A stretch of 64,000 nt of DNA from contig NZ_AP018042.1 in NCBI RefSeq assembly GCF_002356295.1, positions 4,930,361-4,994,360 of the forward strand, written 5' to 3'. Positions within the stretch are counted from its first letter, which is position 1. Every line of letters begins with the position of its first letter. A program made the position numbers and the translations under genes. Shown here one piece after another: positions 1 through 64,000 of this stretch. This stretch comes from Labilibaculum antarcticum. Lineage in GTDB: Bacteria; Bacteroidota; Bacteroidia; Bacteroidales; Marinifilaceae. The notes beneath the pieces are model-generated. The model was not told the DNA's origin. It saw nothing but the letters and a program-made list of their open reading frames with translations, and did no database searches.

Positions 1-57
1 AGGGTATTCTATTGACGTACCGAAAGTCGCGGAATGTTAGTTTTGGCGCCAATATTA

Positions 58-1209
58 TTACGAAGTACTCAAAGGCAAGGTGAATTTGAAAATACTTCCT
101 TCTCCTCTTTTGCTTTCCGCCCAAATTTTCCCCTTGTGTTTTTCCACAAATTCTTTACAAAGCAGTAAGCCTAAGCCCGATCCTTTTTCTTCAGCTGTGC
201 CTTTGGTTGTAGTATTGGTATCTATCTCAAATAGCTTAGTAAGTGTTTCGTTATTTATTCCAACTCCATTATCCGAAACGGAAATTTCAACTTGGCTTTG
301 CTTCGGAATTGAAGAAATAGTTATTCTTCCTCCTGGCTTTGTGAATTTAATTGCATTCGAAATAAGATTTCGTAAAACAGTCTTCAACATGTTTTTATCA
401 GCATCAATTTCAAACTCATCCGATTGAATATGGTTTAAAGATATATTCTTAATTTTTGCTGTCGAATTTGAATTTTTTATTGTCTCTTCGATAATGGATG
501 ACAATATCAATTTTTGTGGGTCGAAAATTATTTGTCCGGTTTGTGATTTTGCCCAATTCAATAAATTGTCAAGTAAAACAAGTGTGTCTTTAGTAGTCGT
601 ATTTATTAATCTTAAATATTCTTCAGTTTCTAACTCATCAATATCTTTTGCGTCTTCAATCAATAGTTCCGAAAATCCTAAAATACTACTAAACGGAGCT
701 CTTAAATCGTGCGCTATTATTGAAAAAAGTTTGTCTTTTGTGGCATTGAGTTCAATTAATTGCTTTTCGCTTTCTTGCAGAGCTTGTTCAGAACTTTTAC
801 GTTCGGTAATGTCAAGCATGATACCAACAATTCCGTAAAACTCATTTTTATCATCGATTATATTGGCCTTATGAAATAATATATCATGCAAAGTCCCGTC
901 GGCATATTTAACCCGGCTTTCATAGGTTTGATTTTCTGCACTGTCACGTAATTCACAATCTGCAAGTTGATATTTGTCAGCAAGTTCCTTTGGAGCAATA
1001 TCGTAAACACTGGAATTTATAATTTTAGTTTTAGGCAAACCGAGAAAACTTGCAAAAGCGTCGTTACAATTCGTATAGATGAAATCTTTGTTTTTTACGA
1101 ACAAGGGATTCGGAATTGTATTAATCATTTTATCCTGAATTTTTAATTCAAGTTTTAATTTGATTATTTCATTCTGCAATTCTTGATATGTCGGGTTGTC
1201 ATTGCTCAT
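58..1209 (-). CDS. Soluble PAS-domain sensor histidine kinase
   Basis: The 383-residue protein has a short N-terminal coiled stretch, one PAS domain (about 25-138), a HisKA dimerisation helix with the phospho-acceptor in the run IIAHDLRAPFSS (His167), and a HATPase_c domain. The ATPase domain shows an N box (NLISNAIKF, Asn281/Asn285), a G1 box (DNGVGI, from Asp313) and a G2 box (GSGLGL, 343-348). No signal peptide or membrane segment is visible, so it should sense a cytoplasmic signal or cofactor. No response regulator is adjacent within the window, so it is an orphan kinase as far as can be seen. The ATG at 1207-1209 is the natural start. Family assignment is certain; the ligand and partner are unknown. 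Confidence 0.93.
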   Translation of the reverse strand: MSNDNPTYQELQNEIIKLKLELKIQDKMINTIPNPLFVKNKDFIYTNCNDAFASFLGLPKTKIINSSVYDIAPKELADKYQLADCELRDSAENQTYESRVKYADGTLHDILFHKANIIDDKNEFYGIVGIMLDITERKSSEQALQESEKQLIELNATKDKLFSIIAHDLRAPFSSILGFSELLIEDAKDIDELETEEYLRLINTTTKDTLVLLDNLLNWAKSQTGQIIFDPQKLILSSIIEETIKNSNSTAKIKNISLNHIQSDEFEIDADKNMLKTVLRNLISNAIKFTKPGGRITISSIPKQSQVEISVSDNGVGINNETLTKLFEIDTNTTTKGTAEEKGSGLGLLLCKEFVEKHKGKIWAESKRGEGSIFKFTLPLSTS

Positions 1210-1437
1210 TTAGTATTTGCTTAAAAATTCCCTATAAGTATGCACGATAATTGTTTGTACGGCTAGCATTGAGTTCTTGTTTGTATTTTGATATGATTTA
1301 ATAAATCAATGCATTATAAATATGTGATTTTTCTTGTTGTCCCAATCAGGAGATTGAGTAAATCTGGGCTTAAGTTAATGTCTAATGTTGAAAACTTGAC
1401 ATCATTCTGGTTTTTTTTTCTCGTACCTCAGTATCCC

Positions 1438-1864
1438 TCCATGGTCAGTTTATTTTATTGTTTCTCAGGAATATTGCCATTTGATTTTCTCATCACAAAT
1501 TTCACGAAGTCGCAAAGAGCATAGTAGGTTGATCCGAAGCTTTATCTGATTTACAATCAGAGGCAAAGGAGCAACAGGATTTTTAATACAAAAATGAAAG
1601 CCATTTTGTTCTTTTTCTCTGTGTCCTCCGTGGTCCACTATTTTTTAATCTCTTTTATGCTATTGGTATTTTATTTTCACCACAGAGAGCACTGAGTAGC
1701 ACAGAGTATTAATTGTTTGGAACATCCTGCTGTTTTATTTCTCTGTGTACCTCTGCGTACTTTGTGGTCAGTTTTTTTTCTCAGGAGTATTAATATTTGA
1801 TTTTGTCACTACAAATCTCACGAAGTAGCACATAGAATAATATATTAATCGGCTTAGCTAGTCC
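1438..1864. repeat. Intergenic repeat field, copy A
   Basis: The 767-base gap 1210-1976 has no convincing gene. It is built from degenerate repeats with phrases such as CTCTGTGTCCTCCGTGGT, TTTTTAATCTCTTTTATGCT and CACCACAGAGAGCACTGAGT. The phrase ACAAATCTCACGAAGTAGCA at 1811-1830 recurs at 3173-3192, and a weaker version lies near 1495-1515. The whole stretch 1811-1909 is almost identical to 3173-3271. These 'cctctgtgtcctccgtggt' intergenic repeats resemble elements seen in many environmental bacterial genomes (from memory). Similar units on both sides of the GIDE-domain gene suggest local duplication or repeated insertion. Confidence 0.75.
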
Positions 1865-1865
1865 T

Positions 1866-1902
1866 AAAAAACAAAAGAGACCATCCCTTGCGGGACAGTC
1901 TT
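1866..1902 (-). terminator. Rho-independent terminator of the GIDE-domain gene
   Basis: Read on the minus strand, AGAC-TG-TCCC pairs with GGGA-TG-GTCT around the loop GCAA, followed by a TTTTGTTTTTT tract. It lies about 75 bases past the stop of the gene at 1977-2711. An almost identical hairpin follows the next minus-strand gene at 3227-3264. Confidence 0.7.
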
Positions 1903-1976
1903 AATATTATAAATTACAGCTTTGTATTAATTCTTCAGGAGCTTCTTTAATCGCATTCCAGATTGATATTTGCACC

Positions 1977-2711
1977 TTATTTTCTATAACGTCTTTTCTT
2001 CCTAATCTCGTTCGTTATTGGATTTTCTGAAGAAATACTTTTAGCGGTATTCTTTTCTGTAGTATCAGGATCATCACTTAAGTAAATGGAATCCTCAGCG
2101 CTCGATTTGATGGCAAGAACCTGTCCATACTTCTCAGGCAAGTTCAATTCAGCAGCATCCTTCCATTCTCCCATTCCGAACACAGCTATTTTTTCTCCTT
2201 CTTCAAGAATTCCTTCTTTGTACCGAAGTGTTTTATTGAATCCCCAAGAGCCTTCACTTTTATAACCTTTACTGGCAAGGTAGTTTTCAAGATTTTCACT
2301 AGCATCAGTAAAAAAGCCACTAGAATAGCTTTCATCTTGAACAATGTAAGATTTAATCTTACTGTCGTTTATAAATGCACAGCTGGTTTCTTCCCGAATT
2401 AAAAATTTGTTTGATATTTCCTCCTCAATAATCGTTTTCCATTTCGAATTTTTGCCTGATGATACTTTTTGCTCAATATGTACATAGTAATAGGAGCATT
2501 TACGATTCGAAAGAGGAGACAGAAGGGGAGCATCAACAAATTCTACGGTTCCAACAATTCTTGCTAGCTCACCATCTTTAAAATCTGCAATTTTCCGGAG
2601 AACCGATTTTTTCAGCTTTCGTTTAATGATCGCTTTTTTACTGAAAAAGACTACTGATATTAAAATAACAATGGCTATTGCGAAAAAAATAAAGAAGAAA
2701 AATGCTTCCAT
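1977..2711 (-). CDS. GIDE-domain (E3 ubiquitin ligase-like) membrane protein
   Basis: The 244-residue protein starts with one strong transmembrane helix (about 4-24), then a basic cytoplasmic segment. The region of about 45-170 resembles the bacterial GIDE family, with the landmark PLLSPLSNRKCSYYYVHIEQ followed by W/E-rich strands and GEKIAVFGMGEW. In eukaryotes GIDE-type domains occur in mitochondrial E3 ligases such as MAPL. Bacterial members carry only this domain and have no RING finger, so no ligase activity is implied. The C terminus (about 205-244) is low-complexity, acidic then basic (KKRRYRK). It stands alone between repeat fields and has its own terminator. The family call is good; the function is unknown. 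Confidence 0.75.
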   Translation of the reverse strand: MEAFFFFIFFAIAIVILISVVFFSKKAIIKRKLKKSVLRKIADFKDGELARIVGTVEFVDAPLLSPLSNRKCSYYYVHIEQKVSSGKNSKWKTIIEEEISNKFLIREETSCAFINDSKIKSYIVQDESYSSGFFTDASENLENYLASKGYKSEGSWGFNKTLRYKEGILEEGEKIAVFGMGEWKDAAELNLPEKYGQVLAIKSSAEDSIYLSDDPDTTEKNTAKSISSENPITNEIRKKRRYRK

Positions 2712-2854
2712 TTGGGTTGATTTTGTGTTTAGTATATAAATAATAAACTTTCAGACTGTTCGTTATAGTCCGAATCGAAAATAAAGATTATTTATGATTA
2801 TACCAATAGGGAAAATATGTAATTCTTAGCCCGAGTTAATTTCTTAAACCAAAG

Positions 2855-3275
2855 AGCCATTTTACTGTTTTATTTCTCTGTGTGCCTCTGTGCCCTCCGG
2901 GGGCAACTATTTTTTAATCTCTTTTATGCTATTAAAATTCTATTTTCTCACCACAGAGAGCACTGAGTCGCACAGAGTATTAATTGTTTGAAAATCCTGC
3001 TGTTCTTTTCCTCTGTGTACCTATGTGTCCTCCGTGGCACACTATTTTTTAATCTCTTTTATGCTATTAATATTCTATTTTCTCACCACTGAGTAGCACA
3101 GAGAACATTTTTGTGTCCTCCGTGCTCAGTTATTTTTATCTAATATGTTATCGATGTTTTTATTTTCCCACCACAAATCTCACGAAGTAGCACTGAGAAT
3201 AATATATTAATCGGCTTAGCTAGTCCTAAAAAACAAAAGAGACCATCCCTCGCGGGACAGCCTCCATATTATAAA
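2855..3275. repeat. Intergenic repeat field, copy B
   Basis: The 573-base gap 2712-3284 holds no gene. It contains two head-to-tail units of about 130 bases (beginning near 2873 and 3010), each with a CTCTGTGTnCCTCnGTG phrase, TTTTTAATCTCTTTTATGCT and TTCTCACCAC. A copy of the 100-base module ending in the terminator hairpin follows (3173-3271, matching 1811-1909 with few substitutions). The equivalent unit in copy A starts near 1598. Shared flanks (AAAGCCATTTT / AAAGAGCCATTTT) show that the units are homologous. Confidence 0.75.
3227..3264 (-). terminator. Rho-independent terminator of the zinc peptidase gene
   Basis: On the minus strand GGCTGTCCCGC pairs imperfectly with GGGATGGTCTC and is followed by TTTTGTTTTTT. 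It lies just past the stop of the gene at 3285-5327 and forms part of the duplicated module also found at 1811-1909. Confidence 0.65.
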
Positions 3276-3284
3276 CAATATCTT

Positions 3285-5327
3285 CTATTTTAATTCTTCC
3301 AAAGCTTCTTTAGCTGCTTTCAATAAAGGTTGTGCCGATAAATCATTACCCGTAGCTTCAACCATCCATTGGTTTGGAGTCAAGCGTCCTTGCTTAAATA
3401 TTCTGTCTACTTCGGCAGGGAAACTCTTTCCTTTTAACTGCTCTTCCAATTGGAACTCAATCACATTCCCAAAAGCATAGTTCGATAAGTACAGCGGACT
3501 GTTCAACATGTGCGAGTAAATGGCCAAAATGGTCTGATCTTTCACACCATAAACAGGAGCGTAGAACTCATTCCAAACTTCTTTAGCAATTTGCATGGTC
3601 GCATCGCGCAACTGAGCTGCATCTGCTTCAGGATTTGCATACAACCATTTCCACATACGAATATCCAATACCGATACACCCATTATTTCGTATGCACTCC
3701 AAAATAAATCCAATTTCTTCAATGCATCTTTTTGTGGTGAATCATCAGTAATGCCTAATAAAAGCATATCTCTTTTTTGGAAGATAAACGCCAAGGCCTC
3801 TGTAAATGCAGTGTTAGGAACACCATTCATTACAAAATTGTCAACATCATACAAGGAGATAGTTTGCTCAACATTGTGTCCAAATTCATGAACCGCAATA
3901 TTGTATCCTTTGTAATCCATTCCTTTCGCACCAATTCGGGTACGCAAATGCGCTTTCTGTCCTTTTGCAGCACCGCCCCAGGCATGACCCGATCCTCTTG
4001 CAGGATCAACAGCAATATGATCACCCAACCATTGTGCTCTTTCCTCATCGTAACCCAGCTTCACCAATAGGTTTGGCAAATTAGCTTCCAAGGCGGCAGC
4101 ATTAGGATACAATTCACGGGTTTGTGCATCCAGTTTCGATTCGTCCATGCCGCTGCGAGCCTTAAAGCCATCATACCAAATGTCGAATGGCTGTAATTTC
4201 CGACCCAATCTCTTTTGAATTAGTTTTCCAACTTTTACCGTTTCTTCCGAGCGCATAAAATCAGTAAAGATTTTCTCTGTCGCTTCCGCGGATATCTCTT
4301 TCGCGCCGTCATATTGTCTTTTGATAAAGGTATTCTGATCGGTATAATACGCATCCATCGCTTTGTTGGCGTGGAAATTATTCAATATCTGCTGGTATCT
4401 TTCATTTGGTTCAGGAGTCGCATCAATAGTTTTTCCGTTTTGGTAAACCATGTTTGTGTAAGGATCCCATTCAACATCGCCCTTGTTAATTACCTTTTCA
4501 GGGATTTCCTGAGAAATAATGCGCTGCATCACCTGATAGATCATCTTTTGCTTCTCTAAACCATCATTTTTGTTGGCGTAGTTCGCTTTAAGTTCATCAC
4601 GCAGGTTCCAATGCGATAAAAGAACTTTATCCTCAGGGAAGAAACGGTTTCCTTTGGCATCAGTTAAATGTCCTACATAAATATTGTAGTCCATGATATA
4701 AACATCTGTGTTAGCGGCCATTTTTCCGACTTCCTGCAACAATTCGGCTGGAACTCTTGCTGTAAAATAATCACCTAAACGAGCATAAGCCCACTCCTGT
4801 CGGGTCCAGTTCTTTGCATTGGCTTCTTTTTCACCCAAACTAAATGCCGGAAAGTTTAAGGCAATGATAAAAGCAATCTTGTTTTGGTAGAAATCATTCA
4901 TCCAATGCGAATCTACGCTGTAAGCTCCAAATGCATTGTCAATAGGATGTTGTTCAAATGTATTTAAATGCACAGGCTCTAATAAATCAAGAGTGATTTT
5001 ATTAAAATGACCGGTTATAATTTCGATGTTTCGTGATATTTTCTCGAATACGAGTTCTTTTTCTGCTTGATCAGTAATGAAGTTCTCTTTACAGAAGGCT
5101 GTAAATTCTTCTTCAGTTCCGTCGCTGGCACGCCATAGGTTAGCCGCATGTTTTACTCCTTTTTCAACCAAGCTCTTATCTGCATTGCTTGTGCTCAGTA
5201 TTTCAATCGTCTGATTGATATTTGCGCTTGAGATGTTCGAAACATCTGCTTTTTGTTCTGCTTTTGTCTGATTGCCGGAAGCTGATAGTACCAGTAGAGC
5301 AGAAAACAAAATGATCATCTTTTTCAT
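3285..5327 (-). CDS. Secreted gluzincin-type zinc metallopeptidase
   Basis: The 680-residue protein has an N-terminal signal peptide (MKKMIILFSALLVLSASG, cleavage probably near residue 23; no lipobox cysteine). The zinc-binding motif HEFGH lies at 480-484. A likely third ligand is Glu510 in TAFTEALAF, 26 residues after the second histidine. That spacing resembles M3-type oligopeptidases, although the rest of the chain is not obviously M3. The region after the signal is all-helical, and a Gly/Ala-rich loop (GHAWGGAAKGQ) precedes the active site. It probably degrades peptides in the periplasm or outside the cell. No neighbour is co-transcribed. The peptidase call is solid at motif level; the exact family is uncertain. 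Confidence 0.75.
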   Translation of the reverse strand: MKKMIILFSALLVLSASGNQTKAEQKADVSNISSANINQTIEILSTSNADKSLVEKGVKHAANLWRASDGTEEEFTAFCKENFITDQAEKELVFEKISRNIEIITGHFNKITLDLLEPVHLNTFEQHPIDNAFGAYSVDSHWMNDFYQNKIAFIIALNFPAFSLGEKEANAKNWTRQEWAYARLGDYFTARVPAELLQEVGKMAANTDVYIMDYNIYVGHLTDAKGNRFFPEDKVLLSHWNLRDELKANYANKNDGLEKQKMIYQVMQRIISQEIPEKVINKGDVEWDPYTNMVYQNGKTIDATPEPNERYQQILNNFHANKAMDAYYTDQNTFIKRQYDGAKEISAEATEKIFTDFMRSEETVKVGKLIQKRLGRKLQPFDIWYDGFKARSGMDESKLDAQTRELYPNAAALEANLPNLLVKLGYDEERAQWLGDHIAVDPARGSGHAWGGAAKGQKAHLRTRIGAKGMDYKGYNIAVHEFGHNVEQTISLYDVDNFVMNGVPNTAFTEALAFIFQKRDMLLLGITDDSPQKDALKKLDLFWSAYEIMGVSVLDIRMWKWLYANPEADAAQLRDATMQIAKEVWNEFYAPVYGVKDQTILAIYSHMLNSPLYLSNYAFGNVIEFQLEEQLKGKSFPAEVDRIFKQGRLTPNQWMVEATGNDLSAQPLLKAAKEALEELK

Positions 5328-5571
5328 TTGAGTAGGCTTGTTATTGGTTTGACTTTGTCTTGCTAAAAATAAGCATTCAACTTCAAGTAAACAATGAGCT
5401 TTTTCATACTTTATATCTGCATAGGGGAATCAAGGATAGAAAAAATGAACACCATCAGTACTGGAAATAAATCATTGAAATACAACATTTCTAATTCAGT
5501 CTTTTACTCAAAGCTCATTTGCAGTTTCAAAAAAAAAGGTACTTTCGCTTTACAGATTGGATAACATGTGC

Positions 5572-5579
5572 TATTTTTG
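5572..5579 (+). promoter_or_regulatory. Bacteroidota -7 element upstream of yebC
   Basis: TATTTTTG matches the Bacteroidota -7 consensus TAnnTTTG and lies 22 bases before the yebC start codon. No good TTTG -33 element is visible at the usual spacing. The rest of the 274-base gap 5328-5601 shows no other feature. Confidence 0.4.
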
Positions 5580-5601
5580 CGCAAAATCATATACATAAAT
5601 T

Positions 5602-6309
5602 ATGGGAAGAGCATTTGAATTTAGGAAAGCGCGTAAGTTTAAGCGTTGGGATAAGATGGCTAAAGCTTTTACGAGAATTGGCAAAGATATCGTAATGGCA
5701 ATAAAGGAAGGCGGCCCTGATCCGGCAACGAATTCACGTTTGCGTGCAGTTATTCAAAATGCAAAGGCAGTAAACATGCCTAAGGATAATGTTGAAAGAG
5801 CAATTAAAAAAGCAGTTTCTAAAGATCAGAAAGATTACAAGGAGATTATTTACGAAGGATATGCTCCGCACGGTATCGCTATTTTAGTTGAAACGGCTAC
5901 CGATAATCATACAAGAACAGTTGCTGATGTGCGTTCTTATTTTACTAAATGCAAAGGTAGTTTAGGAACTGCCGGTAGTGTTGAATTCATGTTCGAGCAC
6001 AAGTGTCATTTTCAGATTGAAAATAAAGGACAGGATATTGAAGAATTAGAGTTTGAATTAATCGATATAGGAGTAGAGGAAGTGTTTGCTGAGGAAGAAG
6101 GCATAATGCTTTACGGTAACTTCCCTGATTTTGGAAAGATTCAATCTTATCTGGAAGAAAATGAAATAGAAGTTATTTCTTCTGGTTTCGAAAGAATTCC
6201 AATGGATACTAAAGAATTGACCGAAGAACAAGTTGCCGATGTTGAGAAATTACTGGAAAAATTGGAAGACAACGACGATGTTCAGAATGTTTACCACAAT
6301 ATGGCATAA
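5602..6309 (+). CDS. yebC: YebC/PmpR-family protein
   Basis: The 235-residue protein matches the YebC family along its whole length: the N-terminal basic three-helix domain (MGRAFEFRKARKFKRWDKMA, then AIKEGGPDPATNSRLRAVIQ) followed by two ferredoxin-like domains with YEGYAPHGIAILVE and the conserved TDNHTRTVADVR. Members act as cytoplasmic DNA-binding regulators (PmpR type) and, more recently, as translation factors that relieve ribosome stalling at proline-rich stretches (TACO1/YebC type). In this window it is monocistronic, with a -7 element upstream and a strong terminator downstream. The large acyl-CoA cluster begins just after that terminator, so no functional link is implied. Confidence 0.93.
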   Translation: MGRAFEFRKARKFKRWDKMAKAFTRIGKDIVMAIKEGGPDPATNSRLRAVIQNAKAVNMPKDNVERAIKKAVSKDQKDYKEIIYEGYAPHGIAILVETATDNHTRTVADVRSYFTKCKGSLGTAGSVEFMFEHKCHFQIENKGQDIEELEFELIDIGVEEVFAEEEGIMLYGNFPDFGKIQSYLEENEIEVISSGFERIPMDTKELTEEQVADVEKLLEKLEDNDDVQNVYHNMA

Positions 6310-6347
6310 GAAAATAGCCATTTAATTTATATTTTGATGATATAGAG

Positions 6348-6376
6348 CCTGATCCGTTTAACGGATCAGGTTTTTT
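6348..6376 (+). terminator. Terminator after yebC
   Basis: A 10-bp perfect stem (CCTGATCCGT / ACGGATCAGG) with a three-base loop is followed by six T residues. It is a textbook Rho-independent terminator 38 bases past the yebC stop. Confidence 0.9.
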
Positions 6377-6465
6377 ATTTTGCTAAGGTGTATAAAAAGA
6401 ATTAAAGATCTTTTTTTGACTTTTTTTATTTTCTTAAAGCCTTGTAAATGTTGGGGGTGTGAGCT

Positions 6466-6620
6466 AAAGGTATGTAAGTCAGAAAACTTACCTTTTGAAT
6501 GTTAAGAGTTTTTATTATATTTAGATATGTAGATGAAAAAACGTCTTATTACACACCTATGAAACGTTCATGTTTGAATATGCATGATATTTTACAGAAA
6601 ATGAATATTCAAAGCATGAA
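6466..6620. promoter_or_regulatory. Two dyads upstream of the acyl-CoA cluster
   Basis: The gap 6377-6657 contains two inverted repeats. The first (6466-6495) has arms GTAAGT / ACTTAC with flanking AAAGG / CCTTT, overlapping a near-consensus -7 element (TACCTTTT). The second is longer: arm TTCATGTTTGAATATGCAT (6567-6585) and arm ATGAATATTCAAAGCATGAA (6601-6620), separated by 15 bases. The phrase ATGAAACGTTCATG overlaps its left arm, and a relative, ATGAAACGTCCATG, appears at 23968-23981 before the AtuA gene. They could be operators for an acyl-CoA-responsive repressor or a leader hairpin. The dyads are seen directly; the function is inferred. Confidence 0.45.
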
Positions 6621-6657
6621 AAGTTCCATGTGGCAACTATAATTGAATTATATACAC

Positions 6658-7434
6658 ATGCACTTTAATTATTTAAAATTTGAAAAAAGAGACAAAATAG
6701 GAATTTTGACTCTTAACCGTCCTGAAGCCTTAAACGCCTTAAACGAGGATGTTTTTAAGGAGCTAGCCTGTTTTTTAGACGATAAGGAAACTATCCAAAG
6801 CATTAGAGTATTAGTGATTACCGGAGAGGGAAAAGCATTTATTGCCGGAGCTGATATTAAAGCCATGCAGGAGTATTCCACTCAAACCGCGTACGACTTT
6901 TCTGAAATTGGAAAAAAGGTATTCGATCAGATTGCCAATTTGGATGTTCCGGTCATAGCGGCCATTAATGGTTTTGCCCTTGGGGGAGGGTTGGAATTGG
7001 CATTGTCATGTGATATACGTGTAGCCAGTGAAAAAGCCAGATTGGGTATGCCCGAAGTGAATTTGGGCTTGATACCCGGATTTAATGGTACGCAAAGATT
7101 ACCTCGATTGGTTGGAGCTGGAAATGCGATGTATCTAATGATGCTTGGTGAAGGAATAACAGCTGGCGAAGCATATCAATTGGGAGTAGTTCAAAAACTG
7201 GCACCACCAGAAACTGTTCTCGAAGTTAGTTTGGAATTGGCAGGTAAAATTGCCTCTAAAAGTCCGAATGCCTTGCGATTAATCAAAGAGATGGTTCGCA
7301 ATGGTTTAGAATTGTCGAGCAAAGATGCAGGCAAAATGGAATCCAAAGAATTTGGTCGTCTTTTTAAAGAGGATCAGAAGGAACGGGAAGAAGGCGTGAC
7401 AGCTTTTCTCGAGAAGCGCAAACCAAACTGGTAG
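6658..7434 (+). CDS. Enoyl-CoA hydratase (crotonase type)
   Basis: The 258-residue crotonase-family protein has the length typical of bacterial short-chain enoyl-CoA hydratases. The oxyanion-hole segment FIAGADIKAM is present, as are both catalytic glutamates: one in GGGLELALSCDI and one in GMPEVNLGLIPGFNGTQRL. It hydrates trans-2-enoyl-CoA (for example crotonyl-CoA) to 3-hydroxyacyl-CoA. The ATG at 6658 is preferred to the in-frame TTG at 6643 because the homologous N terminus begins at about KFEKRDKIGIL. It is the first gene of the plus-strand acyl-CoA cluster; the hydroxyacyl-CoA dehydrogenase and thiolase genes follow, completing one beta-oxidation set. Confidence 0.92.
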   Translation: MHFNYLKFEKRDKIGILTLNRPEALNALNEDVFKELACFLDDKETIQSIRVLVITGEGKAFIAGADIKAMQEYSTQTAYDFSEIGKKVFDQIANLDVPVIAAINGFALGGGLELALSCDIRVASEKARLGMPEVNLGLIPGFNGTQRLPRLVGAGNAMYLMMLGEGITAGEAYQLGVVQKLAPPETVLEVSLELAGKIASKSPNALRLIKEMVRNGLELSSKDAGKMESKEFGRLFKEDQKEREEGVTAFLEKRKPNW

Positions 7435-7562
7435 AGTAATCAATTTTTGTAGGGAGACTTATCATGAAATTCATGATTTGCAGGTAGTGTAGATAGGTTT
7501 TGCTTAGCTCAAATGGAAGAGTTATACCTGATAAAAACAATAAAATTAAAACAATATATAAT

Positions 7563-8891
7563 ATGGATTTGATCCGAAAAATGGAAAATGTAAGTGTCTT
7601 AGGCGCCGCTGGTAAAATGGGAAGCGGTATTCTTGTTTTGTTGTCTCTTGAAATGGCCAAATTAAAATTGGGTAAAAAAGAGGATAAGGAATTTGTATTA
7701 AACGCAATTGATGTATCACAATCTGCTTTAAGCAATTTGTTGGGTTATGTGAAAACGCAATTGCTAAAGCACGCTGAAAAAAATATAGTTGAATTGCGCA
7801 CTTGGTATCAGGATCGCGAGGATTTAATTGATAACGAAGAAATCATCAATCAGTTTGTGGATGATGTAATGGCAATGATACAAACATCGACTCGTATTGA
7901 AACGGCTTATGACTCGCAATTGATATTTGAAGCAATTAAAGAGGACAAAGCATTAAAAGTGAAATTGTTCTCACAAATCAAACAAAACAATCCAAATGCC
8001 TGGTTCTTAACCAATACTTCATCCATTCCAATTGGGGGAATCGAAAAAGAGGCCGGTTTACATGGGGATGTCATAGGATATCATTTTTACAATCCTCCGG
8101 TAATTCAAAAATTGCTGGAGATTATTAAAACAGACAATACGAATGATGATTTAGCTGCCTTTTCGGTGAATTTGGCCAAAACGATGCGCAAAATTGTTGT
8201 TCAATCAAGAGATATTGCCGGATTTATTGGAAATGGTCACTTTATGCGTGATGCATTGTATGCGTTGAAGCTGGCTGGAGAATTAGCTAAAACCGAAGGA
8301 TGGGCGAAAGCTTTTTTCTTAGTTGACACCATCAGTCGTGATTTATTGATTCGACCTATGGGAATCTTTCAATTGCTGGATTATGTGGGAATTGATGTTA
8401 CCCGATTTATACTGGAGAGTATGCAGCCATCATTTCCAAATGAGACCTTATCAAATGCTGTTTTGAATCAGATGTTTGATAATGAAGTGAGAGGTGGTCA
8501 GTATGCCGATGGATCGCAAAAGGATGGTATTTTTAAATATCAGAAAGGCAGAATAATGGAAGTTTACGATTTGGAGCAGGGAAAATACATTTTAACCGAA
8601 GGCATAGAAATGGATTGCGCCGCAATTTTGGGCGAATTACCAACTCTTAAAGTCTATTGGAAATCTGTTGTTCGCGATCCGAATAAAGCTGATGTCTTGC
8701 AGAAATTTTTTACTGAACTGCATCAAATTGGTAGTGTTGGAGCCAATTTGGCTATTGCTTATGGTAAAAACTCCAAAGCCATCGGTCAAATGCTTGTTGA
8801 TACGAAAGTTGCTGAATCAAAAGAAGATGTGAATACCGTTATGGAAACAGGTTTCTTCCATGCATACGGACCCATTAACGAGTATTTTTAA
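7563..8891 (+). CDS. Divergent 3-hydroxyacyl-CoA dehydrogenase
   Basis: The 442-residue protein has an N-terminal Rossmann NAD site (VLGAAGKMGSGI). NTSSIPIGGIE and GYHFYNPPVIQKLLEII correspond to the NTSS and HFFNP catalytic regions of 3-hydroxyacyl-CoA dehydrogenases, and RDIAGFIGNGHFMRD corresponds to the loop before the C-terminal helical domain. The chain is about 150 residues longer than typical short monofunctional enzymes (about 285) and carries an insertion after the first strand (about 25-110). It would oxidise 3-hydroxyacyl-CoA to 3-ketoacyl-CoA with NAD+. The ATG at 7563 is preferred to an upstream TTG at 7500, which would add an unlikely leader. The gap 7435-7562 has a near-perfect palindrome at 7461-7477 (ATCATGAAATTCATGAT). 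Confidence 0.82.
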   Translation: MDLIRKMENVSVLGAAGKMGSGILVLLSLEMAKLKLGKKEDKEFVLNAIDVSQSALSNLLGYVKTQLLKHAEKNIVELRTWYQDREDLIDNEEIINQFVDDVMAMIQTSTRIETAYDSQLIFEAIKEDKALKVKLFSQIKQNNPNAWFLTNTSSIPIGGIEKEAGLHGDVIGYHFYNPPVIQKLLEIIKTDNTNDDLAAFSVNLAKTMRKIVVQSRDIAGFIGNGHFMRDALYALKLAGELAKTEGWAKAFFLVDTISRDLLIRPMGIFQLLDYVGIDVTRFILESMQPSFPNETLSNAVLNQMFDNEVRGGQYADGSQKDGIFKYQKGRIMEVYDLEQGKYILTEGIEMDCAAILGELPTLKVYWKSVVRDPNKADVLQKFFTELHQIGSVGANLAIAYGKNSKAIGQMLVDTKVAESKEDVNTVMETGFFHAYGPINEYF

Positions 8892-8980
8892 AATGGATTT
8901 ATTAACCATGAGTGGCTTGTGGACTAAATGGACTGAAATTGTTTAACGACTAACTACTCTGTATTTAATACTATCAGTAA

Positions 8981-10225
8981 ATGAACGCTTTACGTAAAAA
9001 AACATACATGACAGCCGGTTACAATACCATTTCAATGGGAACCGGAAGAAATGAATTTCATCCTAAAAAGCCGCGACCGGGTTTGGAGGATTACATCAGG
9101 GAAGCTGGACAAGCGAGCTTGAAGATGATTGGTGGAGCTGAAAATGTTGATGAAGGAGTGATTGGAAATTTTATGGCGGCTCGATTCAATAAGCAAGCTA
9201 ATTTGCCTGCTTTTCTGCCTATGATTGATGCTGGCTTGAAGTACAAACCAGCCGTTAGCGTGGAAGGTGCTTGTGCATCTGGTGGTTTAGCTCTTACAAC
9301 AGGAATTAAATCCATCTTGGCAGAAACGGCTGATGTTGTACTTGCTCTTGGTTTTGAAGTTCAGAATACCATGAAGGCGATGTACGGAGCTGATGTTCTT
9401 GCAGGTGCAGGATGGCAAAACTCACGTAAAGAGGGTCATGCTTACTTTTTTCCAGGTGCGTTTAGTGATCGTGCGGGTGCTTACTACAAAAAGTTTGGCC
9501 GGGAAACCGCTCGTAAGGCTATGGCTAAATGGTATTGCAATGCCATTGAAAATGCCCGCTTGTGCGAAACAGCTCAGGAATTCCACAATACCAATAAAGA
9601 TCTGGAGGGAACGGCAAACACCCCTGTAAATCCAAGAGGCTTTGTTGATCATTTAAATGTTTTTGATTGTTCTAAGGTTTCTGATGGTGCTTCGGCAATT
9701 GCAATAGTTTCGGAAGAAGGTTTAAGAAAAATCGGATTAGACGTAAAAGATGCAGTTGAAATAGTAGGTTTTGCACATGCTGTCGCAGATATAACACAGA
9801 AACCTGAGAACATGACCAGTTTGTCGACCATGAAAGTGGCCGCAGAGAAGGCAATGGCAATGGCTGGAATTACTATTGATCAATTAGGAACTGTTGAGGT
9901 TCACGATTGTTTTTCCATTGCTGGGATTATGGCTCTGGAGGCTATTGGTTTTGCCGAAGAGGGAAAAGGTAGTGAATTCGTATTGGCAGGTCACACTGCC
10001 AGATGTGGGAAAATTCCGGTGAACACAACAGGTGGTTTAATTGGCTGGGGGCATCCAACTGGTGCAACCGGAGTACATCAGGCTGTAACCATTTGGGAGC
10101 AATTGACAGGAAAAGCAGGAAAAGCACAAATTGAAATAACAAAGGAAAAACCATATGCAATGTCTGTAAACATGGGCGGAGATGATAAGTCTTTGGTAGC
10201 TATTGTTTACAAACGTGGAGAATAA
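8981..10225 (+). CDS. SCP-x-like thiolase (acetyl-CoA acyltransferase)
   Basis: The 414-residue thiolase-fold protein has the nucleophilic cysteine in VEGACASGG (Cys98), the second conserved segment EVHDCFS and the C-terminal GGLIGWGHPTGATG histidine loop. This arrangement (HDCFS rather than NEAFA) places it with SCP-x/non-canonical thiolases, not with FadA or biosynthetic AtoB. It would cleave a 3-ketoacyl-CoA with free CoA, giving acetyl-CoA plus a shortened acyl-CoA. Its position after crotonase and hydroxyacyl-CoA dehydrogenase supports that role. In other organisms members act on branched or sterol side-chain substrates, so the substrate here is not fixed. The start is the ATG at 8981. 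Confidence 0.88.
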   Translation: MNALRKKTYMTAGYNTISMGTGRNEFHPKKPRPGLEDYIREAGQASLKMIGGAENVDEGVIGNFMAARFNKQANLPAFLPMIDAGLKYKPAVSVEGACASGGLALTTGIKSILAETADVVLALGFEVQNTMKAMYGADVLAGAGWQNSRKEGHAYFFPGAFSDRAGAYYKKFGRETARKAMAKWYCNAIENARLCETAQEFHNTNKDLEGTANTPVNPRGFVDHLNVFDCSKVSDGASAIAIVSEEGLRKIGLDVKDAVEIVGFAHAVADITQKPENMTSLSTMKVAAEKAMAMAGITIDQLGTVEVHDCFSIAGIMALEAIGFAEEGKGSEFVLAGHTARCGKIPVNTTGGLIGWGHPTGATGVHQAVTIWEQLTGKAGKAQIEITKEKPYAMSVNMGGDDKSLVAIVYKRGE

Positions 10226-10329
10226 ATTGAATAAGTAAGATGATTGAAAAGAGGATAAGGGGATGATGTAAGAGGGAATAGAAGGGAGGATTCATCCGGT
10301 TTTAAGTATCACACCTAAAAACTAAAACT

Positions 10330-11469
10330 ATGAATTTTGAATTTACTGAAGAGCAATTAATGATTCGGGATGCGGCGCGAGATTTTGCACAACGCGAGTT
10401 GCTTCCAGGAGTAATTGAACGGGACGATAAAGCAGAGTATCCAACGGAGCAAGTTAAGCGTTTAGCTGAACTGGGCTTTTTAGGAATGCTGGTTGGGCTT
10501 GAATATGATGGTGGTGGAATGGATACCATATCTTACGTTTTGGCTATGGAAGAGATTTCAAAAGTTGATTCCTCCGTTTCTGTAATCATGTCGGTAAACA
10601 ATTCATTGGTTTGCTGGGGGGTAGAAAAATATGGTACTGAAGAACAAAAGCAGAAATTTCTAAAGCCAATGGCCCGAGGCGAAAAAATCGGAGCTTTCCT
10701 TTTATCGGAACCAGAGGCAGGTTCTGATGCAACATCGCAAAGAACTACTGCCGTTGATATGGGCGATCATTATTTGGTAAATGGCACCAAAAATTGGATC
10801 ACCAATGGGAATTCAGCTTCTACTTACATTGTAATGGCCCAAACTCATCCGGAATTAAAACACAAGGGCATCAACGCCTTGCTTGTTGATGCCAAATCGG
10901 AAGGTGTTTTTGTCGGTCCACATGAAAATAAAATGGGAATGCGGGCATCAGATACCTGCTCTGTAATGTTCAATAATGTTAAAGTCCCAAAGGAAAATCG
11001 TTTAGGTGAAGAAGGTTTTGGATTTAAATTGGCCATGCAATCACTGGAAGGCGGTAGAATAGGAATTGCTTCTCAGGCTCTTGGAATTGCTTCTGGTGCT
11101 TACGAATTGGCATTAAAATATGCACAGGAAAGAAAAGCTTTCGGGAAAGAGATTATCCATCATCAGGCAATCGCATTTAAATTAGCCGATATGGCAGTGG
11201 AGATTGAGGCTGCTCGATTCTTCTGTTTAAAAGCTGCCTGGTTAAAAGATCAGGGACAACCCTACGGACATGCAAGTGCTATGGCAAAATTGTATGCTGC
11301 CGAAACTGCAATGAAGGTAACCACCGAGGCAGTTCAGATTCACGGAGGATATGGATATGTGAAGGAATATCATGTGGAACGCCTAATGCGTGATGCAAAG
11401 CTAACTCAGATCTATGAAGGCACTTCGGAGATTCAAAAGATCGTTATTTCCAGAGGATTAATGGGTTAG
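10330..11469 (+). CDS. Acyl-CoA dehydrogenase, short/medium-chain type
   Basis: The 379-residue flavoprotein is of standard acyl-CoA dehydrogenase length. It has the N-terminal helical domain, the FAD/substrate signature GAFLLSEPEAGSDA, NGTKNWITNG, and the C-terminal QIHGGYGY and QIYEGTSEIQ. The catalytic base is Glu363 in YEGTSEI, the SCAD/MCAD position; the alternative base position used by isovaleryl-CoA dehydrogenase is a glycine (SLEGGR). It therefore fits butyryl-CoA dehydrogenase and hands electrons to EtfAB, whose genes follow directly. A 104-base purine-rich spacer separates it from the thiolase. Confidence 0.92.
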   Translation: MNFEFTEEQLMIRDAARDFAQRELLPGVIERDDKAEYPTEQVKRLAELGFLGMLVGLEYDGGGMDTISYVLAMEEISKVDSSVSVIMSVNNSLVCWGVEKYGTEEQKQKFLKPMARGEKIGAFLLSEPEAGSDATSQRTTAVDMGDHYLVNGTKNWITNGNSASTYIVMAQTHPELKHKGINALLVDAKSEGVFVGPHENKMGMRASDTCSVMFNNVKVPKENRLGEEGFGFKLAMQSLEGGRIGIASQALGIASGAYELALKYAQERKAFGKEIIHHQAIAFKLADMAVEIEAARFFCLKAAWLKDQGQPYGHASAMAKLYAAETAMKVTTEAVQIHGGYGYVKEYHVERLMRDAKLTQIYEGTSEIQKIVISRGLMG

Positions 11470-11634
11470 AAGCTATTGATAAAGAATCAATTAAAATTAC
11501 TAATTGATTGTAAATAAGTGATAAATAGATTGTTATTTAAATAGATAGATTAAGTTGATTGTTAATATAAACTGCTGTAGCCGGATTAGTCTTTACACTA
11601 TTATTTCGGTGCCAGATACTAAAAATAAATGCAT

Positions 11635-12384
11635 ATGAAGATACTGGTCTGTATAAGTAATGTTCCTGATACCACCACAAAAGTGAAGTTTAAGGAAGAT
11701 AATACTCTGTTTGATGATTCAGGTGTTCAGTGGATCATTAATCCATGGGATGAGCTGGCTTTAACTCGTGCATTAGAGCTGAAAGAAGATGCCGGCAATT
11801 CTGTTGATGAGGTTTGTGTAATTCATGTTGGAGGCACGCAAACAGATGCAACCTTACGAAAAGCACTTGCTATTGGCGCTGATAAGGCGATTCGTATTGA
11901 TGGCTATCCTGCCGACGCATACTATGTGGCCGGACAAATTGCTGCATATTTAAAGGAAAATCCTTTTGATATTGTTTTTAGTGGTATCGAATCAAGTGAT
12001 TACAATGGTTCGTCTGTTGGAGCAATGATTGCAGAGTTTATGGATTATTCTGGAGTCTCATCTGTAAGTCAGGTAAATATTGATAAGGATGAGCTTATTC
12101 TTTATCGGGCAATTCCGGGAGGAAAGCAAAAAATAAAAACCGAAGTGCCATTGGTGGCTGTAGTTCAGAAAGGAATTGCAACCGAACCCAGAATTCCTTC
12201 GATGAGAGGAATTATGATGGCTCGAAAGAAACCTTTAGAGGTAAAAGCAGCAGTGGAGATGGAAATACTAACTAAATCTGTAAAATTTGATTTGCCTGAA
12301 ACTAAAGGTGCTTGCAAGATGATTGATTCAGAGCATGTAGAACAATTGGTTGAATTGTTGAAAAATGAAGCTAAGGTATTGTAA
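11635..12384 (+). CDS. etfB: Electron transfer flavoprotein beta subunit
   Basis: The 249-residue EtfB/FixA protein starts MKILVCISNVPDTTTKVKF and contains the AMP/FAD-binding strand-loop VCVIHVGG and the central GIESSDYNGSSVGAMIAEF. The segment RIPSMRGIMMARKKPLEV matches the conserved loop that contacts acyl-CoA dehydrogenase. The ATG at 11635 is chosen over one two codons upstream (11629) because the family begins MKI. With EtfA it forms the soluble cytoplasmic electron carrier between acyl-CoA dehydrogenases and the quinone reductase encoded downstream. A 165-base AT-rich spacer without clear signals precedes it. Confidence 0.95.
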   Translation: MKILVCISNVPDTTTKVKFKEDNTLFDDSGVQWIINPWDELALTRALELKEDAGNSVDEVCVIHVGGTQTDATLRKALAIGADKAIRIDGYPADAYYVAGQIAAYLKENPFDIVFSGIESSDYNGSSVGAMIAEFMDYSGVSSVSQVNIDKDELILYRAIPGGKQKIKTEVPLVAVVQKGIATEPRIPSMRGIMMARKKPLEVKAAVEMEILTKSVKFDLPETKGACKMIDSEHVEQLVELLKNEAKVL

Positions 12385-12480
12385 GTAATAAGATTACCAT
12401 GTTTAATAAATGTAGATGGATTTTACAGTGAATATAGTCTCACTTCTAAATCTATTATCTCATATCTAAATAAAAAGCTT

Positions 12481-13446
12481 ATGTCAGTAATAGCATTTGC
12501 CAAAAACTGGAACGGGAAATTTAAGAATTCCACCTATGAATTGGTATCATATACGAAAAATTTAGCCGATCAATTGAACACAAAGCTTATTGTTGTTTCA
12601 ATTGGAGAGGTGAATAACGATGATTTAAAAAATTTGGGGAAATATGGAGCTGAGAGAATAATATCAGTTAACGATCCTAAAATGAATATTTTAACAAGTC
12701 AAGTTTATGCACAGGTAATTTCTGAAATTGCGAAAATGGAAGGCGCAAGCGCAATTGTTTTGAGCGATAATGAGAGTGGTAAAGCCATTGCTCCAAGACT
12801 ATCAGTAAAAATGAAAGCGGGAATGGCATCTGCTGTCCTCGAATTGCCAATATCGCTAAATCCATTTGTCGTTAAAAAAAGCACCTTTTCAGGAAAAGCT
12901 TTTGGACATGTGCAAATTGATTCCCCTGTAAAGATTATCTCTATTGCTAAGAATTGTTTTGGTCTGGTAGAAAATCAGGTTGATGTGTTGATCGAAGAAT
13001 TTTCGCCACACTTGGATGCCAGTCTTTTCAAAATTCAGGTTCTTGAGGAAGAAAAGCAAACAAATAAAGTTGACCTTGCTGATGCAGATATTGTTGTGTC
13101 AGCAGGTAGAGGAATGAGGAGCCCTGATAATTGGGGTGTTGTAGAAGATTTGGCAGAAGAGTTGGGAGCAGCAACAGCTTGTTCGCGTCCGGTATCTGAT
13201 GAAGGATGGCGGGGACATGAGGAGCATGTTGGGCAAACAGGAAAAGTAATTGCACCCAATTTATACTTCGCTGCCGGTATTTCCGGAGCCATACAGCACG
13301 TTGCTGGTATTAGCAGGAGCAAATGTATAGTTGCCATCAATACGGATCCTGAAGCGCCTATTTTCGGTGTTGCAGATTATGGGATCATTGGTGACGTTAT
13401 GGAAGTATTGCCAAAATTGACAGAAGCAATTCGGAATTCAAAATAA
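12481..13446 (+). CDS. etfA: Electron transfer flavoprotein alpha subunit
   Basis: The 321-residue EtfA/FixB protein has an N-terminal adenine-nucleotide-hydrolase-like domain and the C-terminal FAD-binding signature: VSAGRGMRSPDNWG, then ACSRPVSDEGW, GQTGKVIAPNLYFAAGISG, AIQHVAGI and INTDPEAPIFGVADYGIIGD. It carries the electron-transferring FAD. It has no N-terminal ferredoxin domain and no adjacent FixC/FixX, so this looks like a dehydrogenase-linked ETF rather than a bifurcating nitrogen-fixation ETF. The genes that follow encode an EtfD-like membrane oxidoreductase, which fits as its electron acceptor. Confidence 0.95.
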   Translation: MSVIAFAKNWNGKFKNSTYELVSYTKNLADQLNTKLIVVSIGEVNNDDLKNLGKYGAERIISVNDPKMNILTSQVYAQVISEIAKMEGASAIVLSDNESGKAIAPRLSVKMKAGMASAVLELPISLNPFVVKKSTFSGKAFGHVQIDSPVKIISIAKNCFGLVENQVDVLIEEFSPHLDASLFKIQVLEEEKQTNKVDLADADIVVSAGRGMRSPDNWGVVEDLAEELGAATACSRPVSDEGWRGHEEHVGQTGKVIAPNLYFAAGISGAIQHVAGISRSKCIVAINTDPEAPIFGVADYGIIGDVMEVLPKLTEAIRNSK

Positions 13447-13504
13447 TAATAAGCCTGTGAAAGAGGGCTAAAAGTTTGTTACTAATCTCATTAATTACTG
13501 AATC

Positions 13505-14764
13505 ATGATAAAACAAATCCTCTTCATCATCACATTATTGATCACATTTGGTGTGTTTGCCTATTCGGTAAAGCGTTTGTGGGGATTCTTTAGCTTGACA
13601 AAGCCCGCATATCCAATTAAAAATATTGGAGCGAGAATTTCCCATACTTTGAATGTGGCTTTCGGGCAAACCAAAATATTTCGAAAACCAGTAATTGGGC
13701 TGATGCACGCATTGGTATTCTGGGGGTTTTTAGTGATAACTCTGGGTAGTATTGAGATGGTTGTGGATGGTGTTAGTGGATTGGATAGGGCTTTTGCCTC
13801 TACAGGATGGTTCTACGATGTCGTTATTGCCTCTGGAGATGTATTTGCTTTGTTGATTATCGTTTTTATCAAGCTTTTTATTCTTCGTAGAATGTTCTTA
13901 AAGATAAAACGTTTTACAGGAGTGGAAATGACAGCAAAAGCCAATTGGGATGCTCTTTTATCTCTTTATTTTATTGGATTTTTAATGGTTTCCCTGATTT
14001 GTTTCAATATGGGATACATTAGTAGTCACCCAAATGGCTACGAAGGAGTTTATCCCGTTTCTGCCACTTTGGTTAATTTATTTGGATGGGACTTTAGCTT
14101 GCTTCAAGAGCCGGGTTGGTGGGTGCATCTTTTATTGATATTCACATTCGCTAATTACTTGCCTTATTCGAAGCATTTTCATGTTTTTCTATCCATTCCG
14201 AATGTGTTTCTGGCGAATTTGGAACCGATTACTAAGTATCCAAATTTAGAAAGTATTACCCGTGAAGTTAAGCTAATGCTCGATCCTGAAGCAGCTTATG
14301 ATGAGAGCGCAGAGGTTGCCCGTTTTGGAGTGAAAGACATTGAAGATGTTAGCTGGAAGAATTATATGGATTCCTTATCCTGCACACAGTGTGGCCGATG
14401 TACGGATGTTTGCCCGGCTAATATCACAGGAAAGCTTTTGTCTCCAAGGAAAATATTTGTTGATCTGCGAAAGCGGATGGATGAGAAAGGACCATTGGCA
14501 TTAGCAGGCAAGCAGGATAATAAATCACTCTTACGCGATTATATTTCTGAAGAAGAGATTTGGGCTTGCACAACTTGCAATGCCTGTGCTCAGGAATGTC
14601 CGATAGATATTAGTCATCCTAACTTAATCATGGATATGAGAAGGTATTTGGTGATGGAGGAATCGGCTGCACCAGCTGGATTAAATGTCATGTTTGCAAA
14701 CATTGAAAACAATGGTGCTCCCTGGCAATTCTCTCCTGAAGATAGAATGAAATGGGCTGATTAG
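13505..14764 (+). CDS. EtfD-type membrane Fe-S reductase, membrane/ferredoxin part
   Basis: The 419-residue protein has five predicted membrane helices (about 4-22, 62-85, 103-128, 146-168 and 203-232) resembling NarI-type cytochrome b, with candidate haem ligands His68, His208, His224 and His226. Two ferredoxin clusters follow in the cytoplasm: Cys293/296/299/303 (CTQCGRCTDVCP) and Cys355/358/361/365 (CTTCNACAQECP). It matches the N-terminal two thirds of DUF224/EtfD proteins, which in mycobacteria and syntrophic bacteria link EtfAB to menaquinone. The C-terminal CCG part is a separate gene (14837-15634). Its position right after etfA supports the ETF:menaquinone reductase role; the catalytic direction is inferred. 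Confidence 0.85.
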   Translation: MIKQILFIITLLITFGVFAYSVKRLWGFFSLTKPAYPIKNIGARISHTLNVAFGQTKIFRKPVIGLMHALVFWGFLVITLGSIEMVVDGVSGLDRAFASTGWFYDVVIASGDVFALLIIVFIKLFILRRMFLKIKRFTGVEMTAKANWDALLSLYFIGFLMVSLICFNMGYISSHPNGYEGVYPVSATLVNLFGWDFSLLQEPGWWVHLLLIFTFANYLPYSKHFHVFLSIPNVFLANLEPITKYPNLESITREVKLMLDPEAAYDESAEVARFGVKDIEDVSWKNYMDSLSCTQCGRCTDVCPANITGKLLSPRKIFVDLRKRMDEKGPLALAGKQDNKSLLRDYISEEEIWACTTCNACAQECPIDISHPNLIMDMRRYLVMEESAAPAGLNVMFANIENNGAPWQFSPEDRMKWAD

Positions 14765-14836
14765 TTTGTTTAATTATCTGTAGTGGAGTTGGTTGAGGCG
14801 TTTTAAGATAAGTTGTACTTTAATTACTGTTTTGAA

Positions 14837-15634
14837 ATGACAATAGAAACAAAAATAAATGTGCCTGTCATGGCGGACGTTACAGCGAAAGGCGAAAAGC
14901 CTGAATACTTGTATTGGGTTGGTTGCGCCGGTGCTTTTGATGACAGGTATCAGAAAGTAGCACGAGCGTTTTCTAAAATATTGAATCATCTTGGCGTAAG
15001 CTATGCTGTTTTGGGGAAAGAAGAAAGTTGTACAGGTGATGCTGCAAAGCGTGCCGGGAACGAAATGCTTTTTCAAATGCAGGCCATGCAGAATATTGAA
15101 GTGCTTAATTCCTATGAGGTGAAGAAGATCATCTGCACTTGTCCGCATTGTTACAATACCTTGAAAAATGAATATCCTGACTTGGGCGGAAATTACGAGG
15201 TGATTAATTACACGGTGTTTCTGGATGAGATGATTCGAACCGGGAAACTGAAATTGGAGAACAATCCATTTAAAGGCGAAAGCATCACTTATCACGATCC
15301 ATGTTATCTGGGAAGAGGAAATGGAATTTATGATGCACCTAGAAATGTAATTAAAGCTGTTTTTGGTGAGGTGAAAGAGATGAAGCGAGCGAGAAGTTTC
15401 GGTCTGTGCTGTGGTGCCGGTGGCGCTCAAATGTTTAAGGAAGCCGAAAAAGGAGATAAGGAAGTCAACATTGAACGTACCGAAGAGATTATTGAGAGGA
15501 AAGTAGATAAAGTTGCTTCAGCTTGTCCTTTTTGCATGACCATGTTGACAGATGGAATAAAATTAAAGAACAAAGAAGCGGAATTGCAAAATATAGACAT
15601 AGCAGAAATTATTGAAAAAGCCTTGAACTTATAG
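14837..15634 (+). CDS. EtfD-type Fe-S reductase, HdrB-like CCG subunit
   Basis: The 265-residue soluble protein has two CCG repeats of the heterodisulfide reductase B/D type. The first uses Cys30, Cys65, Cys102 and Cys105 (CTCPHC); the second uses Cys156 (HDPCYLGR), Cys191-Cys192 (GLCCGAGG), Cys230 and Cys233 (ACPFC). The first repeat has only one cysteine at the CC position, as seen in some paralogues. In fused EtfD proteins this domain follows the ferredoxin domain, so this gene plus 13505-14764 would rebuild one enzyme. The ATG at 14837 is preferred to a TTG at 14813. Only 16 bases separate it from icmF. Confidence 0.85.
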   Translation: MTIETKINVPVMADVTAKGEKPEYLYWVGCAGAFDDRYQKVARAFSKILNHLGVSYAVLGKEESCTGDAAKRAGNEMLFQMQAMQNIEVLNSYEVKKIICTCPHCYNTLKNEYPDLGGNYEVINYTVFLDEMIRTGKLKLENNPFKGESITYHDPCYLGRGNGIYDAPRNVIKAVFGEVKEMKRARSFGLCCGAGGAQMFKEAEKGDKEVNIERTEEIIERKVDKVASACPFCMTMLTDGIKLKNKEAELQNIDIAEIIEKALNL

Positions 15635-15650
15635 ACTTCACAACTAAAGC

Positions 15651-18600
15651 ATGACAGCAAACACGACATACAAGCTTAAAAATACAGTTCGGATTGTAAC
15701 AGCAACTTCGCTTTTCGATGGACATGATGCATCGATTAATATCATGCGAAGAATTATTCAGTCTTCTGGAGCTGAAGTGATTCATTTGGGACACAACCGC
15801 TCTGCCGAAGAGATTGTGGATTGTGCTATTCAAGAAGATGTACAAGCCATTGCCATAAGCTCTTACCAGGGTGGGCATATGGAATTCTTTAAGTACATGT
15901 ATGATTTGTTGCAGCAAAAAAATGCCGGACACATTCGTATTTTTGGAGGTGGCGGAGGAGTAATTCTACCATCTGAAATTAAAGAGCTGGAAGCTTACGG
16001 AATTGCTGGTTTGTATTCTCCTGATGATGGTCGTAACCTCGGTTTGCAAGGAATGATTAATGAGGTTTTGGAGCAATCGGATTACTCATTGAATGATTTT
16101 GAATTGCCAAAAGCATCAGAAATTACTAGTGAGAACGTTAATTTGCTATCAAGGTTAATCACCTTGGCTGAACATGATCTACTTCAGGATTCTGATTTAT
16201 ATCTTGAATTGAAGAGTAGTGCTAAAGTCAATCAGACACCTGTTATTGGAATTACCGGTACAGGCGGAGCTGGAAAGTCTTCCTTAACGGATGAATTGAT
16301 CCGTAGAGTTCATATCGATTATCCAGAATTGAAACTGGCAATCCTTTCTGTAGATCCTTCAAGGAAAAAGAGTGGTGGCGCATTGCTAGGTGATCGAATC
16401 CGCATGAATGCCATTAATCATCCAAACATATATTTGAGATCTTTGGCTACGCGTCGTGCTAATCTTGCATTGTCGAAACATGTTGATGATGCTTTGATTT
16501 TGATGAAATCAGCAGGATTTGATTGTATTTTCCTTGAAAGTTCAGGAATTGGACAGTCGGATACGGAAATTGTTGATTACAGCGATGTGAAATTGTATGT
16601 GATGACCCCCGAATTTGGGGCGGCAACTCAGTTGGAGAAAATTGATATGCTCGATTTTGCTGATTTGATTGCCATTAACAAGTTCGACAAACAAGGGGCT
16701 CAGGATGCTTTGCGCGATGTGAAAAAGCAATATCAGAGAAATAACCTTCTGTGGGATCGAAATCCGGACGATATGCCAGTTTATGGCACAGTTGCTTCTC
16801 AGTTTAACGATCATGGCGTAAACGAGCTCTATCATGCCTTAATTCAGTTTTTAAACTCGAGTAATGCTGCCGGTTTTGCGCAGAATGGGAAACCTCTTCT
16901 TGAGGCGAGTCAAAAGATCGAAATTGTACCACCAGCCAGGGTAAGATATCTCTCAGAGATCTCTGAAACGGTAAGAAGATACAATCGAAAGGCTGAAGAG
17001 CAATCTGAAATTGCAGATCAATTGTATGCTTTAGATAAGTCTATTGAGATAATTGAAGGTGATGGTGTTAGAGATGTCTTGTTGCGAAAAAAACAATCTC
17101 TTTCGAAAGGATTTAAGCATCAGAATATTATAGATTCCTGGGAAGAAAAGAAAAAAAGATACAAAGACGACACCTTTCAATATAAGGTTCGTGGCAAAGA
17201 GTTATCGGTGGAAACACATTTTGAAACTCTTTCGCAAACCCGGATTCCTAAGATTGTATTGCCTGGCTATAGAAGTTGGGGCGATATCGTAAAATGGAAT
17301 CTAAAAGAAAATGTTCCCGGCGAATTTCCTTACGCAGCAGGCGTTTTCCCGTTCAAACGGGAAGGCGAAGACCCAACAAGAATGTTTGCAGGAGAAGGAT
17401 CACCGGAAAGAACGAACAAGCGATTTCATTATTTGGCCTTAGGTCAACCAGCGGTTCGACTATCAACGGCATTCGATTCGGTAACCTTGTATGGTGCCGA
17501 TCCAGATTATCGACCTGATATTTACGGAAAAGTTGGAAATGCAGGTGTTTCTGTAGCATCTCTGGATGACGCCAAGAAACTGTACAGTGGTTTTGATTTG
17601 TGCGATCCGAAAACTTCGGTATCCATGACAATTAACGGGCCGGCTCCTATGTTGGTTGCTTATTACATGAATGTAGCTATCGATCAGGAATGTGAGAAAT
17701 ATATTCGCGCACATGGACTGGAAGATGAGGTTAAAGTAAAACTTGAAGCAATCTTCGCTGGGAAAGACAGAGTCTATTATGTAGGGGATTTGCCAAAAGA
17801 AAATAACGGATTAGGATTGCTTTTATTGGGCGCAACCGGAGATCAGGTATTGCCTGCAGACGTATATCAGAAAATTAAGGCAGAAACCATTTGTAAGATT
17901 CGGGGAACGGTTCAGGCAGATATGCTGAAAGAGGATCAGGCGCAGAATACCTGTATATTCTCTATTGATTTTGCTCTGAAAATGATGGGAGATATTCAGC
18001 AATACTTCAACGAAAACCAGATTCGGAACTTCTATTCGGTTTCTATTTCAGGATATCATATTGCAGAGGCTGGAGCCAATCCAATTTCTCAATTAGCATT
18101 TACATTATCTAACGGATTTACCTTGGTTGAATATTACATTTCAAGAGGTATGAAGGTTGATGATTTTGCACCGAATCTATCCTTCTTTTTCTCCAATGGA
18201 ATGGATCCGGAATATACCGTAATCGGTAGGGTAGCGAGAATAATCTGGGCGAAGGCCATGAAATATCTATATAAGGCCAATAGTCGCTCCCAAAAACTGA
18301 AATATCACATTCAGACTTCGGGTAGATCGCTGCACGCACAAGAAATTGAATTCAATGATATTCGAACAACTTTACAAGCTTTAACTGGAATTTATGATAA
18401 CTGTAATTCTCTTCATACAAATGCCTACGATGAGGCTATTACAACGCCAACAGAGGAGTCGGTAAGAAGAGCAATGGCGATTCAAATCATCATTAATAAA
18501 GAGCTTGGATTGGCCAAGAATCAGAACCCTTTGCAGGGATCATTCATCATCGAAGAATTAACGGATTTGGTAGAGGAAGCTGTTATGGTAGAATTTGATC

Positions 18601-19001
18601 GATTAACGGAACGTGGCGGTGTGTTAGGAGCAATGGAAACCATGTATCAAAGAAGCAAAATACAATCAGAATCTCTGCTTTACGAGAGTTTGAAGCATAG
18701 TGGTGAATTACCAATTGTTGGTGTGAATACATTTTTAAACTCAAAAGGTTCTCCTACAGTTCAGCCAAAGGAAGTCATTCGTTCCGATGAGGAAGAGAAA
18801 GTCAATCAGGTGAAATTTAAAGACTTAGTACATAGGAATCAGAAGGAAAAGGCTGTAAAGGCATTGGAAGAGTTGAAAGAGACGGCCTTGAAGAATGAAA
18901 ATGTATTTGCCTCTTTAATGGAAGTTTGCAAATTCTGCACACTCGGTCAAATAACCGATGCATTGTATGAGGTTGGTGGTCAATATAGAAGGAATATGTA
19001 A
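15651..19001 (+). CDS. icmF: Fused isobutyryl-CoA mutase IcmF
   Basis: The 1116-residue three-part fusion has an N-terminal cobalamin-binding domain (about 9-140) with the lower-ligand motif DGHD (Asp23, His25) and a MeaI-like G-protein chaperone (about 195-430) with P-loop GTGGAGKS (203-210) and NKFD (343-346). Its mutase TIM barrel (about 520-1070) contains [20 protein letters not shown]. That last segment matches isobutyryl-CoA mutase rather than methylmalonyl-CoA mutase, which has a TYR-containing PYTRG..PTMY segment. IcmF interconverts isobutyryl-CoA and n-butyryl-CoA and can also act on isovaleryl-CoA/pivalyl-CoA. Here it would feed valine-derived isobutyryl-CoA into the adjacent butyryl-CoA beta-oxidation genes. 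It needs adenosylcobalamin and GTP. Confidence 0.93.
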
Positions 19002-19012
19002 TTATTCTGTAG

Positions 19013-19032
19013 GGACACAAGATCTTGTGTCC
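19013..19032. repeat. Perfect 20-base palindrome after icmF
   Basis: GGACACAAGATCTTGTGTCC is a perfect palindrome 11 bases past the icmF stop. There is no T tract, so it is not a clear terminator. Similar 'agggacacaagatcttgtgtcc' palindromes occur as interspersed elements in Bacteroidota intergenic regions (from memory). It could stabilise the icmF transcript end. Confidence 0.6.
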
Positions 19033-19108
19033 TGAATGAAATAATTCATTTTTTTAAATTAATTAAGAATAAAAGATTTGTTTAAACGGAAGTAAAAACA
19101 ATAAAGCA

Positions 19109-20716
19109 TTGAATCAAATAGAATCAAAAATAAACGTAAAATCTGCGGATTTCTTGAATAATAAGAAGTCTTACGAGAAATTGATGAAAGAATATCGCCA
19201 TCGATTAAAGTCAATAATGCATGGTGTTGATGAAAAAGCCAAAGAGCGTCATTTGAAGCGCGGAAAGTTATTGGTAAGAGATCGCATTGAGTTGTTGTTA
19301 GATAAGAATACTCCTTTTTTAGAACTATCAGCAATGGCTGCTTGCGACCAATACGAAAATCAATTTCCTTCAGCAGGCATTGTGACTGGTATTGGCGTAA
19401 TTCATGGCAGAGAGTGCGTGATTGTTGCTAATGATGCAACGGTGAAAGGTGGAACTTACATCAAGGAAACCATTAAGAAGCACATTCGTGCACAGGAAAT
19501 TGCCATGGAAAACCATTTAGCTTGTATCTATATGGTCGATTCGGGAGGTGTTTTTCTTCCAGAGCAATCGAAGGTTTTTCCTGATAAGTATGATTTTGGG
19601 CGATTTTTCTTCAATCAATCGAAAATGTCGGCCAGAGGAATTCCTCAAATCTCCATTGTAATGGGATCGTGTACTGCAGGTGGAGCGTACGTTCCGGCCA
19701 TGAGTGATGAAACCATTATTGTAAGAGGACAAGGAACCATTTTTATTGGCGGACCTCCATTGGTGAAGGCTGCAACAGGTGAGGATGTTACTGCCGAAGA
19801 ATTAGGTGGTGCCGAAATGCATACTTCCATTTCAGGAGTTGCAGATCATCTGGCTGAAAATGACCGACATGCGGTTCAGATTTGCCGAGATATATTCGAA
19901 TCGATGCCTAAGGTGCGGAAATTTGGATTGGAAAGAGAAGAAGTGAAAGCACCGGCATATCCCGCTGATGAATTGTACGGATTGGCTCCAATTGACCTGA
20001 AAAAAGCAATTGATGCCCACGAATTGATAGCAAGAATTGTTGATGGAAGTTCATTTCAGGAATTTAAAGAGCGTTATGCTCCAAGCATAGTTACTGGCTT
20101 TGCTAAGATCATGGGCTTTCCGGTTGGAATTATAGCCAATAATGGCATTATTTTCTCTGAGACATCGCTTAAGGCGGCACATTTTATTGAATTGTGCTGT
20201 TTTCGTAAAATTCCGTTGATCTTCTTGCAGAACATTACTGGTTTTATGGTGGGGAAAGAGTATGAGCACAAAGGAATTGCCCGTGATGGAGCCAAAATGG
20301 TTCATGCAGTTGCAAATGCTCAGGTTCCTAAGTTCACCGTAATTGTTGGTGGCTCTTTTGGAGCAGGAAACTACGCTATGGCAGGACGCGCCTATGAACC
20401 CAGATTGTTGTTTATGTGGCCCAATGCCAAGATTTCAGTAATGGGTGGCGAACAGGCTGCAGGTGTTTTGGTGCAGGTGAAAGAACAACAACTTCAGAAA
20501 AGAGGGAAGAAATTTCCTATGGCGGAGCAAAATAATCTAAAAGAGAGCATTTTAGCAAAATATGAAGAGGAAGGTTCAGCCTATTACAGTACATCACGTT
20601 TGTGGGACGATGGAATTATTGATCCGGCCGATACAAGAAAGATATTGGCGATGGGAATAGCTGCTTCCGTGAATAAAGAGTTTGGGGAACCGGATTTTGG
20701 TGTGTTTAGGATGTAA
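19109..20716 (+). CDS. Methylcrotonyl-CoA-type carboxylase, carboxyltransferase (beta) subunit
   Basis: The 535-residue carboxyltransferase aligns from memory closely with methylcrotonyl-CoA carboxylase beta (MccB/LiuB) and geranyl-CoA carboxylase beta (AtuC). Key segments are NDATVKGGTYIKETIKKHIR, VDSGGVFLPEQ, MGSCTAGGAYVPAMSDE, GTIFIGGPPLVKAATGEDV, LQNITGFMVGKEYEHKGIA and GGSFGAGNYAMAGRAYEPR. It transfers CO2 from biotin to the gamma carbon of a 3-methyl-2-enoyl-CoA. The start is TTG at 19109: the conserved N terminus (SKINVKSADF) begins there and no ATG is available. Its biotin-carrying partner is encoded at 21664. MCC and geranyl-CoA carboxylase cannot be told apart by eye. Confidence 0.9.
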   Translation: MNQIESKINVKSADFLNNKKSYEKLMKEYRHRLKSIMHGVDEKAKERHLKRGKLLVRDRIELLLDKNTPFLELSAMAACDQYENQFPSAGIVTGIGVIHGRECVIVANDATVKGGTYIKETIKKHIRAQEIAMENHLACIYMVDSGGVFLPEQSKVFPDKYDFGRFFFNQSKMSARGIPQISIVMGSCTAGGAYVPAMSDETIIVRGQGTIFIGGPPLVKAATGEDVTAEELGGAEMHTSISGVADHLAENDRHAVQICRDIFESMPKVRKFGLEREEVKAPAYPADELYGLAPIDLKKAIDAHELIARIVDGSSFQEFKERYAPSIVTGFAKIMGFPVGIIANNGIIFSETSLKAAHFIELCCFRKIPLIFLQNITGFMVGKEYEHKGIARDGAKMVHAVANAQVPKFTVIVGGSFGAGNYAMAGRAYEPRLLFMWPNAKISVMGGEQAAGVLVQVKEQQLQKRGKKFPMAEQNNLKESILAKYEEEGSAYYSTSRLWDDGIIDPADTRKILAMGIAASVNKEFGEPDFGVFRM

Positions 20717-20730
20717 ACACTCCCCTTAAT

Positions 20731-20782
20731 CCCCTCTCAAGAGGGGAATCACAATGTGTTAAAGTCCCCCCTTTGAAGGGGG
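20731..20782. repeat. G/C-rich hairpin pair between carboxylase and hydratase genes
   Basis: Two short hairpins lie back to back in an otherwise AT-rich spacer: CCCCTCTCAAGAGGGG (20731-20746) and CCCCCCTTTGAAGGGGG (20766-20782), followed by ATACAGGGGGATG. This looks like the common Bacteroidota interspersed 'cccctttgaaggggg-tacagggggatg' element. A fragment, ACAGGGGGATG, recurs at 24000-24010. Confidence 0.65.
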
Positions 20783-20821
20783 ATACAGGGGGATGTTTGA
20801 TTGATATTAAAATATAAACTA

Positions 20822-21622
20822 ATGAAACAATTTAAAACAATAGAATTTAATATAGAAGACAAAATTGGAACGATTAGCTTGAATCGTCCTGAGATACATA
20901 ATGCCTTTAATGAGGTGATGATTGCTGAAATCATTGATTGTTTCGAAGAAATTGAAAAGATGAATTACGATTGTATCAGGGTTGTGATCATGAGAGGTAA
21001 AGGAAAATCTTTCTGCGCTGGGGCTGATCTCAAATGGATGAAAGGGGTTGCCAATTATTCATATCAGGAAAACTATCTGGAGAGTTATAAGCTATCGATG
21101 TGCTTTAATGCTGTTTACTCCTGCAAGTTTCCCACGATTGCTTTAGTGCATGGTGCGGCAATTGGTGGAGCGAATGGATTATTGGCGGCCTGCGATTTTG
21201 TTCTGGCACATAAAAATACAGTTTTCTCATTAAGCGAAGTGAAAATCGGCATTGTTCCGGCTTGTATATCTCCTTACGTGATGAAACGGGTTGGTGAATA
21301 CAAATCTAAAGAATTGATGCTGACAGGTATGAGATTCAACGGTAAAAAGGCAAAGGAAGCAGGTTTGGTGAATTGGTCGTTTGGTGAAAAGAAGCTAAAT
21401 GCAAAATTAGAGGATTTGATTTCAATGCTAAAATCGAGTGGTCCCATTGCAGTTTCTACCTGCAAGCAATTGCTGTACGATGTGGAGAATGTTTGGAATC
21501 ATGAAGAAACAATGGAAAATACAGCTAAAATGATTGCTGAATTGCGTCAATCGGATGAAGGTCAGGAAGGAATGAGTTCATTTCTGGAGAAACGGAAACC
21601 CAATTGGACAGAAAATAATTAA
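20822..21622 (+). CDS. Methylglutaconyl-CoA hydratase-like crotonase
   Basis: The 266-residue crotonase-family protein has the oxyanion-hole region FCAGADLKWMKG. The first catalytic Glu position of classical crotonases is replaced (GGANGLLAACDF), while the second Glu is kept in SLSEVKIGIVPACISPYV. The ISPYV signature and single Glu match LiuC/AtuE-type hydratases, which hydrate 3-methylglutaconyl-CoA or isohexenylglutaconyl-CoA. Its place between the two carboxylase subunit genes supports that reaction. The ATG at 20822 is preferred to a TTG at 20801. It is distinct from the crotonase at 6658, which keeps both glutamates. Confidence 0.85.
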   Translation: MKQFKTIEFNIEDKIGTISLNRPEIHNAFNEVMIAEIIDCFEEIEKMNYDCIRVVIMRGKGKSFCAGADLKWMKGVANYSYQENYLESYKLSMCFNAVYSCKFPTIALVHGAAIGGANGLLAACDFVLAHKNTVFSLSEVKIGIVPACISPYVMKRVGEYKSKELMLTGMRFNGKKAKEAGLVNWSFGEKKLNAKLEDLISMLKSSGPIAVSTCKQLLYDVENVWNHEETMENTAKMIAELRQSDEGQEGMSSFLEKRKPNWTENN

Positions 21623-21663
21623 CAATTAATAATTTTTCATTGTCGATTACTAATTGAATAAAA

Positions 21664-23649
21664 ATGTACTACAAAAGACTACTAATAGCGAATCGTGGCG
21701 AAATTGCCCTAAGAATCATGCGAACAGCAAGAGACCTGGGTATTCATACCATTGCGCTGTATACTGAACTCGATCGGCAGGCAGAGCACGTATTGCAAGC
21801 CGATGAAGCATATCCGTTGCAGGGAAATAACTTGCAGGAAACATATCTTAATTTAAATCAGATCGTTGAAATTGCACGAAAAGCAAAAGCGGATGCCATT
21901 CATCCAGGATATGGATTTTTAGCTGAGAATGCAGTTTTTTCTCAATTATGTGCTGATAATGGAATTGATTTTGTGGGTCCGGATGCTAACGCAATCGAAT
22001 TGATGGGGAATAAGGTAAATGCCCGTGAATTTGCCAAGTCGATTGGTGTACCTGTGTTAGAAGGGGTGATTGGGGACATTAAGGAATTGATTACTGCGGC
22101 AAATGAAATGCAGTTTCCGCTTTTGATTAAAGCTGCTGCTGGTGGTGGTGGCAAAGGAATGCGCATCGTTCATAAAAAAGAGGATTTAAAAGGGGCATTG
22201 GAATCAACATCTCGCGAAGCAACAACTTATTTTGGTGATGGGACAGTTCTGATAGAAAGATATGTTCAAAATCCACGTCATATAGAAGTTCAGATTTTAG
22301 CAGACAAACATGGAAATGTGGTGCATTTATTTGAGCGTGAATGCTCTATTCAGAGACGATTTCAAAAAGTGATTGAGGAAGCTCCTTCGCCAACTTTAAC
22401 GCCTGAATTGAGGAAGGAAATGGGCAATATGGCTGTGTTTTTGGCTCAGGAAATGAGTTACACCAATGCAGGAACAATTGAGTTTTTGGTTGATGAGGAC
22501 TTGAATTACTACTTTCTGGAGATGAACACAAGAATTCAGGTGGAACATCCGGTAACGGAAATGATTACTGGAATTGATTTGGTGGAAGAGCAGTTAGCAA
22601 TTGCTTCGGGGCGAAAGCTGAAGTTGAGACAAGAAGATATTCACATGAAGGGACATGCTATTGAAGCGAGGATTTATGCGGAAGATCCAGAAAATGAGTT
22701 CATCCCATCGCCAGGTGAAATAAGTTTTTACAAAGCGCCTAAATTGTTTGAGGGGCGACTGCGTCTGGATTCCGCCATAGTGGGGCCATGTACGATACAT
22801 CCTGATTACGATCCGATGATAGCAAAATTGGTAGTTTGGGACGAAAACAGGGATTTGGCCATTGAAGGCTTGCATCATGCCTTGCACAATTACGAGATAC
22901 ATGGAATCAAAAATAACATCATGTATTTGCATACTTTGTTGAATACCAGCTATTTTAAACGAAATAAGATCTCAACCCATTTTTGTCAGAATCATAACGA
23001 TGAGTTGATGCAAAAAATGAAGGAAGATAAGCTTGAAATACCAGCATTCCTTTTTCAAATCAGCTTTGCTTTGTTTGAGTTGAACAGAGAGAAGGTCGAT
23101 TCAATTTGGGAAGAGATTGGTTATTGGAGACAGCAGGGAACAAAACTTAGAATTGTAGATGAGGAAGTACTTGATATTGAAATAATCAGCAAAAACCCAT
23201 ACAATATAAAAATTTACAATACTAATTATATTATTGATAATGTGAGTATTGATGGCTTTCAATTAATGTTGGAGTTTAATGGTGTCAGATATCAGTTTTA
23301 CCAATCGAAAAATACAGAGGGAAAGAGCTTTGTGAGTTGTCAGGGGATAGTTCGTGAGATGATTCGATGGTCGGAGATTCAATCCAATATAGGAGATGTT
23401 GGGGTTTCTGATCAGAAAGAAGGTGATGGAAGAATTTTATCACCAATGCCTGGCAGAGTGGTTAAGATTGAAGCCAAAACGGGACAGATAGTGGCTAAAG
23501 GTGATGTACTGATTATTGTGGAAGCCATGAAGATGGAGAATAGTATTTTGGCTCCGTTTGGAGGTGTTATAGGAAATGTTTTTGTGAGTGAGGGGGATCA
23601 GGTGAAGAACGCAATGGAGTTAATAAAATTGGAAGCAGTTGGAGAATAG
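21664..23649 (+). CDS. Methylcrotonyl-CoA-type carboxylase, biotin carboxylase (alpha) subunit
   Basis: The 661-residue protein has a biotin carboxylase N-terminal domain (YKRLLIANRGEIALRIMRTA), an ATP-grasp domain with the glycine loop AAAGGGGKGMRIV and EMNTRIQVEHPVTEM, a biotin-carboxylase C-terminal domain, a linker region and a C-terminal biotinyl domain with VEAMKMEN (biotinylated Lys623). The length and architecture are those of MccA/LiuD/AtuF. It carboxylates its own biotin using ATP and bicarbonate; the beta subunit at 19109 completes the reaction. It lies 41 bases after the hydratase gene, so the carboxylase-hydratase-carboxylase order matches liuB-C-D and atuC-E-F. Confidence 0.93.
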   Translation: MYYKRLLIANRGEIALRIMRTARDLGIHTIALYTELDRQAEHVLQADEAYPLQGNNLQETYLNLNQIVEIARKAKADAIHPGYGFLAENAVFSQLCADNGIDFVGPDANAIELMGNKVNAREFAKSIGVPVLEGVIGDIKELITAANEMQFPLLIKAAAGGGGKGMRIVHKKEDLKGALESTSREATTYFGDGTVLIERYVQNPRHIEVQILADKHGNVVHLFERECSIQRRFQKVIEEAPSPTLTPELRKEMGNMAVFLAQEMSYTNAGTIEFLVDEDLNYYFLEMNTRIQVEHPVTEMITGIDLVEEQLAIASGRKLKLRQEDIHMKGHAIEARIYAEDPENEFIPSPGEISFYKAPKLFEGRLRLDSAIVGPCTIHPDYDPMIAKLVVWDENRDLAIEGLHHALHNYEIHGIKNNIMYLHTLLNTSYFKRNKISTHFCQNHNDELMQKMKEDKLEIPAFLFQISFALFELNREKVDSIWEEIGYWRQQGTKLRIVDEEVLDIEIISKNPYNIKIYNTNYIIDNVSIDGFQLMLEFNGVRYQFYQSKNTEGKSFVSCQGIVREMIRWSEIQSNIGDVGVSDQKEGDGRILSPMPGRVVKIEAKTGQIVAKGDVLIIVEAMKMENSILAPFGGVIGNVFVSEGDQVKNAMELIKLEAVGE

Positions 23650-23674
23650 GGATTAACCGCTAAGCGTAAGTCTC

Positions 23675-23879
23675 CTGCAAGTTGCAGAAAAGAAATATAG
23701 AGTGTGTAATGCTTGCTGCAGGTTGCAGGAAGATAAAGTACAGGGTGTGTAATGCTTGCCGCAAGGTGGAGGAAGAAAATACGGAGTGTGTAATGCTTGC
23801 CGCAAAGGTGGAGGAAGAAAAATACAGGGTGTGTAATGCTTGCCGCAAAGGTGGAGGAAGAAAATACAGAGTGTGTAAT
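23675..23879. repeat. Tandem repeat, about five units of 41-43 bases
   Basis: The phrase GTGTGTAATGCTTGC followed by TGCAGGTTGCAGGAAG or CGCAAAGGTGGAGGAAG is repeated about 4.9 times. Units 3 to 5 are nearly identical and the first two more diverged. The array lies immediately after the biotin carboxylase stop. Its length is not a multiple of three throughout, and the reading frames across it are not conserved, so it does not encode a repeat protein. The remainder of the 428-base gap 23650-24077 holds a palindrome and no gene. Confidence 0.85.
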
Positions 23880-24028
23880 CACTAAATGATTAATGGGAAT
23901 TGACCAAGACGAAAGAATTTTACGATAAATGGATATGATTGAAACATGATACTTATACTTTGAAAATATGAAACGTCCATGCCAAAGTGATTTTGACACA
24001 CAGGGGGATGATTATTCCAGCATGGTAA

Positions 24029-24046
24029 TCCCGAAAGCTTTCGGGA
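24029..24046. repeat. Perfect 18-base palindrome upstream of the AtuA gene
   Basis: TCCCGAAAGCTTTCGGGA is a perfect inverted repeat 32 bases before the AtuA-family start codon. It follows a fragment of the ACAGGGGGATG element. It may be another interspersed palindrome, a leader hairpin or an operator; the sequence alone does not decide. Confidence 0.6.
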
Positions 24047-24077
24047 CCATATGACAAAAACTTAAAATTATAAACAT

Positions 24078-25895
24078 ATGAAAGACAAAATCAGAATTGC
24101 AAATGCCGGTGGTTTCTGGGGCGATGACCTTGGAGTACTTAGAAGACAGTTGGAAGGTGGAGATGTGGACTACATATCTTCTGATTTTTTAGCTGAAGTA
24201 ACGATGAGTATTCTTCGTAAACAACAGTTAAAAAACGAATCTTTAGGCTATGTAACTGATTTTGTGGATCAGATCGTAGATGTGGCTGATTTAATGAAAG
24301 AGAAAGGTGTAAGAATGATTACAAATGCCGGAGGAATTAATCCAATCGGTTGTGCACGTAAAATTCTTTCAGAATTGAAAAAGAAAGGCATCACTATTAA
24401 AATTGCAGTGGTTGAAGGTGATAATATCATCGAAAGAATAGATGAATTTTATCCTGCCAAAACCAGTTTTAAGAACATGGATACCGGAGATGATTTTAAG
24501 GATATCTTCGAGAACATACAAAGTGCGAATATTTATTTGGGTGTGCCTCCTTTATTAAAGGCTTTAGCGAGTGGAGCCGATTTGATACTGGCTGGCCGCG
24601 TAACCGATACCTCAGTAACTATGGCACCAATGATTTATGAATTGGGATGGAAACTGGATGATTGGGATAAGTTGGCCTCTGGTTTAATAGCCGGTCATAT
24701 TATCGAATGTGGGGCTCAGTCAACAGGTGGCAATTTTACCGATTGGCAAAAAGTTAAACGCTGGGATAACATGGGATATCCTATTGTTGAAATGAATAAA
24801 AATGGTGAATTTACGGTCTATAAGCATGAGAATACCGGCGGTTTAATCAGTATCGATACAATTCGCGAGCAATTGGTATATGAAATGGGCAATCCTGCTC
24901 AATATATCAGTCCTGATGTTGTCGCCGATTTTAGTCAATTAGTATTGAAAGAGCAAGGTGAAAATCGTGTATTGGTGAAAAATGCAAAAGGTCATCCATC
25001 CACTCCATATTTAAAAGTTTCGATGGCGTTTGAAGATGGATACAAAGCGACAAGCTCTATCGTAATTAGCGGTGGCAAAGTATTACTTAAAGCACAAGAG
25101 TTCGAGAAAATATTTTGGCAACGTTTAAAGCACTCTTATTTAAAGAAAAATACTGAATTTGTTGGATACAATGCTTGTCATCAGCATTTGGCTGAAGATA
25201 TCAATCCCAATGAAATATTACTGCGATTATCAGTTTACGATACTGATGTTTCAAAAATCAAAGACTTTTCGATGAGTATTGCTCCGTTGATCTTGAGCGG
25301 ACCTCCTGGAGTTGCCGTAATAGGTGGTAGAGCTAGAATGCAACAGGTTATTACTTATTGGCCTACTTTAATTCCCAAAACTTGTATCTCCTCGATGGTT
25401 TACGTTTTGGATAAAGAGGGAGAAATTAAAGAAACATCAGAAATACCATCTGTTTTAGGAAATGAACAGGAATTAGTAGCAACACAATCATCGAATTCTT
25501 ATCATGACAATGTGAAAAAGGAAAAAGGCAGAAAAATGTGTGCTGTTCCATTTAGAGATATATGTTTGGCTCGTTCCGGAGATAAGGGCGATACCGTAAA
25601 TGTTGGGGTATTGGCTAGATCCAAAGAGGTATATGAATTCCTGAAAACGGAACTAACTTCAGAAAGAATTACGAATATGTTTTTCGGATTATCAAAAGGC
25701 AAAGTAACAAGATTTGAAATTGATAATTTAATGGCTCTGAATTTTTTGTTGGAAGAAGCTTTAGATGGTGGTGGAACTAAATCATTAATGATTGATGCTC
25801 AGGGTAAAATGTTTGCATCTGCACTGTTGAATCAAGAGGTTGTGGTTCCTGATGATGTTCTCGCCACTATATTATCCGGGGAATTTCAAAAATAA
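24078..25895 (+). CDS. AtuA-family (DUF1446) protein
   Basis: The 605-residue protein has the AtuA/DUF1446 domain (about 4-455) with the N-terminal signature IANAGGFWGDD, then ITNAGGINPIGCA, LGVPPLLKAL, ILAGRVTDTSVTM and GGNFTDW. It is joined to the C-terminal AtuA-like domain (about 490-600) beginning DICLARSGDKGDTVNVGVLAR. In Pseudomonas atuA belongs to the acyclic terpene utilisation cluster, but its reaction is not established. Here it lies where liu leucine clusters usually carry HMG-CoA lyase, after the carboxylase and hydratase genes and before an acyl-CoA dehydrogenase. Cytoplasmic, with no signal peptide. The family is certain; the function is unknown. Confidence 0.9.
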   Translation: MKDKIRIANAGGFWGDDLGVLRRQLEGGDVDYISSDFLAEVTMSILRKQQLKNESLGYVTDFVDQIVDVADLMKEKGVRMITNAGGINPIGCARKILSELKKKGITIKIAVVEGDNIIERIDEFYPAKTSFKNMDTGDDFKDIFENIQSANIYLGVPPLLKALASGADLILAGRVTDTSVTMAPMIYELGWKLDDWDKLASGLIAGHIIECGAQSTGGNFTDWQKVKRWDNMGYPIVEMNKNGEFTVYKHENTGGLISIDTIREQLVYEMGNPAQYISPDVVADFSQLVLKEQGENRVLVKNAKGHPSTPYLKVSMAFEDGYKATSSIVISGGKVLLKAQEFEKIFWQRLKHSYLKKNTEFVGYNACHQHLAEDINPNEILLRLSVYDTDVSKIKDFSMSIAPLILSGPPGVAVIGGRARMQQVITYWPTLIPKTCISSMVYVLDKEGEIKETSEIPSVLGNEQELVATQSSNSYHDNVKKEKGRKMCAVPFRDICLARSGDKGDTVNVGVLARSKEVYEFLKTELTSERITNMFFGLSKGKVTRFEIDNLMALNFLLEEALDGGGTKSLMIDAQGKMFASALLNQEVVVPDDVLATILSGEFQK

Positions 25896-26023
25896 ATCTA
25901 GAATGGAATTTGCGAAATCATTGATAGTTGCTAACTTAATATTTGTGAATGAGGAAGCGTAGAGATTGAAGTGGCAGGGATATTTCCTCATTCCTGGATA
26001 ATTAATTACTAATAGAAATATAT

Positions 26024-27169
26024 ATGCTTCCATATTTGAATGATGAACATGATACGATAAGAAAGGCTGTTCGGGATTTTGCCGAACGGGATATAAAACC
26101 ATTGGCTCAGGAACTAGACGAGAAAGAGGAGTTTTCTATTGAATTAACCCAAAAAATGGGCGAAATGGGATTGTTTGGCATGACACTTCCTGAAAAATAT
26201 GGAGGACATAATACCGATTATTTGTCTTATATAATTGCAGTTGAGGAAATTGCAAGGGTTGATGGTTCGCATGCAGCCACACTTGCGGCTCATAATTCGT
26301 TGGGAATTGGCCCATTGTATGAATTTGGCAATGAAGAGCAAAAATTAAAATATCTACCCGGACTTTGTTCTGGTAAAGAACTGTGGGCGTTCGGATTGAC
26401 AGAACCTGAAGCTGGTTCTGATTCCCGGGGATCAAAAACATTTGCAAAAGACAAAGGTGATCGTTGGGAGATTAACGGTTCGAAAATCTTTATTACAAAT
26501 GGATCAACTCCTTTGTGTTCGGGTGTAACAGTTCAGGCGGTTACAGCAATAAAGGGTAATGAAAAAGAATTCACGACTTTTATTGTAGAAAAAGGAACAT
26601 CTGGCTGGACATCCAAAGCCATGCATGGTAAAATGATGTGGAGGGCTTCGGATACGTCCGAAATGTTCTTTGATGACTGCAGCATTCCAAAAGAAAATAT
26701 TCTGGGAGTGCGTGGCATGGGCTCTAAAGTCATGTTGAAAACCTTGGATTCAGGAAGACTATCTATTGCCGCGATGGGACTTGGATGTGCTCAGGGTGCT
26801 TACGAATTGGCTCTTGCTTATGCAAAAGAGAGAAAGCAATTTGGGAAAACACTGTCGAAATTTCAAGCCATTTCGTTTAAATTAGCCGATATGGCTCTGA
26901 AAATTGAATTGGCAAGGAATTTACTATACAAAGCATGTTGGTTGAAAGATATTGGCGAAGAATACGGAAAAGAAGCTGCTATGGCTAAATTGTATTGTTC
27001 CGAAATAGCAAAGGAAGTTGCCGATGAAGCTGTTCAGATTCATGGAGGATATGGTCTAATGAAAGAATATCCGGTGGAACGATTTTATCGTGATCAAAGA
27101 TTGTTGCAAATTGGAGAAGGAACATCTGAAATTCAAAGAATGGTTATCTCAAGATATATTGGATGCTAA
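26024..27169 (+). CDS. Second acyl-CoA dehydrogenase of the cluster
   Basis: The 381-residue acyl-CoA dehydrogenase has the FAD/substrate motifs FGLTEPEAGSDSRGS, INGSKIFITNG, QIHGGYGLMKEYPVERFYRD and QIGEGTSEIQ. The catalytic base is at the SCAD/MCAD position (Glu365 in EGTSEI). The alternative position used by isovaleryl-CoA dehydrogenase is glycine (TLDSGR rather than LDLER). From position alone it would be called LiuA (isovaleryl-CoA dehydrogenase) or AtuD (citronellyl-CoA dehydrogenase); the residue pattern argues against canonical LiuA. Electrons would pass to EtfAB encoded upstream. The start is the ATG at 26024. Confidence 0.9.
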   Translation: MLPYLNDEHDTIRKAVRDFAERDIKPLAQELDEKEEFSIELTQKMGEMGLFGMTLPEKYGGHNTDYLSYIIAVEEIARVDGSHAATLAAHNSLGIGPLYEFGNEEQKLKYLPGLCSGKELWAFGLTEPEAGSDSRGSKTFAKDKGDRWEINGSKIFITNGSTPLCSGVTVQAVTAIKGNEKEFTTFIVEKGTSGWTSKAMHGKMMWRASDTSEMFFDDCSIPKENILGVRGMGSKVMLKTLDSGRLSIAAMGLGCAQGAYELALAYAKERKQFGKTLSKFQAISFKLADMALKIELARNLLYKACWLKDIGEEYGKEAAMAKLYCSEIAKEVADEAVQIHGGYGLMKEYPVERFYRDQRLLQIGEGTSEIQRMVISRYIGC

Positions 27170-27271
27170 AATGGGTTCATTATAACAATTATAAAGTAGA
27201 CAATAAATTTTTTAAAAGCTAATAGCTCAAGACGAATAGCTATAAATCACATAACAATAAACACCATCACT

Positions 27272-28348
27272 ATGAGTAGAGAACTGATACTTGCCTTAAA
27301 TCCGCGAATGCAATTTACACGAATAGCTGTTTATCGGATGAACTCTCCGGTTTTTTTGAAGAAAATTAACCACAAACCTGAAGAGCTTACTGATTTTAAA
27401 TGCTTTTGCGATCAAACGAAATATCGTGCAAAAATCATTATGGATGAGTTAAAGGCTAATGATATATATCTTGAGGAAATAAAAATTATAATTGGCCGGG
27501 GTGGACTTCTTAAACCAGTTAAATCAGGAGTCTATAGAGTTAATGAGGCCATGGTTAAGGATCTCTCGAATTGTGAGTTTGGCAATGATGTTGTTAATTT
27601 AAGTGGATTGCTTGCCTACGCAATTTCGGAGCAAATTGATGGGGCAGATGCTTTTGTTGCTGATCCTGTTGTGGTTGATGAATTGGAGGACATAGCGAGA
27701 ATTACAGGGAGGCCTGAGTTTAAAAAGCGCTCCATTTTTCATGCATTGGATCAAAAAACAAGTGCAAGAAGATATGCTCAATCTGTCTTTAAAAAGTACG
27801 AAGATTTGAATTTGATTATTGCTCATTTGGGTGGAGGAATTAGTATCGGAGCTCATAAAAAGGGGAGAGTCGTTGATTCAAATCAGGCATATGATGGAGA
27901 TGGTCCCTTTTCTCCTATTCGAAGTGGTAGTTTGCCCATGGGCGAAATGATTCAAATGTGTTTCTCGGGTAAATATTCACAAGAGGAATTGCTGAAAATG
28001 CAAACTGGTGAAGGTGGATTGTATGCCTATTTCAATACGTATAGCGGATTTGATGTTTGTAAAATGAGGGATGCTGGTGATTCTAAAGCCAAAGAGGTCT
28101 TGTCGGCAATGGCTTATCAGGTAGCCAAATCAATAGGTTCTATGTATCCTGTATTTGGGGAGGAAGCTGTTGATGCAATAATTATAACCGGAGGAATGGC
28201 CAAAGATGAAACCTTTGTTCGGGAAATTAGAATGAGAGTAGAAAAAATTGCATCTGTTACTATTTATCCTGGAGCTGAAGTGCTAAGTGCACTAAGTGAT
28301 TATGGCAGAATGATTTTGCGGAATGAGACTGAAATATTAGATTATTAG
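27272..28348 (+). CDS. buk: Butyrate kinase
   Basis: The 358-residue ASKHA-fold kinase has the butyrate kinase signature IIAHLGGGISIGAHKKGRVVDS, then GPFSPIRSGSLP and the C-terminal IIITGGMAKDE adenosine motif. It converts butyryl phosphate plus ADP to butyrate plus ATP, or the reverse; relatives also use isobutyrate and other branched short-chain acids. No phosphotransbutyrylase gene is visible next to it, so the acyl-CoA to acyl-phosphate step must be encoded elsewhere. As the last gene of the acyl-CoA cluster it gives a route between acyl-CoA and free short-chain acid with substrate-level ATP formation. A terminator follows at 28376. Confidence 0.92.
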   Translation: MSRELILALNPRMQFTRIAVYRMNSPVFLKKINHKPEELTDFKCFCDQTKYRAKIIMDELKANDIYLEEIKIIIGRGGLLKPVKSGVYRVNEAMVKDLSNCEFGNDVVNLSGLLAYAISEQIDGADAFVADPVVVDELEDIARITGRPEFKKRSIFHALDQKTSARRYAQSVFKKYEDLNLIIAHLGGGISIGAHKKGRVVDSNQAYDGDGPFSPIRSGSLPMGEMIQMCFSGKYSQEELLKMQTGEGGLYAYFNTYSGFDVCKMRDAGDSKAKEVLSAMAYQVAKSIGSMYPVFGEEAVDAIIITGGMAKDETFVREIRMRVEKIASVTIYPGAEVLSALSDYGRMILRNETEILDY

Positions 28349-28375
28349 AAGAATTTATTTTAATTTATAATCAAT

Positions 28376-28402
28376 AAAAATCAGCTTCGGCTGATTTTTT
28401 TT
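28376..28402 (+). terminator. Terminator closing the acyl-CoA cluster
   Basis: A 10-bp stem (AAAAATCAGC / GCTGATTTTT) around a TTCG tetraloop ends in a T tract, 28 bases past the butyrate kinase stop. The rest of the gap up to 28693 shows no gene or clear signal. Confidence 0.92.
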
Positions 28403-28693
28403 GCCTCAAACGAAATGTATTCCTTGTTATAGTTCAATTAGTAATCTTTATAGCGTTGTATGTCAGCCTATTGCAGGCTTAGCCGACAAAAATCGCTCTC
28501 CGGGTGATAAATATCGATTTAAAAACCAAATTCCTCGTTTTTTAAACAAAACAAACCTCTTTCTTGTAGTTTATAAATCTCGCCAGCCATTTATTGATAA
28601 GGCATTTGCATTCATATATATTTAAAAAGTATAAGGAGAAACGCTCTTTATGGCAAAAATGTAACTACTAAATTTAATCTTATATTTTTTATT

Positions 28694-29755
28694 ATGAAAA
28701 AAACTCGCTTATTTTTTCAATTTGTAGGAATTGGTGTTTTCGCCATTTCTCTGCTCATAGCTGGTTGTACAAAAGAAGGACCTATGGGTGCAGCTGGTAC
28801 TGATGGTGCAGACGGACTTAATGGAACCGATGGTAACTCAACTTGTTTAGATTGCCATGCTACAGAAACAAAATCTAATATTGATGCTCAATTTGCCATG
28901 TCTGTTCACAGTAGTGGTTTAAATGCAGTTGCTTACGCAGGTGGTCGTGCATCATGTGCAGCATGTCACTCACATCAAGGTTTTGTGCAGTTTGCAAATA
29001 CAGGTGCTGTTGCTGGTGATATTACAAACCCTACAGCATGGGAATGTGCAACTTGTCATGGTTTGCATGAGTCGTTTGACGGTAGCGACTATGCTTTAAG
29101 ACTTAAGGATCCTGTTGCTCCAATATTTGATCCTACCAGTACTATGGATTTAGGAGGAAATTCAAATTTATGTGCGAATTGTCACCAATCAAGAAGAGGT
29201 GAGCCTTTGTTTACGAATCCTGATGATGCTACATTTAATATTTCTAGTACTCATTACGGACCTCATCATGGTGCGCAGGCAAATGTTGTTGCTGGTGTTG
29301 GTTTTGCTGAAATTGAAGGTTCTGTAGCTTATCCTGCAGCAGGTTCTGCTACTCACTTAGCTCAAGCTTCTTGTACTGGTTGTCATATGTCAGAATTTGA
29401 TAATGATGAAGATCAAGGTGGACATACATATAATCCTTCTGTTTTAGCATGTAATACATGTCATGGTGTTACAGAAACAGATTTCAATTATGGAGGAGTA
29501 CAATCACTTGTTGAAGGTCAACTAGAAACTCTTAGAGACGAATTAGTTCGCTTAGGTGTTGTTGAGTATGTTGCCGCAGATGAAGCTTATGAACCAGTTG
29601 TTGGAGTTTACCCAATGGTTCAGGCACGTGCTTTCTTTAACTGGGCTGGATTGGATGAAGATCGTAGTTTGGGTGTTCACAATCCAAAATATATAAAAGC
29701 TTTATTGCAAAATTCAATTGAAGCTTTAGAAGCTGAGCCTACTCCTGGTAGTTAG
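28694..29755 (+). CDS. Six-haem c-type cytochrome lipoprotein
   Basis: The 353-residue protein has a lipoprotein signal (LLIAGC, acylated Cys25). A short collagen-like Gly-X-Y stretch follows (about 29-46, GPMGAAGTDGADGLNG). Six CXXCH haem sites come next: CLDCH, CAACH, CATCH, CANCH, CTGCH and CNTCH, with extra histidines that can serve as distal ligands. The last 90 residues have no haem site. It should sit on the periplasmic or outer-membrane surface and carry electrons. It is monocistronic: a terminator lies upstream (28376) and another downstream (29782). Collagen-like spacers are unusual in cytochromes and suggest an extended surface stalk. The electron partners are unknown. Confidence 0.88.
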   Translation: MKKTRLFFQFVGIGVFAISLLIAGCTKEGPMGAAGTDGADGLNGTDGNSTCLDCHATETKSNIDAQFAMSVHSSGLNAVAYAGGRASCAACHSHQGFVQFANTGAVAGDITNPTAWECATCHGLHESFDGSDYALRLKDPVAPIFDPTSTMDLGGNSNLCANCHQSRRGEPLFTNPDDATFNISSTHYGPHHGAQANVVAGVGFAEIEGSVAYPAAGSATHLAQASCTGCHMSEFDNDEDQGGHTYNPSVLACNTCHGVTETDFNYGGVQSLVEGQLETLRDELVRLGVVEYVAADEAYEPVVGVYPMVQARAFFNWAGLDEDRSLGVHNPKYIKALLQNSIEALEAEPTPGS

Positions 29756-29781
29756 ATTTTTTCAAAAAATATGTAATCAAT

Positions 29782-29820
29782 AAAAAGTTGCTCATCTGAA
29801 AAGATTGAGCAACTTTTTTT
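29782..29820 (+). terminator. Terminator after the six-haem cytochrome
   Basis: A 12-bp stem AAAAGTTGCTCA / TGAGCAACTTTT with a 10-base loop is followed by T residues. The A tract on its left side makes it able to act for the convergent HerA gene as well. Confidence 0.88.
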
Positions 29821-29860
29821 ATTGCCTAATTTAAGGGAATCGAATAAATAAACGGTTTCC

Positions 29861-30268
29861 CTAAATTTTACTTTTTGCCTTAGTCTTGGTTCTACTAGAA
29901 CTTCTTCTTGTGCTGGTCGAAATACCAAAAACACCTAAAATTCCTCTGGTTAATTCACGAACAATGGTTGTGCCAATAGAGCTGCTCATGATTTGTTCAA
30001 ACTGATTTTTCACTCTTCTCTTGGTTCTTGGAGTCGCCTTAGGTCTGCTTGTTTCTTCTTTATCTTCTTGTTCTTTTTCCAGCATTTGTTCAATTCGTTC
30101 CATCAATATTTCGTGGGCGCTTTCCCTATCTATTTCCTTGTTGTATTTATCGGCTAATTTCGATTTTCTAACTATGGCATTTATTTCAGAAGGATTTAAA
30201 ACATCCATACGGGAGTAAGGAGGTCGCATTAGTGAATGAACCAGTGGTGTACTTTCCTTTGCGATCAA
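29861..30268 (-). pseudogene. HerA-like ATPase, C-terminal fragment beyond a frameshift
   Basis: This 135-residue reading frame begins inside the end of the upstream gene and continues its family match. The run STPLVHSLMRPPYSRM plus SEINAIVRKSKLADKYNKEIDRESAHEIL is the expected C-terminal continuation of DUF853/HerA-like proteins, while the tail is Lys/Arg/Ser-rich. The ATG at 30266-30268 is probably not a real start. Removing one base near 30255-30265 would join LDRK to ESTPLVH and restore a protein of about 510 residues. It is either a true disruption or a sequencing or assembly error; nothing suggests programmed frameshifting. Confidence 0.7.
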
Positions 30269-31391
30269 GTGAGGAAATCAATGCTTCTCCAATACCCAGC
30301 TCTGTGATTAGACTTTCAACATCGTATGCATCACTTTCAGGGAAATTTTGGGAAAGGAGCTTAATTGCTTTTCGATCTCTGGCAGTAAATGCCCTTAATG
30401 CATGTTGAATTTTAAAACCAAGTTGGCTAAGAATATTTTCCGGAATATCATCAGGTGTTTGTGTGATAAAAACAAGTCCAATTCCCTTCGAGCGAATCAG
30501 TTTTATAATTGTATCCAATTGATCCAGAAGTTCTCTGGAGGCATTTTTGAATAGTAAATGTGCTTCATCAATAAAAATCATTAATTCTGGTTTATCTACA
30601 TCTCCCTTTTCAGGAAATACTTCAAATACCTCAGCAAGTAAAGCCATCATAAAGGCTGAGAATAAGGCAGGTTTTGATTGAACATCCGTTAAACGGATAA
30701 TATTTATCATGCCCAATCCATTTTCATCCGTTCTGCATAAATCATCAACATCGAATGAAGGTTCTCCAAAAATTCGATTTCCACCTTGTTGTTCCAATTG
30801 TGTTAATCTTCGCATGATAGCGTGTGCGGAATTGATAGGTACTAATCCGTACATTTTCTGTATTTCAGTTTTTCCTTCTCCAGCGGCATATCGAAGAACT
30901 GTTTTTAAGTCGTCCAAATCGAGTAAGGGGAGTTTCTTGTCATCGCAAAACAGAAACAGAATAGACAGGAGCGAAGTTTGTGTATCATTAAGAGATAGTA
31001 TCTTGCTTAAGATCACAGGACCAAACTCAGAAATGGTGCTTTTAAGTGAAACGCCAGGTTCGTCGGATATACTCATGAATTCGATAGGGAAACGTTTTCC
31101 AATCCAATCCATTTGAATATGATGTGCGCGTTTTTCAATAATTTGGTTTGTACTGCCTTCTGCACCCAAACCACTAATATCACCTTTAATATCCATGACT
31201 AAAGAGGGTACACCTATACCGGATAGTTCCTCAATCAATACTTGTAAAGATTTAGTTTTTCCAGTTCCGGTAGCTCCTGAGATTAATCCATGTCGGTTTA
31301 GTGATTTAGCCGATATTGTCACTTTTTGACCATCAATTGGAGTGTTATCTACCACAACACCTCCAATTAATAATGTAGTTTCTTTTGTCAT
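30186..31391 (-). CDS. HerA-like ATPase (DUF853), N-terminal part, frameshifted
   Basis: The 401-residue frame holds the full P-loop ATPase core: Walker A GATGTGKT (39-46), Walker B LMIFIDEAHLLF, FITQTPDDIPENILSQLG and the arginine/Ala-rich ALRAFTARDRKAIK. It resembles YjgR/DUF853 proteins of about 500 residues, hexameric HerA/FtsK-type ATPases of unknown role. The last 25 residues (from about YTTGSFTNATS) are out of frame compared with the family, and the proper continuation lies in another frame at 29861-30268. The catalytic core is intact, so a truncated product may still fold. It is cytoplasmic and has no obvious operon partner. Confidence 0.82.
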   Translation of the reverse strand: MTKETTLLIGGVVVDNTPIDGQKVTISAKSLNRHGLISGATGTGKTKSLQVLIEELSGIGVPSLVMDIKGDISGLGAEGSTNQIIEKRAHHIQMDWIGKRFPIEFMSISDEPGVSLKSTISEFGPVILSKILSLNDTQTSLLSILFLFCDDKKLPLLDLDDLKTVLRYAAGEGKTEIQKMYGLVPINSAHAIMRRLTQLEQQGGNRIFGEPSFDVDDLCRTDENGLGMINIIRLTDVQSKPALFSAFMMALLAEVFEVFPEKGDVDKPELMIFIDEAHLLFKNASRELLDQLDTIIKLIRSKGIGLVFITQTPDDIPENILSQLGFKIQHALRAFTARDRKAIKLLSQNFPESDAYDVESLITELGIGEALISSLDRKGKYTTGSFTNATSLLPYGCFKSF

Positions 31392-31464
31392 GTGTATTCT
31401 TCTTTAAGGCGGGTTATTTTTATTTTTTTATACTACTAAATTTAATTAAATTAGTCTAAATAAA

Positions 31465-31611
31465 CTAAAACACTCTTGCAAAACTAGTAGTAATGAAAGA
31501 GTTGAAAAAAGGAATTAAATTAGTTTTAGTTATTTGATCTCCCTCTAATCGTGCTTTAAATGATACATGATTATTAAGAATTCTCTTAAATATTTTAACT
31601 GCAAGTTTCAT
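31465..31611 (-). CDS. Possible 48-residue small protein
   Basis: In the 433-base gap 31392-31824 a minus-strand frame runs from ATG at 31609-31611 to TAG at 31465-31467. It encodes a basic, hydrophobic peptide (MKLAVKIFKRILNNHVSFKA...). It has no recognised domain, no ribosome-binding site and only a weak coding signal. It lies upstream of the HerA-like gene in the same direction. Apart from this the gap is AT-rich with no clear repeat or promoter. It may well be chance. Confidence 0.2.
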   Translation of the reverse strand: MKLAVKIFKRILNNHVSFKARLEGDQITKTNLIPFFNSFITTSFARVF

Positions 31612-31824
31612 TGGTTCTAAAATTTAATACCTCTAATTCTTCATATTTATTTAAATAATTAGATCCCCTTGTTTCCTAAATAGTAAACAAGAGTTTTATT
31701 CTCTGATTGCATGCAAGCGCCTTACGTATTCCATGGATACAAGTAAAATTGTTTGAAAGCAAATGAAATGGCTGCATGTTTTAATGTTGAATTATTACAA
31801 TTAATTTGATAATAAAAAATAATA

Positions 31825-32262
31825 ATGATTAAAGATTTAATAAGTAAAGCACTTAGTACTGAAGGTGCGGATTTATTGGAAGGAATGGGTTTGCCTTCTA
31901 ATAAAAATGAAAAAGCCTTGGATTTAGCTAAGGATAGTATTCTTAGTGGACTTAAGGATTCTTTTAGTTCTGGAAATATTGGGGACATCACAAGTGCCTT
32001 TTCTGGAGGATCATCAAGTTCGTTAGTGTCATCCATCGCTTCGAACTATGGCTCTAATTTAATCTCAAAGCTTGGAGTTAGTGATACAATGGCTAAGATG
32101 ATTAGTTCTGCAATAATTCCTATGGTATTTAAATTTATAAATAACACAGACGAAGCGCCAACTGATAATGACGATGGAGTAAAAGATTTAATGGCGGATT
32201 TAGTTGGAGGTGGAATTAAAGATAAAATAGGAGGTATGTTAAAAGGTAAGTTTAATTTTTAA
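31825..32262 (+). CDS. Small helical protein, DUF937-like
   Basis: The 145-residue protein is Ser/Gly-rich and helical, with repeated amphipathic stretches (LISKALSTEGADLLEGMGL, SFSSGNIGDITSAFSGG) and a conserved-looking core SNYGSNLISKLGVSDTMAKM, ending in a glycine-rich tail (LVGGGIKDKIGGMLKGKF). The spacing of Gly and Leu resembles DUF937/YidB proteins, whose function is not known. No signal peptide. The gene is 11 bases before the DUF4332 gene and probably co-transcribed with it. The family call is tentative. Confidence 0.6.
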   Translation: MIKDLISKALSTEGADLLEGMGLPSNKNEKALDLAKDSILSGLKDSFSSGNIGDITSAFSGGSSSSLVSSIASNYGSNLISKLGVSDTMAKMISSAIIPMVFKFINNTDEAPTDNDDGVKDLMADLVGGGIKDKIGGMLKGKFNF

Positions 32263-32273
32263 TTTTTTAAAAG

Positions 32274-32681
32274 ATGACACAAAAAATTTCAGAGATTGAA
32301 GGTATTGGACCAACTTTCTCGGCAAAATTAGAAAAAGCAGGTATTAAAACTGTTAGTGGATTATTGGAAAAAGGATGTACTAAAGCTGGTAGAAAAACCA
32401 TAGCATCGGAAAGTGGTATTGATGAAGGCAAAGTACTTGATTTTGTAAATATGGCTGACCTATTTCGAATTAAAGGAATTGGAAGTCAGTTTGCAGAATT
32501 ACTAAAAGTATCGGGTGTTGATACAGTAAAAGAATTACGTAACCGAAATGCTGAAAATTTACATGCTAAGCTTCTCGAAGTTCATGCAGAGAAGAAGGTT
32601 ACCCGAGTTGTTCCTGGAGAAAGTCAGATAGAGGAATTTATTGAGCAAGCTAAGAATTTACCACCAATGGTAACGTATTAA
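32274..32681 (+). CDS. DUF4332-like helix-hairpin-helix protein
   Basis: The 135-residue protein begins ISEIEGIGPTFSAKLEKAGI and has a second copy at about 60-80 (LFRIKGIGSQFAELLKVSGV). Each copy is a helix-hairpin-helix 'GIGP/GIGS' motif as in DUF4332 and related nucleic-acid-binding folds. It probably binds DNA or RNA non-specifically; no catalytic residues are visible. It follows the DUF937-like gene and is closed by a terminator at 32702. Confidence 0.75.
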   Translation: MTQKISEIEGIGPTFSAKLEKAGIKTVSGLLEKGCTKAGRKTIASESGIDEGKVLDFVNMADLFRIKGIGSQFAELLKVSGVDTVKELRNRNAENLHAKLLEVHAEKKVTRVVPGESQIEEFIEQAKNLPPMVTY

Positions 32682-32701
32682 ATTATTTGTTGGTTTTATA
32701 T

Positions 32702-32729
32702 AACCACTCCTAAAACGAGTGGTTTTTTT
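32702..32729 (+). terminator. Terminator after the DUF4332-like gene
   Basis: The stem AACCACTC / GAGTGGTT with a seven-base loop runs into a T tract, 21 bases past the stop. Confidence 0.85.
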
Positions 32730-32833
32730 ATATCTATCCCATAAGTATAAAAAATAAGTTTGATTGGCGTTTAAAAACAAGCAAGTTTAGGATGTGAATT
32801 ATAGAATAGAAAGAAGTATCTTGAAGTGAGAAT

Positions 32834-32864
32834 AAAAAAAACCGAGAAATTTCTCGGTTTTAAT
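32834..32864 (-). terminator. Terminator of the TonB receptor / HMA operon
   Basis: The palindrome AAAACCGAGAAATTTCTCGG followed on the minus strand by TTTTTTT lies 27 bases past the HMA-gene stop. Confidence 0.85.
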
Positions 32865-32890
32865 AATGATGAAAATCACATGTGAATTCA

Positions 32891-33205
32891 TTATCCCTTT
32901 AGTTCTTCTACTTTAAATTTTAATTTTTCAAGAGCCTTTTTTAAATTTTCTTTGCTGTTTACTTTAGTTTTGAAAGTAATGCTTACCTGCTGCTTTTTGA
33001 AATCAACTTTCAAATCTTTAACGCCTTTTTCGAAAGGAATATTTTTTTCAATTTTGCTGACGCATCCCGTACAATCCATTTCTACTTTGAATATAACGGT
33101 GTCAACTTTCTTCTCTTCTTGGTTGCCTGCAAAAACTGTAGAGGAAATTAATAGGATACTAAGAGCTACAATCGTTCTTTTTAAAATCTGTAATAGGTTT
33201 TTCAT
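32891..33205 (-). CDS. Periplasmic heavy-metal-associated (HMA) domain protein
   Basis: The 104-residue protein has a signal peptide (cleavage after about TVFA, residue 26) and one HMA/ferredoxin-like domain with the metal-binding motif MDCTGC (Cys45, Cys48). It should bind a soft metal such as Cu(I) in the periplasm. The gene is 21 bases downstream of the TonB receptor gene with the same orientation, which itself has a Cys-rich plug. The pair therefore looks like a metal uptake or handling unit. Copper is the likeliest guess from the motif, but zinc or other metals are not excluded. Confidence 0.87.
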   Translation of the reverse strand: MKNLLQILKRTIVALSILLISSTVFAGNQEEKKVDTVIFKVEMDCTGCVSKIEKNIPFEKGVKDLKVDFKKQQVSITFKTKVNSKENLKKALEKLKFKVEELKG

Positions 33206-33226
33206 GATATTTGTTTTAATTGTTTG

Positions 33227-35446
33227 TTATTCAATGGTTAGGCGAACACCTAAATAAATTTTTCTTTCTTGTATTGGTCCCCAAATCATTGAGGCATCAA
33301 ACTGTTCTCCAAAAGGGTTTTCAGCTTCGATAATTGGGTTCTTTTGAGTGTAATTGCCCAAATTTTCAGCTCCAAAATATATTTCCCAAATACGGAATCG
33401 TTTTGTGATTTGTGCGTTTAGTAATGCATAAGCTGGAGATTTTTCTCTTCTTTGAAAATTATCCGTATTTTCTTGAGTAGATGGAATTCTCACATCACCA
33501 TTAAACTGAGTTGTGAAATCAAATTGCCATTTATTAAAATTGGTTGCGTACGATAAATTGATCAAACCTTTGTAACGATTCACGTATGGAACTTTTCTGA
33601 ATTCATTATTGATATCTGCCTTAACATCCGAAAAGCGAATGGCAGTGGTTACATCAAAACGTTCTACTGGCTCAAATTTTAATTCTACTTGATAGTTGTT
33701 TGCCCATGATCTTCCATCCAAGTTGTAAAACTTCACTGAATTCACGCTGTTATCCAGATCAACGATTACCTGATTGTCAAATATTGTTCTATAAAAATCA
33801 GCGGAAGCAGTGAATCTTTTTCCAAATAGATTGAAATACTGAGTTAAGCTCAACCCAAAGTTCCATGCTTTTTCCTGTTTTAAATTGTCCGAAATTTCAA
33901 ATGATCTATTTGAAGCTAGTAAAAAGCTGTTTTCAGCAATAGGGTTAGAGGTTCTACGGCCACTACCACCAGCTAATCGAATTGTCGTTTTTGGCGCAAA
34001 TTGATATCTGAAATGTACACGCGGAGTTACAAAACCACCAAAGATATTGTGATCATCGTATCGCAAACCTGTTTGTAAGGTAATTTTATCATTGGGAAGC
34101 CATGTATATTCCATATACGCACCTGCAACTTTCTCGGTGCGGTTGGTTCCTAAATTATCTCCTGATAAATAATCTTTAAAGTCATCGTATACATACGATA
34201 AACCAGTAGTGTATTTGTGTTTTAAATTTCCGATATATGATTGGAACAACAAATTGGCGTAGAAATATTTTTGATCCGCATCGTAAGTTCTTAGGCCATA
34301 AAAAGAATTTTGCTTGTGAGAGGAAAAGTTCGTGATTAATGCAAGGCTTTTATCGTCATCATTAGGAAATAAGTAACCAATTTTTGCAAATGCTTCATAT
34401 CTGCGTGTATCAATATTGATACGGTATTTGTTGTTGATATCATTTGGTTGATTTGTTTTATAGCCTTTTTGACCACCAATTCGTTGTTCATCAATGAATT
34501 TAACACCAAATTGGGTTTTGAAATTTTCACTGACATCCCAATTCCAACGGTTCACAAAATTGTATTGTGTCACCATCGGGTCATCTAAAAAGTTATCCTT
34601 GTTTTTATCTATTTCTCGATCGTTATCTTGAACATGGGCTAGGATAGAAGTTGATAATTTTGGTGAAAACTTCACGGAAGTAATTGCATTAACCTCAGCC
34701 ATTCCCATGTTATTTGCATAAGTGTTTATATAGAATTTTGGCGATTGTTGAGGTTTCTGATACTCAATATTAATTTGGCCTGTAATTGATTCATATCCAT
34801 TTATAACGGATCCTACGCCTTTAGAAACCTGTATGGATTCCATCCAAGGACCTGGTACGTAAGCCATGCCATAAACAGATGCTAATCCCTTGAAATTTGG
34901 ATTCTTTTCGGTCATCATTTCGATGTATTTACCTGTTAGACCAAGAAGTTTAATGGATTTGGCACCTGTTGCGGCATCAGCATAAGATACATCTACTGAA
35001 GCATTGGTCTCGAAACTTTCGGAAAGGTTGCAGCAGGCCGCTTTACAAAGTTCCGCACCCGTAATGTTTTGCGATTGTATTGGGTTATCCCGATCTAAAA
35101 CGGTACCCAATTTACGCTTCGATATAATAACTTCGTTTAAAGAAATATTTGGAACAAGTTCAACCACTAAGTCCGCATTATTGGTTTGTTTAATGGTTAT
35201 TTCTTTTGTTTCATAACCAACAAATCGCACAACCAAAATATCAGATTTATTACTTGAATTTAAGATGAAATCGCCATTGGTATTTGCGGCTGTTCCAATT
35301 GTTGTGTTTTTCCAAAATATTGAAGCTCCTGCAAGTGGAATGATTTCCCCCGAAGAAGGTTTTTCAATAATTTTCCCTTTAATATCTTCTGCAAAAGAGA
35401 TAATTGGAAGTAGAAAAAGGATTATTGTAATAATTCTAATTTTCAT
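33227..35446 (-). CDS. TonB-dependent receptor, probably metal-related
   Basis: The 739-residue outer-membrane receptor has a signal peptide (about 1-19), a carboxypeptidase-regulatory-like domain (about 21-100), a plug domain (about 115-230) and a 22-strand barrel ending in a C-terminal aromatic-rich strand (YLGVRLTIE). The plug carries ELCKAACCNLSES (Cys134, Cys138, Cys139) followed by VDVSYADAATGAKSIKLLGL. This cysteine-containing variant recurs in Bacteroidota receptors next to HMA proteins (from memory). It would import a metal or metal complex with TonB energy. The HMA gene downstream and the Cys-rich gene upstream support a metal role. A long dyad precedes the start codon. Confidence 0.88.
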   Translation of the reverse strand: MKIRIITIILFLLPIISFAEDIKGKIIEKPSSGEIIPLAGASIFWKNTTIGTAANTNGDFILNSSNKSDILVVRFVGYETKEITIKQTNNADLVVELVPNISLNEVIISKRKLGTVLDRDNPIQSQNITGAELCKAACCNLSESFETNASVDVSYADAATGAKSIKLLGLTGKYIEMMTEKNPNFKGLASVYGMAYVPGPWMESIQVSKGVGSVINGYESITGQINIEYQKPQQSPKFYINTYANNMGMAEVNAITSVKFSPKLSTSILAHVQDNDREIDKNKDNFLDDPMVTQYNFVNRWNWDVSENFKTQFGVKFIDEQRIGGQKGYKTNQPNDINNKYRINIDTRRYEAFAKIGYLFPNDDDKSLALITNFSSHKQNSFYGLRTYDADQKYFYANLLFQSYIGNLKHKYTTGLSYVYDDFKDYLSGDNLGTNRTEKVAGAYMEYTWLPNDKITLQTGLRYDDHNIFGGFVTPRVHFRYQFAPKTTIRLAGGSGRRTSNPIAENSFLLASNRSFEISDNLKQEKAWNFGLSLTQYFNLFGKRFTASADFYRTIFDNQVIVDLDNSVNSVKFYNLDGRSWANNYQVELKFEPVERFDVTTAIRFSDVKADINNEFRKVPYVNRYKGLINLSYATNFNKWQFDFTTQFNGDVRIPSTQENTDNFQRREKSPAYALLNAQITKRFRIWEIYFGAENLGNYTQKNPIIEAENPFGEQFDASMIWGPIQERKIYLGVRLTIE

Positions 35447-35463
35447 ACGTAATAAGTAAGCAC

Positions 35464-35504
35464 ATTAGATCAGTGAGGTCATTTAAAATGACGACCTATC
35501 TAAT
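35464..35504. promoter_or_regulatory. Long interrupted dyad upstream of the TonB receptor
   Basis: ATTAGAT (35464-35470) pairs with ATCTAAT (35498-35504), and an inner GTCATTT / AAATGAC dyad with a one-base centre lies at 35478-35492. The block lies 18 bases before the receptor start codon. It could be an operator for a metalloregulator or a hairpin in the mRNA leader. The dyad is directly visible; the role is inferred. Confidence 0.45.
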
Positions 35505-35604
35505 AGAGGTTTTAATAAATGAGTGTTTTTTTGTCAATGGAATTCTAGAAGCCTTCTTATTGAAAAGAAATCAGAGAATTAATTGGATGAAGAAGTAGGA
35601 GGGG

Positions 35605-36042
35605 TTAGCAGATAAAACAGCACAATACATCAGGTTTGATGCGTCTTTGCCGGTCAGAATTACAGGCTTCAAACTCCTCAGCATACGTTTCTGGAGTGAA
35701 AAGCATTTCGATGCTTACTGCATAAGATATAAGAAGAACAAATTTTGAGGCACTTGGTGCATTGTTCGTTTTATTGATAATTGATCTTGGGTTTGTTTTT
35801 AGATATACCAGATCAAAATCGCAACAAAGCTTATTGGCTTGATCATATGAATGATTTTTATATGAACGTTGGCTTTCTTCACAGGGACAGTTAGAACATT
35901 CTGTATCTGAATTCATCGACACTTGTACCTCTGAATGATCACAAGAAGAACAACTATGTTTTAAAAGATGAATACCACAAAATCCTGCCAGGTAGAATAC
36001 CAGCAGAACAATTGAAATGATATTTTTTATTGGTTGTTTCAT
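35605..36042 (-). CDS. Small membrane-anchored Cys/His-rich protein
   Basis: The 145-residue protein has an N-terminal hydrophobic signal or anchor (about 8-27) followed by a Cys/His-rich segment: GIHLLKHSCSSCDHSE, CSNCPCEES and LCCDFD, and a C-terminal CCFIC. It resembles the short HYC_CC_PP-type proteins often found beside metal TonB receptors in Bacteroidota (recognised from memory, not certain). It may bind or sense a metal at the membrane. It lies 158 bases upstream of the receptor gene in the same orientation. No enzymatic motif is present. Confidence 0.6.
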   Translation of the reverse strand: MKQPIKNIISIVLLVFYLAGFCGIHLLKHSCSSCDHSEVQVSMNSDTECSNCPCEESQRSYKNHSYDQANKLCCDFDLVYLKTNPRSIINKTNNAPSASKFVLLISYAVSIEMLFTPETYAEEFEACNSDRQRRIKPDVLCCFIC

Positions 36043-36085
36043 CTTTTAAAAGACAGCTTTATTTGTGCGTTGTTACTAGTAAGAC

Positions 36086-36185
36086 AATCATTATTCGAAA
36101 TAGGGTGAATCGTGATTGCTATTTTTTTTTCTGTTTTAATATTTACAGACAAAAATAGTAATGATTTATCGATTTCGAATTGATT
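36086..36185. repeat. Imperfect inverted repeat of about 100 bases
   Basis: The left arm 36086-36134 and right arm 36145-36185 pair over most of their length: AATCA(tt)ATTCGAAAT, then a variable stretch, then CTATTTTT..TCTGT, with a 10-base loop. The arms are about 70 percent alike. It lies upstream of the Cys-rich protein gene and just after the cytochrome b gene terminator. It may be a decayed miniature inverted-repeat element or a structured leader. Confidence 0.6.
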
Positions 36186-36192
36186 TTACGAC

Positions 36193-36224
36193 AAAAAAAA
36201 ACCGAATCCAATGGATCCGGTTTA
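36193..36224 (-). terminator. Terminator after the cytochrome b gene
   Basis: On the minus strand AAACCGGATCC / GGATTCGGTTT forms a stem with one mismatch and a short loop, followed by a long T tract. It is 20 bases past the stop of the gene at 36244-36858. Confidence 0.85.
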
Positions 36225-36243
36225 GTATTTATAATAGTTGATG

Positions 36244-36858
36244 CTAGTGCCAACCTGTTATCATGCTTTTAAAATTACTGCTAATTGAACTTCCTATTGT
36301 ACAAACATACAAATGAATGAACAAGAAAAGAGATAAAACAAAACCAATAACGACATGCAACATTGCCGTTAGTAATAATCCACTCAATCCAAATATTTGA
36401 GGAATAATCATTTCAGGTAATAACATTGCCATACCACTTGCAATTATTAATGGAAATCCAACATACATTGCAGTTGAGTATATAAAACGCTGCATAGGAT
36501 TAAACTTATTTTCTGCAGAAATAGGATAGGGCGCATCCTGTTTCTTGAACATTCCGAAAAGATAGTATATCGATTGGTTGAATATTCGAGTCATTAAACC
36601 TTCGGTTTTCATTTTGTATTGTCTTCCATTTGATGTGAAAGCATTACCAAAAATGAAAAGGAGGTAATTTAAACTAATGAGTATTCCACAAAGATTGTGA
36701 AGCTCAACTGATAGTTCGAATGATACTAAAAGAGGATTCTCAGGATTTGAATACTGCATACTAACACCGGTAATCAAAAGTGTAATGAAGAGTACCGCAT
36801 TTAACCAGTGCCATATACGAATCCAAATAGGATATAAATAAAGTTTTTCGCTTGCCAT
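36244..36858 (-). CDS. Cytochrome b561-type membrane subunit
   Basis: The 204-residue protein has four to five transmembrane helices (about 10-32, 48-70, 125-145 and 163-187) and the family N terminus YPIWIRIWHWLNAVLFITLLI. Candidate haem b ligands are His17, His54, His168 and His182. It belongs to the cytochrome b561/hydrogenase cytochrome b superfamily (PF01292-like), which exchange electrons between quinol and a periplasmic partner. The gene starts one base after the stop of the seven-haem cytochrome gene, so the two proteins almost certainly work as a quinol-cytochrome pair. Confidence 0.88.
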   Translation of the reverse strand: MASEKLYLYPIWIRIWHWLNAVLFITLLITGVSMQYSNPENPLLVSFELSVELHNLCGILISLNYLLFIFGNAFTSNGRQYKMKTEGLMTRIFNQSIYYLFGMFKKQDAPYPISAENKFNPMQRFIYSTAMYVGFPLIIASGMAMLLPEMIIPQIFGLSGLLLTAMLHVVIGFVLSLFLFIHLYVCTIGSSISSNFKSMITGWH

Positions 36859-36859
36859 A

Positions 36860-37846
36860 CTATTTACGTTTAAAGATTCTGAAAAGTGCGTGGATGAAAA
36901 TTCCCGTAAGAACTAATCCGAAAATTATTACACTTAATATATTCAAATATTTATTACGGTTCGCACCTATTACATACGATTCATTAATAATTACTGCATT
37001 AACAAAACCATTGCTTTTACGCGATTCCATACTCTTATACTTGTAAAGACTAGCCATTAAGCGTGAGTTTTCGGAATGACATTTAGTACATTCCCGAATA
37101 GCATTCTCTTTTGGCATAACCGCATGACTTATAAGTAGGCTGTCATTTAGTTGCGTATGGCACTCTATACATCTAACATTTTTAAAATGAAGCTCTTGAT
37201 TGGGTAGCCAATCGTGAGTTTTTAAAATGTTAATGTTTTCTCTTTCTGTAAGCAATTCAAATTGACTTACATCTGCGTGGCATTTTAAACAAATATTATT
37301 GTCGTAAGTAACGGTTTCAGAAATTTTACCCCCTTTACTTGCCTGGGTTTTATAAGAATGAGGATTGTGACAACTCCAGCAATTAAAAGCATCTGGTGCT
37401 TTATTATAGTGCATACTTTTGTAAAAGGCTTCCTCAATCTCCTCAAAATGAAATTCTTGGTACTCAGGATCCCCCCCGTGGCAATCAATACATGCATACA
37501 TAAGTTCCATGCGTAAATTACCAGCATGCGGAAATGCTTCGTATTCCGGAGAGTGACAATCTGTGCATTTGAACATTCCATGGTTCGATTGGCTATATGC
37601 AATGGTATCAATTAGTCTATCGCCATACATTTTTTCTTTTATCTCAATGCCAAAATTCTCATTCATGTATTTGAATGTATGATTTCCATGGCATTTAAGG
37701 CATTTTTGGTTTTTGTTGCTCTCAGACTGATTTTCTTTATTTGTTTCCTGCCCGAAACCAAAAGAAACAATACAAAGGAAACCAACAATCAGAAATAGAT
37801 GTTTAAAACTGCTCAGGTTCATTCTGAAAATATTAAATGTTCGCAA
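36860..37846 (-). CDS. Seven-haem periplasmic cytochrome c with C-terminal anchor
   Basis: The 328-residue protein has an N-terminal signal sequence (about 10-32) and seven CXXCH sites: CLKCH, CTDCH, CIDCH, CWSCH, CLKCH, CIECH and CTKCH. A C-terminal transmembrane helix (about 300-322) is followed by a basic RIFKRK tail, so the haem domain faces the periplasm and is anchored at its C terminus. It fits the cytochrome c3/NapC-NrfH-like multihaem group. It would receive electrons from the adjacent cytochrome b and pass them to periplasmic acceptors. No catalytic reductase subunit is encoded next to it, so the final acceptor is unknown. Confidence 0.9.
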   Translation of the reverse strand: MRTFNIFRMNLSSFKHLFLIVGFLCIVSFGFGQETNKENQSESNKNQKCLKCHGNHTFKYMNENFGIEIKEKMYGDRLIDTIAYSQSNHGMFKCTDCHSPEYEAFPHAGNLRMELMYACIDCHGGDPEYQEFHFEEIEEAFYKSMHYNKAPDAFNCWSCHNPHSYKTQASKGGKISETVTYDNNICLKCHADVSQFELLTERENINILKTHDWLPNQELHFKNVRCIECHTQLNDSLLISHAVMPKENAIRECTKCHSENSRLMASLYKYKSMESRKSNGFVNAVIINESYVIGANRNKYLNILSVIIFGLVLTGIFIHALFRIFKRK

Positions 37847-37870
37847 TTTGGTTCTAATTAGAATATCAGA

Positions 37871-37900
37871 AAAAAAGGGTATAATAATTTATACCCCTTT
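37871..37900 (-). terminator. Terminator between the monohaem and seven-haem cytochrome genes
   Basis: On the minus strand AAAGGGGTATAA pairs with TTATACCC around a short loop, and CTTTTTTT follows. It lies 18 bases past the stop of the gene at 37919. It would split the cytochrome set into two transcripts or act as an attenuator before the seven-haem gene, whose start is only 24 bases further on. Confidence 0.75.
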
Positions 37901-37918
37901 AATCTTGTTTGATTTTAC

Positions 37919-38323
37919 TTATTTTTTAAATGTACGCATGTAGTTTACAACAGCCCATCTATCTTTTTTACTAGGAATTTTAGACTCGTAGTTAGGCATG
38001 TCATCTCTGCCAAAGATAGATTTGTACATGATCTCGCCATCAGTTTGAGCTTGAAATTCAGCACCTGAAAAATCACCAGGGAATGTATTTAGACGAGCAG
38101 CCTTTGGGCCGTCTCCTAATCCTGCATTACCATGACATGAACGACAATGCTTCATGTAAACCATTTTTCCGCTATTTACACTAGCTTCATCGTTAGCCAA
38201 TGGATTTTCCATACTTTTATATTCTGCTGGAACGTCCCATGCTTCAGCCTTTTTTTGTTGTGCTGTAAATGCAAATCCAACAACTGCAATTGCAATAACA
38301 ATAAATACTTTTATACTCTTCAT
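37919..38323 (-). CDS. Monohaem c-type cytochrome
   Basis: The 134-residue protein has a signal peptide (about 1-21) and one class I cytochrome c domain: the haem site CRSCHGNAGLGDGPKA, a mid-chain region GEIMYKSIFGRDDMPNYE whose methionine is the likely distal ligand, and a C-terminal helix WAVVNYMRTF. It is a soluble periplasmic electron carrier. The neighbouring cytochrome and barrel genes suggest it shuttles electrons between them. It is followed by a terminator. Confidence 0.9.
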   Translation of the reverse strand: MKSIKVFIVIAIAVVGFAFTAQQKKAEAWDVPAEYKSMENPLANDEASVNSGKMVYMKHCRSCHGNAGLGDGPKAARLNTFPGDFSGAEFQAQTDGEIMYKSIFGRDDMPNYESKIPSKKDRWAVVNYMRTFKK

Positions 38324-38352
38324 AACTGTAATTTTTTAAGTGAAGTAATTAA

Positions 38353-39255
38353 CTAGAATCTTACCATAATATTAAAACCTACAAGAAAATCCCCGTCTCC
38401 AATTTTATTTTTATTATACAAACTATTCCTTTGTGGAGTAATTCCTTCATAGTTCGACATAAACACCTGGAATACGTGAGTACTAGTACCAATTTCCATA
38501 CCAAAAGTTAGGTTGGCTTCAGGATCTGTTTGATCCGAATTGGTAAATTCTCTCATGTCATCAATATTTAAAGGCTGATCGTATTCGAAAAACACAGCCA
38601 TTGAACGCGTAACTTTAGCTCTACCTGATAAGTTAATTGCTATCTTATCATGTTCAACTAAGGTATCTGTTTTATTAAAATGGGTGAAACTAGGAGCTAA
38701 TTGTAATGAAATGTTATCATTAAATTTATGAGCTACTATTAATTGAGAGAAATACCCAAGTCTGTCGGAGAATGTATAGTCATTACCAAAAACAATTTCG
38801 TCTTGCGAATTAATTGATAAGTTACCATATAAAGCAACAGAAACAGGAATCGAATTCGATTCAGTTTGAGTTAATACTTTATACTTACCTTGGAATTCCT
38901 GCAATTTGAATTCTTTAGTATAACCGTATCCCAACATGATTTTTTCGGTAACACCATAATTTAACCCCATACGAATGTTTGCGGATGCATAAACACCAAA
39001 AACATCTTCCAGTCCATTTTCAATTAATCCAAAACGGTGCTGAATATGCATTTCAAATTCACCGGCGAATGGCATTTCAGTAGTTTGTGTCTCTCCAAGT
39101 AGACCGGATTCAAAAGTTCCCGAAACAGGATCATTTGCAAATTCATCTTCTTGAGCAAGGCAATTTTGTGATGCAATCAAGGTGATAACAAGAAATAAAG
39201 AAAATGAAAATGTCATTTTCATAAATTTCTGTATTGTATATTTAGATCTTAGCAT
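38353..39255 (-). CDS. DUF5777-family outer-membrane beta-barrel protein
   Basis: The 300-residue protein has a signal peptide (about 12-35, ending CLAQ) and then alternating amphipathic strands. The DUF5777 landmark is HRFGLIENGLEDVFGVYASANIRMGLNYGVTE. The C terminus ends in a strand with a terminal phenylalanine (IMVRF), typical of outer-membrane barrels. The family occurs next to c-type cytochromes, suggesting a porin or an outer-membrane scaffold for electron carriers. The start may be at Met12 or Met14 rather than Met1. The gene is 29 bases upstream of the monohaem cytochrome gene. Confidence 0.85.
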   Translation of the reverse strand: MLRSKYTIQKFMKMTFSFSLFLVITLIASQNCLAQEDEFANDPVSGTFESGLLGETQTTEMPFAGEFEMHIQHRFGLIENGLEDVFGVYASANIRMGLNYGVTEKIMLGYGYTKEFKLQEFQGKYKVLTQTESNSIPVSVALYGNLSINSQDEIVFGNDYTFSDRLGYFSQLIVAHKFNDNISLQLAPSFTHFNKTDTLVEHDKIAINLSGRAKVTRSMAVFFEYDQPLNIDDMREFTNSDQTDPEANLTFGMEIGTSTHVFQVFMSNYEGITPQRNSLYNKNKIGDGDFLVGFNIMVRF

Positions 39256-39266
39256 AGCGATTAGTT

Positions 39267-39638
39267 TTAATTGTTGTTAGCACCTCTGGTTATCCACTCT
39301 AGTATCAATTGTTTTTCAGCTGCTGAAGCTCTGGTGTTATGAGATCCTTCATTTAGTTTTTCATACAAACTACTACTTGCTGGAACGTCAACATTTATAT
39401 AACCACCGTTTGTCAATGCATCAAAAGCTTTATCGGCTTGCAGATCTGGATCAGTTCCTCCATCATGACAGCTAACGCAATTGGAAGTAAATATGGGTGC
39501 GATATCCGCGCTAAAGGAGATTTCCTGATCAGGTGGAATCACGACTTTATCTACTTCAACGGTATCGTATTCGCACGAAACAAAACATAGACTTGTCAGG
39601 AAAACTAGTAAAAGACTTACTAAGTTATTCTTTTGCAT
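39267..39638 (-). CDS. Cytochrome c lipoprotein
   Basis: The 123-residue protein has a lipobox (LCFVSC, Cys23) and one haem site CVSCH in the context FSADIAPIFTSNCVSCHDGGTDPDL, typical of the short planctomycete-type/outer-membrane cytochrome c fold. A C-terminal helix is EKQLILEWITRGA. It is the first gene of the minus-strand cytochrome set and 11 bases before the DUF5777 gene. It is probably an outer-membrane-anchored electron carrier working with that barrel. Confidence 0.85.
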   Translation of the reverse strand: MQKNNLVSLLLVFLTSLCFVSCEYDTVEVDKVVIPPDQEISFSADIAPIFTSNCVSCHDGGTDPDLQADKAFDALTNGGYINVDVPASSSLYEKLNEGSHNTRASAAEKQLILEWITRGANNN

Positions 39639-39816
39639 AGTATTGAGATTTAAATTTAAGTTCTAAACTACTGATAATAGTGATTAATTCATTTTACACT
39701 AAAGATAAATATTTGCCTTTACCGCAATAGGTTTGGTACACCGAGATTTATTTTATGAAAAAAAGGAATTTGTCTAATTCAAATCGACATTTATCAGTCT
39801 TTCGCTAGGCTTATCT

Positions 39817-39857
39817 CAGTCTTTTTTCTATATTTAATAGTAATTAGAAAAAAACTG
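39817..39857. promoter_or_regulatory. Inverted repeat in the cytochrome/FNR divergent region
   Basis: CAGTCTTTTTTCTA (39817-39830) pairs with TAGAAAAAAACTG (39845-39857) over a 14-base spacer. It lies in the 337-base divergent region between the cytochrome set and the FNR-like gene. It may be a binding site or a hairpin. The A/T runs raise the chance of coincidence. Confidence 0.3.
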
Positions 39858-39904
39858 AAGAAAATGCGGTGTGTTTTGAAGCATTTTTTATTTAAAATAC
39901 ACTA

Positions 39905-39935
39905 TTTGTTTTGGTGAAATTTTCAAATAGATTTG
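39905..39935 (+). promoter_or_regulatory. Consensus Bacteroidota promoter of the FNR-like gene with internal dyad
   Basis: TTTG at 39905-39908 and TAGATTTG at 39928-39935 match the -33 and -7 consensus with a 19-base spacing. A dyad TTTG-N10-CAAA (39910-39927) sits between the two elements and resembles a CRP/FNR half-site pair, suggesting autoregulation. The start codon is 40 bases downstream of the -7 element. Confidence 0.65.
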
Positions 39936-39975
39936 CCTCCTGACTAATATTGAACACTATATCTCTAATACTACT

Positions 39976-40680
39976 ATGGCTAAATTTTCAAAATCGGATA
40001 ATTGCAAAAGTTGCCTTGATTGCAATATGCGAATCCCCATGTTAAGTATACTTTCTCGTCCTGAATTACTTGAATTGAATGAAAGTCGGTTTGAAGTGAA
40101 ATTCAAGGCAGGTGAAACAATATTTAAACAAGGAACTTCCGCTACTCATCTCTTAATTTTGACAACTGGTTTGGCAAAATTATATGTAGAAGGAGTACAA
40201 GACAAACAACTCATTATAAGGATAATTAAACCTTGGGAAATTGTTGGACAGGCTTCCTTGTATTTTGATAACAGACATCATTATTCGATTGCCGCACTTG
40301 ATAATACGACTGCCTGTTTTATTGAAATAAACGCCTTTAAAAAAGCGATTCAAACAAATCCCATATTTGCCGAGGAATTTATTAAAAACTGTACCCGAAA
40401 GGGGATTTTTAATTTTGAAAAAATGGTTAGTCTATCGCAAAAGCAAATGCACGGCCGCATAGCTGATGGACTTATTTATTTATCAAGTAAAGTATATGAA
40501 GATTTAAATTTTGATTTGCATCTTTCAAGACAAGATGTTGCTGACCTTACAGGCATGTCTAAAGATAGTGCCATTAGAATTCTTAAAGAATTTCATAATG
40601 AGGGCATTATTGAAATGGATGGTCGGAAATTAAAAATATTGAATTTCACACAACTGGAAAGGATAAGCGAAACGGGTTGA
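39976..40680 (+). CDS. FNR-like Crp-family regulator with N-terminal Cys cluster
   Basis: The 234-residue protein has a cyclic-nucleotide-binding-type beta roll (about 35-130), a dimerisation helix and a winged HTH (about 183-209, LSRQDVADLTGMSKDSAIRIL). The N terminus holds Cys10, Cys13 and Cys16 (CKSCLDC), and Cys114 lies where E. coli FNR has Cys122. This is the ligand pattern of an oxygen-labile [4Fe-4S] sensor, although FNR spaces its first cysteines as CX2CX5C. The recognition helix keeps the arginine (Arg201), but FNR's E..SR becomes D..IR, so the DNA site may differ. Divergent from the cytochrome genes, it probably controls them. Confidence 0.85.
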   Translation: MAKFSKSDNCKSCLDCNMRIPMLSILSRPELLELNESRFEVKFKAGETIFKQGTSATHLLILTTGLAKLYVEGVQDKQLIIRIIKPWEIVGQASLYFDNRHHYSIAALDNTTACFIEINAFKKAIQTNPIFAEEFIKNCTRKGIFNFEKMVSLSQKQMHGRIADGLIYLSSKVYEDLNFDLHLSRQDVADLTGMSKDSAIRILKEFHNEGIIEMDGRKLKILNFTQLERISETG

Positions 40681-40694
40681 AAAAATAATGAAGA

Positions 40695-40719
40695 CGAGAG
40701 GAGATATCCTCTCGTTTTT
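40695..40719 (+). terminator. Terminator after the FNR-like gene
   Basis: A perfect 8-bp stem CGAGAGGA / TCCTCTCG with a GATA loop and a T tract lies 14 bases past the stop. Its end touches the stop codon of the convergent CobW gene. Confidence 0.88.
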
Positions 40720-41686
40720 ATTTTACAAGGAGTTCATCAAGATTATTATTGATTACTTTCCGATTCAAGCTTTTCCCAATTATTACAATTTTACTTTCCT
40801 TTATATCATCTTCTGTCCAAGTTTTCCCAACCGTTGCCTGTATTTGAGTATGTACTGATTGCAGTATAATTCGTTTGTCAACACCTTCCAAATATAGAAT
40901 TCCCTTAATTCTATAGATACTTTCCTGATTAAATTTAAGAAATGCATCCAACCACATACCTAGTTTCATTTGATCCATAGGAGTGGTAGAAGTATAACAC
41001 ATGTTTTCAATACCATGAGTAATTTGACTGTTAGCTGTTGAATTTGCTTCGAGGCCTAATACAAACTGGTATACCTTTGCCGGATCATAGGAGAAGGAGC
41101 CAAGCAAATTCATGTTTGCAGGTTTAGCGAATACGCATTCTTCAATTCGGGCAAACTTATTAATATTTGCAATCTCTATTTTAAGTGCATCTGTCTTTTC
41201 ACGGCCAGCAACATCTGTTTTATTTATTAATATTTGATCCGCAACAGCTATTTGTTTGGTTAAAACAATTTCCGTGTCTAATATGTTAGAAGCATTTGCA
41301 GCATCAACCAGACAAATGACCGCATCCAATTCAAATTCTTTTTTTATGAACGGATCGGTAATGAATGATGCCAAAATACTACCAGGATCAGCAATTCCCG
41401 TTGTCTCAATAAGCAGATGATTGAATTGATGATCTGATTTAATTAGATTTTGTAAAACAACATACAACTCATCATTTAAGCTGCAGCAAATACAACCATT
41501 GCTTAATTCAAAAATATCCTCATTTTTAACATTGGCAACTAGTTCAGAATCAATATTTACTTCACCAAATTCATTCTCTATAATAGCGAATTTTTTATCA
41601 GGATAACTTGATATTAAATGATTAAGAAGACTGGTTTTTCCTGAGCCTAAGAAACCTGTAATTACGGTAACTGGAATTTTCAACAT
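40718..41686 (-). CDS. CobW/ZNG-family GTPase (metal chaperone)
   Basis: The 322-residue G3E GTPase has P-loop GFLGSGKT (11-18), Walker B/switch region ENEFGEVNIDSELV, the CXCC metal site NGCICCSL (Cys65, Cys67, Cys68), LIETTGIADPG and the base-recognition INKTDV. A CobW C-terminal domain follows (about 225-320). Members deliver zinc or cobalt to target enzymes in a GTP-dependent way. The nitroreductase gene directly upstream is 12 bases away and probably in the same operon. The client enzyme is unknown. Confidence 0.9.
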   Translation of the reverse strand: MLKIPVTVITGFLGSGKTSLLNHLISSYPDKKFAIIENEFGEVNIDSELVANVKNEDIFELSNGCICCSLNDELYVVLQNLIKSDHQFNHLLIETTGIADPGSILASFITDPFIKKEFELDAVICLVDAANASNILDTEIVLTKQIAVADQILINKTDVAGREKTDALKIEIANINKFARIEECVFAKPANMNLLGSFSYDPAKVYQFVLGLEANSTANSQITHGIENMCYTSTTPMDQMKLGMWLDAFLKFNQESIYRIKGILYLEGVDKRIILQSVHTQIQATVGKTWTEDDIKESKIVIIGKSLNRKVINNNLDELLVK

Positions 41687-41698
41687 ACTTATTCTCGT

Positions 41699-42214
41699 TT
41701 ATAACTTTTCCCAATGTACAATTTCCTCTAGTGATTTTCTTTTCTTTTGTGGTGGTGCTTGATTTGATGGATATCCTAAAGAAATAATGGCTATAGGTTC
41801 AATATGATCAGGCAATTTGAAAAAATCAATGCATTTTTGGACGTGAAAATTACAAATCCAACAAGTACCCAAGCCGAGTTCTGTGGCTTGAAGCGTCATG
41901 TGATCGATAGCAATTGCAGCATCAATATCGCAATGATCTTTACCGTCTTCACTTCTTTTCCACGATAGATTATGATCTCCGCAAATTACGATGTAAACAG
42001 GAGCTTCATTAAACCAATCACGATGATATATCTCAGAAAATTGTTTGTGATTATCAGGTTCACGAATCACAATAAAATGCCATGGCTGATTGTTAACTGC
42101 TGAAGGTGCAATTTGACCAGCTTCTAATATTTTAATAAGTTTCTCATTTTCAATAGACATAGCTTTGTAGGATCGTACTGAATATCTTTTCTGGCTAAGT
42201 TCTTTAAAATTCAT
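41699..42214 (-). CDS. Nitroreductase-family FMN oxidoreductase
   Basis: The 171-residue protein has the nitroreductase fold. The N-terminal FMN phosphate loop is KRYSVRSYKAM and a second segment is AGQIAPSAVNNQPWHFIVI. A cysteine-containing LGTCWICNF precedes the C-terminal ISLGYPSN. It is of the short (about 170-residue) subgroup and forms a homodimer. The substrate is unknown; quinones, nitro compounds or flavins are possible. It lies upstream of the CobW gene. Confidence 0.9.
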   Translation of the reverse strand: MNFKELSQKRYSVRSYKAMSIENEKLIKILEAGQIAPSAVNNQPWHFIVIREPDNHKQFSEIYHRDWFNEAPVYIVICGDHNLSWKRSEDGKDHCDIDAAIAIDHMTLQATELGLGTCWICNFHVQKCIDFFKLPDHIEPIAIISLGYPSNQAPPQKKRKSLEEIVHWEKL

Positions 42215-42333
42215 CTTCTTTCGATTTTAATGATATTTGGTGCAAAAATGTAAAATAAATAAGACATCCAGCTAATGAATTTTCATTTTGTTTAGCATAT
42301 TGGGATTGTTCCCTTCCATTCACTACAATTTTG

Positions 42334-42341
42334 TACCTTTG
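42334..42341 (+). promoter_or_regulatory. -7 element upstream of the MFS operon
   Basis: TACCTTTG matches TAnnTTTG exactly and lies 22 bases before the MFS start codon. A -33 element is not clear. Confidence 0.45.
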
Positions 42342-42363
42342 GCATTCAATTTTTTGAAGGAGA

Positions 42364-43512
42364 ATGAAGATGACTAAAGAGCTTAAAAAAAATATAATGT
42401 TTCAATATCTGATGGTATTGGTTATTGCAGCCACAGCAGGACATCAGGGATGGAGAACATTATTCAATAATTTTGCGGTAGAGGAAGTTGGTATTAATGG
42501 ATTTCAGGTTGGAGTGATTCAGTCGGTACGGGAAATACCCGGTTTTCTGGCCCTTTTAGTTGTGTATTTGTTGTTGGTGATTAAAGAACATCGTTTATCA
42601 GCATTATCAGTATTATTTGTTGGTTTAGGAGTTGCTTTAACAGGATTCTTCCCTTCGTTTTTAGGTTTAATAATTACTACGGTAATCATGTCTGTTGGTT
42701 TTCATTATTTCGAGACAACAAATAAATCACTTACACTTCAGTATTTTACAATAGAACAGGCACCTATAGTATTTGCAAAACAAAGGAGTTGGTCAGCTAT
42801 AGCAAATATAAGTATGGGAGCTTTTGTTTTTGCAATTGCTCATTTTATTTCCTTACAGGCAAGTTTTATTCTGATTGGTGCAGTTGTTTTTTGTTTAGGG
42901 GTTTGGGCATTTTTTTGGGATCCGGTTGATAAGAGTATTCTTCCTCAAAATAAGGGAATGGTATTTAGAAAAAGATACTGGCTTTTCTATGTCCTTAATT
43001 TTCTGAGCGGTGCCCGCCGTCAGATTTTTGTTGTATTTGCGGTTTTTATGCTGGTGCAAAAATATCATTATACAGTTCAGGATGTGGCTGTTTTATTTGT
43101 AATCAATAATGTCATCGCTTACTTTGTCTCTCCAATGATAGCAAAAGGAATCAATAGGTATGGCGAACGTAAAATGTTGTCATTAGAGTATATCGGTTTG
43201 GTTTTTGTCTTTTTAGGATATGCTTATATCGAAAATGCCTTGATTGTTGCAGGACTTTATATTCTTGACCATATCTTTTTTGGGTTTTCGATGGGAATTA
43301 ATACTTATTTTCAAAAAACAGGTGATGCAAAAGATATTGCTCCTTCAATGGCAGTAGGCTTTACAATTAATCACATATCAGCTGTTGTTATTCCTGTAGT
43401 TGGAGGTTTGTTATGGATGGTGAATTGGCGAATTCCATTTGTGGCCGGCGCAATTCTTTGTTTAGTATCACTTGTATTTGTTCAAAAAATAAGAACAAAT
43501 ACTAAAATTTAA
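42364..43512 (+). CDS. Major facilitator superfamily transporter
   Basis: The 382-residue protein has about 11-12 transmembrane helices arranged in two halves, with a cytoplasmic loop near residues 190-205 (DKSILPQNKGMVFRKRYW). It begins with a short basic N terminus (MKMTKELKKN). The substrate is not evident from sequence. The next gene starts two bases after its stop, so it forms an operon with the TPR-like and YchJ-like genes. Confidence 0.85.
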   Translation: MKMTKELKKNIMFQYLMVLVIAATAGHQGWRTLFNNFAVEEVGINGFQVGVIQSVREIPGFLALLVVYLLLVIKEHRLSALSVLFVGLGVALTGFFPSFLGLIITTVIMSVGFHYFETTNKSLTLQYFTIEQAPIVFAKQRSWSAIANISMGAFVFAIAHFISLQASFILIGAVVFCLGVWAFFWDPVDKSILPQNKGMVFRKRYWLFYVLNFLSGARRQIFVVFAVFMLVQKYHYTVQDVAVLFVINNVIAYFVSPMIAKGINRYGERKMLSLEYIGLVFVFLGYAYIENALIVAGLYILDHIFFGFSMGINTYFQKTGDAKDIAPSMAVGFTINHISAVVIPVVGGLLWMVNWRIPFVAGAILCLVSLVFVQKIRTNTKI

Positions 43513-43514
43513 TT

Positions 43515-44369
43515 ATGAAGGAAAAAGAAAAAATATATCAATCTCTAATTGAGATGTACAATAATGGGATTCAATCGAAAGACCCAAAAAAAATTCGTGG
43601 ATTTTTAAATAATGATTCAGTAGAACTTCTTAAGGATGATGCTCAATTTTATTTGGAAATTCTTCAATTACGTGCGGCATCATTCTCTCTTTTTGGAGAA
43701 TTAAACGAGGCAGGAGAAGAGTATCGTAAAGGATATTCATCTTGTTCGACAAGTGGTAAGTGGGTTTATGGTGTGAATTGGGCTTTGCAGTTTATGGCTG
43801 AGTTCTCGTTTAAGCGGGATAAAGAGAAGATTAATGAAGCAATGAACAATGGAGTTAAGGTTCTCGATCAGTCATTAGTTGATTTGCCATTTGATAAGTA
43901 TCGTGATTTTTATCATTTGAGTATTTCAAATGTAAGAGCATTTATGCTTTTAAATGCAGGTAGAAAAAAGGAAGCTTTGCAGTCTTATGCAGATTGCAAA
44001 TTTATACCGGTTCCGATTCCAGAATACAATGATAAGGAATCTTTGCAAATTCTCTTTGCACATTTTACAAAGGGAATTGCCGTGGCCATCGAATTGAAAG
44101 ACTATAATTTATTAATGAATTTAATGAAGGTAATCTCAATTGATGATCATACATTAGAATCTGAAGAAAGTTTGTTCCGAATTTTTTATGAGACATTAGT
44201 TAGTGCTTTTGATATGCGTGCTGAGTTTATTACAGAGTTTAATGCCATGTTTAAAATTAAAGATGTTTTAGAAAATACGACTCCTCATTTTGCACAATTT
44301 TTAAGCTTGATAGGAGAACAGGATTTTGATAAATTGGATCGGTTTTTTCACGAATCATACAGCAATTAA
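43515..44369 (+). CDS. Helical TPR-like protein of unknown function
   Basis: The 284-residue protein is all-helical, with pairs of amphipathic helices resembling tetratricopeptide repeats (for example YLEILQLRAASFSLFGELNE and VRAFMLLNAGRKKEALQSYA). No signal peptide, catalytic motif or membrane segment is seen. It follows the MFS gene by two bases and precedes the YchJ-like gene by two bases, so the three are translationally coupled or closely co-transcribed. No function can be given. Confidence 0.7.
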   Translation: MKEKEKIYQSLIEMYNNGIQSKDPKKIRGFLNNDSVELLKDDAQFYLEILQLRAASFSLFGELNEAGEEYRKGYSSCSTSGKWVYGVNWALQFMAEFSFKRDKEKINEAMNNGVKVLDQSLVDLPFDKYRDFYHLSISNVRAFMLLNAGRKKEALQSYADCKFIPVPIPEYNDKESLQILFAHFTKGIAVAIELKDYNLLMNLMKVISIDDHTLESEESLFRIFYETLVSAFDMRAEFITEFNAMFKIKDVLENTTPHFAQFLSLIGEQDFDKLDRFFHESYSN

Positions 44370-44371
44370 AG

Positions 44372-44860
44372 ATGGACAAGAATTGTTTTTGTGGTAATAG
44401 TTTAAAGTATAATGATTGTTGTGGTGCAATTCATGCCGCTACTCGCAAAGCGAATACGGCTGAAGAACTAATGCGAAGCAGATATTCGGCCTTTGTTCTA
44501 GCTGATATAGATTATATTTTAAAAACTTATGCATCCGACAAATGTCCTGCCGATCAGAAAGAAGAGATTTTAAACTGGGCTAAATCTGTTGAATGGCTTG
44601 GATTGGAAATTATAAGCTCAGAAAAAGGAAGCGAGACTGATTCAATTGGTTGGGTAGAATTTAAAGCAAGTTTTAAAGAGGATGGACAAAAGCAAGTTAT
44701 GCACGAAAGATCCTTGTTTAAATTGGAGTCTGAAGCTTGGGTTTATGTATCAGGAGAAGTTCCAGAAGTTACTGAAAAGTTGAAAGATAATTTACCAAAT
44801 AGAAATGATCTGTGCTTCTGTGGAAGCGCGAAGAAGTACAAAAAATGTTGCTTGCAATAA
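44372..44860 (+). CDS. YchJ-family protein with two SEC-C motifs
   Basis: The 162-residue protein has an N-terminal SEC-C zinc motif (CFCGNSLKYNDCC), an NTF2-like YchJ core (about 25-130, with ELMRSRYSAFVLADIDYI) and a C-terminal SEC-C motif (LCFCGSAKKYKKCC). SEC-C motifs bind zinc and, in SecA, nucleic acid and SecB. YchJ itself has no established function. It closes the MFS operon and is followed by a bidirectional terminator. Confidence 0.9.
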   Translation: MDKNCFCGNSLKYNDCCGAIHAATRKANTAEELMRSRYSAFVLADIDYILKTYASDKCPADQKEEILNWAKSVEWLGLEIISSEKGSETDSIGWVEFKASFKEDGQKQVMHERSLFKLESEAWVYVSGEVPEVTEKLKDNLPNRNDLCFCGSAKKYKKCCLQ

Positions 44861-44872
44861 TATGGAATAAAA

Positions 44873-44902
44873 AAATGGCTGTTTTATCTAAAACAGCCAT
44901 TT
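44873..44902. terminator. Bidirectional terminator
   Basis: A 13-bp stem AAATGGCTGTTTT / AAAACAGCCATTT with an ATCT loop lies between convergent genes (YchJ-like and the ACT-domain gene), with A and T residues on both sides. Confidence 0.75.
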
Positions 44903-44918
44903 CTAATTCTATATATTT

Positions 44919-45578
44919 TTAGTTTTTTCCCATGTTCTTTAAAACCGAAAAGGTTTTATCGATATCAGCATCATTTACAACAAGAGTAAATTCATTGGTA
45001 GTTGAAATTACTTCGCGAATATTGATGCCTGCCCAGGCAATGTTTTTAAGTATAAAATAATAGAATCCAAGCTGTTGACTGTTGGTTGATGGAAGCTTTA
45101 AAGTGACAGACGATAAATTTTCACTTTTGCTTACTAGCATTTCACTGCAAAATACTTCCTCTACCTTTTCCATTAATGTATTGCTAACGACCAAGTTAGA
45201 TTCAAATACTCCCTGAACCATTGTGTAAAAGAACTCTTGATTTGGACCTATAGATTTTAACAATTCTGTGTGTTTTTCGATAAGGGTATTTGAGTTTTTA
45301 TAGGTGAAGTCAACCAATTGAGAGCGAACAATAATATCGCCAACATTAGTAATAACTTCTTTTAATCCCGGATTAATCTTCACCTCCAAACTTGGGGCTA
45401 ATCGGTTAAGTGCCATGATGATGGCGCCTATTTTTACGGGTTTCTTTACGCTTTGTTCAACCTGATTCTGAATTTTACGAGCAAGAGAAGAAATGTTTAT
45501 TAAACCATCGACCAAAGCTTCTGCTAAAAAGGGTTGTGAGCTAACTATTTTTTCTACAACTTGTGGAATTGTTATCAT
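44919..45578 (-). CDS. ACT-domain protein, aspartate-kinase-like C-terminal region
   Basis: The 219-residue protein has a helical N-terminal region (about 1-60, with a helix-turn-helix-like stretch ISSLARKIQNQVEQSVKKPV). The C-terminal ACT domain (about 158-215) holds YYFILKNIAWAGINIREVIS and TNEFTLVVNDADIDKTFSVL. ACT domains bind amino acids; such proteins are often annotated as aspartate kinase, but no kinase domain is present here. It is divergent from dapA with a shared 170-base promoter region. A lysine- or aspartate-family-responsive regulator is a reasonable but untested idea. Confidence 0.75.
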   Translation of the reverse strand: MITIPQVVEKIVSSQPFLAEALVDGLINISSLARKIQNQVEQSVKKPVKIGAIIMALNRLAPSLEVKINPGLKEVITNVGDIIVRSQLVDFTYKNSNTLIEKHTELLKSIGPNQEFFYTMVQGVFESNLVVSNTLMEKVEEVFCSEMLVSKSENLSSVTLKLPSTNSQQLGFYYFILKNIAWAGINIREVISTTNEFTLVVNDADIDKTFSVLKNMGKN

Positions 45579-45660
45579 GAATTGGATTTTGTTGAAAAAC
45601 TATACAAAGATGTTCAAAAATTAACAGAAGGTAGAATTATTGACTAAATTTTCTAAAAAT

Positions 45661-45691
45661 TTCGTTCATTTTATTGTAGAATCTATATTTG
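45661..45691 (+). promoter_or_regulatory. Promoter of dapA
   Basis: TATATTTG (45684-45691) matches the -7 consensus, and TTCG (45661-45664), one mismatch from TTTG, lies 19 bases upstream. The start codon is 58 bases downstream of the -7 element. Confidence 0.5.
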
Positions 45692-45748
45692 CAAGCATTA
45701 ACAAAATCTTGCGGATGTCTGCAAGTTATAATCAAGAAGTATAAATAA

Positions 45749-46636
45749 ATGAGAAAAGCTTGGCAAGGATCTATTGTTGCTATTGTAACACCTTTTAATA
45801 TTGATGGTAGTATTGATTATACTGCTTTTGATAATTTGATTGATTTTCATTTGGAAAATGAAACTGACGGAATTGTAGTTTGCGGAACCACTGGGGAAGC
45901 AGCAACTCTTAATAAAAAGGAGTATGCGGAACTAATTAAACATACAGTTGATAAGGTGGATAAACGAATTCCGGTTATTGCAGGTTCTGGTACAAATTCG
46001 ACATCTGAAGCAATTGAAAATTCCTGCCTGTCAGAATCTCTAGGTGTTGATGCAGTTTTGGTAGTATCGCCATATTACAACAAACCAACTAGAAATGGTC
46101 TGAAAGATTATTTTTCTCAAATTGCAAAAGCGGTTAATGTACCTATTCTTTTGTACAATGTTCCTGGTCGAACAGCGGGTAATATTCCTGCCGATTTGGT
46201 CGTTGAATTGGCCAATGAATTTGATAATATTGTTGGAATAAAGGATGCTTCCGGTAATTTGGAGCAACTGGCTTGTATTTTGAAAGATAAGCCATCTGAT
46301 TTTATGGTCTTTTCGGGTGATGATGCCTTGGCTTTTCAAGCGGTTTGTATGGGCGCTAGTGGTGTGATTTCTGTAATAGCAAATTTAATACCTAAGGAGT
46401 TTCATGATTTAATGAATGCCGCTTCTCAAGGTGATTTGGTGAAGGCTAAAGAAATTTATTTTAAATATCTAAGATTAATTCAATTGTGTTTTATCGAATC
46501 GAATCCAATTCCTGTGAAAACAGGTTTGGCGATTATGAATAAACTTGATGAAGAATTTAGATCTCCAATGTGCAGAATGATGGATGAAAATAGAAAACTG
46601 TTAGTTGATGAAATGACAAAACTTGGAATGGTTTAA
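45749..46636 (+). CDS. dapA: 4-hydroxy-tetrahydrodipicolinate synthase
   Basis: The 295-residue DapA TIM barrel has CGTTGEAATLN (Thr47/Thr48), the catalytic Tyr136 in LYNVPGRTAG and the Schiff-base Lys165 in GIKDASGN. It condenses pyruvate with L-aspartate semialdehyde, the first committed step of lysine and diaminopimelate synthesis. It is monocistronic with its own promoter and terminator. The divergent ACT-domain gene suggests a link to amino-acid sensing. Confidence 0.96.
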   Translation: MRKAWQGSIVAIVTPFNIDGSIDYTAFDNLIDFHLENETDGIVVCGTTGEAATLNKKEYAELIKHTVDKVDKRIPVIAGSGTNSTSEAIENSCLSESLGVDAVLVVSPYYNKPTRNGLKDYFSQIAKAVNVPILLYNVPGRTAGNIPADLVVELANEFDNIVGIKDASGNLEQLACILKDKPSDFMVFSGDDALAFQAVCMGASGVISVIANLIPKEFHDLMNAASQGDLVKAKEIYFKYLRLIQLCFIESNPIPVKTGLAIMNKLDEEFRSPMCRMMDENRKLLVDEMTKLGMV

Positions 46637-46661
46637 ACATTTTAAGACAAATTATAGAATA

Positions 46662-47963
46662 CTAAGCCACTTTTTTAAGTGGCTTTTTTTTGTTTTCAAA
46701 ATTTTCTATTATTGCTGCACCAACACTATCTCCCCACACATTTACAGTTGTACGGAATCTGTCCAATAACCAATCGATTGTTAAAAGTAAGCCAATTCCT
46801 TCAATGGGTAAGTGAACAGCTTTAAGTACTATTACCATAGTCACTAGTCCTGCTTCGGGTATTCCCGCAGCACCAATTGCAGCCAATGTCGCAGTAATGA
46901 AAATAATTAACTGTTGTCCGGTACTTAATTCTAATCCATAAATTTGAGCAATGAAAATGGCGGCAACAGCTTCATAAAGTGCGGTTCCGTCCATGTTTAT
47001 TGTTGCACCTAAGGGTAGAACAAAATTGCTGATTTTTTTTGACACATTATTTTCTTGCTGAACACCGTGCAAGGTTAAAGGTAGGGTCGCAGTACTTGAG
47101 GCTGTAGAAAATGCATTTAGTAAAGCTGGTCCAACGCCTTTACAATAGGCTAGAGGGGAACGTTTACCCAAAAACCGTAAAGCAACACTTAATATAAGAG
47201 TTCCATGTAATAATAGTCCAAGAACGACAGTAAAACTGAACTTACCCAAGGATTTCAGTTCGGGTAAAAAAACATCAAAACCACCAGCATTACCAATTCT
47301 CGCTGACAGTAATCCCAAAATGCCAATTGGGGCAAAATACATTACCCAATTAACTAGTTTCATAATTGCATCATTCATTGTAGAGATAAATTCCATTGCT
47401 TTTTTCGATTTTTCACCCAAGGATGATAAGGCCGCTCCAAAAAACAAGGAAAATACAATTAAGGGTAAAATATCCATTTTTACCATCGCCAGAAATAGGT
47501 TGTGTCCGATTAGGCCTTGTTGATCTTTTGCAGGATTTCCAACAATCAGCTCTTTTACTGCTTCTGAAACAGCAATACTTTTGTTTATGATATCCTGATT
47601 GGCTTCGGGTAAATCTAGATTGGTATTTACACCAGGTTGAATAAGATTTACCAAGATCATTCCAATAATAACCGAAATTGCGGTAGTGGTGAAATAGTAT
47701 AGAATTGTTTTACTTCCAATTTTGCCCAGCGCACGTAAATTGCCTAATCTGGCGATACCTACTATCATCGATAGGATAACCAAAGGAACCACCAACATCA
47801 TTAAAATGTTAATGAATACTTCACCTAAGAGTGACAAATGTATTGCGAATTCTGGAAAAACACCACCAATAACAAATCCAAGGATTATGGAAAAAATGAT
47901 ACTTACTAAAAGGAATTGATCTTTTAGAATGCCAGTATATTTGTATTTTTTATTAAAAAACAT
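46662..47963 (-). CDS. Dicarboxylate/amino-acid:cation symporter (DAACS family)
   Basis: The 433-residue protein has eight transmembrane helices plus two re-entrant hairpins. The family signatures are the serine-rich hairpin TASSTATLPLT and the TM7 motif GATINMDGTALYEAVAAIFIAQ. The second hairpin holds AAIGAAGIPEAGLVTM. It should import glutamate, aspartate or C4-dicarboxylates with Na+ or H+. The substrate cannot be fixed by eye. Its 3' end overlaps the dapA terminator. Confidence 0.93.
   Translation of the reverse strand: MFFNKKYKYTGILKDQFLLVSIIFSIILGFVIGGVFPEFAIHLSLLGEVFINILMMLVVPLVILSMIVGIARLGNLRALGKIGSKTILYYFTTTAISVIIGMILVNLIQPGVNTNLDLPEANQDIINKSIAVSEAVKELIVGNPAKDQQGLIGHNLFLAMVKMDILPLIVFSLFFGAALSSLGEKSKKAMEFISTMNDAIMKLVNWVMYFAPIGILGLLSARIGNAGGFDVFLPELKSLGKFSFTVVLGLLLHGTLILSVALRFLGKRSPLAYCKGVGPALLNAFSTASSTATLPLTLHGVQQENNVSKKISNFVLPLGATINMDGTALYEAVAAIFIAQIYGLELSTGQQLIIFITATLAAIGAAGIPEAGLVTMVIVLKAVHLPIEGIGLLLTIDWLLDRFRTTVNVWGDSVGAAIIENFENKKKPLKKVA
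46664..46691 (+). terminator. dapA terminator overlapping the symporter coding end
   Basis: A 9-bp stem AAGCCACTT / AAGTGGCTT with a TTTT loop is followed by a T tract, 27 bases past dapA. The same bases encode the last residues of the convergent symporter gene (PLKKVA), so the hairpin is also inside a coding region. Confidence 0.9.
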
Positions 47964-48201
47964 AATGAATTTTGAAACTAATCGTTATAATACTTAGTAC
48001 AAAAGTTAAATGATAAGTCACAATTTTAGTGATGTTGTGCGTAATAACAAAGAACGAGTATTTGTAATTACGCGATGTTAGACCTGAGGTTTCATATCTT
48101 CTGAATTTGTTCTTAAATAATGGAAATATTGAAGCTTAAATTACAATATTGCTTAGGAATTTAGATCCTACAAAATCAATTAAAAGAAGTTTGCTATAAA
48201 T

Positions 48202-48984
48202 ATGAATAAAGATTTGCTCTTTGCCTTAATTCAAAATCCTTACTTAATTCCGGGTATTTATAATTATTGTGATGGATGGTGTGAAAGATGCAGTTTCACA
48301 AGTAATTGTCTTAACTATAAAATGATGGAGGAGGGTGTTCCAGACTTGGATACGTCTAATTATGAGGCTACTTCAGCAATGGATAATTTGGATGAAATGT
48401 TTCAGCTAAGTATGGAGCTATTGAAACAGGCGGCTAAAGATTTGGGAATGGAAATGCCCGAAAAGACAGATGATTTTGATGTTGAAGAAGAGGAGAAGAA
48501 AGACGACCTTATATTTAAAGGTCAAATAATGAGTCAGGCAGATATGTATTCAGAATTGGTAGATAGTTGGTTTGCAGAATTCGAATCTTTACTATTTATA
48601 GGTAGTTGTAGCTTAAAAGAATTATTAGATTATAAGGATGAAGAGGAGATGAGTGAGCTTGAAAAAGTTGTGTTCAATTCGTACGAAATTATTCGATGGC
48701 ATCAATTTATTATCCCCAGTAAATTATTTAGATCACTTAGAAGTAAAGCGAATACCGAAGAAACCGGTAATGAATTTTACAAACATGACAGTATTGCTTC
48801 AGGTAAAGTCGCATTATTGTCTATTGATGCATCTATTGAAGCATGGACTTGTTTTATGCAGAAATTTTCTGAGACAGAGGATAGAATGCTGCCATTATTA
48901 TTAATACTATCAGGTTTGCGTACAATGGTCGAAAAAATATTCCCAGAATCAAGAGATTTTATAAGACCAGGTTTTGATATTTAA
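48202..48984 (+). CDS. Unknown protein with N-terminal CX3CX2CX5C cluster
   Basis: The 260-residue cytoplasmic protein has a conserved-looking N terminus (IPGIYNYCDGWCERCSFTSN) with Cys23, Cys27, Cys30 and Cys36, which could bind a [4Fe-4S] cluster or zinc. An acidic stretch (about 92-100, DFDVEEEEKK) is followed by a helical region to the C terminus. No known enzyme motif was recognised. The 238-base upstream gap separates it from the divergent symporter gene and shows no clear promoter. Confidence 0.7.
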   Translation: MNKDLLFALIQNPYLIPGIYNYCDGWCERCSFTSNCLNYKMMEEGVPDLDTSNYEATSAMDNLDEMFQLSMELLKQAAKDLGMEMPEKTDDFDVEEEEKKDDLIFKGQIMSQADMYSELVDSWFAEFESLLFIGSCSLKELLDYKDEEEMSELEKVVFNSYEIIRWHQFIIPSKLFRSLRSKANTEETGNEFYKHDSIASGKVALLSIDASIEAWTCFMQKFSETEDRMLPLLLILSGLRTMVEKIFPESRDFIRPGFDI

Positions 48985-49020
48985 AACATTATTTTCTTGA
49001 CTACTTAAAGACTTATGATA

Positions 49021-51000
49021 ATGAAAAACTTTATTAAATTTTTTAGTCTGATTTTCATATTACTTGCATTAAGTAACTGTGTTACGGAAGATTCAATTAC
49101 TAAAGATACAGATACTGGAGTTATGTCAAAATTAGACATTCCTCTCGATTTTAATTTTGAAACAGCCAAAGATGTTACCGTTTCCTTTAGTGGTGTAAAG
49201 GTGAAAAGCACTAATAAAATTAAGTATTCTGTTTATTTGTATGATGAAGAATTTACGAATACAGAGGTCACCTACGAGGATGAGTCAGGAGAGACAGTTA
49301 ATGCAACACTGCAAATTTCTGATGCTTTGAATAATAAGATTGCTTCGTTTGTTACTTCCGAAGAAATTTTTGAAATGGAATTTACCATACCATCATCATA
49401 TAATTCGTTGTATGTGGTGAAAAATGAAATGGGAATTTTCAGTTCGTCAATAATTGAAATTAACAATCAAAAATCAATTTTTAAGAAAGGAGTGAGCACT
49501 AAAGCTACGAAAGCTGCAGTTGATATATTTTATGGAACAAATGGAGGGGGAGATTTATTTACAATAAATGAAGTCTCAAATGAATTAACGGTTATTAGTT
49601 CATTACCGGATAATACAGGTAGTTACACATGCGCCATTGATCCAATTTCCCGGAAATTATATACGATAGGGAATAAGTCACCCAATAATCTTTATTGTTT
49701 TAATATTGATGAAGAAACATGGGAAACAATTGGTTCTGTAAATACAGGAGGGCCGAGGTTAGGCTATAATATAACCGATGGAATGCTGTATTTTTCAACA
49801 TCAAACTACGTTTATGTTTTGGATCCTAGTAATGCAAAGAGGATAGCAACTTATAAAATCAATGGTTTGGAAACAACATCAGGAGGAGATTTAGCATTTG
49901 ATAAAGATGGAACAATGTATTTATCAAGTACAACAGGTTTGTATAAATGTGAGTTTGCCGATGGAAATGCAATTGATGCAACATGGATAAGTTCTGAAAC
50001 CTTACCAAACTATCCTAATTCATTAACTTTTGATTCTAATGGTGAGTTGTGGTGGGCAACAGCCATAGGCAGTGAAGGATTAACATTTATTATGGATAAG
50101 GTAACTGGAGGTTTTGAGTCTCGTTCGACTTATCCCACTCTTATTCATGATTTAGCAACTTTGCCTTATGATGAAAGTAGTATTTCAGATGTAGATACGG
50201 ATGGAGATGGAGTTATTGATTTTTACGATGAATTTCCTGAAGATGCAGAAAAGGCTTCGGTAACTTATACTCCTTCGATATATGGATGGGGAACTTATGG
50301 ATTTGAAGATTTGTGGCCATCTAAAGGGGATTATGATTTTAATGATTTAGTAGTAAATTATCGGTATATAAATATTGAGAATGCTGATGGATTGATGGTT
50401 GAAACCAGATTGAATTATGTTGTTAAAAATATTGGAGGCTCATTAAAAAATGGTTTTGGCATTCAATTTGAAATGGATGAATCCTTAATAAAAGAAGTCT
50501 CGGGGTATCATTTGACAGAAAATATTGTCAGTCTGAATGGGAAGGGCTTAGAATCAGATCAAACTTTACCTGTTGTTATTGTATTTGATAATGCGTGGGC
50601 AAACTCCAATGATTCGGAAATTGAAATAGTTATTGCTTATACAGAACCGATAGAATCTTCTATGATGGGTGAATTAAATCCATTTATATTTACAGGAGGT
50701 AATCGAGGTAAGGAGATTCATTGTGCAAATCAACAACCTACTGATTTGGTTGATAATGATTTTTTTGGTTCTTATGATGATAAAACTAATGTTGCAAGTG
50801 GTGTTTATTATAAAGACAGTAATAATTTACCTTGGGCAATTAATATTATTCATGATTTTGCTTACCCTAAAGAAAAGCAGGAAATAATGTTAGGCTACCC
50901 TTATTTTACAACATGGGCCGAGTCAGGAGGAGATCTATATGAAGATTGGTACAAGGAAAAAGATGGTTATCGAAACTATGATTATTTAAATAGAAATTGA
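49021..51000 (+). CDS. LruC-domain lipoprotein
   Basis: The 659-residue lipoprotein has a lipobox ALSNC (acylated Cys18). It continues with a possible immunoglobulin-like N-terminal region and a seven-bladed-propeller-like stretch (about 165-380, with YGTNGGGDLFTINEVS and repeated SLDFDSNGELW-type phrases). A calcium-binding thrombospondin-3-like repeat (DVDTDGDGVIDFYDEFPEDA) leads into a C-terminal LruC/DUF4842 domain (SKGDYDFNDLVVNYRY). Proteins of this type are surface-exposed. The ATG at 49021 gives a better lipoprotein signal than the one two codons upstream (49015). Confidence 0.85.
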   Translation: MKNFIKFFSLIFILLALSNCVTEDSITKDTDTGVMSKLDIPLDFNFETAKDVTVSFSGVKVKSTNKIKYSVYLYDEEFTNTEVTYEDESGETVNATLQISDALNNKIASFVTSEEIFEMEFTIPSSYNSLYVVKNEMGIFSSSIIEINNQKSIFKKGVSTKATKAAVDIFYGTNGGGDLFTINEVSNELTVISSLPDNTGSYTCAIDPISRKLYTIGNKSPNNLYCFNIDEETWETIGSVNTGGPRLGYNITDGMLYFSTSNYVYVLDPSNAKRIATYKINGLETTSGGDLAFDKDGTMYLSSTTGLYKCEFADGNAIDATWISSETLPNYPNSLTFDSNGELWWATAIGSEGLTFIMDKVTGGFESRSTYPTLIHDLATLPYDESSISDVDTDGDGVIDFYDEFPEDAEKASVTYTPSIYGWGTYGFEDLWPSKGDYDFNDLVVNYRYINIENADGLMVETRLNYVVKNIGGSLKNGFGIQFEMDESLIKEVSGYHLTENIVSLNGKGLESDQTLPVVIVFDNAWANSNDSEIEIVIAYTEPIESSMMGELNPFIFTGGNRGKEIHCANQQPTDLVDNDFFGSYDDKTNVASGVYYKDSNNLPWAINIIHDFAYPKEKQEIMLGYPYFTTWAESGGDLYEDWYKEKDGYRNYDYLNRN

Positions 51001-51074
51001 TATTTTTAATAAATTTCCGCTTACAATTATGCAGTTGAAGTATTATAATTGCTTGGCTAAAAAGTTTTAAGCAC

Positions 51075-51105
51075 AAAAAAAGTCGGTAACCAGCCGACTT
51101 TTTTT
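51075..51105 (+). terminator. Terminator after the LruC lipoprotein
   Basis: The stem AAAGTCGG / CCGACTTT with a seven-base loop and long A and T flanks lies 75 bases past the stop. The remainder of the 354-base gap 51001-51354 is AT-rich; only a -7 element at 51324 was noted. Confidence 0.85.
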
Positions 51106-51323
51106 CTATTCACTTTAAACCTTAATCTACTATATGAAAAAACTACTTTTTGTTCTTTTGTACATTACAAATGTATAGATGAATCAAGTTAATTGGTCTA
51201 AACAAGTGTTAAAGAAGATTAAATCTTTAAAATATCACTATTTGAGTGTTATTAAAACGTGAAAATTTAAGAATTAATAGTTGATATTATTTGATTTAAA
51301 ACCAGCTTTTAAACTTAGTTTGT

Positions 51324-51331
51324 TAAATTTG
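51324..51331 (+). promoter_or_regulatory. -7 element upstream of the VWA gene
   Basis: TAAATTTG matches TAnnTTTG and lies 23 bases before the TTG start codon. No good -33 element is seen. Confidence 0.4.
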
Positions 51332-51354
51332 TTAAAATTCTAAAATCATTAAAA

Positions 51355-53448
51355 TTGAATATCACTATAGTTTCAGAATACTCCTTGTGGTGGGTATTGC
51401 CCTTTGCTTTAGTTTCATTCTTACTTGTTGTCTGGGTTTATTTTTTCAAAAGGCCATATCATAAGGATCTTTCTTTGCCTAAACTTTACATTTTGGCATT
51501 TTTGCGAGGGTTTTCAATTTTATTACTCCTTTTGTTAATTCTGGAACCAAAATTAAAATATTCGTCAGAAAAAATAGAAAAACCTCTTTTGGTTTTTGCT
51601 CAGGATAACTCTAAATCTATTGGCTTGAGCAGTGATTCATTATTTTATTTGAATGAATACCCTTCTGAAATTGAGAAATTTCTGGAATCATTGAATTCAG
51701 AATTTGAGATTAAGAAAATTAGTTTTGGGAGTGAAGTAAAGGAATTATCGAATTTTGATTATTCAGAAACAAATACGAATTTTTCCGATTTGTTTGAATT
51801 TTTGAAAAATAATTACGGGAATTCTAGTAATGTTCAGGTTGTTATTGCTAGCGATGGCTTGTACAATAAGGGAAGTAATCCTAGATACGATTTACAAGAC
51901 GTAAGTTTCCCAATACACACTTTACAGTTAGGAGACACAGCTCGTATTGAAGATGTTTCGGTGATGTCTGTTAAAACAAACGAACTAGGGTTTGTGAATA
52001 GCAAATTACCTGTCAGGATTGGTGTAAAAGCAACTAATTTCGATTCGGAATTGGTGCAACTGAAAATTTCCAAGGGGTCAAAGATTTTGATTTCTGATGA
52101 AATTCGAATCAAAAATAATTCATTCTATATTGAAAAAGACTTTTTTATAACACCCGAAAAGGCAGGTTTGCAAAAGTTTAAAGTGGATATCATTGCAGAT
52201 AAGAATGAACATTCTAAAATCAATAATCACTACGAATTTGTTGTTGATGTATTGGATAATCAACGAAAAATAGCAATATGTTTTGATCAATATCATCCCG
52301 ATATTGCTGCTATTCAATCGGCAGTTAATGAAAATTTGAATTTTACAGTCGAATTAATAAACCTGGCCCAGAAACAAGCTGATCTCGGGAAATATAATTT
52401 GGTAGTTCTTTATCAGATTCCATCTCATCTGAATTCTTATTCTGGCTTTTTGCAGCAAATTCAACAAAAGGAAATTCCCATTTTAATGGTTGTTGGTGGC
52501 AACTCAGATATTTCAGCAGTAAATAAATTGAATTTGGGCGTAACTATTTCAGGAAATGAAAGTATTTTTTCAGAATCGTCGTTTGTTGGTAACGAGACTT
52601 TTAACTTATTCGATTTAAAGAAGTCTAATCGAGAAATATTAGAGAAGATGCCACCTTTACTATCTCCATTGGGGATTTATGATTTCAGTTCAGAACATCA
52701 GGTTATCGGATACCAAGGCATTAAATCAATTCAAACCACTAATCCTCAAATTGCTTTTACACATCGGGATAATCAAAAAACGGCATGGATTTTTGGGGAG
52801 GGAGTCTGGCGTTGGAAATTGCATTTGGCACGAATGAATGAATCTCCTATGGTATTTGTTGATTTGATAAACCAAGTAGTTCAGTATTTATCTTTAAAGA
52901 TAGACCGAAATCAACTAGTTGTTAAATATGCCAAATCTGTTTCAGAAGGAGATGAAATAGTATTTGATGTTGAGATGTATAATAAGAGTTATGAGCTGGT
53001 TAACCAAGCTAATATGGATTTTATACTGACTAATCAGGAGGGCAAATCATTTAACTATAGTTTTGAAAAACGATCGGGTAAATATCAATTGAAAATCAAA
53101 GCATTGACTAAAGGCAATTATTCGTTTGTTGCGAAAACGCAGGAGATTGAAAATAATTTGGAACAAACAGGGCAATTTATTGTTAGTTCTAATAGTACAG
53201 AAAGTAATAATTTGCAGGCCGATTTGAAAATGTTGTCACAAATTTCAAGTTTAAGTGAAGGAGAAGTTTTTGGATTATCCGAACTACCGGAAATAGTAAA
53301 GAAAATTAGGGGAAATGAACATTCACAATCTACTTTATCGGTGGAAACTAAATATGGTAATTTAATTGAAATGTTATTTTTATTAATTATTATTATCATA
53401 TTAATGATCTCGGAATGGTTTTTGAGAAAGTATTGGCTTGGAATTTGA
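51355..53448 (+). CDS. Membrane protein with VWA-like domain (BatA/B-like)
   Basis: The 697-residue protein has two N-terminal transmembrane helices (about 11-30 and 45-63). A von Willebrand A-like domain (about 78-200) has the MIDAS motif DNSKS (Asp84, Ser86, Ser88) and VVIASDGLYNKGSNP. Large extracytoplasmic beta-rich regions follow (about 205-660), then a C-terminal helix (about 675-695). This arrangement resembles the large BatA/BatB-type proteins of Bacteroidota and the related glutamine-amidotransferase-like membrane proteins. The start is a TTG at 51355; no ATG is available before the first helix. The function is unknown. Confidence 0.8.
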   Translation: MNITIVSEYSLWWVLPFALVSFLLVVWVYFFKRPYHKDLSLPKLYILAFLRGFSILLLLLLILEPKLKYSSEKIEKPLLVFAQDNSKSIGLSSDSLFYLNEYPSEIEKFLESLNSEFEIKKISFGSEVKELSNFDYSETNTNFSDLFEFLKNNYGNSSNVQVVIASDGLYNKGSNPRYDLQDVSFPIHTLQLGDTARIEDVSVMSVKTNELGFVNSKLPVRIGVKATNFDSELVQLKISKGSKILISDEIRIKNNSFYIEKDFFITPEKAGLQKFKVDIIADKNEHSKINNHYEFVVDVLDNQRKIAICFDQYHPDIAAIQSAVNENLNFTVELINLAQKQADLGKYNLVVLYQIPSHLNSYSGFLQQIQQKEIPILMVVGGNSDISAVNKLNLGVTISGNESIFSESSFVGNETFNLFDLKKSNREILEKMPPLLSPLGIYDFSSEHQVIGYQGIKSIQTTNPQIAFTHRDNQKTAWIFGEGVWRWKLHLARMNESPMVFVDLINQVVQYLSLKIDRNQLVVKYAKSVSEGDEIVFDVEMYNKSYELVNQANMDFILTNQEGKSFNYSFEKRSGKYQLKIKALTKGNYSFVAKTQEIENNLEQTGQFIVSSNSTESNNLQADLKMLSQISSLSEGEVFGLSELPEIVKKIRGNEHSQSTLSVETKYGNLIEMLFLLIIIIILMISEWFLRKYWLGI

Positions 53449-53506
53449 ATCTCAAAAGTGAAAAATTAATCAAATGAATAAACGTTTATCTACTCTACTT
53501 GTAAAT

Positions 53507-54535
53507 ATGAAAAGGATATTTATTATTGTAATCTCCTTATTTTTATTGGTATCCTGTAAAACTCTTTCTATCTACAGTTTTCAAGGTCTAAACGCGCCTA
53601 AGGTTATTATTCCGTCTGATGTGAAGACGATAGGCTTTGTTGATAGAAATACCAGTTTTAAAATTGATTCCGTAAGTCAAATTTACACTGTTAACAGTAC
53701 CCTTCTTATCGATACAACCGATTATAATATTGTTTTATCGACAAATTGTTATCAGGGTTTTACTGAGAATTTATCAGAGTATTTAGCAATGGATTCTATT
53801 CCATTTATTCAGTTGGATAAAAAGGAAATGAAAGGTAACAGAAACTATAAACCAATGAAATGGGATCTTGTAGATAGTATCTGTGCGAGTACTGGATCGG
53901 ATGTTTTAATTTGTCTAGAAGATATTCAGTTGTATAATAATTACACCGTTTTTGAAGATGTATTATATTATGGAATTGCTGATGTTAATTTTTATGCTGT
54001 TTGGAGAATATACGACCCTTTAAAGCAGACATATCTTGATGAACAAATAGTAATTGATAGTTTGTTTTCCGAAGTAACATCACCTTCATACAATAGATTA
54101 ATTGAAGATAAATTACCAAAAAGGAAAGACCTTTTCAAGGATGTATCTTATCAGATTGGAAATCAATATGCAGACATGCTTGCGCCTAAATGGATTGATA
54201 TAACTAGAAAATATTTTGCCTCTGGTGATGACCGATTAGCCATTTCAAAATATTATATTGATCGCGGTGATTGGGAGAGTCCAATAATCTTATGGACGGA
54301 AATATCGAATGAAGATGACTTTAAACTTGCCGGAAGAGCTTGTTACAATTTGGCTTTCGCAAATGAAATTAAGGGAGATTTTTTAACCGCTAATCAATGG
54401 ATTCTAAAATCAATTTATAATTATAAAAAACTTAAGTCTTTACCTTCCGAATTCAAAATCGTTAAAAAATATACATTGGAACTTAACGAGAGAACTAAAA
54501 ACAAAGAGAAATTGGATCGTTTTTTTGGAGAATAA
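53507..54535 (+). CDS. DUF6340-family lipoprotein
   Basis: The 342-residue lipoprotein has a lipobox LLVSC near residue 17, followed by DUF6340-type sequence with VIIPSDVKTIGFVDRN, VLICLEDIQLYNNY and helical TPR-like C-terminal repeats (AGRACYNLAFANEIKGDFLTANQWILKS). It should be anchored in the periplasm or on the cell surface. The ATG at 53507 gives a typical lipoprotein signal; the ATG at 53474 would add 11 residues and is less likely. It follows the VWA gene by 58 bases and may share its transcript. The function is unknown. Confidence 0.8.
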   Translation: MKRIFIIVISLFLLVSCKTLSIYSFQGLNAPKVIIPSDVKTIGFVDRNTSFKIDSVSQIYTVNSTLLIDTTDYNIVLSTNCYQGFTENLSEYLAMDSIPFIQLDKKEMKGNRNYKPMKWDLVDSICASTGSDVLICLEDIQLYNNYTVFEDVLYYGIADVNFYAVWRIYDPLKQTYLDEQIVIDSLFSEVTSPSYNRLIEDKLPKRKDLFKDVSYQIGNQYADMLAPKWIDITRKYFASGDDRLAISKYYIDRGDWESPIILWTEISNEDDFKLAGRACYNLAFANEIKGDFLTANQWILKSIYNYKKLKSLPSEFKIVKKYTLELNERTKNKEKLDRFFGE

Positions 54536-54556
54536 TTTTACTTGAATAAAAAATAT

Positions 54557-54589
54557 AACCCTGAAGAGATTATTCTATCAGGGTTTTTT
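54557..54589 (+). terminator. Terminator after the DUF6340 gene
   Basis: The stem AACCCTGA / TCAGGGTT with a 13-base loop ends in a T tract. The T tract runs into the -7 element of the next gene (54589-54596). Confidence 0.8.
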
Positions 54590-54596
54590 AATTTTG
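54589..54596 (+). promoter_or_regulatory. -7 element upstream of the Ste24-like gene
   Basis: TAATTTTG matches TAnnTTTG and lies 29 bases before the start codon, immediately behind the upstream terminator. Confidence 0.4.
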
Positions 54597-54625
54597 TACT
54601 TTATAATAAATCAATATTATCATAA

Positions 54626-55864
54626 ATGACGTCAACAGGAATACTTTATATCATTCTAGGTATACTAACAGTAGATTTTATTTTAGAACGGTTTTTGGAA
54701 TACCTTAATCATCAAAAATGGTCGCCAATTCTTCCGAAAGCATTAGAGGGTATTTACGATCAGGAAAAATATCATCAATCTCAGAACTATCAAAAAGACA
54801 AGTTAATGCCGTCTTTACTATCATCAAGTATTGGTTTTGTAGCTACGGTTTTAATGATTGCACTGGGCGGTTTTGCTTGGGTTGATGAGCTGGCAAGGAA
54901 TTATTTCGATCATCCAATAGCAATTGCGTTAGCCTTTTTTGGGGTTATCATGTTTTTCTCAAGTATACTTGGATTGCCTTTTTCGTACTACTCTACATTT
55001 GTAATAGAGGAGAAGTATGGTTTTAACAGAACAAGTTTAAAAACCTTTGTTTTAGACAAATTGAAAGGAGGATTACTAAGTATCGTAATTGGTGGTGGTA
55101 TTTTAGCTCTTATAATATGGATTTATTTGCAGACCACAACCAACTTTTGGTGGATGGCGTGGTTGGTAATTGCTTTTTTCATGATTTTCATGGCCATGTT
55201 TTACTCTTCTTTATTGGTTCCCTTATTTAATAAGCAAACACCTTTGGAAGAAGGTGAATTAAAAGATGAGATCAGTAAATTTGCGGGTAAGGTCGGTTTT
55301 AAATTGGATAACGTATACGTAATGAATGGTTCCAAACGATCATCGAAAGGAAATGCATACTTTAGTGGATTTGGCTCTAAAAAAAGGATTGTTCTGTTTG
55401 ATACATTAATTAATGATTTGAGCAAAGAGGAGATTGTTGCGGTTTTGGCACATGAAATTGGCCACTATAAAAAGAAACATACACTTAGCGGTATATTATT
55501 ATCCTTACTGCAAACTGGATTTATGTTTTACATCTTTTCACTCATTATTTCAAATCCCCTTTTATCAGAAGCATTAGGAGCCAAGCAGCATGGATTTCAT
55601 TTGGGATTAATTGCATTTGGAATTTTGTATTCTCCTATTTCAACTTTTTTAGGCTTGGGAATGAATTTATTATCACGTAAGAATGAATACGAGGCCGATG
55701 ATTATGCCTTGAAGAACTACGATGGGAAAGCCTTAGGCAATGCTTTAAAAAAGCTGTCTGTTAGCTCCTTGAGTAATTTAACGCCGCATCCGGTTTATGT
55801 GTTCTTTTACTATTCTCATCCTAGTCTTTTACAACGATTAAAAGCATTACAGTTAATAAAATAA
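54626..55864 (+). CDS. M48 (Ste24-like) membrane zinc protease
   Basis: The 412-residue protein has an N-terminal M48 extension and about seven hydrophobic segments. The catalytic motif is HEIGH (276-280), and the third zinc ligand is Glu356 in NEYEADDYAL. It matches bacterial CAAX-protease/Ste24-type M48 peptidases, integral membrane proteases that degrade misfolded or prenylated-type substrates in eukaryotes. The bacterial substrate is not known. It lies four bases before cinA and is co-transcribed with it. Confidence 0.93.
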   Translation: MTSTGILYIILGILTVDFILERFLEYLNHQKWSPILPKALEGIYDQEKYHQSQNYQKDKLMPSLLSSSIGFVATVLMIALGGFAWVDELARNYFDHPIAIALAFFGVIMFFSSILGLPFSYYSTFVIEEKYGFNRTSLKTFVLDKLKGGLLSIVIGGGILALIIWIYLQTTTNFWWMAWLVIAFFMIFMAMFYSSLLVPLFNKQTPLEEGELKDEISKFAGKVGFKLDNVYVMNGSKRSSKGNAYFSGFGSKKRIVLFDTLINDLSKEEIVAVLAHEIGHYKKKHTLSGILLSLLQTGFMFYIFSLIISNPLLSEALGAKQHGFHLGLIAFGILYSPISTFLGLGMNLLSRKNEYEADDYALKNYDGKALGNALKKLSVSSLSNLTPHPVYVFFYYSHPSLLQRLKALQLIK

Positions 55865-55868
55865 GCAA

Positions 55869-57107
55869 ATGCAAGCAGAGATAATTACAATTGGCGATGA
55901 AATTCTAATTGGTCAAATTGTTGATACCAATTCAGCATGGATGGCTAAAGAATTAAATGGTATAGGTATTAATGTTGGGAAAATAACCAGTATATCAGAT
56001 CAAAAAAATGATATAGTAAGTTCCCTAAAACAGGCAATGGAAAGAGTTTCCCTTGTTTTAATTACGGGAGGTTTAGGACCAACAAATGATGACATAACCC
56101 AAAAGACTTTAAGTGACTTTTTCGGGATGAGTTTAGTCCAGAATGATTTGTTGTATGCTAAAATTGAGCAACGACTTGGGGATAGAGGAATTTCTATGAA
56201 TCATTTTAATCGGGAACAGGCTTTAGTGCCAGATGGAGCAAGGATAATTCAGAATAATCATGGTACAGCTCCTTGTATGTGGTTTGAAAAAGAGGGGAAA
56301 GTAGTCATTTCAATGCCAGGTGTTCCTTTCGAGATGAAAGGAATCATGCAGGATGAGATTTTAAAATCATTGGCGCAGCACTTTTCTACACCGGTTATTT
56401 TGCACAAAACAATTATGACCGAAGGAATTGGAGAATCTGTGCTGGCTGAAATGTTGATAGATTGGGAGGCTAATTTACCAAATTGTGTGAAATTAGCTTA
56501 TTTACCTTCCCCCGGACTTGTTCGTTTAAGAATGAGTCTTACAGGTGATGATGAAAATAAATTGAAAAGAGTTATTGAGGAACAGCTAGACAAATTAAGG
56601 GAAATAATTCCGGCGAATATATTCGGATATGATGATTATCCTATTGAATTGTCAGTCGCTAAACTATTATCCGATAAGGGAAAAAGTTTAGGAACTGCAG
56701 AAAGTTGCACTGGAGGGAATGTTGCTCATTTACTAACTTCTCATGCTGGTAGTTCTGCTTATTTTAAAGGTGCTGTTGTTGCTTATTCGAATGAGGTAAA
56801 AGAGAATGTTTTGCAGGTGAATGCGGCGGATTTAGAAAAATATGGCGCAGTAAGTCAAGAAGTTGTTGAGCAGATGGCTATCGGTGCCCAAAAACTACTA
56901 AATACCGATTATGCAATTGCAACATCAGGAATAGCTGGTCCGGATGGTGGTACTGTAGAAAAGCCGGTTGGAACTGTTTGGATTGCTGTAGCAGGACCGG
57001 AAGAAGTGATTTCTCATAAATTTTATTTGTATAAAAATAGAGAAAGAAATATTCGGGTGGCCTCGTTGAATGCATTAAATATGTTACGTAAAATACTTGA
57101 AAAGTAA
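55869..57107 (+). CDS. cinA: CinA-family protein (nicotinamide-nucleotide amidase type)
   Basis: The 412-residue protein has an N-terminal MoaB/COG1058 domain (MQAEIITIGDEILIGQIVDTN, with GGLGPTNDD) and a C-terminal CinA/PncC domain (about 255-405) with AESCTGGNVAHLLT, GAVVAYSNEVK and TSGIAGPDGGT. Related proteins hydrolyse NMN (PncC) and ADP-ribose in NAD recycling. It is competence-induced in some Firmicutes, but nothing here suggests competence. It follows the Ste24-like gene and is closed by a terminator. Confidence 0.95.
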   Translation: MQAEIITIGDEILIGQIVDTNSAWMAKELNGIGINVGKITSISDQKNDIVSSLKQAMERVSLVLITGGLGPTNDDITQKTLSDFFGMSLVQNDLLYAKIEQRLGDRGISMNHFNREQALVPDGARIIQNNHGTAPCMWFEKEGKVVISMPGVPFEMKGIMQDEILKSLAQHFSTPVILHKTIMTEGIGESVLAEMLIDWEANLPNCVKLAYLPSPGLVRLRMSLTGDDENKLKRVIEEQLDKLREIIPANIFGYDDYPIELSVAKLLSDKGKSLGTAESCTGGNVAHLLTSHAGSSAYFKGAVVAYSNEVKENVLQVNAADLEKYGAVSQEVVEQMAIGAQKLLNTDYAIATSGIAGPDGGTVEKPVGTVWIAVAGPEEVISHKFYLYKNRERNIRVASLNALNMLRKILEK

Positions 57108-57131
57108 AAAGAGATTAATGTCTTTATATAT

Positions 57132-57165
57132 AAAGGTTTTCCAGTTCATGGAGAGCCTTTTTTTT
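57132..57165 (+). terminator. Terminator after cinA
   Basis: The stem AAAGG.TTTCCA / TGGA.GCCTTT with a short loop, followed by eight T residues, lies 25 bases past the cinA stop. Confidence 0.8.
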
Positions 57166-57176
57166 ATGCAATTAAT

Positions 57177-57196
57177 AATGTGAGAAATTTCACATT
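57177..57196. promoter_or_regulatory. Inverted repeat upstream of the efflux operon
   Basis: AATGTGA-GAAATT-TCACATT has seven-base perfect arms and a six-base centre. It lies 109 bases before the consensus -33 element of the efflux operon. The size and shape suit a TetR/AcrR-type operator, but no regulator gene is adjacent. The function is inferred. Confidence 0.4.
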
Positions 57197-57304
57197 ATCT
57201 TAAGTTGCTATTGTTTTTAGTCTTCTAAATATCTAAATTTCAATTACTATAAATAAAATCAAAGTTAAGATAGAAATATAATAATAACTATACACATGTA
57301 GATA

Positions 57305-57336
57305 TTTGGATGTTTTAATATTCTTGCTTAGATTTG
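57305..57336 (+). promoter_or_regulatory. Consensus promoter of the TolC/HlyD/RND operon
   Basis: TTTG (57305-57308) and TAGATTTG (57329-57336) match both Bacteroidota elements with a 20-base spacing. The likely mRNA start near 57343 shows that translation begins at the ATG at 57363, not at the upstream in-frame codon (57306). Confidence 0.7.
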
Positions 57337-57362
57337 ATCCGAAATTAAAAGAACATAGAAAC

Positions 57363-58697
57363 ATGCGAAACCTTAAAATTTATTTCATTTTACTTCTAGT
57401 CTTGGGCTTTTCTCTTAATGGAAAATCGCAAACTGTAGAATTGAAGTTAAGTTTGAAAGAAGCCTTAGTAAAAGCTTCAGAAAATAATTGGGAAATTAAT
57501 AAGGCGAAGGCACAGGGTAGTGTTGCCAAGGCTGAATTCCGCCAAACAAACTCGGTTTTCTTACCCATATTGAATCTTTCCCACACGGGAATAGTTACTA
57601 ACGATCCTTTAAGCAGTTTTGGATTCAAATTGAAGCAGGAGATAACTACTGAAGCTGACTTTAATCCACTGTTGCTAAATGATCCTGGTCAGACCAAAAA
57701 TTTCAATACTAAAATTGAGGTTCTGCAGCCATTAATTAATATCGACGGAATTTATGGTAGAAGAGCGGCTAATGCAAAAATGAAAGCAGTTGATTACAGA
57801 ACTGAAAGAACCATAAACTTTACAAAGTTTGAGGTGAAAAAGGCATACTATCAGCTTGAGTTGGCACAGGAAGCTGTTTTTGTTTTGGAAGCATCAAAGT
57901 TGGCCGCGGCTTCAGCTTTACAGCTTACTGAAAATAATTTGAAGCAAGGCTTTGTGCAAGAAGCTGATTTGTTGTCTGCAAAAGTAAGAGTTCTGGAATT
58001 AGATAATCAGTTAGCTGATGCAAATAATAATAAGAAGGGTGCAGGAGAATTTTTGGCTTATTTATTAGGTATGGATATTAATGTTGTGATTGTAACAACA
58101 GATTCTCTAGAGAAAAAACCATCCCTGCTAAATGGTTTAGAACAGTCATCTCAAATTGAAAACCGCTCCGATTTGAATGCATATAGAAAAGGTGTAGAGG
58201 CAAGAGAAAATATGCTTAAATCTGAGAAGATGCAGTTTCTTCCCCGCTTAAATGCTTTTGGTGCTTACGAATGGAATGATGATAAACTCTTCGGAACTTC
58301 TGCTAATAATTATATGATTGGAGCCAGTTTATCGTGGACTTTATTTAATGGCTATAAAAATATCGGCAAAGTTCAAAAGGCGAAGGCCGAGTTAAAAATC
58401 TCTGAATTAAACTTCGCTGAATATTTATCCAAAAACACGATGGAAATTCAATCTGCAAAGAGAAATTTAAAAGTAGCATATGATAGAATTGAACTGAGCA
58501 AGTTAGCCAAAGAACAAGCTGAAGAGGCTCTTCGGATAAGAACCAACAGGTATAAGCAAGGATTGGAGAAAACAACGGATATATTATATACTGAGACTGT
58601 TTCAATGGCTCGAAATCTGGATTATATTAATAGTTTATACAACTATCATGTTGCGGTTTTTCAATTGGAATTATTACTGGAAAAGGAATTACAATAA
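57363..58697 (+). CDS. TolC-type outer-membrane efflux channel
   Basis: The 444-residue protein has a signal peptide (MRNLKIYFILLLVLGFSLNG...) and two OEP (outer-membrane efflux protein) repeats with long amphipathic helices. Landmarks are LSLKEALVKASENNWEINKAKA and NKAKAELKISELNFAEYLSK. It forms the trimeric outer-membrane exit duct. The start at 57363 is fixed by the signal peptide and the upstream promoter. It is the first gene of a TolC-HlyD-RND operon with a 25-base gap to the next gene. Confidence 0.92.
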   Translation: MRNLKIYFILLLVLGFSLNGKSQTVELKLSLKEALVKASENNWEINKAKAQGSVAKAEFRQTNSVFLPILNLSHTGIVTNDPLSSFGFKLKQEITTEADFNPLLLNDPGQTKNFNTKIEVLQPLINIDGIYGRRAANAKMKAVDYRTERTINFTKFEVKKAYYQLELAQEAVFVLEASKLAAASALQLTENNLKQGFVQEADLLSAKVRVLELDNQLADANNNKKGAGEFLAYLLGMDINVVIVTTDSLEKKPSLLNGLEQSSQIENRSDLNAYRKGVEARENMLKSEKMQFLPRLNAFGAYEWNDDKLFGTSANNYMIGASLSWTLFNGYKNIGKVQKAKAELKISELNFAEYLSKNTMEIQSAKRNLKVAYDRIELSKLAKEQAEEALRIRTNRYKQGLEKTTDILYTETVSMARNLDYINSLYNYHVAVFQLELLLEKELQ

Positions 58698-58722
58698 ACA
58701 ATCATAAAAAGAATCTACAGAT

Positions 58723-59811
58723 ATGAACTCAAGGAATTTTTTAATAATAGCATTGATAACACTAGGTGGTGGATTATCATTACAATCTTGTGGCGGAGAA
58801 AGTAAAGCAAAGGAGACGAAGAAGGTTGAGGTTAGTGTAGCTGTCGAAATAGCTAAATTGACAAATCAAGCTGAATTAATGAGCTTTTCAGGTAAAGTGG
58901 AAGCTGAGACACATTCAAATCTTAGTACGCGAATTATGGGGCAAATTGCTAAGATTAATGTAGAAACTGGTCAAAAGGTAAAGGTCGGTCAGGTTTTGGT
59001 TGAAATTCATGCAGAGGATATTCATGCTAAAAAAGCTCAGATAAAAGCAAATAAATTGGAGGCGGAAGCGGCCTATTCCAATGCGAAAAAAGATTATGAT
59101 CGTTATACTATATTGTTTGAACAAAAGAGCGCTTCTCAGAAAGAATTGGATGATATTACAACGCAATTCAATATGACAAAAGCACGATTGGAAGCTGTTA
59201 GTGAAATGGGAGTTGAGGTAGAGGAAATGCTTCGATATACAAGCATTAGGGCACCTTACAATGGTGTGATTACCAAAAAATATATGAATGCAGGTGATTT
59301 GGCTTCTCCGGGAATGCCATTGGTAGCTATCGAAAAGCAAGACGAATTTAAAGTGATGGCTCGAATTCCCGAAAAAGAAATTTTGAAAATCAAAAAGAAT
59401 GATACCGTTTTGGTTCAAATTAATGCATTGGGCAATGAGAAAATCAGTGCTTTTGTGGCGGAAGTAAATCCGTCTTCTCAATATACTGGCAATCAGTTCG
59501 AAGCGAAAATAATTTTGAAGCCTACCAGCGAACAAAAAAGCCGTTTATATAGTGGTATGTATGCGAATGTATTGATTGAAAAGGGAGGTATGCCATCTAT
59601 AATGATTCCTAAAAATGTGTTGATCCACAATGGACAATTAACTGGAATATATACAATAAGTCAGAGTGGTACAGCATTGTTACGTTGGGTAAGACTGGGA
59701 AAGACCATTGGTGACAAGGTTGAAATTCTATCGGGCTTAAGCGATGGTGAAAAATACATTACTTCCTATAAGGGAAAAATTTGGGATGGAGCCACAGTTA
59801 CTATTCAATAA
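58723..59811 (+). CDS. RND efflux membrane-fusion lipoprotein (HlyD type)
   Basis: The 362-residue periplasmic adaptor has a lipobox LQSC (acylated cysteine at about residue 23). The lipoyl/barrel-sandwich halves start with MSFSGKVEAETHSNLSTRIMGQIAKINVETGQKVKVGQVL, here separated by an alpha-hairpin (about 85-150). A beta-barrel and membrane-proximal domain follow, with TSIRAPYNGVITKKYMNAGD. It bridges the RND pump and TolC. A 34-base gap precedes the pump gene. Confidence 0.93.
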   Translation: MNSRNFLIIALITLGGGLSLQSCGGESKAKETKKVEVSVAVEIAKLTNQAELMSFSGKVEAETHSNLSTRIMGQIAKINVETGQKVKVGQVLVEIHAEDIHAKKAQIKANKLEAEAAYSNAKKDYDRYTILFEQKSASQKELDDITTQFNMTKARLEAVSEMGVEVEEMLRYTSIRAPYNGVITKKYMNAGDLASPGMPLVAIEKQDEFKVMARIPEKEILKIKKNDTVLVQINALGNEKISAFVAEVNPSSQYTGNQFEAKIILKPTSEQKSRLYSGMYANVLIEKGGMPSIMIPKNVLIHNGQLTGIYTISQSGTALLRWVRLGKTIGDKVEILSGLSDGEKYITSYKGKIWDGATVTIQ

Positions 59812-59845
59812 TTACAACCGATAGTTACAATCAAAATATAGACAC

Positions 59846-62800
59846 ATGAAAACAGGATTTGCAGGCCAACTGGCCAAACTATTCATAAATTCTAAATTAA
59901 CTCCACTCTTGATGGTCGCCTTTATGGTAATCGGCATGTATAGTGCCTATTTGACGCCACGAGAAGAGGAGCCACAAATCGATGTTCCTATCGCTGATAT
60001 CTTTCTAAGATATCCTGGTGCAAGTCCATCAGAAATTGAATCGAGGGTAATGCAGCCGCTTGAAAAAGTAGTGGCAAATATACCCGGTGTTGAGTATGTT
60101 TATTCTACATCAATGCCAGGACAAGCCATGTTAATTGTTCAATTTTACGTTGGAGAGGATATTGAAAGATCTCTTGTTAAGATGTACAATGAGATTATGA
60201 AACACATGGATCAAATGCCACAAGGTACTTCTATGCCACTTATTAAAACGCGAGCAATTGATGATGTACCAGTTCTTGGATTAACATTCTGGAGTGAAAA
60301 TTATAATGATTTTCAATTAAAAAGATTAGCGGAGGAAGTTAATAACGAGATAGAAAAGGTAAATGATGTTTCGGAAACCAAAGTAATCGGCGGACGTTCT
60401 CGTCAGGTACGGGTTGTTTTGAATCGGGAGCAAATGTCTGTTTATAACATAGATCCTTTAAGTATTGCCAGACAAATTGAAATATCCAATCAGCAAATCG
60501 GTTCCGGTACATTTAACAATCACGATACAGAATATTTAGTTGAAACGGGTCGATTTCTTGAAAACTCAGAAGATGTTGCAAATTTAGTAGTTGGTGTGGC
60601 TAATGGTAGTCCAATTTATCTAAAACAAGTTGCAGAGGTAATCGACGGACCCGAAGTGCCATCGCAATATGTGAGTTTTGGTTACGGAAAGATAAATGAG
60701 GCCAAGGAAGTTTCGAAAGGAGAGTATCCAGCAGTTACTCTTTCGGTGGCTAAACGCCGGGGTTCTGATGCGATGAAAGTCGCGGAACAAATTTTAACAA
60801 AAATAGCCGTTTTGAAGCAGAATTTAATTCCTTCGGATGTTCATGTTGAAGTAACCCGTAACTATGGTGCAACGGCTTCGGATAAGGTTTCAGAGCTGTT
60901 AATGCACTTATTGGGAGCTATTATTGCTGTAACATTTGTTGTTATGTTGGCAATGGGCTGGCGTGGTGGTTTGGTTGTCTTTTTATCGGTACCAATTACT
61001 TTTGCCTTAACCATGTTTAGTTACTATTTTCTAGATTACACTCTAAACAGAATAACATTATTTGCTTTGGTTTTTGTCACGGGAATTGTGGTTGATGACT
61101 CCATTATTATTGCGGAGAATATGCACCGTCATTTTAAAATGAAACAATTGCCGTTTATGCAAGCCGCTCTTCGTTCCATTGATGAAGTTGGAAATCCAAC
61201 AATTCTGGCAACTTTCACTGTTATCGCTGCTGTTCTGCCAATGGTTTTTGTTTCGGGTTTAATGGGTCCATACATGAGTCCTATGCCTATTGGAGCATCC
61301 ATCGCAATGATTTTCTCGTTATTAGTAGCTCTTACTATTACTCCTTATTTGGCTTATCGTTTGTTACGATTTAAAGTAAAAGAAGATGATAACGAGAAGG
61401 CCTTTAAATTGGAAGATTCTATGGTGTACAAGCTGTATTCAGCAACGATTACACCAATGCTTGAATCGAAATGGAAAAGGTGGAGTTTTATTGGTACTGT
61501 AATATTCCTATTGCTTGCTTCTACGACCTTGGTTTATTTTCAACAGGTTGCAGTTAAAATGCTTCCTTTCGATAATAAGAATGAATTTCAGGTAATAATT
61601 GATATGCCGGAAGGAACTACTCTTGAAAGAACTGCTGTGGTTGCAAAAGAATTGGCCGCTTACATTTCGCAACAAGAGAATGTGGTAGACTATCAGACAT
61701 ATGTGGGAACAGCGGCACCAATGAATTTTAATGGTTTGGTTCGTCATTACGATTTGCGTCGTGGATCGAATGTAGCAGATATTCAAGTAAATCTAACTCA
61801 TAAAGGGGAGCGTGATGAGCAAAGTCATGATATTGCAAAGCTAATGAGACCTGGGTTGCAGGAGATTGGTAATAAATTCCATGCAAATGTTAAAGTTGTT
61901 GAGGTTCCACCAGGACCACCTGTAATGTCAACCTTGGTTGCTGAAATTTATGGTCCTAACATAGAGGGACAACGAAAAATTGCGGCTCAAGTAAAAACTC
62001 TTTTTGCAAAAACAGATGATGTTGTTGATGTTGATTGGTTGGTTGAAGATGATCAAACTGAATTCCAGTTTAATGTTAATAAGGAAAAGGCAATGTTGGC
62101 TGGCGTTTCCACCCAGCAAGTAGTTCAGACCTTAAATATGGCATTAGGCGGACAGGAAGTTGCGCAGTTGTATCAAGAGGCGGATCAAGATCAAGTGGGT
62201 ATTGAGTTACGTTTGCAAGAGAAGGATAGAAGCAGCATAGCAGACTTGAAGAGAATCAATATTTTGGCACAATCAGGTCAACTTATTCCTTTGGGTGATA
62301 TTGTTGAGATAAACGAGAGGATTAAAGAGAAAAGCATTTATCGTAAAAATCAAAAACGAGTAGTTTACGTTACCGCTGATGTTGCAGGAAAATTGGAAAG
62401 TCCGGTTTATGGAATTCTAAATATCGCTGAAAATTTGAGTGATATTAAGGTGCCTGAAGGATATGAATTGAACGAGGAGTATACTCAACAGCCATTTTTA
62501 GAAGATAATTACAGTTTAAAATGGGATGGAGAATGGCAAATTACTTATGAAGTTTTCCGTGATTTAGGCACTGCATTTGCAGTTGTGCTATTGGTTATCT
62601 ATTTGCTGATAATTGGATGGTTTCAGAATTATAAAGTTCCCTTTGTGATGATGATTTCTATTCCGTTATCTCTGGTAGGAATATTAGTTGGACACTGGTT
62701 GATGGGGGCTTTCTTTACCGCTACATCTATGATTGGATTGATTGCCCTTGCCGGGATAATGGTGAGGAATGCAATTCTTCTGATCGATTTTATTAATCTT

Positions 62801-63085
62801 CGTTTGGATGATGGTGTTCCCTTAAAAGAAGCTGTGATTGAAGCTGGTGCGGTGCGAACAACACCAATATTGCTTACTGCCGGAACTGTTGTTATTGGAG
62901 CGGTTGTAATCCTTTTTGATCCTATTTTTCAGGGCTTAGCCATTTCCTTAATGGGCGGTTCAATTGCCTCAACATTTCTGACTTTGGTTATTGTACCTCT
63001 TATCTATTATATGACTGAAAAGAAAAATTACCCTGTAATCGAAAAAAAATCAGGTGTTATCGAAAATGAGAATGAAATATCTTAA
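59846..63085 (+). CDS. RND-family inner-membrane efflux pump
   Basis: The 1079-residue pump has 12 transmembrane helices and two large periplasmic loops. TM4 carries the proton-relay acids (TGIVVDDSIIIAENM), while the TM10 lysine of AcrB is replaced by arginine in GIMVRNAILLIDF. The porter-domain start (YLTPREEEPQIDVPIADIFLRYPGASPSEIE) is typical of hydrophobe/amphiphile-type RND pumps. It exports drugs, detergents or other compounds using proton-motive force, together with the HlyD and TolC partners encoded upstream. The substrate is unknown. Confidence 0.93.
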   Translation: MKTGFAGQLAKLFINSKLTPLLMVAFMVIGMYSAYLTPREEEPQIDVPIADIFLRYPGASPSEIESRVMQPLEKVVANIPGVEYVYSTSMPGQAMLIVQFYVGEDIERSLVKMYNEIMKHMDQMPQGTSMPLIKTRAIDDVPVLGLTFWSENYNDFQLKRLAEEVNNEIEKVNDVSETKVIGGRSRQVRVVLNREQMSVYNIDPLSIARQIEISNQQIGSGTFNNHDTEYLVETGRFLENSEDVANLVVGVANGSPIYLKQVAEVIDGPEVPSQYVSFGYGKINEAKEVSKGEYPAVTLSVAKRRGSDAMKVAEQILTKIAVLKQNLIPSDVHVEVTRNYGATASDKVSELLMHLLGAIIAVTFVVMLAMGWRGGLVVFLSVPITFALTMFSYYFLDYTLNRITLFALVFVTGIVVDDSIIIAENMHRHFKMKQLPFMQAALRSIDEVGNPTILATFTVIAAVLPMVFVSGLMGPYMSPMPIGASIAMIFSLLVALTITPYLAYRLLRFKVKEDDNEKAFKLEDSMVYKLYSATITPMLESKWKRWSFIGTVIFLLLASTTLVYFQQVAVKMLPFDNKNEFQVIIDMPEGTTLERTAVVAKELAAYISQQENVVDYQTYVGTAAPMNFNGLVRHYDLRRGSNVADIQVNLTHKGERDEQSHDIAKLMRPGLQEIGNKFHANVKVVEVPPGPPVMSTLVAEIYGPNIEGQRKIAAQVKTLFAKTDDVVDVDWLVEDDQTEFQFNVNKEKAMLAGVSTQQVVQTLNMALGGQEVAQLYQEADQDQVGIELRLQEKDRSSIADLKRINILAQSGQLIPLGDIVEINERIKEKSIYRKNQKRVVYVTADVAGKLESPVYGILNIAENLSDIKVPEGYELNEEYTQQPFLEDNYSLKWDGEWQITYEVFRDLGTAFAVVLLVIYLLIIGWFQNYKVPFVMMISIPLSLVGILVGHWLMGAFFTATSMIGLIALAGIMVRNAILLIDFINLRLDDGVPLKEAVIEAGAVRTTPILLTAGTVVIGAVVILFDPIFQGLAISLMGGSIASTFLTLVIVPLIYYMTEKKNYPVIEKKSGVIENENEIS

Positions 63086-63106
63086 TACTAATCTAACTCT
63101 AAATAA

Positions 63107-63415
63107 ATGAAAGTTGTAATTGTATTTTGCGTGGGTTCCTTTTACGATGATTTAAAAAAAATCTATCGCACCGCGGGTGTTGAGACTTATAGTGAATTTG
63201 ATGTAAGAGGGTATACTCAAAAACATATTAAAGATGGTCAGGTACCAAACTGGTTTGCCTCTAATAAGGACTATTATGATTCTATCGCTTCTTTTTCCTT
63301 TTTAAATGATGAAAAAGGTTCTAAATTACTGAGTCAAATTACTCTATTCAACAATGATATAGATTGTTGCAATCCAATGCATGCTTATATGCTAGATGTA
63401 GAGAAGTTTATTTAA
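63107..63415 (+). CDS. Small unknown protein in the efflux operon
   Basis: The 102-residue protein starts MKVVIVFCVGSFYDDLKKIY and has a pattern that could fold as a PII/ferredoxin-like beta-alpha-beta unit. No domain was recognised with certainty. It lies 21 bases after the RND gene and 18 bases before the next small gene. Small PII-like proteins accompany some metal RND pumps (DUF3240 type), which is a possible but untested analogy. Confidence 0.6.
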   Translation: MKVVIVFCVGSFYDDLKKIYRTAGVETYSEFDVRGYTQKHIKDGQVPNWFASNKDYYDSIASFSFLNDEKGSKLLSQITLFNNDIDCCNPMHAYMLDVEKFI

Positions 63416-63433
63416 ATTTAAATTATTGAGAAG

Positions 63434-63622
63434 ATGAAAGATCGAGTTTTTAGAGCAATTGTTGGAACAATGGTACTTGTTAGTATTTTACTGGCATATT
63501 ACGTACATATTAATTGGTTGTTGTTAACGGCCTTTGTAGGCTTAAATCTATTACAATCATCAATTACAAAATGGTGTTTGTTGGATGATATATTAACGAA
63601 AGTTTTTAAAATGGATAATTAA
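63434..63622 (+). CDS. DUF2892/YgaP-like two-helix membrane protein
   Basis: The 62-residue protein has two transmembrane helices (about 8-24 and 28-45) with the family motif FVGLNLLQSSITKWCLLDDIL. DUF2892 domains resemble the transmembrane part of YgaP rhodanese. The conserved cysteine sits after the second helix. It is the last gene of the efflux operon and is followed by a terminator. Confidence 0.85.
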   Translation: MKDRVFRAIVGTMVLVSILLAYYVHINWLLLTAFVGLNLLQSSITKWCLLDDILTKVFKMDN

Positions 63623-63647
63623 TTCATTTTAATTCTAGTTTGGGTTT

Positions 63648-63683
63648 AAAGCTCTGAATGTAAATTCAGGGCTTTATTTTTTT
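63648..63683 (+). terminator. Terminator of the efflux operon
   Basis: A 12-bp stem (AAAGCTCTGAAT / ATTCAGGGCTTT, with one G-T pair) around a GTAA loop runs into ATTTTTTT, 26 bases past the last gene. Confidence 0.9.
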
Positions 63684-63766
63684 CATTTCGGTTGTAATAC
63701 CGACTTATTTTAATTTAAAAATGTTGTAAAGAATAGTAATATTTCCCAATAAGATTGAATATTCTA

Positions 63767-63774
63767 TATCTTTG
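63767..63774 (+). promoter_or_regulatory. -7 element upstream of the final gene
   Basis: TATCTTTG matches TAnnTTTG and lies 18 bases before the start codon at 63792. A -33 element is not clear. Confidence 0.45.
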
Positions 63775-63791
63775 CTAGCTAATACAGAACT

Positions 63792-64000
63792 ATGATACAA
63801 TCGACAGAACAAGCATTTGAAATTTTAGATACCCAAGTAAAGGGAATTCCATATGAAGCAATTGATTTCCTGAGAAATCAGGAAAACACCAAAGAGTTAA
63901 CTAAGAAATTGGTTTTCGCCTTTAAAAACGCTTACAATGGTGAAGCATATTATTCTGACGAGCATAGAATCATGTTGCCGGCTCCATTATGGTATTGTAT
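63792..64000 (+). CDS. Truncated gene at the window edge, possibly DUF1186-like
   Basis: An open frame starts with ATG at 63792 and runs off the window after 69 residues (MIQSTEQAFEILDTQVKGIP...). The run IPYEAIDFLRNQENTKELTKKL looks like the start of DUF1186-type helical proteins, but the fragment is too short for certainty. The preceding -7 element and spacing support a real gene. Confidence 0.6.
   Translation, partial: MIQSTEQAFEILDTQVKGIPYEAIDFLRNQENTKELTKKLVFAFKNAYNGEAYYSDEHRIMLPAPLWYC

Follow-up and report, generated by a model that had tools for sequence, protein, structure and literature searches.

Which enzyme completes the pathway of a carboxylase block that carries an AtuA-family gene in the position of HMG-CoA lyase? 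The question is raised by a window of 64,000 nucleotides from the marine Bacteroidota bacterium Labilibaculum antarcticum (NZ_AP018042.1, positions 4,930,361 to 4,994,360), and it was addressed by domain scans, structure comparison and comparative genomics. The block is read here, with a probability of roughly three in four, as a module for leucine/isovalerate degradation whose HMG-CoA lyase has given way to AtuA. The best reading of the comparative data is a non-orthologous replacement, and the same exchange seems to have occurred in many related bacteria.

The block within a longer operon

An earlier note on this sequence had delimited a block at 19109-27169. Its layout stood, with all five genes (MccB, hydratase, MccA, AtuA and acyl-CoA dehydrogenase) intact at the positions given there, but its limits proved too narrow. 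ORF and Pfam domain scans placed the block in a longer branched-chain acyl-CoA oxidation operon of about 6643-28348, with further genes upstream and downstream, all on the forward strand. Upstream of MccB are a crotonase (enoyl-CoA hydratase) of the beta-oxidation part (6643..7434; PF00378, 228 bits), a 3-hydroxyacyl-CoA dehydrogenase (7500..8891; PF02737/PF00725), an SCP2-like thiolase (8981..10225; PF22691 Thiolase_C_1, PF00108), acyl-CoA dehydrogenase 1 of the EGTSEI type by its residues (10330..11469; PF00441 and others), EtfB (11629-12384; PF01012), EtfA (12481-13446; PF00766), an Fe-S protein with Fer4 domains (13505-14764), an Fe-S protein with CCG domains (14813-15634) and IcmF, a fused isobutyryl-CoA mutase/GTPase (15651..19001; NF045497, 1731 bits, cut-off 1500). 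The two Fe-S proteins are proposed to link ETF to menaquinone.

The block itself begins with MccB, the methylcrotonyl-CoA carboxylase (MCC) beta subunit (19109..20716; Carboxyl_trans, 506 bits). It continues with a LiuC/AtuE-like single-Glu hydratase, putatively 3-methylglutaconyl-CoA hydratase (20801..21622; ECH_1, 181 bits), and MccA, which combines biotin carboxylase and biotinyl domains (21664..23649; PF02786, PF00289, PF02785, PF00364). AtuA, the proposed HMG-CoA lyase replacement, is a one-chain fusion of AtuA and AtuA_ferredoxin, 605 aa long (24078..25895; PF07287, 460 bits; PF23544, 90 bits; both above cut-off), and is followed by acyl-CoA dehydrogenase 2, a proposed isovaleryl-CoA dehydrogenase of non-LiuA type (26024..27169), and by a butyrate kinase (27272..28348; TIGR02707, 411 bits, cut-off 289). 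Promoter-like sites numbered 26, compared with 30.4 in shuffles, and terminator-like sites 11, compared with 6.4 (sd 2.4).

The first three genes match what we take to be the liuB-liuC-liuD order, and the Liu cluster also contains MCC alpha and beta subunits, a hydratase and an acyl-CoA dehydrogenase. However, it has LiuE, an HMG-CoA lyase, where the window has AtuA, and the window dehydrogenase lacks the LiuA-type catalytic base. The Atu cluster of Pseudomonas and Thauera likewise joins AtuA to a carboxylase pair, a hydratase and an acyl-CoA dehydrogenase. It differs in that the window carboxylase is of the MCC rather than the GCC type, that no AtuB or AtuG dehydrogenase or AtuH ligase was found by Pfam in 40 of the 54 listed window ORFs, and that the genome searches yielded no HMG-CoA lyase.

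Distribution of AtuA and HMG-CoA lyase

The L. antarcticum genome, a single contig, was searched with PF00682 and with the HMG-CoA lyase model NF004283 (cut-off 246 bits), and neither the block nor the rest of the genome yielded an HMG-CoA lyase. The highest score against the model was 50.7 bits; five genes matched PF00682, one of them, by eye, a NifV-like gene adjoining a NifB-like gene. The view that AtuA stands in the place of HMG-CoA lyase was upheld. AtuA is present in one copy and Pfam shows PF07287 and PF23544 alone, with no HMGL-like domain (PF00682).

Among 395 Bacteroidota genomes, 252 encoded MccB, of which 132 had AtuA only, 106 HMG-CoA lyase only, 11 both and three neither. The corresponding numbers for the 143 genomes without MccB were eight, 16, one and 118, and those for a stricter MccB cut (E<=1e-120, n=244) were 130, 100, 11 and three. 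MccB was present in 143 of the 152 AtuA genomes, and lyase model matches (157-307 bits) were found in 134 of the 395. Within the window's AtuA group, 22 genomes, a count that leaves out loci L079 and L082, were searched, and none reached the lyase cut-off (best 51.8 bits). The MccB genomes with both genes or with neither, and the eight AtuA genomes with neither MccB nor lyase, count against replacement. These counts are not independent but clustered by descent, because just three AtuA/lyase switches suffice on a tree built from 70 of the 252 MccBs; an independent-pairs test on this tree was not significant (median p 0.5).

The order MccB, hydratase, MccA, AtuA, dehydrogenase was conserved at 16 of 17 loci (L068-L084) from Labilibaculum, Marinifilum, Ancylomarina and their kin, the 17th starting within the block, at the edge of its contig, and also in Melioribacter (L087), a Bacteroidales MAG (L089) and G188. 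In the phylum of a Leptospiraceae MAG, 12 of 150 genomes had an AtuA match, six of them strong. The lyase was absent from five of these six, but this says little because it was also absent from 19 of 20 AtuA-free genomes chosen out of that draw, and the search there took in AtuA and the lyase but not MccB. Among 16 further AtuA genomes (of 30 loci, L090-L119), two had the lyase.

Proposed pathway and products

In the proposed pathway, isovaleryl-CoA would be oxidised by dehydrogenase 2, to judge from the position of its gene. Carboxylation by MccB and MccA and hydration to HMG-CoA by the block's hydratase are predicted from sequence, and comparative genomics suggests that HMG-CoA would then be cleaved by AtuA. 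The homology of AtuA to citramalate lyase makes cleavage on the free-carboxylate side most likely, which would release acetate and leave CoA on acetoacetyl-CoA. The products of AtuA are thus probably acetate and acetoacetyl-CoA, whereas HMG-CoA lyase forms acetoacetate and acetyl-CoA. Acetoacetyl-CoA would pass to the operon's thiolase. An isobutyryl-CoA branch (IcmF, dehydrogenase 1, crotonase and 3-hydroxyacyl-CoA dehydrogenase) is predicted to end at the same compound, so one thiolase could serve both.

A tentative extension, which we consider doubtful, is that AtuA cleaves HMG-CoA on the acetate side in an ATP-linked reaction. The carboxylate would be activated, acetyl phosphate (or acetate, ADP and Pi) released and acetoacetyl-CoA handed straight to the thiolase, while the adjacent butyrate kinase would recover ATP from the acyl phosphate. 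The two observations that point to a role for ATP are the ADP in structure 9evf and the neighbouring kinase.

AtuA might instead replace HMG-CoA lyase and still form acetyl-CoA and acetoacetate, an unlikely variant that shares the replacement and differs in products alone. It would be favoured by genes for acetoacetate activation, and SCOT was present in four of the 132 AtuA-only genomes, that of L. antarcticum among them, and AacS in six of the 43 examined. The L. antarcticum genome encodes a 3-oxoacid CoA-transferase inside a lysine-fermentation cluster. One or other gene was found in seven of the 43 AtuA-only genomes examined for both, and the 36 with neither argue against these products, as do the family precedents, in which acetate is released by citramalate lyase and, tentatively, by AtuA of the terpene pathway. 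Among genomes of the low-scoring lyase class, 80 of 81 had SCOT or AacS, with AacS sought only in the five that lacked SCOT; in the high-scoring class the figure was only eight of 25. When the window's class was set aside, acetoacetate activation was found in six of 42 AtuA-only genomes and nine of 26 lyase genomes (p 0.07). The distribution of SCOT and AacS weakly favours acetate and acetoacetyl-CoA as products.

Relationship of AtuA to citramalate lyase

The top Foldseek match of the AlphaFold model of AtuA (pLDDT 86.6) was 9evf_A, 'Citramalate lyase - ADP - pyruvate complex' (E 7.4e-22; TM 0.57 when normalised by query length and 0.74 by that of the target; rmsd 6.0), and the second was the small chain, 9evf_B (E 7e-3). 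Other matches were weak (PII-like proteins, aspartokinases and others). The model thus has the large-chain fold and, more weakly, the small-chain fold of citramalate lyase CmlAB (9erq, 9evf), and the motifs GR..D and I.EC are common to both in the alignment. CmlAB differs in consisting of two chains, where the window AtuA is one fused chain whose substrate is most likely HMG-CoA. One sequence in the PDB (9erq/9evf) carries two names, AtuA family protein and citramalate lyase subunit A. Identity to CmlA in the structural alignment was low (14 %), and comparison by sequence alone gave a match (E 0.007 and 0.015) that did not surpass those of unrelated chains listed alongside; both count against the replacement reading. 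A single-sequence search of the PDB with the C-terminal part of the L089 relative found nothing. Citramalate lyase acts on a tertiary hydroxy acid, from which it releases acetate. For the terpene pathway, AtuA is tentatively described in PMC4847356 as an acetate-releasing lyase, the same type of reaction with a larger HMG-CoA as its substrate.

Since its nearest solved structure is citramalate lyase, AtuA could itself be a citramalate or similar hydroxy-acid lyase that lies beside the leucine pathway by chance, with HMG-CoA either cleaved by another enzyme or consumed by mevalonate synthesis. The genome does contain genes for HMG-CoA reductase and mevalonate, and distant homologues in the window's class (G076, G126 and G190; 33 %), whose genomes encode HMG-CoA lyase too, adjoin citrate-transporter-like genes. 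However, the presence of MccB in nearly all AtuA genomes, the tracking of lyase absence by AtuA only among MccB genomes and the conservation of block order across genera and in Melioribacter make this improbable.

Substrate of the block

MccB scored 694-696 bits against two solved MCC beta subunits, human-type and Pseudomonas, and 462 bits against the beta subunit of geranyl-CoA carboxylase. Among solved structures its highest-scoring relative is 9tps (713 bits), whose deposited name is propionyl-CoA carboxylase (PCC beta); this counts against the MCC assignment. In Jurado et al. (PMC4673880), a Phe and chain length are given as marks of MCC and PCC is said to be without a long N-terminal stretch. 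MccB has this stretch, the MCC length and the Phe, placed via position 191 of the human chain, taken as the 191 of that paper; the Gly of the geranyl-CoA carboxylase type is absent. By these features MccB is of the methylcrotonyl-CoA rather than the geranyl-CoA type, and geranyl-CoA carboxylase was ruled out by scores, Phe and length. An MCC-type carboxylase makes isovaleryl-CoA the most likely substrate, and leucine/isovalerate degradation with its last enzyme exchanged would be the simplest pathway.

The earlier note had read the block as a hybrid that may act on another branched acyl-CoA, C5 or longer, which the MCC type of MccB and its geranyl-CoA-excluding Phe make very improbable. The absence of AtuB, AtuG and AtuH that it reported held in the scanned ORFs, where no short-chain dehydrogenase or acyl-CoA ligase domain was present, but leaves no gap because the simplest pathway is that of leucine/isovalerate. 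The top NCBIfam model of the hydratase, gamma-carboxygeranoyl-CoA hydratase, would fit a longer substrate, but its score (234 bits) is below the cut-off of 426, and 4zu2, a putative isohexenylglutaconyl-CoA hydratase, scored only 120 bits. The hydratase does retain a single Glu, as described earlier, in SLSEVKIG; IGGANGL occupies what is presumably the usual site of a second Glu in crotonases.

The canonical Glu of dehydrogenase 2, which reads TLDSGR and GEGTSEI as had been noted, also speaks for another substrate and against the replacement reading, and is a real departure from LiuA. Its nearest solved relative is 5ol2 (393 bits), compared with 252-278 bits for solved chains named isovaleryl-CoA dehydrogenase. 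The marks of LiuA, as we take them, are LDLER and G[AG]GTSE, without Glu in the GTSE motif. No LiuA-type enzyme was found among the seven acyl-CoA dehydrogenase matches of the genome: six aligned sequences lack both patterns and the seventh is distant (E 1.4e-6), with FEGANE at the C-terminal site. In the sister MccB set, two genomes have a relative of dehydrogenase 2 (62 % and 58 %) close to MccB. One of them (L183) encodes HMG-CoA lyase but not AtuA, and the other (L187) encodes neither, which indicates that the dehydrogenase goes with the carboxylase and not with AtuA.

The remaining reading, an ordinary leucine pathway with an incidental atuA and an overlooked HMG-CoA lyase, would need an extremely divergent lyase and was rejected as highly improbable on the PF00682 and model searches of the one-contig genome, since the model that gave 50.7 bits at best there gave at least 157 bits in the 134 lyase genomes. 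The earlier note had held that an HMG-CoA lyase and a canonical LiuA elsewhere in the genome would overturn its view; both were looked for and not found.

Implications

If AtuA replaces HMG-CoA lyase, the family would gain a function outside terpene and citramalate breakdown, and one fold would carry out three acetate-releasing reactions (on citramalate, isohexenyl-HMG-CoA and HMG-CoA). Predicted products and energy balance would change, with acetate and acetoacetyl-CoA in place of acetyl-CoA and acetoacetate, and such pathways would be scored as broken by genome-based tools in which HMG-CoA lyase is a requirement. The replacement would explain how leucine degradation ends in many bacteria that have methylcrotonyl-CoA carboxylase and lack HMG-CoA lyase. 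Were the ATP-linked reaction also correct, leucine degradation would normally finish in this way in about half of the Bacteroidota sampled that carry MccB.

Gene content of the putative operon

The host Bacteroidota genome comprises one contig of 5.72 Mb, with the window at 4,930,361-4,994,360. All five genes of the block described in the earlier note were intact on the + strand, encoding MccB (19109-20716), a hydratase (20801-21622), MccA (21664-23649), AtuA (24078-25895) and the block's own acyl-CoA dehydrogenase (26024-27169). The 5' flank carries, on the same strand, crotonase, 3-hydroxyacyl-CoA dehydrogenase, an SCP2-like thiolase, a second acyl-CoA dehydrogenase, EtfB, EtfA, two Fe-S proteins and IcmF (fused isobutyryl-CoA mutase/GTPase), and butyrate kinase follows the block. 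Because of the common strand and spacing, we infer a single transcript from crotonase to butyrate kinase. The 428 bp gap between MccA and AtuA contains an imperfect 43-bp tandem repeat of 4.4 copies (23693-23879). Genes for multihaem CXXCH cytochromes, possible electron outlets, lie close to the operon (28694-29755 and 36860-37846), the first being lipoprotein-like with a collagen-like GxxGxxG stretch.

HMG-CoA lyase and LiuA in the host genome

AtuA had been noted in the place of HMG-CoA lyase in a block without a LiuA-type (isovaleryl-CoA) dehydrogenase, and neither missing enzyme was detected elsewhere in this one-contig genome. The best score against NF004283, the model named hydroxymethylglutaryl-CoA lyase, was 50.7 bits, below the cut-off of 246 bits. 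PF00682 profile searches gave five matches: one NifV-like and adjoining a NifB-like gene (judged by eye), two in frames 523-526 codons long, a length expected of isopropylmalate/citramalate synthases, and two sharing one 1183-codon frame. LiuA-type residues were present in none of the seven acyl-CoA dehydrogenase matches.

Two other gene clusters in this genome were noted. A mevalonate cluster (L206, 5156-11735 within genome positions 2573000-2590000) is headed by a dehydrogenase with 65 % identity to that of the block and encodes a type 2 IPP isomerase-like protein, HMG-CoA reductase, GHMP kinases and diphosphomevalonate decarboxylase, hinting that isovaleryl-CoA/HMG-CoA metabolism may be connected with isoprenoids. 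A lysine fermentation cluster (L205, 2899000-2918900) contains kdd, kamA, kamC and lysine 5,6-aminomutase alpha and beta, together with 3-oxoacid CoA-transferase and an acyl-CoA dehydrogenase.

Carboxylase substrate

Comparison of MccB with solved structures gave the best score, 713 bits, to 9tps, deposited as a propionyl-CoA carboxylase (PCC) beta chain, followed by mitochondrial methylcrotonyl-CoA carboxylase (MCC) beta (8j4z, 696 bits), MCC beta of the 3u9r group (694 bits), three other MCC chains (578-609 bits) and geranyl-CoA carboxylase (GCC) beta (5ikl, 462 bits). Jurado et al. (PMC4673880) describe a Phe in MCC, preceded by a three-residue insertion, that is Gly in GCC; PCC differs from both in having no long N-terminal helix. 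MccB has this Phe (human-chain position 191) in a region aligning gaplessly to MCC chains, and aligns to them from its first residues on; 3-methylcrotonyl-CoA is therefore the most likely substrate. The PCC name of 9tps is the sole mark against this assignment.

Gene neighbourhood in other genomes

Two fused AtuAs used as queries retrieved 53 loci. The window AtuA shares 92-95 % identity with the proteins of five Labilibaculum records and 82 % with that of one more, which marks the host as Labilibaculum-like. The order MccB-hydratase-MccA-AtuA-dehydrogenase was found in 16 of 17 loci (L068-L084; L077 begins inside the block) and also in L087 (Melioribacter), L089 (a Bacteroidales MAG) and L052 (G188). 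Butyrate kinase lies 3' of the block in 17 of the 18 loci L068-L085, the contig of L070 ending before that point. IcmF occurs in 11 of the 17 loci L068-L084, lies beyond the contig end in L077 and is absent from five (four Ancylomarina and one Marinifilaceae MAG), and is therefore not part of the core. The lyase cut-off was reached in none of the 22 searched genomes of the window's AtuA group. By-eye reading of selected genomes placed AtuA within ~1.1 kb of MccB in G001, G011, G016, G211, G235, G266, G298 and G384.

Leptospiraceae loci L086 and L088 have a fused AtuA and a relative of the block's dehydrogenase (68-70 %), the sole carboxyl-transferase nearby being a distant one (27 %) on the opposite strand. 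In L213-L216, loci from the phylum of the Leptospiraceae MAG, a high-scoring fused AtuA adjoins genes that resemble crotonase, acyl-CoA dehydrogenase and MccA but belong to another lineage (24-43 % to those of the window); HMG-CoA lyase is lacking from three of these four genomes.

Distribution of AtuA and HMG-CoA lyase among Bacteroidota

AtuA, HMG-CoA lyase and MccB were sought in a single set of 395 genomes, with none dropped. AtuA was detected in 152, lyase (E<=1e-40) in 134 (43 exceeding the curated cut-off, the other 91 scoring 157-213 bits) and MccB (E<=1e-100) in 252. Among the MccB genomes, 132 had AtuA only, 106 lyase only, 11 both and three neither (G337, G365 and G369), while the 143 without MccB comprised eight, 16, one and 118, respectively. 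Omitting eight weak MccB matches (n=244) gave 130, 100, 11 and three. By family code, 21 of the 45 with MccB had AtuA only, 14 lyase only, two both only, two neither only and six were mixed. Four of the 11 double genomes belong to the window's own class (G076, G111, G126 and G190); the AtuAs of G076, G126 and G190 are distant (33 %) and each adjoins a citrate-transporter-like gene. In loci L048, L049 and L050 of this class, the distant AtuA homologue next to such a gene has its C-terminal domain split off, and the genomes carry HMG-CoA lyase as well; these homologues are perhaps a separate hydroxy-acid lyase.

A tree was reconstructed from 70 of the 252 MccBs (30 best-scoring loci and 40 picked for family spread) with three outgroup rows; three changes of the AtuA/lyase label suffice, with long branches warned of at the root. 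One change falls beside the window, within a set of nine MccBs (support 100/98): the two from AtuA-bearing genomes, the window and G188, group at 100/99, and the other seven, six with lyase and one with neither, at 97/91. Two of these seven, L183 (lyase) and L187 (neither), have MccB close to IcmF and to relatives of both dehydrogenases (62 % and 58 % to the block's own), with AtuA absent from the vicinity. An independent-pairs test of the label was not significant (median p 0.5). The AtuA-or-lyase pattern is thus striking, yet founded on few switches.

Structure and predicted chemistry of AtuA

HMG-CoA, isohexenyl-HMG-CoA and citramalate each have a free CH2-COOH on a tertiary carbinol, and acetate release would therefore fit all three as one chemistry. 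AtuA is predicted to split HMG-CoA into acetate and acetoacetyl-CoA. The window AtuA has 605 residues, with PF07287 fused to PF23544; most AtuA matches listed in the Bacteroidota search are in frames of ~440-530 codons, which could not accommodate the two domains together, and many loci have a small second gene 3' similar to the C-terminal part. Only one PDB chain matched the AlphaFold2 model (pLDDT 86.6, pTM 0.87, alignment of 32 rows) at E<=0.001, namely chain A of 9evf ('Citramalate lyase - ADP - pyruvate complex'; E 7.4e-22); chain B came next (E 7e-3). In the PDB the chain A sequence carries two names, 'AtuA family protein' and 'Citramalate lyase subunit A (cmlA)'. Sequence searches recovered it only weakly (E 0.007 and 0.015), with unrelated chains scoring equally.

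PMC4682846 gives acetate and pyruvate as the products of citramalate lyase and mentions that in Enterobacteriaceae the gene for methylaspartate ammonia-lyase has a DUF1446 gene as its neighbour, the fate of citramalate being unclear in 2015; PMC4847356 and PMC9973270 treat terpene-pathway AtuA as a tentative acetate lyase. Within the open-access text covered, AtuA was not found tied to HMG-CoA cleavage, no report describing 9evf was found, and 'AtuA family protein' occurred once, in a transcriptome table.

Acetoacetate activation and overall reading

If acetoacetyl-CoA were made directly, acetoacetate activation would not be needed. SCOT (TIGR02429) was present in four of 132 AtuA-only, 76 of 81 low-class (low-scoring) lyase-only and one of 25 high-class lyase-only MccB genomes. 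AacS (TIGR01217), sought in 80 chosen genomes, was present in 6/43 AtuA-only, 7/25 high-class lyase, 4/5 low-class genomes without SCOT and 0/7 with both AtuA and lyase. Outside the window's class, acetoacetate activation was found in 6/42 AtuA-only vs 9/26 lyase genomes (p 0.07). The distribution runs in the predicted direction, the test being weak because high-class lyase genomes often lack SCOT and AacS too. The gene layout noted earlier is confirmed, and the AtuA-dependent degradation suggested with it stands in part, narrowed from a branched C5 or longer acyl-CoA: the block most likely serves leucine/isovalerate degradation, with AtuA as a non-orthologous HMG-CoA lyase.
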